From positions 1-25,859 of the IMG/VR virus record IMGVR_UViG_3300008952_000268: DNA of 25,859 bases; one strand, written 5' to 3'. The notes under the pieces were generated by a model. It did no database searches. It was not told where the DNA came from and worked only from the letters and a program-made list of their open reading frames with translations. Both the position numbers and the translations under genes were made by a program. Positions 1 through 25,859 of the stretch are shown here, piece after piece (position 1 is the first letter of the stretch; the number at the start of each line of letters is the position of its first letter). The stretch is from a virus.

Positions 1-3
1 TCG

Positions 4-333
4 ATGGTCGCGACGATACCACCGCTGCCGATACTGCGGATCGACGGAGCGTCGGCACCAGGCGCACGGGTTTTGCACGCGCTGTTACATGCGCCTCTAC
101 ACCCGAGACAACTACTCGAAATCCTTATGAGACCAGCCGCCGAAACCCTGCTCGAGCTCCTGCGCGGCTATCGCTGCGAGAACGACGAAACCATCGAACA
201 GCTCGCCGAAGCGTTCATCGATGCTCTGCTCGACGAGGTCTCAGCCGAGCTGGTAGAGCTCAAGATATTGCGATCAGAGCACCGATCGCAGAACCCAGGC
301 GACGATTCCAGCGCTAACGATCCCGCTCATTAA
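4..333 (+). CDS. Unknown acidic helical protein, possibly 5'-truncated at window edge
   Basis: I do not recognise this protein. The frame is open to the window's left edge, so the ATG at 4 may not be the true start. An internal ATG at 127 gives 68 residues, but no convincing SD precedes either codon. The C-terminal two thirds look coding: they use GC-ending codons and are rich in Glu, Leu and Ala, suggesting amphipathic helices. No signal peptide, membrane segment or family motif is visible. It runs against the main operon, and its stop overlaps the stop of the minus-strand membrane protein by 20 bases, a tail-to-tail arrangement. None of the three minus frames across this stretch gives a better protein. 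It could be a non-structural gene of the next module or a chance frame. Confidence 0.4.
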   Translation: MVATIPPLPILRIDGASAPGARVLHALLHAPLHPRQLLEILMRPAAETLLELLRGYRCENDETIEQLAEAFIDALLDEVSAELVELKILRSEHRSQNPGDDSSANDPAH

Positions 334-643
334 TACTACGGCGCATCTCTGCAATCGCTGCTCGCAAAGTCTCGATAACGAAACGATCCTGTTGCTCGCG
401 GGAGTCGATTTCGCGGATGCGTTCGGCGTGCTTCTCGATCGTGTTTTGCATGGCTCCGATATCTCCATCGAGCCTTTCGAGCTGGTGTCCGCGGTCGGTG
501 TAGTCTCCGTACATGACGAGAATCGCGGCAACGATTCCGCCGTATCCGCCACCTTTGCGAATCCAATATCCGAGCCGTCGGGGGTCGTCATGGTTCTGGT
601 CGTCCTTGTTTTTCTTGGCCAACAGATCCCTCCCCCAGATCAC
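314..643 (-). CDS. Single-pass membrane protein with coiled coil (lysis-associated candidate)
   Basis: A 109-aa protein with a charged N-terminus (residues 1-30), a short hydrophobic segment (about 33-46, GGIVAAILVMYG) and a long heptad-like helix (about 50-105) rich in Glu, Arg, Ile and Leu. The start is a GTG overlapping the TGA of the upstream 60-aa gene as GTGA, preceded by GGGA at a usable distance. Small one-pass membrane coiled-coil proteins at the end of phage tail operons are often holin or BhlA/XhlA-like factors or inner-membrane spanins. That role is inferred from architecture and position, not from a diagnostic motif. No endolysin gene lies next to it in the window. The downstream plus-strand frame converges on it. 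Confidence 0.7.
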   Translation of the reverse strand: MIWGRDLLAKKNKDDQNHDDPRRLGYWIRKGGGYGGIVAAILVMYGDYTDRGHQLERLDGDIGAMQNTIEKHAERIREIDSREQQDRFVIETLRAAIAEMRRSINERDR

Positions 644-822
644 GCAGTCCCATCGGTCTCGACCGGTTTAGGATCGACGATACTCTGTAGCCGCTGCTCG
701 GTCTCGACGGCTCTCTTGCGTGCGTCAGGATCTTGAAAGAACCCGCTGGCCCATGCGCCCTGTAATAGATTCCAAAAAAGGATGCAATCCTCGCGCGAAA
801 TGTCGTGTCTCTCTTCACTCAT
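640..822 (-). CDS. Small conserved-type phage protein, unknown function
   Basis: A 60-aa acidic protein I cannot assign to a family. It has no membrane segment or signal peptide, and its N-terminal half, with Trp and Phe residues, looks helical. The ATG at 822 is preceded by an AGGGTGA Shine-Dalgarno-like stretch. That stretch overlaps the stop codon of the 757-aa tail gene, so translation is probably coupled. Its own stop overlaps the GTG start of the membrane protein downstream. Its place between the last large tail gene and a membrane protein would fit a tail accessory or lysis-timing factor, but nothing in the sequence proves either. A competing frame (588-818) has poorer composition and was not chosen. 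Confidence 0.6.
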   Translation of the reverse strand: MSEERHDISREDCILFWNLLQGAWASGFFQDPDARKRAVETEQRLQSIVDPKPVETDGTA

Positions 823-833
823 CAGGGTTCACC

Positions 834-3107
834 CTATAGCGCATCGACTGTGATGGCCCCGTTGTTTGTGCGGATCCTGTAACGATTCCCATCTCCCGAG
901 TCAGTCACGACGATTCCCTTGCCGCTGGATTGCACCTCGAGATCATCGCCGAAAACGAATCGACCCGATGATGACCGAGCAGACGGAGTCGACGTTACCT
1001 TGAAAATCTGGAGATGGTCAGCCGTCGGATCGTGCCTGATAGAGTACCCTGTTCCGAGCTTGCCGTATAAGGTCGAAGGTTTCCCAAAACCAAACTCGGT
1101 ACCGTCAGCCATCACAAATGACGAGTCGGATGTCGTCCCTGGCTCGGTCCCGTCGCGCGCTTCCTCCAGCGATACCTCCGGCGGCAAGAGCACGAACCCA
1201 CCATCAGCCGTTCCGAGCGGCGCGTAACGGCCTGTCGTGTTCGGCTGGTGGGTGTAATCCCAAGTCGAATCCCGTTGCGCGCCGAAAGCCTCCAGGCGTG
1301 CGGTGATCGGCTTTTGTAGTTTCTCCGTGTGGTACTCGGCCTCGTCGGGGTTTTTCCAGTTCCGGAAGTCTCTGGCGTTCGTGCCGAAATGCTGCGGCCT
1401 TGCAAGGATTCCGGGGTACGCACCTTCGCGCATGCACTCCACGAAGATGCGCGGCGTGCGTAGCGTCCCCTTGTCCTGAATCTGCGGCCGGCTCTTGCGA
1501 ACTCCGGGTATACCGCTGGGGACACCTGGATCGAACAAATCAGGCGATCGAGGGTAGATCGGTTTCGGTGGTACGTCCCCAACACCAGGCCAATCGCCAC
1601 CGGGGTCGAAGTCTCGCGTCCCGCCTGGCGGTATTACCGGCGGTGGTTGTGGTGACCGCTCCGGCGTGTAGGGTGGCTTATAACTGTCTCCGTGATCGAT
1701 CCACGCCGTCCAATGGTGGCGGCCGTTCAGGAGCGGTCGACCAGGCGCACACGGGTGCTCGTGTTTGAGATCGGAATGCGTATTCCAAACGAATTCGACC
1801 GGGATGCGTTCCGGTCCCTTCTCGGGGATCTTGTGTTCATCCTCGTGATCGTGCTTCAAGGGTCCATCGCCGGTCCCGTTGCCGTCGGTCTTGCCGCCGT
1901 CCTTGATGTCCTTCGCGTAGTTGTAGGCACCGAAGATCCAGAACGCATTCCCGTTCATGTGCATCGGGTTGCGGATCGTTCCGTCTTTCTCAGAGTTCCC
2001 CAGCGCGTGAAAGTCTCCGGGTGGACCTGTGTTGAGAAGTCCACCGAAAGACCCTGAGACATGACCGGCGACCGGATTCGCCCATGGAACATTGTCGTTC
2101 CCCGATGGGTTATCCCAGAACCAACCCCCGAGAACGTCTTCGCACTGGCTTTTGTTGATGACCAGCATCGGATGTGGCCCGCGTGGGAAGTGCCTGGCGC
2201 ACGGTCCATCCATCGGACCCGGTGAGACCTTAAGCCAACCTTGGAGCGGTTGACACACCTCGTCGTCAATTTCCCCTTCGTTGTTCTGTTTCATCTCGCA
2301 AACGAGCGATCCGACTTGCGGATCACTACCGACCGCGTTCATCGCGATCAGCCGAGGGTCGACCGGAAAAACAAGGTCTTGTTGCTCGCGTTCGAGGTTC
2401 GACGGCACCGCCATGCAGAGGTAATTCTTGGGGAAGAGCGGCCACTGTCGGCCGAGTCGTCCCTGCGGCACAAACATACTTTTCGCCTCGAGCCGCCGAT
2501 CGATTTCGTATTTGAACGCGCCGCCTACCTTCTCGACGCCGAACCAGTCGAAATCGGGAATCGGTGGACAGTTCCCGCGAGGAGCCAGAACGCGCGTCGG
2601 TTCGCGCTGATGACGATGCGGCTTTGCCTCGGCTACCGCACCACCGCCATCCGGCTGTCCTGCGCCTGCACGCTGCTTCGGTGGCGCGAGTGGGTTCAAC
2701 GCCTTGCGTTTTCCCCCGACCTCGATGCCACCGCCGACAGGCGGCCGAGGAGCTCCACCGACGCCGACATCGATACCCGGTCGACCTGGCGGGTTCGGCG
2801 GTTTCGGTGGTGGTGGCGGGTCCGGTTCTCCGAGCATGCACGGATGGATGAATCGCCACATCGAGATGTCGCGACCACCACCCGCGAGCGGTTTGCGCCA
2901 GAGCATGCCGCCGTTAATGTCGCCGACCGATAGTAGAGCGGGGATCGATAGCCCTCCGTCACTCGGCGGCGCCGTCTCTGCCTGTTCGTAGGCGAGCACC
3001 GACGTCCGCATCTCGATCGTGTCGCCACGAGTGTCGAAGTGCGTAGACCTGAGCGGGAGAATTCCCGGCCCGCCGATGTTCCGTCTTGAGTCGCCGTCGT
3101 GGCTCAC
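834..3107 (-). CDS. Large Pro/Gly/His-rich tail tip or fiber protein
   Basis: A 757-aa protein, the last of three large tail genes. Residues 95-122 form a Pro/Gly-rich hinge (PDPPPPPKPPNPPGRPG), and a second Pro-rich hinge lies at about 476-496. Between them is a Trp/Asn/Gly-rich region with a His cluster: HDHEDEH at 419-425, HSDLKHEH at 444-451, HH at 464-465 and H472. The C-terminal 35 residues (SSGKGIVVTDSGDGNRYRI and onward) resemble the Gly/Asp-turn beta modules common at the ends of phage tail-tip proteins. The GTG start overlaps the preceding TGA as GTGA, so it is probably translated by coupling to the 868-aa gene. Host contact at the tail tip is inferred from position and modular composition. 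I recognise no enzymatic motif. Confidence 0.7.
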   Translation of the reverse strand: MSHDGDSRRNIGGPGILPLRSTHFDTRGDTIEMRTSVLAYEQAETAPPSDGGLSIPALLSVGDINGGMLWRKPLAGGGRDISMWRFIHPCMLGEPDPPPPPKPPNPPGRPGIDVGVGGAPRPPVGGGIEVGGKRKALNPLAPPKQRAGAGQPDGGGAVAEAKPHRHQREPTRVLAPRGNCPPIPDFDWFGVEKVGGAFKYEIDRRLEAKSMFVPQGRLGRQWPLFPKNYLCMAVPSNLEREQQDLVFPVDPRLIAMNAVGSDPQVGSLVCEMKQNNEGEIDDEVCQPLQGWLKVSPGPMDGPCARHFPRGPHPMLVINKSQCEDVLGGWFWDNPSGNDNVPWANPVAGHVSGSFGGLLNTGPPGDFHALGNSEKDGTIRNPMHMNGNAFWIFGAYNYAKDIKDGGKTDGNGTGDGPLKHDHEDEHKIPEKGPERIPVEFVWNTHSDLKHEHPCAPGRPLLNGRHHWTAWIDHGDSYKPPYTPERSPQPPPVIPPGGTRDFDPGGDWPGVGDVPPKPIYPRSPDLFDPGVPSGIPGVRKSRPQIQDKGTLRTPRIFVECMREGAYPGILARPQHFGTNARDFRNWKNPDEAEYHTEKLQKPITARLEAFGAQRDSTWDYTHQPNTTGRYAPLGTADGGFVLLPPEVSLEEARDGTEPGTTSDSSFVMADGTEFGFGKPSTLYGKLGTGYSIRHDPTADHLQIFKVTSTPSARSSSGRFVFGDDLEVQSSGKGIVVTDSGDGNRYRIRTNNGAITVDAL

Positions 3108-5710
3108 GTCGCTCTATCTCCGACTATTCGCATCAGCGTTTTACGGGTGCCGTCGTCAAGAAAACTCCACATCGGCACCTGCGGCAAGTGCTCGGGGAAT
3201 GCCGCAGAGCTCGACCCCTCGCCGTTCGGGTGCAGCTCGAACACCACCTCGCCGAGCGCTCCAGCCGGTCCGACGCCTTTGTGCTGCGGCCCACCAACCA
3301 CCGTCGGGTCCGCGCCAACCACCAGCCCCGGTTGTAGATGCCCCTCGATCTGTCCCATCACGCGGTTCGCGTGCTGCGTGTAGACGTTCGCGGCGAATGC
3401 CAAAGCGATCTCTTTAAGGCCTGCGGCGCCTTGATCGTTCCCGCTTTCAAGGTTCACGATCAGCTTTTCGGTTTCCCTTGAGCGTTGGCGTGCGAGTTGC
3501 CGATTCTTATCTGGCTTGTCGTCTCCTAGCTTCTCCTCGGCTGGTGCGTTGACACCAAATAGAGCTACGATTTTCCCCGCGTCCTTTTCAATCCAAGCGA
3601 CACGCGCCGTCTCTTCGGATCGTGGTACGCGGATTTCCCATGATGGTCCTACTGCGTCGGCACCCTGAAGGTTCGCCGCAACCTCTGGCGGCACCATGCC
3701 GACGACGTCGTCAGGATTAACCTCGATCATGAATAGTTGCGAAGTGTCGTTCGGCGCCGCTGGGGTCAACGTCAGGATTGTCGCGATGCCCCAGTCGGCT
3801 TGTAGCTCCGGAATCGTACCGGTTGACCAAGTGATATCCCACGCAGGCGGACCATTGCCAGCGCTCGTTCCGATGCGGCCATTCGGACGTTTCGCAGATT
3901 CGATCGTCCCCATGAGAATCTCGGTCTCGAGGAACGACGGATGCGGCAGGTAATCGAACGAAATAATTCCTTGGTCTGCGTCCTCGATGCTGACGCTGAA
4001 CGGGCTTGCCTTCGTGTTATCTGGCCATACTCCATTAAGCCGGGGATACCCGAGCACCGGTCCCCCGAGGTTTGCACGCAGTTTTGCGCCGACACCCAAG
4101 CCCACATGGAAGGCTCGTTGTCCTGGAACTACGTAGAAGTCCGTATAAGCACTCGCAGGCGCACGGGAGCCAGTAGCGCGATCGAGCGTGCTGACGCGAT
4201 ACGCCTCAATTGAGAGCGTCCGATCCATCCATCGCTGCGGTAGACGAAAGGTCTTGCGCCAGTGCTGGATCAGCTTGCCGACGCGTGCACCCCAATCCGC
4301 ATCCGGATCGGCAAGGCCCATCGTTACGACCTTTTCCCAGAGTCCGACATAGGGGATGAATGCACGACGGATCGTTTGATCGTTTAGACCCCCTCCCCCG
4401 ATTGGAGTAGCACCCCAAGCCGTGAATAGATGTTCATCGATCGGCACCCAGTTTCCTTGAGCGTAATTGACCGTGTCCATCTGGTCATTGACCATCGCTC
4501 GAATCGGCAGCGTAGCGTCCGGGATATCGAGAACGTTTTGCATGCGGCGATTTACTTCGCGCTGCTTTTCCGTCATGACAACGACGGCAGTACCACCAGA
4601 AGATCCTTCTGATTTATAATCGAAACGAACCTCCACTTCGTACGTGAAGAAGACCCGTACCGACCTCGGACGACGCGCGAACATATCGGCGACCGCGCTT
4701 TGTCCTTTGCCCTCCTTGTGCGGCAAGAGACGATTGCGGATAGTTCGGTCGGCTCGCGTTGCCTTCTGATAGACAACCACCTTGCCATCGGCGTCGATGA
4801 AGATACCCGCGCCGGGGATATACTCGAGCATGCGCGCTACGGCGTCGTCGGCTCTGTCGTCGAGCTCGACATTCTCCAGCGGCGCTTGACGCATTGCCTG
4901 TCTCTGACCGCGGCCGATTCCTGGTGGGACGACGATCGTTCCGCGAGGTATTCGACCACGGACCTCTTCCTCCGCACCCATGGCATCGCGTAGAACCGAC
5001 TTCAGAGCATCGCGTGCCGTCCACTTCGAAGCCCTTACGGCACCCTCGGGATGCCTGAGCGAATAACGCGCATACTCGATTTTCTCGAGTGTTACTTCCT
5101 TGGCTGCTAGCTCTTTCGCTGCGGGGTCCTGAACTCTGCGTACACCAGCCTTGCGGCGCATGTTCATACGCCTTAGACAAATCCGCGACTTCCAGAACCA
5201 GCGGCGGTCGGCGATCTCGACACGCGCGAGATGTCGATTCGAGCTCGGGGGAAACCCGATGACCCAGAGCTCGCGAAACGTTGCGACGGTATCGTTTGAG
5301 ACGATCGCGAGCGTGATCGGCTTCTTATCCGCAGCTCGCGCCACGAAGTGACCTAAGAATTGCGGGTCTATATCGAAGGTCTCGATGACCGGGTCGATCC
5401 CCTCCTTAAGCGACCATTGGATCGTCGCGTCATGCATGAGCGGGATGCCGTCGAGCCATGCACCACGCGGAAGCACACCGGCTTGCTGCGCACCGGCCGC
5501 CGCTGGGTTCGGACCCCCTGCGCCTCCACCGATCGGCCGCCGATTCTTTTGAACCGAGTCACCTTTTCCCGATGTCGTTACTGACGAGTCGAACGTCAGG
5601 CCGATCGCGAGAAAAAGAAAGTGACGAGTATCAGGCGGGTGAAATGAGTCATCCGGATCTTCCGGAATACCCATCAACGTTCGCCGGCCTGCGGCTGTGG
5701 CGATCGACAT
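3104..5710 (-). CDS. Large tail/baseplate hub-like structural protein
   Basis: An 868-aa protein in the slot where siphophages encode tail-associated hub or baseplate proteins. The N-terminus has a Gly/Ala-rich flexible stretch (about residues 60-80). The domain that follows (about 80-180) contains a short beta-rich segment ending RWFWKSR. Such domains are typical of hub proteins that pack against the distal tail protein, but this is a resemblance and not a motif. The middle alternates charged helices with beta-rich parts. The C-terminal 150 residues are charged and helical, with a short beta tail. No lysozyme or peptidase catalytic motif was seen. The ATG shares its A with the preceding stop (TGATG) and has a G-rich stretch upstream. 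Its own stop overlaps the next gene's GTG. Confidence 0.7.
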   Translation of the reverse strand: MSIATAAGRRTLMGIPEDPDDSFHPPDTRHFLFLAIGLTFDSSVTTSGKGDSVQKNRRPIGGGAGGPNPAAAGAQQAGVLPRGAWLDGIPLMHDATIQWSLKEGIDPVIETFDIDPQFLGHFVARAADKKPITLAIVSNDTVATFRELWVIGFPPSSNRHLARVEIADRRWFWKSRICLRRMNMRRKAGVRRVQDPAAKELAAKEVTLEKIEYARYSLRHPEGAVRASKWTARDALKSVLRDAMGAEEEVRGRIPRGTIVVPPGIGRGQRQAMRQAPLENVELDDRADDAVARMLEYIPGAGIFIDADGKVVVYQKATRADRTIRNRLLPHKEGKGQSAVADMFARRPRSVRVFFTYEVEVRFDYKSEGSSGGTAVVVMTEKQREVNRRMQNVLDIPDATLPIRAMVNDQMDTVNYAQGNWVPIDEHLFTAWGATPIGGGGLNDQTIRRAFIPYVGLWEKVVTMGLADPDADWGARVGKLIQHWRKTFRLPQRWMDRTLSIEAYRVSTLDRATGSRAPASAYTDFYVVPGQRAFHVGLGVGAKLRANLGGPVLGYPRLNGVWPDNTKASPFSVSIEDADQGIISFDYLPHPSFLETEILMGTIESAKRPNGRIGTSAGNGPPAWDITWSTGTIPELQADWGIATILTLTPAAPNDTSQLFMIEVNPDDVVGMVPPEVAANLQGADAVGPSWEIRVPRSEETARVAWIEKDAGKIVALFGVNAPAEEKLGDDKPDKNRQLARQRSRETEKLIVNLESGNDQGAAGLKEIALAFAANVYTQHANRVMGQIEGHLQPGLVVGADPTVVGGPQHKGVGPAGALGEVVFELHPNGEGSSSAAFPEHLPQVPMWSFLDDGTRKTLMRIVGDRAT

Positions 5711-7284
5711 CAGAGACCCCCGACAGGTACCCGCGGCCTATTCGGTTGCGGCGCACCAAGACCGAGCCCTCGGTCAGGAGCACCGAGTCCGACATCCGGA
5801 CGATCAGGACCAAAGAAATCACTCACCGCATCGAGCGGTTCACCGACCGGTTTTATCGGTGCCTGTCCATTCGCTCCGACCGGGTTGAAGTATTCAAACT
5901 CGATCGTCTGCACGGTCGTGATGAGTTGCAGCGAATCGCCACGTTCCCCAAGCGCCTCGCGTTCCGCCGAGAAATCATCCAGCCGGACGATTCGACCGGC
6001 CTGCTTCGGCATGCGTCGCTTGTTCGGGAGCGGCCGACCGCGCGGTATATCAAAGTGCGTCGATGTGATCGTGATGCGCCTGATGTACTCGCCTGGTCCT
6101 TGATACTCGATCTTTGCGTTAGGGTTCGGAACGGCTACCGGTATCGCAAGTTGTCCGGGTTTCTCGGTGTCCTGGATCTGGATGTTCATCGAGATCGGCA
6201 AGCCACCCAGCGCCGCAGCGTTGACGACTAGCGTAGCCGAGATGCGGTTATCGACCGGGTCGAACTCCGGGGAATTCTCGGAAATCCCCGTAGCCGCGGT
6301 CCCGAGTACGACGCGAGCTTCAGCGATCAGGAAGTTCAGGATCGTGTTTTCCCAGAGGTTTTTTAGACCGGCCAGGCCAGAGACACGCGAGAACGCCACA
6401 CCGGTCTCGAATGTCACCGTCGCCGATACGAACTTCCGTAGCTTGAGCTCCTCGAGCGGTGCCGCCGTCGTGCGTTCTACCTTCCATGACGGATTGACGA
6501 GATCGCGGTTGTTCAGTAGCGACGTCGCGCCAGAGAGTAGGCCTTCATGGTCCGCGCCTGGCTCCGATACCATCTGTTCGCGATAAATCCGCGTGAACCT
6601 GACGACGGAACCGCGGCCCGCGTCGGCACCGTCGCGCGTATCGTCAACGTCCCCGGAGACATCTTCGGCGAGGAACCAGTTCGAATCGGCTCCACCGATC
6701 GCCTCGAGCACCGCGGTCTCTCGTGCGCTGATTTGGTTCGACAGCTGCGTGCGTGCGTCGTTCGTTCCGACCGCTGTGTACTCGCCTGCTATCGTCACCG
6801 TGCGGCGGCCTTCGGGTGTCGTGTCAACGGACACCGTTCCATTTCGATACCCGCTCGAGCCGTTCGACGTTCGCTGATCCTGCGGCAGCCCGGCCGTTAG
6901 CGCGAAATGGAATAAGCCGGATCGCGCCGAATCGTGTTTTGATCCAGGCTTGGAAATCGTAACAACGGGATCAATGTAGAGCCGTCCCGAACTTCCGTCG
7001 GCGGTGAACTCGAACAGATTCGACGACGTCGAACCGTCCCCCATCGCTACCGTCAGGTCCTTGTGCGGTGTACGGTAGGCCGTGTTGATCGTCCCGATGT
7101 CGGTCTTGTACGCGGCTTCAGCGCTCGCGCGAACGACGTAATCAAACTCCAGGCGGAACTCGCCGTTGGCCTCGTCCTCCGAGAAGACTATCGGAGAACG
7201 TTCGGCGGTGATCTGGCGGCCTGCTGTCGAGCCGACTGCGACCCCGTTGTAGGTGACTGAAAATGATCTTGGTGCTGTAGCCAT
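5710..7284 (-). CDS. Tail protein, probable distal tail or baseplate component
   Basis: A 524-aa, mostly beta-rich protein. The N-terminus opens with a strand pattern (SFSVTYNGVAVGS) typical of tail tube or distal tail folds. Similar alternation of strand and turn recurs in the second half around GEYIRRITITSTHF, so it may contain two related beta-sandwich domains. The C-terminal 45 residues are a Gly/Pro/Asp-rich disordered tail with repeated GLGAP. The start is well supported: GGAAGGTGACG lies directly before the ATG, and the previous gene stops three bases upstream. It precedes the 868-aa hub-like gene in a coupled block. A distal tail protein or a tail-terminal ring protein is the best guess. 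No diagnostic motif settles it. Confidence 0.65.
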   Translation of the reverse strand: MATAPRSFSVTYNGVAVGSTAGRQITAERSPIVFSEDEANGEFRLEFDYVVRASAEAAYKTDIGTINTAYRTPHKDLTVAMGDGSTSSNLFEFTADGSSGRLYIDPVVTISKPGSKHDSARSGLFHFALTAGLPQDQRTSNGSSGYRNGTVSVDTTPEGRRTVTIAGEYTAVGTNDARTQLSNQISARETAVLEAIGGADSNWFLAEDVSGDVDDTRDGADAGRGSVVRFTRIYREQMVSEPGADHEGLLSGATSLLNNRDLVNPSWKVERTTAAPLEELKLRKFVSATVTFETGVAFSRVSGLAGLKNLWENTILNFLIAEARVVLGTAATGISENSPEFDPVDNRISATLVVNAAALGGLPISMNIQIQDTEKPGQLAIPVAVPNPNAKIEYQGPGEYIRRITITSTHFDIPRGRPLPNKRRMPKQAGRIVRLDDFSAEREALGERGDSLQLITTVQTIEFEYFNPVGANGQAPIKPVGEPLDAVSDFFGPDRPDVGLGAPDRGLGLGAPQPNRPRVPVGGL

Positions 7285-7287
7285 ACG

Positions 7288-7917
7288 TCACCTTCCGAGC
7301 ACGCCTCGATTTATAATCCGGCCGATCGCCTGACCAGAGTTTCGCAAGTAAGCACGTTCCCCGTTAAGGCGCATGCGGTTCTGGAACGATATCCATTGAC
7401 GTTCACGGTTCCAGAACTCCAAAGCCTTTTCGGAACTGGCATGCTTTCCTAAAATCTCGCTGGCCATGAGCACGTCGAATGTTGGTTTGATCGCTTCGAA
7501 CCCGGCTTTCGTTTCGACCTTGACTGCATCTGTTCCGCTCTGAACAGCCGAAACAGCCCCATCGACAATGCCGTTAACGGTGTTCGCGACCTTCTCCGAA
7601 AGCACTCCATTGACGAACATATCGGAGATTCCCTGCACGAAAGGAGCGATCTTATCAACCACAAGCGAAGCAGCGCCGACAGCCAAGCCAACCTTCCCAG
7701 CGGTTGCCAGCCCTGAGCCCTTGCGCGTGTCTTTCTGCGCTTTCTTCTCCTGCTTCTTCGATTCTTCCTCCGACGCCTTCTTCAGGTTCTCACGAGCTTC
7801 TTTATCCGCTGCGCGTACTGATTCCCGTTCCGCTTCGCGGATCGCGTCAAGGCGCTGCTGAACGCTGTCGGCGTCAACCTGTACTCGGACTATGGCATCG
7901 TCGATCCGGAGCGGCAT
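7288..7917 (-). CDS. Short coiled-coil/hydrophobic tail protein; candidate miniature tape measure
   Basis: A 209-aa protein. Residues 18-66 are a very charged Glu/Lys/Arg/Ala helix, almost certainly a coiled coil. Residues 70-100 are Gly/Ala/Val-rich and hydrophobic (TAGKVGLAVGAASLVVDKIA). Charged helix plus hydrophobic patch is the usual make-up of a tape measure protein, and the position, after the tail tube and chaperone-position genes and before the distal tail gene, also fits. Tape measure proteins normally exceed 500 residues, so if this is one the tail would be very short, about 30 nm at 0.15 nm per residue. Alternatively it is a minor tail or membrane-inserting injection protein. The ATG overlaps the preceding stop (TAATG). 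No strong SD is seen. Confidence 0.7.
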   Translation of the reverse strand: MPLRIDDAIVRVQVDADSVQQRLDAIREAERESVRAADKEARENLKKASEEESKKQEKKAQKDTRKGSGLATAGKVGLAVGAASLVVDKIAPFVQGISDMFVNGVLSEKVANTVNGIVDGAVSAVQSGTDAVKVETKAGFEAIKPTFDVLMASEILGKHASSEKALEFWNRERQWISFQNRMRLNGERAYLRNSGQAIGRIINRGVLGR

Positions 7918-8729
7918 TAGGAGAGAGTCACCGTACGCGATACCGCGGCCGACACATGGTCAACGTTGGTCGGGGTTGCTGTGCGTTCGTCGTAGCCCTG
8001 GAAGATCGAGACCGAATGCGCGCCAGCGCTCAGGCCGGTTTGTAGGTGCGAGACCGCCGTGTCAGGGCTGAGCCCAACACCATCCGTCGATGTAGCTGGG
8101 GCCGTGGAGCCCGCGGAGTAGCGCATGATGACCGTGGATATCCGGTCGAATCGCGCAGCCGGTTGTTTCCACGACCAGGCGATTTGAGTCCCGCCGATTC
8201 CGGTCCCGACAAGATCCATCGCTGGCGGGTATTCCGCCTCGGTGTCGATCGCTGCGATGAATCCGTAATCGCGCGATACCAGGTACCCGAGCCCCTCTAT
8301 CGACTCGCCGATCGACGGACCACGTGAGTACGCGTTGGCCTCGATCCCGTCCGATGGTCCCAAGTCCGCGAGCTCCGCGTACAATCTGCGTTGGATCTCC
8401 AGGAGACCCATTCCTGCGGATTTGATTTCCGAAGTGCGGTTCGCACCGAGTAGGGGTCTCTCCCCGGTATCGTCTCCATGTACCGCCGTGTACAGCCTGA
8501 CAACGAATTCGCTTTGTAGGATTCCAGGCGCGTCGTTACGGAAATCCGGGTCAGCGCTTCCGGCGCCGGGGATGAGCACGGCGCACGGCAGGCGCAAGCG
8601 ATTGCCGATCGCAGTCTCGACCGGTCCCGCGCTGATGACGACGGACGGGAACACCACGTTCGACGACGATGGCCATACCGCCGACTCGAGCTTGTCTTTG
8701 ACCTGTCGTAATGCCTGGAGCTCGTCCAT
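7917..8729 (-). CDS. Tail terminator-like protein with C-terminal Fn3-like domain
   Basis: A 270-aa protein that looks bipartite. Residues 1 to about 150 have the layout of small tail-terminator or tail-completion proteins: an initial helix (LRQVKDKLESAVWP), then strands around FPSVVISAG and FVVRLYTAV. Residues about 165-268 contain a Trp strand (IAWSWKQP), then TVIMRYSAGS and LSAGAHSVSIFQGYDE, which resemble a fibronectin type III-like beta sandwich. Fn3-like domains are common add-ons to virion proteins and are thought to bind cell-surface carbohydrate weakly. The ATG overlaps the preceding stop (TGATG) and follows GAAGG, giving good start support. Virion location and the terminator role are inferred from position and fold pattern. 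Confidence 0.65.
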   Translation of the reverse strand: MDELQALRQVKDKLESAVWPSSSNVVFPSVVISAGPVETAIGNRLRLPCAVLIPGAGSADPDFRNDAPGILQSEFVVRLYTAVHGDDTGERPLLGANRTSEIKSAGMGLLEIQRRLYAELADLGPSDGIEANAYSRGPSIGESIEGLGYLVSRDYGFIAAIDTEAEYPPAMDLVGTGIGGTQIAWSWKQPAARFDRISTVIMRYSAGSTAPATSTDGVGLSPDTAVSHLQTGLSAGAHSVSIFQGYDERTATPTNVDHVSAAVSRTVTLS

Positions 8730-9064
8730 CAGCCGACCTTCTCTAGTGCGTCATCGAGCGCTTCTTCGACGCCTTCCTCGACGGGTCCACCTGCGTGCGC
8801 TGCCATGCTGGCCAGCTTCGCCTCGATTTCGTTGACGATGAAAACGGCAAGCCGAGTTTGCTCCGCGACCCGATGCGCGTCTCCGGCCTCCGATAACTGT
8901 GTTTGCTCTTCGAGCGACAGCCGATAAAACTCGTGGAACGGTGGCGTCCCCGCTCTCAGCCATAGCCGATAGGTGTCACGCGCTAGCGTCTTGAGCTGTG
9001 CGGATTGCTCGGAATCCTTCGGCTCCAGCTTCGAAAGCCCGATCATGTTCAAAACGTTGTTCAT
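8729..9064 (-). CDS. Small tail gene in assembly-chaperone position
   Basis: A 111-aa protein that is mainly helical and ends in an acidic Glu/Asp-rich tail (VEEGVEEALDDALEKVG). I chose the ATG at 9064 because it overlaps the TGA of the tail tube gene as ATGA. The longer frame starting at 9151 runs through that gene and adds an unlikely N-terminus. Position directly after the putative tail tube gene and before the coiled-coil protein is where tail assembly chaperones (lambda gpG/T-like) are found. Size and acidity suit a chaperone. I saw no clear slippery heptamer or overlapping extended frame that would give a gpGT-type frameshift product, so the role is only positional. Confidence 0.65.
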   Translation of the reverse strand: MNNVLNMIGLSKLEPKDSEQSAQLKTLARDTYRLWLRAGTPPFHEFYRLSLEEQTQLSEAGDAHRVAEQTRLAVFIVNEIEAKLASMAAHAGGPVEEGVEEALDDALEKVG

Positions 9065-9630
9065 GAGATGTCCATGTCGGAAAGGAATTCGTGCGCATAG
9101 ATGCGAAACGATGCATCGGGTAGACCGAGGAACCCTATCTGTATTCCCCATGCCTCCGTCGGTCCTACGTTGATCGACGTCAATTCCTTGTGGTGGGGGT
9201 CTCCGTTGTAGAGCAAGAACCCCGGAACGTGATCCGGGTCTTCCGGAGCGATCAGAACCTTAAACGCTTTGGCGGCTGTGTCCTCACCTGGTTTGAGTCC
9301 CGAACTCGTCAGCGTCTCACGAATGCCGCGGTTCTGCGTGACTGTCCCTTCTACCGTGTTCGCGAAGCATTGCTGAATAGCGTCCTTGTCGAACTCGCGC
9401 AGGACACCGGCAAGCTTGACCATGTCGGCCTGGTAGGATGAGCCGACTTCGACGCCACCCCACTCTTCGGCCGTCACGATCGCTTTCGCGCGTGGTTGTA
9501 TCTGAATCTTAAAATCACCGACCAGACCGAGCGCTGTACCGCCATGGGGGAATGCCGCGGTCAGGTCCGTCGGGTCCTTGACTAACGAGCCGCGTAGCTT
9601 GAAGGTTTTCTTGGTGTCGGCCGTGGCCAT
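9061..9630 (-). CDS. Probable major tail tube protein
   Basis: A 189-aa protein of the size usual for major tail tube subunits. It starts with a polar N-terminus, then beta-strand segments (FKLRGSLV, LVGDFKIQIQP, AKAIVTAEEWGGVEVG) and a helical stretch (MVKLAGVLREFDKDAIQQCF). It ends in strands (EAWGIQIGFLGLPDASFRIYAHEF). That order resembles the tail-tube fold shared by phage tube and Hcp-like proteins, and neighbours on both sides fit: tail-completion protein before, small chaperone-position gene after. The start is excellent: GGAGCTTTAG ends in the upstream stop TAG, and the ATG follows immediately. If the virus proves to have no tube, this would instead be a connector or fiber protein. 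Confidence 0.65.
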   Translation of the reverse strand: MATADTKKTFKLRGSLVKDPTDLTAAFPHGGTALGLVGDFKIQIQPRAKAIVTAEEWGGVEVGSSYQADMVKLAGVLREFDKDAIQQCFANTVEGTVTQNRGIRETLTSSGLKPGEDTAAKAFKVLIAPEDPDHVPGFLLYNGDPHHKELTSINVGPTEAWGIQIGFLGLPDASFRIYAHEFLSDMDIS

Positions 9631-10242
9631 CTAAAGCTCCCTGCCTTCACCGTAAGCCGAGATCAATTCTCGGACATCTTCCTGGTGCACGCGAGCCGCG
9701 TAGCCGACCGACGGACGAGCGTGAACGCGGGTCACGAGTCGCCGTTCCTCTTCGACGAATCCCATCCTCTGAAGCGCTTCGCGTTTCGAACCGCTCAGTT
9801 TTTTAAGCTGCTCGCGATATTTCTTCTTTGCGACCGATTTAATCGGCTGTGAATCGCGCTCTCCTAGTTGATGCTTTCCCGCGTAGGATGCGGCCGGTCC
9901 ATTCTTCCAGCCGACCCACACAGTATCCCGACCTTCGATTCCCGCGTTGACTGACGCCAGCATACCGCCACCACCTGAGAGACCACGGAGAACCGGCTCG
10001 CGGTCGAAGCGCTGCGGTCGCACAAAAAACCCGCGATTAAGATCCGATAGCGCCGCCGCGATATTGATGAACGGTTCCGGCATGCCGGGATAACGTGTCG
10101 GCCACCGGGTGTTCCCGTACCTTTTCTCGCGGAACGCTCGCTGCGCGCGTGCGATACCAGCGGCGCCGAGCTGCGTCAAGAGCGGTCGCATGTCGCGGAA
10201 TCGCGACTGGATCTCTTCGAGCGTCAGTCTCTGTTCGGCCAT
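9631..10242 (-). CDS. Tail-completion / virion morphogenesis protein (Mu gpG or HK97 gp10-like)
   Basis: A 203-aa basic protein. The middle contains an aromatic/Gly segment (DTVWVGWKNGPAASYAGKHQ) in which a beta hairpin is followed by an Ala-x-x-His-Gln motif. A second His motif, YAARVHQED, comes near the C-terminus. The 'ARVHQ' pattern is typical of the Mu gpG/P2 gpS virion-morphogenesis and HK97 gp10-like families that bridge the head and tail. The gene follows the gp36-like adaptor and precedes the tail tube gene, the canonical place. The ATG at 10242 is preceded by GAGG at good spacing and overlaps the end of the upstream gene by 19 bases. Family membership is judged by eye, so I keep it moderate. 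Confidence 0.7.
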   Translation of the reverse strand: MAEQRLTLEEIQSRFRDMRPLLTQLGAAGIARAQRAFREKRYGNTRWPTRYPGMPEPFINIAAALSDLNRGFFVRPQRFDREPVLRGLSGGGGMLASVNAGIEGRDTVWVGWKNGPAASYAGKHQLGERDSQPIKSVAKKKYREQLKKLSGSKREALQRMGFVEEERRLVTRVHARPSVGYAARVHQEDVRELISAYGEGREL

Positions 10243-10670
10243 GCGTTGCCTCGATTGCCGGGGACAAAGTCATTGAAGTCCGGCCGATCGAAGCGCGGCC
10301 GAACCGTGCCGCCTGTCGGGTTCTCGTCGCTCGGTGTGAGCTCCGATGATGTCTTAGCACCGAGCCGACGACGTAAGCCCCTCAGCGTACCCTTGCGCCA
10401 ATCCTCGAGCCGCTGGTCGTCGTCCGGGTTTGCGGTCGAGTGCCACGTTCGCAGTGTCAGAACGACACCCTGGACAGCGACTGCAACATGTTCTTTCCGT
10501 GTCTCGTCGTAAGCGAATCCGAGCTCCGACAGAAACCAGCCTTCGACGTCGTCAGCGGCATAACCGAGAACCGTCGTATCGACGGTCGACAGGTTGTCAT
10601 CGTGCTGCGTGAGCTGCACAAGCGTCGTATCGTCGCGGTATCGTTCGGTAACTCGGTCAGAAAGAGCCAT
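10224..10670 (-). CDS. Head-tail adaptor, Mu gp36/DUF1320-like
   Basis: A 148-aa protein. It opens like DUF1320/gp36 adaptors, with a short helix at VTERYRDDTTLVQLTQHD followed by a Thr/Asp-rich loop. A helix ending VEGWFLSELGFAY comes next, then a helical bundle (VAVAVQGVVLTLRTWHS) and a charged helix (DDQRLEDWRKGTLRGLRRRLG). The last 40 residues are polar and probably disordered. Such adaptors sit under the portal and join the head to the tail-completion ring. The ATG shares its A with the preceding stop (TAATG), indicating coupling to the jelly-roll protein. The assignment rests on this helical layout and on the gene's place before the gpG-like gene, without a decisive residue motif. Confidence 0.65.
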   Translation of the reverse strand: MALSDRVTERYRDDTTLVQLTQHDDNLSTVDTTVLGYAADDVEGWFLSELGFAYDETRKEHVAVAVQGVVLTLRTWHSTANPDDDQRLEDWRKGTLRGLRRRLGAKTSSELTPSDENPTGGTVRPRFDRPDFNDFVPGNRGNAWPNRD

Positions 10671-11998
10671 TACGGTGTACCCGTTGGATCGGACCAGGTT
10701 TCAGCGGCGCCGAGATGCGGAAAGAAGAAACCTTTCTTTTTGAACAGGAACGTTTGAAGCATTCCTGCGTCGGTCGATGTGTCCGCACATGTCGCCTCGT
10801 CGTCCTGCACAAAAGCATTCGAGCCGCCGAGGATAGCCCACCAGGAGCCATCGAACGGGTGGAACTCCTGCATGCACAAGTCATCGATGTAGACCGAGCC
10901 GCCAGCCAGGGACGCGGACGCTATCTTTAGCTTGAGCTCGCCAGAGGTGCGGAAGTTATCGAACCAGTTCTTCGTGCCGCCTGCGGTCTGCGAACCCGAG
11001 CCGAATATTACCGTCGTCCATGTGTCATCTGTCAGGCTGGTAAGTGTCACCGCGTGCGACTGGTCACCGAGCGTTATCGTAAGAGTCCCGCCAGATAGAA
11101 CGGCTGGAACGTAAACGCGCAGAGAAAGAAAGACCGGCGTATCCGAGCGGAAGCTAATTCCGCGATCGATCAAATCCTGCTCGATCGTCACGTCTCCGCC
11201 AGTCGTGAACTCGAGCCGGTTGCTGGATGCTGCGCCGAAGTAGGTACGGTACGGCGCTGGGGACGTCGAGCCGATGGCCGTGTTCGACGCCAACGAGCCG
11301 CTCAAAAACGTCCACCCAGTGAGATCCGTCCCACTGGTCCCTTCGTCGAAAGATGGGTTCTCGATTAGCTGCGACGTCGACAGGCCGGATACCGCTGACA
11401 GCGTCGTACTACTACCGGAGCCGATGCGGTTGATGTCGTCCCGTTCCGCATCTTGTCCGACGATTTCGAATAGCTCTTCATGGATCGTCGAACCTGAGCC
11501 GCCGTCCTGAATGCATCGGATCGTCTTAGTCTCTGCATGGCTGTTCTCGATCACGTCCCCATTCGGCATGACATGGAACTTGTAGACGACGCCATTGCCA
11601 CCTCCAGCGATCGCGCCGGGATCATTGTGCGTAAATCCGCGAGATCGAACCGTCTGTGTTCGATCGATGAAATCGTCGTACATCCTCCGCAGGATCGTGT
11701 CGACGTCCGTTTCTACAAGGTTCAAATATCGAGCGTATTCGACGATGGCCTGGTCGAAGACGTTCGAGAATTCTTCCTCGGCACCTGCGAGGAGACTACG
11801 AAGCCCTTCAAAGCCTGCTTCGATTCCTACGCGGTTCGTGAACTCATCATGGATCTGCGTACGGAAATCATGCTCCAGGCTACTCGTGGAGCCGGTGAAG
11901 TGCTCACCGCCTGTATCGGTCAAAAAGTCCTGATACTGCTTCCACGCATAAACGACACGGTCAATGATGTCTCTGACGTCGTCTTCGGCAATGGCCAT
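10670..11998 (-). CDS. Virion protein with helical base and carbohydrate-binding-like jelly roll
   Basis: A 442-aa protein in two parts. Residues 1 to about 120 are charged and helical (VRDIIDRVVYAWKQYQDFL, then several Asp/Glu helices). Residues about 212-375 look like a CBM4/9-type jelly roll. This part opens with the signature pattern LIENPSFDEGTSGTDLTGW, continues with strand after strand (PVFLSLRVYVPAVLSGGTLT, TWTTVIFGSG) and ends with VYIDDLCMQEF. Jelly rolls that open with 'N-x-S/G-F-E/D ... W' commonly bind sugars. The gene stands between the capsid block and the connector genes, so this may be a head-fiber or neck-fiber protein presenting a lectin-like domain. The ATG at 11998 has only a weak SD. 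Ligand and virion location are inferred. Confidence 0.65.
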   Translation of the reverse strand: MAIAEDDVRDIIDRVVYAWKQYQDFLTDTGGEHFTGSTSSLEHDFRTQIHDEFTNRVGIEAGFEGLRSLLAGAEEEFSNVFDQAIVEYARYLNLVETDVDTILRRMYDDFIDRTQTVRSRGFTHNDPGAIAGGGNGVVYKFHVMPNGDVIENSHAETKTIRCIQDGGSGSTIHEELFEIVGQDAERDDINRIGSGSSTTLSAVSGLSTSQLIENPSFDEGTSGTDLTGWTFLSGSLASNTAIGSTSPAPYRTYFGAASSNRLEFTTGGDVTIEQDLIDRGISFRSDTPVFLSLRVYVPAVLSGGTLTITLGDQSHAVTLTSLTDDTWTTVIFGSGSQTAGGTKNWFDNFRTSGELKLKIASASLAGGSVYIDDLCMQEFHPFDGSWWAILGGSNAFVQDDEATCADTSTDAGMLQTFLFKKKGFFFPHLGAAETWSDPTGTP

Positions 11999-12001
11999 GG
12001 T

Positions 12002-12655
12002 TTACTTGTATCTCGGGGGAAGCCAAACGGCGTGTTGTTCGGAGAACTCGAACTCGTCCACCGTCTGTTTGAGAATACCCGGCTCAAGGTCCGCGATCGT
12101 CGGCGGCCGATCACCTTCAATCGACCGATAGTCCATGTCGATCGGGATGCGCGGATCGCCACGAGGTAGAAGCACCGCGAACATCGAGACCGGAACGCAG
12201 CGCTCGTCGAGCTCGATTTTGCGTGACCCACCCAGCGGCGGCCGACCTCGGCTTCGCCATGGGATCGTCTCGCCGTACTCGCGCTGCTTGTTCGCGAGCT
12301 CCACACGCACCACATGCCGATGAAGCTCTGCCAGCGCTTGCTCGATCTGCGCAAACGTTAGATGGCAATAGTGGCCAGGCTTGTCGACGCTGGTACGCAG
12401 GCGCTTTTTGTCCAGGCGTTCGAGCGGGTTCGACTTGTGGACGAAGGTTAGCGGCCCAACGATACGCGATGCGCTCGGCACAAAGTGCCATGGGGAATCT
12501 GCTTCGTCGGGTAGCTTAGGGGTCTCGATGTCGAAACCGAGCAGACCGGCGAACCATTCGCGGGTCCGTTTGTACTCTTCGCGATAGATCGATTTCGGGG
12601 TCGAAGGCTCGGACGTTACTGCCCTTGAGCTCTTCCGTGCTGTTACCTGAGACAT
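12002..12655 (-). CDS. Hypothetical protein after the capsid gene
   Basis: A 217-aa soluble, basic protein with no family I recognise. The first 20 residues are Ser/Thr/Lys-rich and probably disordered. The remainder mixes helices (IYREEYKRTREWFAGLLGFD and FAQIEQALAELHRHVVRVEL) with Pro-containing loops. No membrane segment or catalytic motif stands out. The start at 12655 has a strong Shine-Dalgarno, TAGGAGA, seven to eight bases upstream. That SD can pair with CTCCT a few bases earlier to form a small hairpin, which might lower translation relative to the capsid protein. Position between capsid and connector genes suggests a head-completion or minor capsid role. Confidence 0.7.
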   Translation of the reverse strand: MSQVTARKSSRAVTSEPSTPKSIYREEYKRTREWFAGLLGFDIETPKLPDEADSPWHFVPSASRIVGPLTFVHKSNPLERLDKKRLRTSVDKPGHYCHLTFAQIEQALAELHRHVVRVELANKQREYGETIPWRSRGRPPLGGSRKIELDERCVPVSMFAVLLPRGDPRIPIDMDYRSIEGDRPPTIADLEPGILKQTVDEFEFSEQHAVWLPPRYK

Positions 12656-12662
12656 TTACCGT

Positions 12663-12680
12663 CTCCTATTGTGAAAGGAG
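12663..12680 (-). promoter_or_regulatory. SD-sequestering mini-hairpin before the 217-aa gene
   Basis: On the minus strand CTCCT is followed by an 8-base loop and AGGAG. The second arm is exactly the Shine-Dalgarno of the 217-aa gene, with its ATG seven bases downstream. The stem is only 5 bp, so any effect would be mild. It lies directly after the larger capsid stem-loop, so the two may act together to reduce expression of the downstream gene. Confidence 0.35.
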
Positions 12681-12681
12681 T

Positions 12682-12711
12682 AGCCAGGGGACATCACCGG
12701 GTCCCCTGGCT
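12682..12711 (-). terminator. Strong stem-loop after the capsid gene (terminator-like, no U tract)
   Basis: An 11-bp perfect stem (AGCCAGGGGAC pairing with its complement) closes an 8-base loop, 15 bases beyond the capsid stop. It is GC-rich and would be very stable. No run of T follows on the minus strand, so it is not a classical intrinsic terminator. It may be a partial terminator or a 3' barrier that protects capsid mRNA. Confidence 0.6.
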
Positions 12712-12725
12712 GAGACATGGAAGGA

Positions 12726-13700
12726 TTAGGAATTCACGTTCTGGCAGAACGAATATGGAACATTCGCACCGATACCAACGCGCATCTCGCCCTGAAGCGA
12801 GTGCTGGCCGATGTCGCGTGCGGTGTCCGAATTATTGTCGTCGGCTCGTACCGTCGAGAACGGCGTGCGCTCCTGAACGAGCATCGCAGGCTTGCCGCTC
12901 TTGAGCGCTACAAAAGCCTTGCTGTCATCGATTAGCGTATTGAACTCCATGTCGGGGTTCTTGCCGCTGAGCTGGAGAACGTTCGATTTGCCGCCAGCCG
13001 AGCCGTCAATCTGCGTGTTGATGAATGCGGATTCCCAGACAGCGCGATCGAGTTCGTTTGTAAGAAGGATACACTGCGCCGCCTTGATCTTGGCTCCCGA
13101 GTGAAGCTTCTTTCCTTCGGTGTCCTGGAATTCGGTGAACACCTGAAGCGCACTATAGAACCTGGTGATCGCCAATGCGTCCGTCGTCGGTGTGGCACCC
13201 GCGACGCTGTTACCACCCGAGCGGCCGAAGCGTGTCGATGTGATGACCAGCGCCGAACCGTCCGCTGCATTCGGGATCGACTGGAGCAGGTCCGCATCCG
13301 TCGTTCCGTTGATGACCTGGAAGACCAGCTCTTCGATGATCTGCGCCGCTCGCGAGCCGATATCCTCGGCATGGTTGAGCATCGCGTTTGTCTGGTCGTC
13401 GGCCTCGTCCCACTTCGACCACGGGATGCGCGTCGAGTAGATGTAGTTCTCGACCGTGTACTGTACGGACGTGTACGACCCGACCGAGATCGGCGTGTCA
13501 TACGGTTGATACTTGAGCGCCGGAACGCTCTCGAAATAAACGTACTTCGACTCGCGGTCAGGAGCCGACGTGACGAAATCTGTAAACTTCGCGAGCATTT
13601 CTCGCGATGCTTCGTACTCGACGTCGTAGGTGTCGAGCATAGAAGACTGAAGAGGTGCCGTATTGAGCGAGGCACCAGCGCCAATTGGTTGACCAGGCAT
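12726..13700 (-). CDS. Major capsid protein, Mu gpT-like
   Basis: A 324-aa protein that builds the icosahedral shell. It matches the pattern of Mu-like major head subunits (gpT family). An N-terminal helix (YEASREMLAKFTDFVTSAP) is followed by an aromatic stretch (SKYVYFESVPALKYQPY). Then comes the strand/helix core YTVENYIYSTRIPWSKWDEA, a long helix (AAQIIEELVFQVINGTT) and a C-terminal beta part (MRVGIGANVPYSF). Fold class would be HK97. The start is certain in practice: GGAGGCATAG lies directly before the ATG at 13700. It follows the protease/scaffold and decoration genes, the standard order for capsid operons, and is followed by a strong stem-loop. Family is judged by eye, but the role is well supported by context. 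Confidence 0.85.
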   Translation of the reverse strand: MPGQPIGAGASLNTAPLQSSMLDTYDVEYEASREMLAKFTDFVTSAPDRESKYVYFESVPALKYQPYDTPISVGSYTSVQYTVENYIYSTRIPWSKWDEADDQTNAMLNHAEDIGSRAAQIIEELVFQVINGTTDADLLQSIPNAADGSALVITSTRFGRSGGNSVAGATPTTDALAITRFYSALQVFTEFQDTEGKKLHSGAKIKAAQCILLTNELDRAVWESAFINTQIDGSAGGKSNVLQLSGKNPDMEFNTLIDDSKAFVALKSGKPAMLVQERTPFSTVRADDNNSDTARDIGQHSLQGEMRVGIGANVPYSFCQNVNS

Positions 13701-13710
13701 CTATGCCTCC

Positions 13711-14172
13711 TTAGCTCAGGGGATCCATGAGATTGTCGATTCCGTTTTTGAGTGCTACATCGCACGTCGTTCCGGAATACCACTTCGTGACCACCCCGAC
13801 GCGGTTGCCAGAATCAACGGCGGTGAGGGTTAGCGTCTGATCGTCGGAAGCCCAAACGGCGTCGCCGACGTGCGTCTCGGCTGAAACACCGGTAACAGCG
13901 ACGCTACGAATCGTCCGGCCGCCAACGTCGACCTTACAGGTAACGGTGTTACCCGTGTTCCCGGTAACAGAGTCGCCGCTAGTGTCGCTAACGATAGCGA
14001 CGCCAATGAAGACATCATCGGCTACGTCGGTCCCGGCGAGAATGAGTTCACCGGCCGAGTTGTCAAGAGATACGAGGGCGCCATCGAAAACCTCTACGGT
14101 GTCAGAGACGATCACTTCCATGATGTCGCTGGTCGCGAGATAGGTCCAATCGGATCGTGCGGAAAGTGCCAT
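13711..14172 (-). CDS. Head decoration/stabilisation protein
   Basis: A 153-aa beta-rich protein lying between the protease/scaffold and major capsid genes, where lambda gpD-like and other capsid cement proteins are encoded. Features are short strands joined by Gly/Asp/Thr turns: FDGALVSLDNSAGELIL, then DDVFIGVAIVSDTSGDS. It ends with GDAVWASDDQTLTLT and NRVGVVTKWYSGTTCDVAL. The segment 'GDAVWASDD...RVGVV' is typical of phage capsid cement proteins. An AAAGGAGG Shine-Dalgarno eight bases before the ATG predicts strong translation, fitting a protein needed in hundreds of copies. No signal peptide or helix-rich part is present. A minor tail protein is the alternative, but position argues against it. 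Confidence 0.8.
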   Translation of the reverse strand: MALSARSDWTYLATSDIMEVIVSDTVEVFDGALVSLDNSAGELILAGTDVADDVFIGVAIVSDTSGDSVTGNTGNTVTCKVDVGGRTIRSVAVTGVSAETHVGDAVWASDDQTLTLTAVDSGNRVGVVTKWYSGTTCDVALKNGIDNLMDPLS

Positions 14173-14175
14173 CGC

Positions 14176-14928
14176 TTACGCCTCCTTTCTCGTGAGGTGG
14201 CGGGCGACGTACTTAGCCGCCGTCGTGTTTTTCATGCGCTCCTTGGTCTGATCGCTGAGCGCTTCGTACTCCTGAAACAATCGAATGACCTCGGCCTGGT
14301 CGCCTTCTTCGGCGAACTCTGCGATGTCTTCGGGGAGATCGTTCATCGCAGTTCCGGGTCCGTCTTCGAATTCCGCGAGCGTTTCGGCTGGCTTCATGCG
14401 GCCACCTTCACGAATCGAACTAGCGAAGGTCTGCGCCGCTGATTTGCGGTCCTTCGCGTTCTTCAGCAGGCTTGAGAGATTCGATCGAGCGTTAGCCGTG
14501 ATCTCGTAACCTTCGGAATCGAGCTCGTCTAACGTCGAATCGCAGAACTCTGCGACCTCGTCGGCCTCGTCGCGTGCATTAAGCTTGTCCTCGAGCACCG
14601 TCAAGCGACCGACAAGCGCAGCCTGCGCATCGTCGTTCGTGTCCCCTTCGGAATCCGAGAACTCAGCGGGTACCGGCTCGTCCTCGGCTGGAGCAGGAGC
14701 GCCGCCGCCCTGCATGGCGTCAATCAGCGGCTGCACGGCCTTCATCCAGTCGAGGATTTGATCGATCTGCGCCTTGAGATCGCCAGCGCCGTCTTGCAGC
14801 TCGGCATCGTCGTCGTCGCCGCCGTCGTCATCATCGGCGAAAACGTTATCGGGTTTCGCCGATGGCTTCTTCGCCGTTGCCTTCTTCGACGACTTTCTAC
14901 GGGTCGTCTTGGTCTTCGGGGTCGCCAT
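14176..14928 (-). CDS. Internal in-frame scaffold product nested in the protease gene
   Basis: An ATG at codon 197 of the protease/scaffold frame is preceded by ACGGAGG with a 5-base gap, better than the SD of the full-length gene. Starting there gives a 250-aa protein with a Lys/Ala-rich N-terminus, an Asp-rich stretch and a helical acidic remainder: a separate scaffold without the protease. The same arrangement is established for lambda C/Nu3 and Mu I/Z, where the free scaffold outnumbers the protease fusion. Here it is inferred from SD strength and from the Pro/Asn junction just before the Met. Alternative: the SD is coincidental and only the fusion is made. Confidence 0.6.
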   Translation of the reverse strand: MATPKTKTTRRKSSKKATAKKPSAKPDNVFADDDDGGDDDDAELQDGAGDLKAQIDQILDWMKAVQPLIDAMQGGGAPAPAEDEPVPAEFSDSEGDTNDDAQAALVGRLTVLEDKLNARDEADEVAEFCDSTLDELDSEGYEITANARSNLSSLLKNAKDRKSAAQTFASSIREGGRMKPAETLAEFEDGPGTAMNDLPEDIAEFAEEGDQAEVIRLFQEYEALSDQTKERMKNTTAAKYVARHLTRKEA

Positions 14929-15516
14929 CGGCACCTCCGTATTTGGGTGGGGGAAATCATGAAAACTGAAGATCGCGACAGAAGAGGTGTCGCACGCAGC
15001 GACCGCCATCAGCGGATCTTCGGACGTCTCAAAAATAGTCGTCTGCCGTTCCTCTCCGATCTCGAGGAGCGGCATCTTGTTGTGGGGTGCCTCGTCGCTC
15101 AGAAGAGCAAGAGACCGGATTTCGGCCTTGCCGTGCGGAATCTCCGGGGATCGAGACGGCAAGAGACCCAAGCGGATGCGGTCATAGATGTCGATCGGAA
15201 CCTTGACCAGATCGGCGAACAAGCAGGCCTTGAGCTCCCCACCGATCGAGATGTCACCGACGCGAGTTAAGCGGACATGCCCAGCGAACTCTGGCGCATC
15301 CGTGTTGCCATGGTGTCCGATGTGTATCGGCGCCATGTAACCCTCGAGGAATAGAGTCTGATGGGTCGCGAGCGCCTCTTCGAGCCAAGCGCGATCAAGC
15401 GCTTCCTCGAGCCCCTTTACCCCTGCCGGAACCTCGGCAAAGATCGGCACATCGTAGATCGTAGCCGTCTCTCCGACGTCAGCGCGGTATCCGGTTCCTA
15501 TCAGATCTCCAGGCAT
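14176..15516 (-). CDS. Capsid maturation protease fused to scaffold (Mu gpI-like)
   Basis: A 446-aa protein. Residues 20-150 resemble Mu gpI-type head maturation proteases: LEGYMAPIHIGHHG carries candidate catalytic His residues (64-69). After a strand segment (KACLFADLVKV) comes RLGLLPSRSPEIPHG with the probable nucleophile Ser (121 or 123). Residues 197-250 are Lys/Ala-rich, then very acidic (FADDDDGGDDDDAEL). The rest is helical with a Glu/Asp-rich C-terminus typical of scaffolds, which fill the procapsid and are cleaved away. I chose the ATG at 15516. The open frame continues to 15924, but that part is low-quality sequence antisense to the HTH gene. The SD before 15516 is weak, so the exact start is uncertain. 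Confidence 0.8.
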   Translation of the reverse strand: MPGDLIGTGYRADVGETATIYDVPIFAEVPAGVKGLEEALDRAWLEEALATHQTLFLEGYMAPIHIGHHGNTDAPEFAGHVRLTRVGDISIGGELKACLFADLVKVPIDIYDRIRLGLLPSRSPEIPHGKAEIRSLALLSDEAPHNKMPLLEIGEERQTTIFETSEDPLMAVAACDTSSVAIFSFHDFPHPNTEVPMATPKTKTTRRKSSKKATAKKPSAKPDNVFADDDDGGDDDDAELQDGAGDLKAQIDQILDWMKAVQPLIDAMQGGGAPAPAEDEPVPAEFSDSEGDTNDDAQAALVGRLTVLEDKLNARDEADEVAEFCDSTLDELDSEGYEITANARSNLSSLLKNAKDRKSAAQTFASSIREGGRMKPAETLAEFEDGPGTAMNDLPEDIAEFAEEGDQAEVIRLFQEYEALSDQTKERMKNTTAAKYVARHLTRKEA

Positions 15517-15694
15517 AGAACCATCTACCGGGAACCGGTTGTACACGTTTTGTATGGTCGATGTCCATTTCGTGCATGTCAAGGAGCATCCTACGTTGTA
15601 TCGTGCATTCGTGTTGATCGGCGCTGCGCCTGATCTCAACTCGGGTCCCGGCTTGTACACACCTGCGGCGCCGATCCTTTTGACCTGGGAACCC

Positions 15695-16252
15695 ATGGCC
15701 ATGCACAGAACAGACCCCGACCGCATGTTCGAGCGTCCCTTGGCTCGACCCCGCAGGACCACCGCGCCGCAGCGCATCCAGATCACCGATCGCCAGTTAG
15801 CAGAGAAGCTCGGAGTCCCGAAGGACGTTATCAAGACGTTCAAAAAGCACGGAGCAGCGCATGAGCCGACGCCAGGGGAACCGCTCTGCCTCGGCCTGAG
15901 CGGCATGGAGCTCGCTGCGTTCATGGCGCTGGGAAAGCTGCTCGAAAAAGGCTACGTGACCAAACAGAAAGCTCGGCGCTTCTTCGGCGCGTGCATGCTC
16001 GCGCTCGCCACCGACCACCGTCACAAAGTGCTACTACAGGTCACCGATGCGAACGACGCGCGCGAATGCTCGCTGATCCAGGACAACGCGGCGAGCGACG
16101 GACCCAGCTTGATCGCCGTACCCGAGGAGCAGGCGCCTTATACGACGATCTACAATCTGTCGATCTTGAAGAACTTGGTGCGTGTCGCTCTGACCCAAGA
16201 GCCGCTAAAGCTGCCAGAGCTCGGTGATGTGGAATGCGTTCCCCATGCTTAG
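15695..16252 (+). CDS. HTH protein, possibly MerR-like regulator, of the plus-strand cassette
   Basis: A 185-aa protein. Residues about 30-50 form a likely helix-turn-helix (DRQLAEKLGVPKDVIKTFKK). A loop follows, then a second helical part (GMELAAFMALGKLLEKGYVT) which echoes the MerR layout of HTH, wing and an L-x-x-I-type helix ahead of a 'GY/GF' turn. The rest is mixed and unrecognised. It probably binds DNA, and candidate targets are the two dyad operators in this cassette. The ATG at 15695 has GGGA shortly before it. ATG 15701 and an upstream TTG at 15596 with AAGGAG are alternatives. Its stop overlaps the lipase start, so the two are co-translated. Regulator function is inferred; the C-terminal half could bind a ligand. 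Confidence 0.6.
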   Translation: MAMHRTDPDRMFERPLARPRRTTAPQRIQITDRQLAEKLGVPKDVIKTFKKHGAAHEPTPGEPLCLGLSGMELAAFMALGKLLEKGYVTKQKARRFFGACMLALATDHRHKVLLQVTDANDARECSLIQDNAASDGPSLIAVPEEQAPYTTIYNLSILKNLVRVALTQEPLKLPELGDVECVPHA

Positions 16253-16988
16253 CGACCACGAAGCCGCGCAGCTCTCCGCGGTCTGCTACCTTGAGCCGGG
16301 AGATTCGCAGGATGCGGCATTCCGCCTCGGGTGGGATTGCCTGCCGATCATCGAAGGAGACACCGAAGCGTTTATCTTCGAGCGTGATGGCGAGACCGTT
16401 ATCGGCTTTCGAGGAACGTCATCCATTGATGACACGATTACCGATCTGCGGCTGAGAAAGACACGCGCAGAGACGACCATCGATCCCGGCGCCGAGGTAC
16501 ATCGGGGGTTCTCCGAGTACGTCTCGAAAGTGTTCTCACGAGTGTTCGACGCCTGCCGATCCCCTGGCAATCGCCGACTCTACGTCGTCGGACATTCGCT
16601 CGGAGGTGCCGCGGCGCAGATCCTCGCGTTCCGGCTGGCCATGCTCGGGTCGGTCGTCGCACGGGTGGTGACGTTCGGCTCCCCGCGGGTCGGGAATAAA
16701 ACGTTCGCGCAGGAATACAACCGGCTGAACGAGCTCGACGAACGTACCAGGCGCTATCGTCGGGTACTCGATCCGGTCCCACACCTTCCCCCTCGGCGCT
16801 GGGGATACCGGCACACCGCAGGAGAGCGCTACATCGACCGGAACGGAAAGATCCACAAGCAGATCGGATGGTGGTCTGCCATGTGGGATAAGGCCTGCGC
16901 GCTGACGATACGGCGCAAATGGGATGGCAAGCCGGACCCGATCGCGGCGCACGGGGTCGACGGCTACATCGCGGCGCTGAAGCCATGA
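16245..16988 (+). CDS. Class-3 lipase (alpha/beta hydrolase)
   Basis: A 247-aa protein with the full set of Lipase_3 (PF01764-type) landmarks. An oxyanion-hole strand reads VIGFRGTSS (53-60). The nucleophile elbow GHSLGGA holds Ser118, after the strand RLYVVGHSL. VTFGSPRVGNK follows, and a catalytic Asp lies in LDPVPHLPP (Asp176). A candidate catalytic His is in AAHGVDGY (His236). Such enzymes hydrolyse acylglycerol or other ester lipids, so a target in the host envelope or lysis debris is plausible. No signal peptide or membrane segment is visible, so export would need lysis or virion incorporation. I chose ATG 16245, with an 8-base overlap with the upstream stop. GTG 16224 and ATG 16227 are possible. 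The 71-aa gene follows by ATGA overlap. Confidence 0.85.
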   Translation: MLSDHEAAQLSAVCYLEPGDSQDAAFRLGWDCLPIIEGDTEAFIFERDGETVIGFRGTSSIDDTITDLRLRKTRAETTIDPGAEVHRGFSEYVSKVFSRVFDACRSPGNRRLYVVGHSLGGAAAQILAFRLAMLGSVVARVVTFGSPRVGNKTFAQEYNRLNELDERTRRYRRVLDPVPHLPPRRWGYRHTAGERYIDRNGKIHKQIGWWSAMWDKACALTIRRKWDGKPDPIAAHGVDGYIAALKP

Positions 16989-17200
16989 ACGAGCTCCCCG
17001 CATGCCTCGACCATATCCGGCAGTCGATCGAGGAGATCAAGAAGCACACGGATGACCCGGCTTCGGCGCGCGAGTTAGAGCGCATTTTGTGGGAGTCGAT
17101 TCTGGAGCTCGCTGCCAAGCTCAGCCCTGTCCCATGGTCGAGCTTGGCAAAGGAAGCGCTGAAAACGCGCGAGATCAAATATCCGAAATGGACGGATTAG
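16985..17200 (+). CDS. Small helical protein coupled to the lipase gene
   Basis: A 71-aa protein of unknown function. Almost the whole length is predicted helical (SIEEIKKHTDDPASARELER, then SILELAAKLSPVPWSSLAKE). It has no membrane segment, signal peptide or recognised motif. Its ATG overlaps the lipase stop (ATGA), so it is surely translated together with the lipase. That coupling invites guesses of a lipase partner, stabiliser or immunity-type factor, none of which the sequence proves. It ends tail to tail with the RHH gene: the two stop codons overlap by two bases, leaving no room for a dedicated terminator between them. Confidence 0.65.
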   Translation: MNELPACLDHIRQSIEEIKKHTDDPASARELERILWESILELAAKLSPVPWSSLAKEALKTREIKYPKWTD

Positions 17201-17388
17201 AGGCTTCCGCGCCGTGCGTATCGGCGTCGCAAAATCTCGGTAAGCTTCTCTGAGATCGCGCCATGCGCGCGCTCGCCGATCTCCTCGAGGAATGCCGCGT
17301 AGACGTCCGCGTCGATGTAAGCTCGGATCATTTTGCGGCCTTTTGGTGGTCGACCTGGACCGCGTTTCGGTTCGGTTTTCTCGGTCAT
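17197..17388 (-). CDS. Small AT-hook plus ribbon-helix-helix DNA-binding protein
   Basis: A 63-aa protein. Residues 8-19 (KRGPGRPPKGRK) hold the Gly-Arg-Pro core of an AT-hook with flanking basic residues, which inserts into the minor groove of AT-rich DNA. Residues 19-60 have ribbon-helix-helix layout: a strand (MIRAYIDADV), helix A (YAAFLEEIGE) and helix B (ISEKLTEILRRRYARR). RHH proteins act as dimers that read palindromic operators. It lies at the end of the small minus-strand unit behind promoter copy A, which contains a 10-bp inverted repeat, so autoregulation is likely. ATG overlaps the TGA of the gene before (ATGA), with GGAG eight bases upstream. DNA binding is well supported; the operator is inferred. 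Confidence 0.75.
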   Translation of the reverse strand: MTEKTEPKRGPGRPPKGRKMIRAYIDADVYAAFLEEIGERAHGAISEKLTEILRRRYARRGSL

Positions 17389-17567
17389 TGGATCGGCTCC
17401 AGCGTCGCGCCAGCGACCGTGTCGCCGTCCGGGTTGATCAGCGAGCCGTCCTTGGTCCGGACCCAGTGCTCGCCGTCGTCGTCACGGTAAAGCCACGGTT
17501 GCGAGTCGCTAACCCGCTCGACGAGGTAGGTCTGCTCGGGGGTGTAAATGCGGTGGGTGGTCGTCAT
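17385..17567 (-). CDS. Small acidic protein upstream of the RHH gene
   Basis: A 60-aa protein of unknown function with strands separated by Asp/Gly turns (YRDDDGEHWV, KDGSLINPDGD), so a small beta domain is likely. I chose the ATG at 17567 over the longer in-frame ATG at 17606. The region between them is a leader related to the leader of the 56-aa unit, where the matching ATG is followed at once by TAA. The SD is weak (GTGGAA). If the 17606 start is used, the message would be nearly leaderless and the protein 73 aa. It is driven by promoter copy A and its stop overlaps the RHH start. Regulatory partner of the RHH protein is a guess. Confidence 0.55.
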   Translation of the reverse strand: MTTTHRIYTPEQTYLVERVSDSQPWLYRDDDGEHWVRTKDGSLINPDGDTVAGATLEPIQ

Positions 17568-17613
17568 GGGTAGAGATTCCACGGTGGTGGTTTGCGTTGC
17601 TCTCATGTAGATA

Positions 17614-17641
17614 ATTATGCACGATTACCCACTCGAGTCAA
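17614..17641 (-). promoter_or_regulatory. Promoter copy A, sigma70-like
   Basis: On the minus strand -35 TTGACT (17641-17636) and -10 CATAAT (17619-17614) are separated by 16 bp, both close to consensus. An AT-rich stretch including TTTTTTG lies upstream, possibly an UP-like element. The transcript would begin near 17607 and carry the 60-aa and RHH genes. The promoter sits inside the 60-bp direct repeat. Confidence 0.75.
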
Positions 17642-17653
17642 CAGTAATCGAGC
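17619..17653. promoter_or_regulatory. Dyad operator over promoter A
   Basis: Arms GCACGATTAC and GTAATCGAGC (9 of 10 bases complementary) are separated by 15 bases. The dyad covers the -35 box, the spacer and the edge of the -10 box, so a bound dimer would block RNA polymerase. Arm-centre spacing of 25 bp puts the two half-sites on roughly the same DNA face. Likely ligands are the RHH/AT-hook protein or the HTH protein of the cassette. Confidence 0.65.
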
Positions 17654-17678
17654 ACAAAAAAGAATTATTTCAGGACAC

Positions 17679-17703
17679 AAAAAAACCCCCCTTTCGGGGG
17701 GTT
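17679..17703 (-). terminator. Intrinsic terminator of the 56-aa unit
   Basis: Read on the minus strand, an 8-bp stem (AACCCCCC/GGGGGGTT) with a GAAA loop is followed by a run of seven T. This is a textbook rho-independent terminator. It lies 22 bases past the stop of the 56-aa ORF and just upstream of promoter copy A, so it separates the two small units. Confidence 0.92.
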
Positions 17704-17724
17704 GTGGTTCGTGGTGGGCTTCCT

Positions 17725-17895
17725 TTACTTCGATTCCTGCCGAGCTGCGTAGCGAGCGGCCGATTCGCCGATAAGTGCATCGCGATCCCAGATAGAGACG
17801 ATCTCCCACTCGTGGCCGTCGCGGTAATCTTGAGCGTCGGTGAGCTCGTCAAAAGTGAAGGTCTCGTTCGTGGTTTCGTTCTTTACGAGCAACAT
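17725..17895 (-). CDS. 56-aa acidic small protein with its own promoter and terminator
   Basis: A 56-aa protein (MLLVKNETTNETFTFDEL at the N-terminus) too short for usual gene calling, yet strongly supported. The signals are AAAGGAG eight bases before the ATG, a promoter-operator copy about 40 bases upstream and an intrinsic terminator 22 bases after the stop. The protein is acidic with one Trp-containing strand (HEWEIVSIWDRDAL) and a helical Ala-rich end (ESAARYAARQESK), with no membrane segment or known motif. The independent transcription unit resembles a moron gene or a small host-takeover or anti-defence protein. That is inference from architecture, since the sequence gives no function. 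Confidence 0.75.
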   Translation of the reverse strand: MLLVKNETTNETFTFDELTDAQDYRDGHEWEIVSIWDRDALIGESAARYAARQESK

Positions 17896-17941
17896 GTTCT
17901 CGGCTCCTTTGTGGTTTGGTTGTCCGTTGCTTACATGATTA

Positions 17942-17969
17942 ATTATGCACGATTACCCACTCGCGTCAA
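17942..17969 (-). promoter_or_regulatory. Promoter copy B, sigma70-like
   Basis: On the minus strand -35 TTGACG (17969-17964) and -10 CATAAT (17947-17942) lie 16 bp apart. Predicted initiation near 17935 gives a leader of about 40 bases. The leader opens with ATGTAA, a start-stop pair, before AAAGGAG and the 56-aa ORF. It differs from copy A only at the last base of the -35 box. Confidence 0.75.
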
Positions 17970-17981
17970 CAGTAATCGAGC
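17947..17981. promoter_or_regulatory. Dyad operator over promoter B
   Basis: The arms GCACGATTAC and GTAATCGAGC with a 15-base spacer are identical to the copy A operator. The same regulator should therefore control both small units together. Confidence 0.65.
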
Positions 17982-18055
17982 ACAAAAAAGAATTATTTCG
18001 GCGCAGCACAAACCGCCCGCGGAGACGGGTTCGGACCCCCGATCGACCCTTGGCC

Positions 18056-19006
18056 TTAATAGACGCCGGGGGTCGCCTCTTTCCTGAACCCCTCGTCCGG
18101 CTCGAATGCGCGAGCCTGCGCAATCTTGACCGGCTTGACGTGCCCCTCGGGAGTAATTAGCCCCTTGTCCCGCAACTCCCGCTTGTCGACCAGGCGCACC
18201 GTGCACCGGCAGTTGTAGCCGTTCGGCGGTCGGATCGTCTCCCAAATGGGATGCGTCACCGCGGCTGTGACCCCGTCGATCGTCGCGTGCGTATCGCGTA
18301 CCGCCGAGTCAGTTACCGCCATGTACTCGAATGCGCCGATCACCTGCTGCACGTCGGGGTCCTTCGCCTGTTCGAACCGGCCGTCGGTGTACGCCGTGTT
18401 CATGTTCGTACGGAACACCGTCTCCGCGTAGCTCCTGCTGAACCCTTGCATCTCCATCATCGCGTCCTCGAACTGCGTCGAGGTCAAGCCACGGGAGATG
18501 ACTCGCTGAAGCGCTTCGCGTGTGATGCCGATTCTCTCGAGTGCGCTTCGGGTGTGCCGTGCAACCACCCGTTCGCCGCGCTGCGCCATGGAAAAAACGC
18601 GGTCAGAGCGTTCATAAAGTCGCGCTACGGCGCGCCATAGTGGTTCGCCGTCCATCGGTCGCGCGAGTTCCGGGGTACGGCGCGCGAGGATTTCGGCCGC
18701 TGAGGTGAAGCCCTGACCGCTACCTGGTGCAAGGGTCTCGCCGGCGCTGAACAAGACCTGGTGAACGTCTGCTGGTTGCCTGCTCTCCAGCGCTTTCGCC
18801 TCGAGTACGAGACGCCGGCGACCGTGCAAATCAGCCAGAGCCATCGAGCGCCACATAGCACGATGGAGCCGCTGGAACGATGGCCCCACCGGTCGACCGC
18901 TAAGAATGGCTCGCGTGTATTGCAGGATCGATTCCTCGAATTCCTTCGAGCTCGAATCGATCAGATCTTGGAATTCGTCCAGCGGTGATTTAACGGAACG
19001 AACCAC
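18056..19006 (-). CDS. MuF-type head morphogenesis protein (Mu gp30/SPP1 gp7-like)
   Basis: A 316-aa minor head protein, mostly helical for the first 200 residues. The MuF signature follows: an Ala/Tyr helix (SRSYAETVFRTNMNTAYTDG), then VTDSAVRDTHATIDGV, and PPNGYNCRCTVRLVDKREL holding the conserved Cys pair. MuF proteins bind the portal, enter the head in few copies and help head assembly and genome ejection. I chose GTG 19006 because GGGAGG lies five bases before it. The longer frame starts with GTG at 19030 without such an SD. It overlaps the portal stop by 17 bases. No toxin or enzyme domain is fused to its C-terminus, as happens in some MuF proteins. Confidence 0.85.
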   Translation of the reverse strand: MVRSVKSPLDEFQDLIDSSSKEFEESILQYTRAILSGRPVGPSFQRLHRAMWRSMALADLHGRRRLVLEAKALESRQPADVHQVLFSAGETLAPGSGQGFTSAAEILARRTPELARPMDGEPLWRAVARLYERSDRVFSMAQRGERVVARHTRSALERIGITREALQRVISRGLTSTQFEDAMMEMQGFSRSYAETVFRTNMNTAYTDGRFEQAKDPDVQQVIGAFEYMAVTDSAVRDTHATIDGVTAAVTHPIWETIRPPNGYNCRCTVRLVDKRELRDKGLITPEGHVKPVKIAQARAFEPDEGFRKEATPGVY

Positions 19007-20321
19007 CGAACCCTCCCGATGCGCTGGCACCCTGGAGCGTGTCCAATCCGGCCGACCCTTCGATCACTTCATCGCCGTCCTCTGGCATTGTCCAGCCGAG
19101 CTTTTCGTAGACTTCCGATTTCTTCAACGGAATCCCAGCACGTAACGCGACCTCGGCATTCTGCGCGTTCGCCGACGGGTCATCGATCTCCTTTGACGTC
19201 GTAACGAACTTTGGCATGCGCGGTCGGTTCGGGAATATCCGCTGTAGCTTGTCGCGGTTCCAATCCCAAAGGAGTCGAATGAGTTTGCCGCCCATTTTCT
19301 CATCCTTCAAATCGCGATCGGCCTGGATCAGACTTTGCGCTACCGATTGCTCGACCTCGGCACGTGCGAGCGATCCGACGCCTTCCTGGCCACCGAGCGG
19401 CAGCACCGAGCCGTAGAGATATCCGCGCAGCGCATTGTCACAGTAGTCGAGCCAACCCATCGCGATCGCGTTACCGTCCGATCCCATCGCGTGAAAGTTG
19501 ACCTTGTCGAGTGACGAGTGCGCAAAGACATGCTCTCCTTTGTGCTTTTTCGCCTGCGCGATGTACTCGTCCATCACGTCTTGAGCGGACCGGCCATCAC
19601 CACCTGCCGAGGTACGTTCATCGATCTCGATGTCGATCTGCCCCATGGCCCATCGCTCGAGACCCGATAGGACAAGCGGGAGCGTCTCCATTTTCGCCCA
19701 CCACATGAAATAAGCGGAACGAATCGCTGGCCATCCGTAACCCAGCGTTCTCTCCTCGTCACACCAAACAATCGAGACGAGCGGCGAGTTAGACGTCAGC
19801 CGGGTTTTCTTGCCGCGCCCCGTCGCGCTCTTGAGATACCAGCCCCAGGCGCCATCCTCCTTGAGCTTCGCAACGCGGTCCTTGTCGATCTCCTTGATGC
19901 GCGTGATGACGCGCCAGGGTTGCGCCGGGATTTCGTCGATGCCACCGAGCTGCAAATGCCGCACAGCGTTCTCGGGAAACCCGTAGTATCGACCGCGGAA
20001 ATACCCATGCGCCGCAAGGGTCTGCGCCGCCTTGAAGGAGTCGATCTCTCCGAGCGCATCCTGCATCCAGACGGCTAGATCCTTCTCTTCGGCCGTCGCG
20101 TTTTTCGCCGGAACGACCATGAAATCATCGCCGGCAATCTCGCTAGAGCGGATGTCAATCGCCTGAGCGGCGACAGCATCTTGGCGCAGCTTGTCCCAAA
20201 TCTCGGGTTCCTTCTGCTGCGCGAGATCGGTGTCGACAATCTCACGGAACCCGCGGTAGATCGATTGTAGCGCTTGGGGGTAGAGCGATCGTGCGTAGCT
20301 GACGCTGATGGGATAGGTCAC
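18990..20321 (-). CDS. Portal protein, Mu gp29/DUF935-like
   Basis: A 443-aa protein that forms the dodecameric portal ring through which DNA enters and leaves the head. DUF935-type features are the N-terminal helical part with AAQAIDIRSSEIAGDDFMVV, a mid-protein segment (TLGYGWPAIRSAYFMWWAKM) that precedes the wing/stem region, and ARAEVEQSVAQSLIQADRDL. The C-terminal motif GIPLKKSEVYEKLGWTMPED is shared with gp29-like portals. The last 25 residues are Gly/Ser-rich and flexible. The start is a GTG that overlaps the terminase TGA as GTGA, and the gene is followed by the MuF gene, the canonical order. Length fits the family (about 400-520 residues). Portal identity is strong; the gp29-like subfamily is moderately sure. 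Confidence 0.88.
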   Translation of the reverse strand: MTYPISVSYARSLYPQALQSIYRGFREIVDTDLAQQKEPEIWDKLRQDAVAAQAIDIRSSEIAGDDFMVVPAKNATAEEKDLAVWMQDALGEIDSFKAAQTLAAHGYFRGRYYGFPENAVRHLQLGGIDEIPAQPWRVITRIKEIDKDRVAKLKEDGAWGWYLKSATGRGKKTRLTSNSPLVSIVWCDEERTLGYGWPAIRSAYFMWWAKMETLPLVLSGLERWAMGQIDIEIDERTSAGGDGRSAQDVMDEYIAQAKKHKGEHVFAHSSLDKVNFHAMGSDGNAIAMGWLDYCDNALRGYLYGSVLPLGGQEGVGSLARAEVEQSVAQSLIQADRDLKDEKMGGKLIRLLWDWNRDKLQRIFPNRPRMPKFVTTSKEIDDPSANAQNAEVALRAGIPLKKSEVYEKLGWTMPEDGDEVIEGSAGLDTLQGASASGGFGGSFR

Positions 20322-21790
20322 GATAAGAACCCGAATCGGTGTCTGGAATTACCAGTAGAGTCTTTCGCGCGATTGAACAGAGACGGCGAGCGCCGATCGC
20401 TGGCGCCGAACTCAAGTCTAACGCGCGCTCTGCGTCCGTACCAAGCCATAACCAGCGCATCGCCGCGGTCAGGGCTCGATATCCCACGCTTCCGCATGTC
20501 CTCCTTGCGCTCGATCTGAAAGGTCCCGTCATACTTCGGGATCTTCTTGATGCTGGTTAGCTGCGCTTTCTGCTTATCGTCGTCGAGTAGCTTGAGCTCC
20601 TCTTTTCGTAGAGCTTCTCGGAGCCACCACCACGACTCCTCGCGGCGATTACGGAACATCCCCTCATCGTAGGGTTTGGCGCCACCCTGGAACGGATAAA
20701 CCTTGTAGCCGTGGCGGGTCAGATAGTCCGTTACACCGCCACCCAGGCCGACATCATCGACGACAATCAGACCTTTTTGTTTGTCCCATCCGAGTGCATG
20801 GAAATAGCGTTCCGCCTCGTCGACGACGCGATCGACCGGGAATCCCATGAACGCCTCCATGGAGATCTGATTCGCGCCGTCAAGCGCTGTGAAGACCGTC
20901 TCATCTCCGCCCATGCGTGCGACGTCGATAGCCATGACTCGGCGATTGTCTGTCGTGAACTTCGGGAGTGCGACAGAACGCCGCACCCACTCGAGCGAAA
21001 TCAGGGTGTCTTCGCCTTCGGCTGGGAAGCGACCACGTACCAGCGCCTGGAACATAGGGGAATCTTCGCCCCATTCATCCCTGGCCTCTGCGATCCATTC
21101 GGCCGTGATCGCGCCGGGTACGGGATACTCGCCGTTCGGGTCGCGACCCCGCGTTATGTTCGGATGGTTGTAGCCGTCGATGTAAACGGTCGTCCAAAGA
21201 TCGCTCGCGGCTGCTGCGGGGAACGGCTCTTCGGAACCTTCGGCCGCCTCGGGATTACCGATCGCCAGGATCTTGACGCGACCACCCGACGCGATACGAC
21301 GAACGCCTTCCCAGATCGGTGGGTCGACCCCGGCCGCCTCGTCAATGACGATTAGCTGATGCCGTTCGTGGTGCCCGATCATTTTGTTCGGCTCGGTCGG
21401 GGACAGACCGATCATTTTGTGATTCGGGGAAATCCGCCACTCGCAGGCACGCGGTGGCATCTCGCCGTCGAGCTCTATACGGCACTGCTCGCGAGCCATG
21501 CGCATCTCGGCCCATAACAGCTCGTCCACCTGCGACCACGTCGGCGCCGTAGTGATGACACGCGACGGCCGATTGAACTGCATGAAATGTATCGCGTAGC
21601 GTGCTGCAAAATGGGTTTTACCCTGCGCATGCGCTGACGGAACGACGACGCGATCGGAGACCTGTAGCGCGTGCATGGCAGCCATGATGTCCGGGGTAAA
21701 CGTGGTACCCTCGACGTCTTTCCAGAATGTCCAGGGTTCGGCCTTCCAGCGTTTGAGCCTCCTACTCTGTTTCGCTGTCAGCGTCGGCAT
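20318..21790 (-). CDS. terL: Terminase large subunit (packaging ATPase/nuclease)
   Basis: A 490-aa motor protein. The ATPase domain has a Walker A-like PSAHAQGKTH (51-60), a Walker B segment RHQLIVIDEAAGVD (143-156) with the catalytic Glu, and the coupling segment KILAIGNP. The RNase H-like nuclease domain keeps its acidic set: VMAIDVARMGGDET (Asp289), GLIVVDDVGLG (Asp345/346) and SSPDRGDALVMAWYG (Asp441, Asp444). ATP hydrolysis drives genome translocation and the nuclease cuts concatemers. I start it at ATG 21790, which overlaps the TerS gene by 29 bases. A longer open frame to 22045 would be antisense-like, low-complexity sequence inside TerS and is rejected. Length and motif spacing are normal for the family. 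Confidence 0.95.
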   Translation of the reverse strand: MPTLTAKQSRRLKRWKAEPWTFWKDVEGTTFTPDIMAAMHALQVSDRVVVPSAHAQGKTHFAARYAIHFMQFNRPSRVITTAPTWSQVDELLWAEMRMAREQCRIELDGEMPPRACEWRISPNHKMIGLSPTEPNKMIGHHERHQLIVIDEAAGVDPPIWEGVRRIASGGRVKILAIGNPEAAEGSEEPFPAAAASDLWTTVYIDGYNHPNITRGRDPNGEYPVPGAITAEWIAEARDEWGEDSPMFQALVRGRFPAEGEDTLISLEWVRRSVALPKFTTDNRRVMAIDVARMGGDETVFTALDGANQISMEAFMGFPVDRVVDEAERYFHALGWDKQKGLIVVDDVGLGGGVTDYLTRHGYKVYPFQGGAKPYDEGMFRNRREESWWWLREALRKEELKLLDDDKQKAQLTSIKKIPKYDGTFQIERKEDMRKRGISSPDRGDALVMAWYGRRARVRLEFGASDRRSPSLFNRAKDSTGNSRHRFGFLS

Positions 21791-22193
21791 CGGCCTGTTC
21801 CAGCATGTCACCGAGCGACAGGTTGCCCGAATGCTCGACCTTGTGAGCGGACTCGAGACCCAGGATTTTGTCGATGCGTTGTTGAGCTCGAACCTTTTCC
21901 ATCGGGGTTGCGGCGGGGTCTCGAACGACGCCCCAGTAGACCTTGAGCGCCTTGCCGCGATGGTCCTCGATGTCCTCTTCGGTGTACTCCCGCAGCATCT
22001 CACGCGCGCGAGACAGATACCGCTCGGCGGTACGGGCAGTGACACCGTATCTCGATATCACCGTTTGCTTTATCTGCGCCTTAAAATAGCCCAGAGCCAA
22101 GAGGTCGGCGACGAGCCGGATGCGCTCGTCCTGCTCCTCTATCGTACAGCGGTCCCCACCGCCGCCTTTCTTTTCGCGCTGTTCATCGCTCAT
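21762..22193 (-). CDS. terS: Terminase small subunit
   Basis: A 143-aa DNA-recognition subunit. Residues 15-70 form an HTH-bearing region (IRLVADLLALGYFKAQIKQT followed by YGVTARTAERYLSRAREML), consistent with binding a packaging site. A helical part (TPMEKVRAQQRIDKILGLES) follows, with an acidic disordered tail (DMLEQADADADSETE) that would contact TerL or the portal. The ATG overlaps the methyltransferase stop by 11 bases and AAGG lies nine bases upstream. TerL begins within its last codons. TerS sequences vary greatly, so the call rests on HTH pattern, size and position before TerL. Confidence 0.82.
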   Translation of the reverse strand: MSDEQREKKGGGGDRCTIEEQDERIRLVADLLALGYFKAQIKQTVISRYGVTARTAERYLSRAREMLREYTEEDIEDHRGKALKVYWGVVRDPAATPMEKVRAQQRIDKILGLESAHKVEHSGNLSLGDMLEQADADADSETE

Positions 22194-23367
22194 GGCGCTC
22201 GGCCTTCTGGCCTGTGAGGTTCTCCCAGCGCTGGACGATGACGTCGCAGTACGCGGGCGATATCTCGACGCCGTAGCAGACTCGGCCGAGTTGTTCGGCT
22301 GCGATGAGGGTGGTGCCGCTGCCGAGGAAGGGGTCGTAGACTATGTCGCCCTTCTCCCCGTGGTTGCGGATGGGCCGGGCCATGCACTCGACGGGCTTCT
22401 GGGTGCTGTGCCCGGTCTCGTTCTTAACGTGCGAGATGTCCCAGACGGTGGACTGCGAGCGGTCGCCGCACCAGCGGGCGGTGGAGCCCTTTCGGACGGC
22501 GTACCAGCATGGCTCGTGCTGCCAGTGGTAGGCACCGCGGGAGATAGCGAACCGAGACTTTCGCCATATGACCTGGTTACGAATCTCGAAGGTGCTGGCT
22601 CTGAGATTGTCGGCGACCTGCCCCGACTCGCACGCATCATGCCACACGTACGATACGTCGCCAGGGAACAGCGCATAGGCTTCTGACCAATCAACCCGGT
22701 CATCGTTCTGCACTGCACCGCGGCGGGGTTCCGACAGCCCAGAATCTACCCGCCACTCGGGATCGTACTCCACCCCGTACGGCGGGTCCGTGACCATGAT
22801 GAACGGCTCGGCCCCGTCGAGCAGACGCGCAACCCCCTCCGCGTCGGTCGAGTCGCCGCACAGAAGCCGATGCGGCCCGAGCGCCCAGATGTCCCCGGGC
22901 TTCGTTACGGGTTCCTCGGGCGGCTCTGGCGCTTCGTCTTCTTCAATCTCCGCTGGCTCGAGAATGCCCGCGTCTTTCGCTAAGTCGTCGAGCATGCCTG
23001 CTAGCGCTTCGTCGCCGGTCTGAACGTCGTCGAGAACGTCCCGCAGAATCGCGGCATCCGCTTCGGCCATCGCGCCGATCGGGTCGTAGGTCGCGAGGAG
23101 CTTATCCGCTTCGGCCTTGGAGACGTCGACAATCAGCGTCGGGATCTCCTGATCGTGGCCGACGTCGCGCCGCAAGTGCCCGTCGATTAGCTCCAGGCCG
23201 TCGTCGGTCTCACGTGCGACAGCAGCGCCAGCGAATCCGACCTCGGCGAGCACGGCGGCCAGCGCGTTCTGCTGCGCCTTGGGGTGTTTGCGCCAGTTAC
23301 GCGGGTTCTCTGCGAGCTCGGCTGCGGGAACCCTTCGGAACTCCTTGATCCTGTCACGGAAAGCCAT
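22183..23367 (-). CDS. ParB-like domain fused to DNA adenine/cytosine-N4 methyltransferase
   Basis: A 394-aa fusion. Residues 10-110 are a ParB/Srx-like domain with LELIDGHLRRDVG, including the GHLR core (63-66). Residues 155-390 are a beta-class amino-methyltransferase: motif IV TDPPYGVEY (DPPY at 194-197) precedes the AdoMet motif DPFLGSGTTLIAAEQLG (345-361), and HSTQKP (320-325) lies before it. The enzyme should transfer methyl from S-adenosylmethionine to adenine N6 or cytosine N4. ParB-methylase fusions are widespread in phages and probably protect DNA from restriction or mark it for packaging. AAGGAGG lies seven bases before the ATG. The stop overlaps TerS by 11 bases. The target site cannot be read from the sequence. 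Confidence 0.93.
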   Translation of the reverse strand: MAFRDRIKEFRRVPAAELAENPRNWRKHPKAQQNALAAVLAEVGFAGAAVARETDDGLELIDGHLRRDVGHDQEIPTLIVDVSKAEADKLLATYDPIGAMAEADAAILRDVLDDVQTGDEALAGMLDDLAKDAGILEPAEIEEDEAPEPPEEPVTKPGDIWALGPHRLLCGDSTDAEGVARLLDGAEPFIMVTDPPYGVEYDPEWRVDSGLSEPRRGAVQNDDRVDWSEAYALFPGDVSYVWHDACESGQVADNLRASTFEIRNQVIWRKSRFAISRGAYHWQHEPCWYAVRKGSTARWCGDRSQSTVWDISHVKNETGHSTQKPVECMARPIRNHGEKGDIVYDPFLGSGTTLIAAEQLGRVCYGVEISPAYCDVIVQRWENLTGQKAERHER

Positions 23368-23376
23368 TTACCGGCC
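23363..23376. repeat. Direct repeat at methyltransferase start, copy 1
   Basis: On the plus strand the 14 bases GCCATTTACCGGCC cover the methyltransferase start codon. An identical copy lies 26 bases away at 23389-23402, so the start context GGTAAATGGC occurs twice. Only this copy has an SD at proper distance. Confidence 0.8.
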
Positions 23377-23388
23377 TCCTTCCGCATG

Positions 23389-23402
23389 GCCATTTACCGG
23401 CC
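23389..23402. repeat. Direct repeat upstream of methyltransferase, copy 2
   Basis: Identical to 23363-23376. Its ATG (23393) opens only a frame that differs from the methyltransferase frame, and it lacks a good SD, so it is probably a duplication scar and not a second start. Confidence 0.8.
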
Positions 23403-23406
23403 GTTT

Positions 23407-24285
23407 CTACGCAAGCTTCCCTTGCTGGGTTTCGTTGGCGTCCTCGGTAATCGTCGCCGTCGCGATCGTCGATCCCGCGTTGTTCCTAACACGTCGACTC
23501 GACGCAGGCGTGCCGCCCGATCCCGTTGTCGACGTGTTGTTGCGGAGCCACATGTAGAGCAGCATCAATCCGTCTTTGATCGTAGGAGTAGCACTCGGCG
23601 CGGCCGCTGCGAGCTCCGATATTGCCGTCGTGTTAATAAAGTCCGTCGATGTCTTGACGGTGGCGAGTTCGGCAGCGGTTGCCGCGGAATCGGTCCCGCG
23701 CATATCGGTATTTGTGGTACACGTGCCGACCGTTGTGACGTTCTCGACGACACCAGCGGTGGTGTTTATCTCGCCGGCCCCGGCCCCCGATTTAATCGTC
23801 ACCTTCGGATAACCAGCGGTGTCCACCGCTGCCGCCGCGGTATCCTTCCAGTGGGTCAGATTCACATCAGGGACGCCAGTAGACGCAGGCGTCGGAACGG
23901 TACCGCCGGCTATCTGGGTGATGTTCGTGTCGAGCGTGTCAGTCTGAAGCACGAGCGAATCATAGATATTCGCCGGCACCACCATGAAATCCATCCACGC
24001 AGGAAGGCAGGTCGCGGCCTCCTCGAAAATGATTCGCAGACGGCCGAGCGTGTTCGTATCGGTCGCGTCAAGCTCGACGCGGTAGCAACCCATGGCGTCG
24101 TAGGCCGGGACAGTGGATGAGTTGCGGTCCGCGAACGCGGCGCCGTTTTTCGAGACCCTGATGCCCGTCGTCGCGTTGTCCATCGCTGATGCCAAGCCGG
24201 TCTCGAGCGTGACTCCATCGGTCTTGTCGACGAACGGCCCGAATTGGACAGTCGTAGCGGTCGAGAGCTTGAGCCATTGCGTCAT
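23407..24285 (-). CDS. Fiber-like or baseplate-upper-like structural protein
   Basis: A 292-aa protein. The first 100 residues read as a beta-sandwich: VQFGPFVDKTDGVTLETGLA, then IRVSKNGAAFADRN and CYRVELDATDTNTLGRLRI, ending WMDFMVVPAN. This layout recurs in N-terminal domains of phage fiber and upper-baseplate proteins. The remainder is Ala/Thr/Asp-rich with repeated 'D/T' strands and looks like a fibrous shaft, followed by a short beta C-terminus. No catalytic motif is present. The ATG overlaps the LamG-like gene stop (ATGA). A trimeric, host-facing fiber is the best guess. It could attach to the head rather than the tail because it sits upstream of the terminase genes. Confidence 0.65.
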   Translation of the reverse strand: MTQWLKLSTATTVQFGPFVDKTDGVTLETGLASAMDNATTGIRVSKNGAAFADRNSSTVPAYDAMGCYRVELDATDTNTLGRLRIIFEEAATCLPAWMDFMVVPANIYDSLVLQTDTLDTNITQIAGGTVPTPASTGVPDVNLTHWKDTAAAAVDTAGYPKVTIKSGAGAGEINTTAGVVENVTTVGTCTTNTDMRGTDSAATAAELATVKTSTDFINTTAISELAAAAPSATPTIKDGLMLLYMWLRNNTSTTGSGGTPASSRRVRNNAGSTIATATITEDANETQQGKLA

Positions 24286-25016
24286 GCCGTGCGTTGCCTC
24301 GCGTAGTGCATGTAATGAGTCGGCTTACCCGCTGGGGCGGTCCCGGTAAAAACCTGCGGCCTGCGTGGGTAGATCAGTCCCGGCGGGTGAGCGACGATTC
24401 CGGGCGAGTTCGTCTGCGTCAGCGTACCACCGGAAATGAGATCAGGTTCGTTATCCGTCGAGGCTTGACCGTGATTCAGCGGCGAGTATACGAGGATCGA
24501 TGCGGGTCGGATCAGGAGCGGCGAGACACCATCGCATAGAGCAGTGCTCTCGTCTGCTGTTAACTGCTCGTCCCACGCTGCGACCTCTCCGACGTAACCC
24601 GTAAATTTGCTCGAGTCGTAGCGAGCATATTGACCGACGGCAAACTCGTCTGGCGTTGTCCCGATCGTGATGGATGTCGTCGATGTGTACTCTGTACCAT
24701 CGACGTAGTATCGATGATCGTCACTCTTGTTTGTCGTGCCGACCAACGAGCGCCATTGATTGCCGCTCCGAGTGCCGCCATCGACAAAGGTAGAACCGTC
24801 GCCTGGGTACCATCTGAAGGTCTGATTAGATCCCGCTGTGGTGAGCGAAAACCGCCATCCGTGGTTGTTTGATACCGCGTAGCTCAGCGGGACATGGCTC
24901 TGCACGGCAGTCGCCCAACATCGGCAGTACATCGAAAACCCGCCGCCCCCTAATGGGTACGGAGCGCTGGTCATCGTAAGATGAGTCGAGCTTCCCGATG
25001 TGAACGATCGCGCCAT
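24282..25016 (-). CDS. LamG/concanavalin-like adhesin
   Basis: A 244-aa protein with the features of a LamG_3-type lectin fold. A strand series reads WRFSLTTAGSNQTFRWYPGD, then GNQWRSLVGTTNKSDDHRYY and a turn VDGTEYTSTTSITIG. The hallmark C-terminal segment is FTGYVGEVAAWDEQLTADES. Such domains bind carbohydrate or protein and are frequent in phage receptor-binding or decoration proteins. Residues 1-25 look like an exposed Ser/Thr/Gly N-terminus. Residues 165-244 are an extension with YPRRPQVFTGTAPAG and an unusual Tyr/His/Arg tail. The ATG is four bases after the preceding stop with only a weak SD, so coupled translation is likely. Virion display is inferred from domain type and operon. Confidence 0.75.
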   Translation of the reverse strand: MARSFTSGSSTHLTMTSAPYPLGGGGFSMYCRCWATAVQSHVPLSYAVSNNHGWRFSLTTAGSNQTFRWYPGDGSTFVDGGTRSGNQWRSLVGTTNKSDDHRYYVDGTEYTSTTSITIGTTPDEFAVGQYARYDSSKFTGYVGEVAAWDEQLTADESTALCDGVSPLLIRPASILVYSPLNHGQASTDNEPDLISGGTLTQTNSPGIVAHPPGLIYPRRPQVFTGTAPAGKPTHYMHYARQRTA

Positions 25017-25020
25017 CTCG

Positions 25021-25542
25021 CTACGCCTGGCTCAGCTTCACCGCGTGGAGACATGCATCGCCGCTCATCGTGTCGGTGCTGGTGTCGTCGGCATCGCGGA
25101 CGATGAGCATGTAGAATTCCTCGCCTGCGGCAACGCTATCCATGTTGGCGTTGGAGATGGTCGTCGATACAGACTGCGATGTTTTGGCGGTCGAGTGAGC
25201 TGTATCGGTGACGTTCGCACCGGTCGCGTTGAAAGCGCTCGTCGATGTCAAATCATCGGTGATGTCCTGAAGACGCATGTAATACACCTCCCACTTGACA
25301 TCGCTCCCTGTCGCCGTGTCGGCGTGCCAGTACCACTTGACCGTCATGCTTGCTCCCGAGTCGTAGCTCTCCGGCAGCACACCACGGAACATCGCCCCGT
25401 GGTTCGTCGAGTCGCCGAAGTCGAGAACGGGTAGCGGCCCATCGATTGTGTCGAACGTCGCCGCGGTATCGACTCCGGCTGACGCATAATTGACAGAGGT
25501 TCCGACACCCGCAGCGGCATCAAAGATCAGGTCAAACGCCAT
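25021..25542 (-). CDS. Beta-rich virion structural protein, unknown
   Basis: A 173-aa protein of beta-sandwich appearance: MTVKWYWHADTATGSDVKWE and an aromatic strand (EEFYMLIVRDADDTSTDTM) linked by Thr/Ser/Asp-rich turns. It resembles the small jelly-roll accessory proteins that phages encode next to fibers. No metal site, catalytic triad or signal sequence was seen. The ATG overlaps the upstream TAA by one base (TAATG), and a GGAGAGAG stretch precedes it. The next gene begins four bases after its stop. It probably works with the LamG-like and fiber-like proteins downstream. A carbohydrate-binding role is possible but unproven. Confidence 0.7.
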   Translation of the reverse strand: MAFDLIFDAAAGVGTSVNYASAGVDTAATFDTIDGPLPVLDFGDSTNHGAMFRGVLPESYDSGASMTVKWYWHADTATGSDVKWEVYYMRLQDITDDLTSTSAFNATGANVTDTAHSTAKTSQSVSTTISNANMDSVAAGEEFYMLIVRDADDTSTDTMSGDACLHAVKLSQA

Positions 25543-25787
25543 TAGGCTCTCTCCTCCATGCGCCTCGTCGCGATCTCGGCCAGCATCAAGTCGAGCTGTT
25601 TATCGGTGAGGGTCGAACCCGACGCATCGAGAAGCGCCTTGAACGCCAGCACGTTCTCGTCGATGAAGCCATCGAGGGTGTTGACGACGGTGCGTAGCTC
25701 GCTCCTTGTGACGCTGAGCGGGTCGCGGTTCGATTTTGCGACTCGTGCGCGAACGAGCTCCCGAGAGCTGTCGGACAGAACAGCCAT
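25542..25787 (-). CDS. Small helical phage protein, first gene of the block
   Basis: An 81-aa protein of unknown function, mainly helical (LSVTRSELRTVVNTLDGFID and LLDASGSTLTDKQLDLMLAE). I chose the ATG at 25787 because a clear GGAGG lies five bases before it. A longer frame to 25847 adds a Cys/Ser-rich N-terminus and no SD. A weak promoter-like pair (TTGCAA, then CCTAAT 17 bases later) lies upstream at about 25810-25845, so it may be the first gene of a transcript. Small helical proteins of this type often precede virion genes, possibly as chaperones, but no family is recognised. Confidence 0.65.
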   Translation of the reverse strand: MAVLSDSSRELVRARVAKSNRDPLSVTRSELRTVVNTLDGFIDENVLAFKALLDASGSTLTDKQLDLMLAEIATRRMEERA

Positions 25788-25859
25788 AGCGGCCTCCGTG
25801 TTTGGATACTTACAAGCTATTAGGCTGCACGAGGTTTGGCTTTGCAAGGAATCCGTGAT

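Follow-up and report, generated by a model that had tools for sequence, protein, structure and literature searches.

A two-armed gene cassette with duplicated promoters between the MuF and protease-like head genes of a metagenome-derived phage

The window analysed here is the whole stretch of 25,859 bases of an IMG/VR virus record, from a metagenome-derived virus collection. It contains a head module on the minus strand, encoding in order a terminase, a portal (Portal_Mu match, 9.6e-25), MuF, a protease/scaffold-like protein, a phrog_1731 structural protein and a gpT-like capsid protein (MCP). A cassette of ~2.3 kb (~15695-18028) with six non-structural ORFs lies between MuF and the protease-like gene. 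The genes of the cassette and its borders are:

18056..19030, minus strand: MuF minor head protein, upstream border (Pfam Phage_Mu_F 1.1e-19, phrog_220 1e-28)
17725..17895, minus strand: 56-aa acidic protein (pI 4.35) with ribosome-binding site AAAGGAG (coding potential, protein properties)
17385..17567, minus strand: 60-aa acidic protein (pI 4.46; coding potential 0.379, 0/3000 controls)
17197..17388, minus strand: 63-aa basic protein (pI 10.2), putative ribbon-helix-helix (RHH) repressor by position, charge and sequence pattern
16985..17200, plus strand: 71-aa protein of phrog_10733, unknown function (PHROGs E 1.2e-5)
16224..16988, plus strand: class-3 lipase, 253 aa from the ATG at 16227 (Pfam Lipase_3 9e-25; PDB 3ngm 9.9e-17)
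15695..16252, plus strand: 185-aa basic protein with an HTH-like N-terminal third (Phage_CI_repr match, E 0.037, below cut-off)
14176..15516, minus strand: protease/scaffold-like head gene, downstream border, placed before the phrog_1731 protein and the gpT-like MCP

Judged by profile matches or position, the flanking genes on either side are parts of a single minus-strand head module, in agreement with the initial annotation, which had described a cassette of this size splitting MuF from the protease gene. The downstream border gave no HMM family match and is called protease by position; its start codon is uncertain, the frame being open up to 15924. On this side a TTGACA box is found at 15582, with a poor -10 element 17 bases further, and we tentatively suggest that late transcription might restart there, past the cassette. 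The GC minimum of the window (0.508) coincides with the promoter half-kilobase of the cassette. No Rfam elements were found within 15400-18400, and no integration or lysogeny genes were recognised on the 25.9-kb fragment.

All six ORFs were located where the initial annotation had placed them. Their codon usage resembles that of the phage's structural genes (P ≤0.013 each against wrong-frame controls), and for the HTH-like, 71-aa, 60-aa and 56-aa genes none of 3000 wrong-frame controls reached the observed score. The HTH label comes from a sub-threshold Pfam match only and the RHH label from a sequence pattern only. The arms converge as described, with stops overlapping at 17197-17200. The opposite orientation ascribed to the cassette applies to the plus arm; the minus arm runs the same way as the late genes. 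Antisense ORFs opposite the lipase gained no coding support from codon usage. A 73-aa start for the 60-aa gene was rejected, as the extension carries no coding signal and would begin at about the transcription start.

In the plus arm, the genes for the HTH-like protein, the lipase and the 71-aa protein overlap and form an operon. A low-confidence model of the 185-aa protein, too weak for a fold search, has two short helices at residues 32-39 and 43-52. The lipase, for which an ATG at 16245 is also a possible start, has intact motifs (GHSLGG at 122, LDPVPHLP at 181 and AAHGVDGYI at 240). Its Lipase_3 domain, GHSLGG nucleophile elbow and Asp/His motifs (Asp and His being putative, by motif) place it in class 3. 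It shares the domain and elbow with phage class-3 lipases (phrog_21992; Cylindrospermopsis and Prochlorococcus phages), at ~27-41% identity. In CrV-01T, the one neighbourhood looked at, the lipase adjoins a dCTP deaminase, unlike the arrangement here. No signal-peptide-like start was detected at the N-terminus of the cassette lipase. The substrates of the enzyme are probably lipids of the cell, and its role might be in lysis, exclusion or conversion. With its HTH protein, presumably cytoplasmic lipase and 71-aa protein, the plus arm may represent an accessory operon in its own right, separate from the minus arm and facing the late genes.

The minus arm consists of two tandem units, each comprising a terminator, a promoter, a leader and an ORF, as read from one metagenome assembly across a 60-bp repeat. 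Its predicted control elements are:

18013..18028, minus strand: terminator-like hairpin T1, between MuF and the first promoter (terminator scan; aligns with T2 in the duplicated unit)
17940..17999, minus strand: promoter unit P1 with A+T-rich upstream tract; -35 TTGACG (17969-17964), -10 CATAAT (17947-17942)
17982-17946, minus strand: inverted repeat of P1, TGCTCGATTAC-N15-GTAATCGTGCA (repeat calculation)
17684..17703, minus strand: strong intrinsic terminator T2, 8 pairs and a run of T (terminator scan)
17612..17671, minus strand: promoter unit P2, second copy of the 60-bp core; -35 TTGACT (17641-17636), -10 CATAAT (17619-17614)
17654-17618, minus strand: inverted repeat of P2, the same TGCTCGATTAC-N15-GTAATCGTGCA as in P1 (repeat calculation)

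Both promoters have the form TTGAC(G/T)-16-CATAAT, which fits sigma-70, provided that the host uses such a factor. A consensus scan alone was not significant (2 sites found, 1.2 expected). P1 and P2 nevertheless stand above chance because they lie in a 60-bp element of which the window has two copies, 59/60 identical, against an expectation of zero. The case for them rests on this duplication, on the inverted repeat and, for the 56-aa gene, on a good ribosome-binding site. Transcription starts near 17935 and 17607 had been proposed, and the duplicated core, rather than the consensus scan, establishes the promoters there as true sequence features. The further claim that both arms have their own promoters holds by sequence for the minus arm; no convincing site was found for the plus arm.

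In contrast to the core, the surrounding regions have diverged: aligning the upstream terminator stretches or the downstream leaders requires gaps and leaves many mismatches. Such divergent flanks around a near-identical core would imply selection or conversion acting on the core. The 60-aa and 56-aa proteins are themselves weakly similar (0.8% of 500 shuffles reach their score), and thus the whole terminator-promoter-ORF unit may be an old duplication in which the promoter was held fixed by one of these processes.

Within each core, the inverted repeat has 11-base arms (10 pairs) and a 15-base spacer containing the -35 box, and its right arm occupies the gap between -35 and -10. When the core is shuffled under a Markov model, 1.4% of trials equal this repeat (P 0.014). 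A protein bound there would exclude RNA polymerase; an operator at P1 and P2 is inferred from one repeat seen in two related copies.

We next consider the minus-arm proteins. The 63-aa gene overlaps the 60-aa gene by ATGA. Its product gave no HMM match. An RHH fold comprises a beta strand and two helices and dimerises obligately; the single-sequence AlphaFold model of the 63-aa protein, one long helix with a mean pLDDT of 70, was too weak for a fold search. No match to a plasmid protein was obtained. The 56-aa protein matched no family in Pfam, PHROGs, NCBIfam or PADLOC, and searches of the same collections with the cassette proteins returned no known Acr, Aca, PADLOC or PHROG anti-defence family. 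For the HTH-like, 60-aa and RHH-like proteins, tblastn yielded no credible match in phages.

One near relative was identified. IMGVR_UViG_3300007513_001187 (17,534 bases) matches window positions 1-17532 at 99.9%; it spans the plus arm and the RHH gene, and stops inside the 60-aa gene after covering most of it. Eight differences fall in 118 bases of the 60-aa gene, compared with about seven in the rest of the 17.5 kb. The 60-aa gene looks constrained at the protein level, as five of the eight differences are synonymous. The relative therefore carries a different allele here, and the clustering suggests that an allele was replaced in the minus arm, which is what a mosaic joint would produce. 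The searched sets held no close relative spanning the junction, with an empty site or otherwise, and neither the head proteins (MuF, portal) nor the HTH, lipase and RHH proteins led to any other relative: the MuF and portal scans of IMG/VR viral contigs returned none, the HTH, lipase and RHH queries matched only the near-identical 17.5-kb contig, and the promoter-core patterns were not found in viral contigs. GTDB contigs gave only one remote terminase match (26%). A terminase scan recovered 20 viral loci at 26-34% identity. Those examined (L003, L007 and L015) have head modules built differently, and a portal of this kind was detected in none of the terminase-matched loci, which are therefore uninformative on the junction.

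To place the junction among distant Mu-like phages, a spread of the 323 phage records reached by MuF similarity was read. Cargo was present at the MuF/gpG-protease junction in 5 of the 19 phages with an interpretable junction. The other 14 (Mu, Mushu, Lsp-JY19, Mx4, Ps59, UMP151, Riverbug, RcapMu, RR1-B, YPCBV-1, BR141c, KP12, RcWaterboi and vB_PeaS-P1) have nothing, or at most one tiny ORF, between MuF (or MuF and gpG) and the protease. These counts are approximate, as the protease or gpG was labelled by position in some phages and the records are not independent. Komp_PAO1_1 was not counted as cargo because a large minus-strand ORF, maybe a mis-annotation, covers its protease/capsid gene space; phiFN37, a Helicobacter prophage and a Porphyromonas phage were left out since their downstream protease is not identifiable. 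The cargo consists of AcrE1-AcrF3-Acr-wHTH in JBD5, AcrF3, small genes and a minus-strand gene convergent with them in JBD88a, small genes in LPB1, a regulator and a reverse transcriptase in MuM16-1, and about a dozen minus-strand ORFs in HXX_Dennis. In JBD88a and LPB1, sense-strand small genes are followed by an opposite-strand small gene before the protease, the same two-armed layout as in our cassette. When the repeat calculation was applied to the JBD5 anti-CRISPR promoter region, it revealed a perfect inverted repeat of 14 bases, its spacer 10 bases long, with a -10-like TAATAT immediately downstream.

Among the accessory regions described for Mu-like phages of P. aeruginosa is RGP G, which has acr genes, short accessory ORFs and low GC (PMC4378225); the GC minimum of our window likewise falls in the cassette. 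As read from the annotated JBD records, the RGP G site corresponds to the MuF/G-protease junction. With non-core genes between MuF and the protease-like gene, the cassette qualifies as junction cargo of the RGP G type. The duplicated units, the inverted repeat at -35 and the correspondence of the junction to the acr-aca site of P. aeruginosa Mu-like phages had been absent from the initial annotation. Its reading of the cassette as a self-regulated moron survives in part. What stands is an accessory cassette at a mostly empty junction, with minus-arm promoters and terminators and a plausible repressor; what does not is the extension of own promoters to the plus arm. Given these promoters, terminators and the plausible repressor, expression of the cassette outside late transcription is likely. 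Self-regulation is putative, through a candidate operator and a candidate RHH protein, and the expression from a prophage that the initial annotation also envisaged is conjectural for a fragment with no recognised integration or lysogeny gene.

How, then, might the minus arm work? Aca repressors bind inverted repeats inside the acr core promoter (PMC9410906), and here, too, the repeat lies inside the core promoter, bracketing the -35 box in both copies. We give roughly an even chance to the cassette being an accessory, moron-type insertion at the MuF/G-protease cargo site whose minus arm works like a self-repressed acr-aca operon. From what is seen in the sequence, namely the position, the duplicated promoters, the -35 inverted repeats, the small acidic ORFs and the small basic last gene, we infer the following scheme. 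Early in infection, host RNA polymerase would fire P1 and P2 together, yielding the 56-aa and 60-aa proteins, which would block a host defence. The 63-aa RHH-type repressor would meanwhile accumulate, bind the inverted repeats in both promoters and shut the regulon off, sparing the head operon from disturbance by strong transcription. The two orphan proteins are good candidates for anti-defence factors. A repeated, near-identical early promoter marks the anti-defence genes of archaeal viruses (PMC11065993). The minus arm is acr-aca-like by its predicted anatomy; with no similarity to any Acr or Aca found, it does not at present count as a member of the acr-aca operons. In such operons the last gene encodes an HTH repressor; the product of the last gene here is basic and RHH-like by pattern. 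A more specific version, in which one RHH repressor acting through the duplicated promoters controls two new anti-defence proteins, of 56 and 60 aa, and the whole is a phage counterpart of the RHH-controlled establishment regulon of conjugative plasmids, we regard as doubtful.

Other accounts of the same features have to be weighed. The cassette could be a plain moron of constitutive small genes, insulated from the head operon by promoter-terminator pairs and acting chiefly through the lipase, in lysogenic conversion or the exclusion of superinfecting phages rather than in anti-defence. We hold this to be possible, if on the unlikely side: promoter-ORF-terminator is the textbook moron layout (defined in PMC4378225), the minus arm has its own predicted promoters and terminators (P1, P2, T1 and T2), the lipase motifs are intact, and the junction often holds small cargo of unknown role. 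However, regulation is indicated by the inverted repeat around -35, by the duplication of the promoter and by the DNA-binding-like last gene, and the fragment has no recognised lysogeny gene.

Regulation could also serve the phage itself, in an early or regulatory module (e.g. an HTH-RHH genetic switch) rather than removable cargo. Two candidate regulators do sit on facing arms, and the 99.9% relative retains the plus arm together with the RHH gene and the greater part of the 60-aa gene. The site in the head module is empty in most distant relatives, however, and the arms converge rather than diverge, and therefore lack a shared operator region as in a CI/Cro switch; we judge this account improbable. 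About as improbable, in our estimate, is a toxin-antitoxin pair of the 60-aa and RHH proteins, kept for stability under an autoregulated promoter, with the 56-aa unit as a decayed duplicate. The two-gene operon with ATGA overlap, the RHH-like second gene and the operator-like repeat would suit such a pair, but the 60-aa protein is acidic and has no toxin match, and the 56-aa gene does not appear decayed, as its coding statistics are normal and its ribosome-binding site is good.

If the minus arm does act as a self-repressed acr-aca-like operon, two short orphan proteins gain a concrete, testable role. Repeated promoters with a -35 inverted repeat at the MuF/G-protease junction are a suggested search rule for unlabelled phages. 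Should the repressor prove to be an RHH protein, phages and plasmids alike would be using the transient-expression trick known from HTH Aca proteins and from Reg proteins.

Among known systems, the acr-aca operons of the P. aeruginosa Mu-like phages JBD5 and JBD88a (RGP G) share with the cassette the junction before the protease gene and the sense-strand small ORFs. JBD5 also resembles the minus arm in having promoter inverted repeats and a DNA-binding last gene (a terminal HTH), and in JBD88a, as in the cassette, a convergent antisense gene comes next. The cassette differs in its two tandem promoter units, in a last gene that looks RHH rather than HTH, in its large antisense lipase arm and in having no Acr sequence match; moreover, gpG is not between MuF and the cassette in the window. 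In the clade II establishment regulon of p576/pLS20, the gene for the p576 RHH repressor (Reg) shares a two-gene operon with a small gene, and Reg governs that promoter as well as several strong establishment (anti-restriction) promoters (PMC8708921). Several promoters with matching putative operators and a two-gene operon of this kind are what we propose here; that regulon belongs to a conjugative plasmid of Bacillus, and the 63-aa protein had no plasmid match. Finally, the morons of lambdoid and Mu-like phages are likewise promoter-ORF-terminator units between adjacent late genes, whereas the cassette has several genes in two orientations and a candidate repressor.

Two neighbouring genes of the window are placed as follows:

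20318-22045, terminase
22183-23367, DNA methyltransferase (phrog_498), directly upstream of and adjoining the terminase

The terminase is ~30% related to those of three loci (L003, L007 and L015) whose head modules look unlike that of the window. Because related terminases sit with different-looking head modules, the terminase and head module of the window seem to have separate histories, forming a mosaic. The methyltransferase-terminase order is also present in loci of terminase relatives, e.g. L002 and L012, and the L002 methyltransferase is 50% identical to that of the window.

At the border between cassette and protease, the palindrome CATGGCCATG (window 15694-15703) supplies start codons on both strands: one serves the HTH gene, and the other could open an extended frame for the protease, whose real start is uncertain.

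Cargo at the MuF-protease junction was found in Shewanella phage MuM16-1 (L044):

1682-3371 of L044, regulator and reverse transcriptase

This cargo is possibly a defence-type element. The same junction in Xanthomonas phage HXX_Dennis (L043, L040) is occupied by ~12 short minus-strand ORFs, a candidate place to seek anti-defence genes.

Follow-up and report, generated by a model that had tools for sequence, protein, structure and literature searches.

The viral record IMGVR_UViG_3300008952_000268, analysed here at its full length of 25,859 nucleotides (the window), carries two tiny transcription units in its Mu-like head module, each headed by a virtually identical promoter-operator. We read this locus as a two-unit moron cassette under one shared operator, in which the last gene of the second unit, gene C, probably encodes an autorepressor and which would work like an anti-CRISPR (acr)-aca locus; to this reading, which rests on the sequence, we give about an even chance. 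What appears to be new is the doubled form, since the moron or acr-aca-like arrangement as such is already familiar.

Two copies of one promoter-operator

A BLAST self-comparison of the record returned a single direct repeat at E<1e-3, a 60-bp pair at 17612-17671 and 17940-17999 with a spacing of 328 (E 2.6e-24). Each copy holds a sigma70-like promoter on the minus strand, TTGAC[T/G]-N16-CATAAT, which agrees with the consensus at 10 of 12 positions. In copy A (17940..17999, minus strand), an AT-rich upstream element precedes a -35 box TTGACG (17969-17964) and a -10 box CATAAT (17947-17942); copy B (17612..17671, minus strand) is built in the same way, with TTGACT at 17641-17636 and CATAAT at 17619-17614. 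A promoter scan of positions 16000-19000 called exactly two sites, which are the two copies, although the call alone is weak because shuffled sequences average 1.0.

Read along the minus strand, each copy consists of GAAATAATTCTTTTTTG, TGCTCGATTAC, TGTTGAC[T/G], CGAGTGG, GTAATCGTGCA and TAATTA, the -10 box being CATAAT; the AT-rich GAAATAATTCTTTTTTG occupies the place of an UP element. The dyad TGCTCGATTAC-N15-GTAATCGTGCA has arms that lie 15 bp apart, one just upstream of the -35 box and the other running into the -10 box. Written without assigning a strand, as TGCACGATTAC-N15-GTAATCGAGCA, it occupies 17946..17982 in copy A, where the arms flank the -35 box and the inner arm touches the -10 box, and recurs at 17618..17654 in copy B. 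Because the same dyad brackets the -35 box and abuts the -10 box in both promoters, a bound protein would exclude RNA polymerase at both, and it is a reasonable inference that one regulator binds the two. When the 84-bp region was put through dinucleotide shuffling, 1.65% of the shuffles gave a dyad of equal quality; its significance thus appears moderate, not overwhelming, and the second copy does not count as independent evidence. A 16-bp palindrome at the -10 box, TAATTATGCACGATTA, was dropped as the true operator, being present in 35% of the shuffles.

The original prediction singled out the interval 17612-17999, which takes in both copies together with gene A and the terminator between them. 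Its description of 60-bp units identical at 59 of 60 positions was borne out, and no other significant direct repeat turned up in the window. The sigma70-like promoter predicted in each copy is likewise present, and the single mismatch assigned to the -35 box lies at position 6 of the hexamer, where the copies have T or G and the consensus A. The dyad proposed over both promoters is real, but its arms measure 11 bp with 10/11 pairing, and it spans 37 bp in total, not 35. The suggested difference in strength is possible, but one base, T versus G with neither matching the consensus, is slight evidence for a designed ratio.

The search for the dyad elsewhere that had been proposed with the prediction was run on the record, and the exact arm pair occurs there nowhere but in the two copies. 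It is also absent from a sister contig, which ends 80 bp short of copy B, and from the bacterial genome contigs searched. No dyad with the TTGAC core was found in the viral contig collection searched; a looser dyad pattern gave 14 matches in these contigs, representing 10 distinct sequence contexts, about the number estimated for chance, and none of the 14 carries the TTGAC promoter core. Separately, an unrelated viral contig (L029, 728-11105) was seen to carry at least seven near-identical sequences of the T7-like late-promoter type (ACTATAGGGACACTTTCAAGGCCCC).

Two predicted small transcription units

On the minus strand, the order is MuF gene, P_A, gene A, terminator, P_B, gene B and gene C, and the end of C meets three plus-strand genes. 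Gene A (17725..17895, minus strand) encodes 56 aa behind a good Shine-Dalgarno sequence, AAAGGAG, and is followed by an intrinsic terminator (17684..17703, minus strand; AACCCCCCGAAAGGGGGGTTTTTTT) with an 8-bp G/C-rich stem, a GAAA loop and a T run. When positions 17703-17684 plus the T run were folded, the z score was -2.5. Gene B (17385..17567, minus strand; 60 aa) shares an ATGA overlap with gene C (17197..17388, minus strand; 63 aa), and the 3' end of this pair shows only a weak hairpin near 17197-17181. With P_A in front of gene A and the terminator after it, gene A is predicted to be a transcription unit of its own and B-C a second one. This agrees with the original claim of two tiny units with a common promoter-operator, as a strong terminator separates the two promoters and short ORFs follow the promoters directly.

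Gene B could alternatively begin at the ATG at 17606, practically at the expected +1, which would give a 73-aa form; the equivalent ATG of copy A is directly followed by a stop codon. The leader yielded neither a known RNA family nor a structured element, and a terminator upstream of P_A was unsupported in a folding test.

Genes A and B have a codon-position GC pattern that matches that of the head genes. Their proteins gave no match in Pfam, NCBIfam, PHROGs or PADLOC, and tblastn against the phage collection returned nothing for gene A and two chance-level matches (E 4-5) for gene B. Among the viral contigs, gene A had no relatives and gene C had one only in the sister contig, with none among the genome contigs; altogether, no homologues of A, B or C outside the sister phage were found in the proteins and contigs searched. 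PADLOC detected no defence system at the locus.

The locus within the head module

Upstream of P_A lies a MuF-type head gene (18056-19030, minus strand; Pfam 1.1e-19). The three convergent plus-strand genes beyond C are gene D (16985..17200; 71 aa, PHROG 10733, function unassigned), a class-3 lipase gene that belongs to the same inserted block (16236..16988, possibly with a GTG start at 16224) and a 185-aa HTH-like gene (15695..16252) with a weak HTH-like N-terminus, whose relatives among the viral contigs were limited to the sister contig. From 15516 the structural operon continues: a 446-aa gene comes first, then one of 153 aa, and then the major capsid gene, which is Mu gpT-like and scores over the Pfam cut-off. 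We considered the 446-aa gene (14176-15516), which holds the protease position, as a Mu-I-like protease, and profile support was absent. Local GC is 47-55% compared with about 60%, and the composition dips at 17500-18100.

Three further features of the record were noted. The class-3 lipase gene (16236-16988) stands on the plus strand, opposite to the phage head-gene block in which it is embedded. Between the divergent genes at 15516 (minus strand) and 15695 (plus strand), the boxes TTCGTGCAT and ATCGTGCAT lie at a distance of 31 bp from each other (15569-15608). Just upstream of the terminase gene, 22183-23367 (minus strand) encodes a DNA methyltransferase with a ParB-like N-terminal part.

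Candidate regulators

Protein C is basic, with a net charge of about +6, and contains a GRPPKGRK stretch followed by a beta-alpha-alpha-like pattern. As the last gene of its operon encodes a protein with this charge and pattern, we regard C as a small DNA-binding-like candidate autorepressor. The RHH label that the original prediction gave to the 63-aa protein gained no support from profiles; a Pfam scan, an RHH_1 search and other profile searches produced no RHH, HTH, other DNA-binding or Aca match. BLAST gave no alignment between C and the Aca1 of JBD30, and a model folded from the single sequence shows one long helix and no strand (pLDDT 71).

It is possible, though we doubt it, that the dyad serves another regulator, either the 185-aa HTH-like protein or an immunity repressor whose gene lies beyond the fragment, in which case the two units would be lysogenic-conversion or early genes under a prophage repressor. 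The HTH protein invoked in the original prediction does match the Phage_CI_repr HTH, but below the threshold (Pfam E 0.037). In addition, ATCGTGCAT, which forms part of the dyad's inner arm, is found once more exactly (15600) and once with one mismatch (15569), both times upstream of the 185-aa gene, and no immunity region is recognised in the record, itself a fragment. However, 9-mers of this kind are about as numerous in the window as expected by chance, the model of the 185-aa protein reaches a pLDDT of 39, and the gene co-transcribed with B is C, not the 185-aa gene.

History of the repeat

Upstream of the 60-bp core, identity between the copies breaks immediately, and its borders are sharp. 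On the leader side, where the original prediction had seen a similar leader, about 25 gapped columns do align, but 8 of the 25 differ, whereas the core has 1 difference in 60 (Fisher p=1.6e-4). This difference disfavours a uniform recent copy and fits selection on the promoter-operator or gene conversion. We infer a duplication in which the core was held constant, and the repeat probably arose by the addition of one unit beside an existing one. An assembly artefact is an unlikely source, since a typical read is longer than 60 bp. Searching phages and plasmids by blastn with the whole locus gave no match.

We think it quite unlikely that a strong constitutive promoter was simply duplicated in tandem, with an incidental dyad and no regulator in common. 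Duplicated promoters need no regulator, and shuffling leaves a 1.65% chance of an equal dyad; on the other hand, the leader is far more diverged than the core, which speaks against mere recency, and the dyad arms sit exactly at repressor positions around the -35 and -10 boxes.

The sister phage contig, IMGVR_UViG_3300007513_001187, is near-identical to the window, with 15 differences over the 14.8 kb overlap that runs from 17533 downwards. Nine of these 15 fall within the 129 bp of gene B that are covered (clustering p about 1e-15). As five of the nine are synonymous, gene B is probably translated. Since the differences crowd in gene B, the locus probably forms the edge of a recombined segment, with a mosaic boundary at this gene. 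The crowding coincides with the end of the contig and may mark a boundary of recombination or of strain variation. That the 60-bp copies are mainly recombination seams for cassette gain or loss, or a mobile promoter element, with the promoter as a passenger, is very unlikely: the identity borders are sharp and both the mosaic boundary of the sister and its contig end lie within 80 bp of copy B, but the sister contig stops before the repeat, so that no A-minus or exchanged allele is seen, and the unit was found in no other genome searched.

Proposed regulation and its meaning

Under the preferred reading, a moron cassette of two units with one operator, P_A would drive gene A and transcription would halt at the strong terminator, and P_B would drive B and C. 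Right after DNA entry, the unrepressed promoters would fire a burst of A and B. As C accumulates, it would bind the dyad and repress both units, as Aca proteins do, and the burst would be shut down. Selection for the shared regulator, or else recombination, would have preserved the identity of the 60-bp core as the leader drifted, and the 328-bp A unit could be gained or lost when the direct repeats recombine. The products of A and B would probably counteract host defences or target host functions.

If this is true, A and B would qualify as candidate anti-defence genes by their shared promoter-operator, with no need of homology, and Aca-like repressors would gain a non-HTH kind. Repetition of a dyad-bearing promoter between the MuF and capsid genes could then serve as a search key for further genes of this kind in bacterial phages, as shared promoters have in archaeal viruses. 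If it is wrong, the locus would be an ordinary duplicated promoter in a moron region.

Comparison with known systems

The circuit had originally been called unrecognised, but repressor dyads over the promoters of small accessory genes at a head-gene junction are the known acr-aca or moron layout. Homologues of the window's MuF protein were found in about 240 phages, 149 of them Pseudomonas phages. In JBD30, D3112 and JBD5, anti-CRISPR genes or operons (acrIF1-aca1, AcrF2 and AcrE1-AcrF3-Acr-aca, respectively) occupy the gap between the F/G pair and the head protease, and their acr promoters carry inverted repeats. At the F-G/protease junction of Mu, Mushu and one Klebsiella phage, no accessory gene is annotated. 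A duplicated operator was seen in none of eleven reference phage regions, not all of which span the whole junction, and twenty terminase relatives (26-34% identity) had no recognisable MuF gene or repeated promoter nearby. In the bacterial Aca families studied, inverted repeats lie in the core promoter and repression acts through them (PMC9410906; PMC8434428), and a deviating, low GC has been reported for the acr region of Mu-like phages and for morons (PMC4378225).

The present locus resembles the acr-aca loci of Pseudomonas Mu-like phages in its place at the same junction of MuF/neck and protease/major head genes, the gene at the protease position being itself unrecognised here. It also has its own promoter with an inverted repeat inside the -35/-10 core, the hallmark taken from PMC9410906, a low local GC, and, behind its small ORFs, a small gene for a putative DNA-binding protein. 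It differs in having two separately terminated units with duplicated promoter-operators, where those loci have one operon. Furthermore, C is not a small HTH protein of a known Aca family, A and B are neither known Acrs nor homologous to them, and the dyad sequence is unrelated. As a known Aca and a known Acr were both looked for and neither was found, membership of the acr-aca class is not claimed.

Morons of lambdoid and Mu-like phages are likewise small genes of deviating composition that bring their own promoter and terminator and sit between two genes that are direct neighbours in related phages. Unit A has both a promoter and a terminator, and unit B-C a promoter and the weak 3' hairpin; the insertion separates genes that adjoin in relatives (Mushu and the Klebsiella phage lack accessory genes there) and coincides with the GC dip. 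Unlike those morons, two units stand here in tandem with a common operator, which implies joint regulation. The stoperators of mycobacteriophages (PMC9283540) also offer one repressor many copies of one site per phage genome, but they are asymmetric and genome-wide and their repressor terminates elongation, whereas the dyad of our locus lies inside two promoters only.

In archaeal viruses, small early genes each stand behind a near-identical promoter plus regulatory sequence; a single small regulator presumably switches these shared promoters off, and they have been used to find anti-defence genes (PMC11065993). The likeness to SIRV2 and others, with Aca8-type regulators (PMC11065993), lies in the repeated promoter-regulatory sequence before small, mostly single genes. 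Those promoters are of the BRE/TATA kind and present in about a dozen copies, whereas ours are bacterial, sigma70-like and two in number. It seems rather unlikely that the locus is a full phage counterpart of the archaeal scheme, in which stacked units with identical promoter-operators would obey a new non-HTH Aca-like autorepressor and the copies would double as recombination seams.
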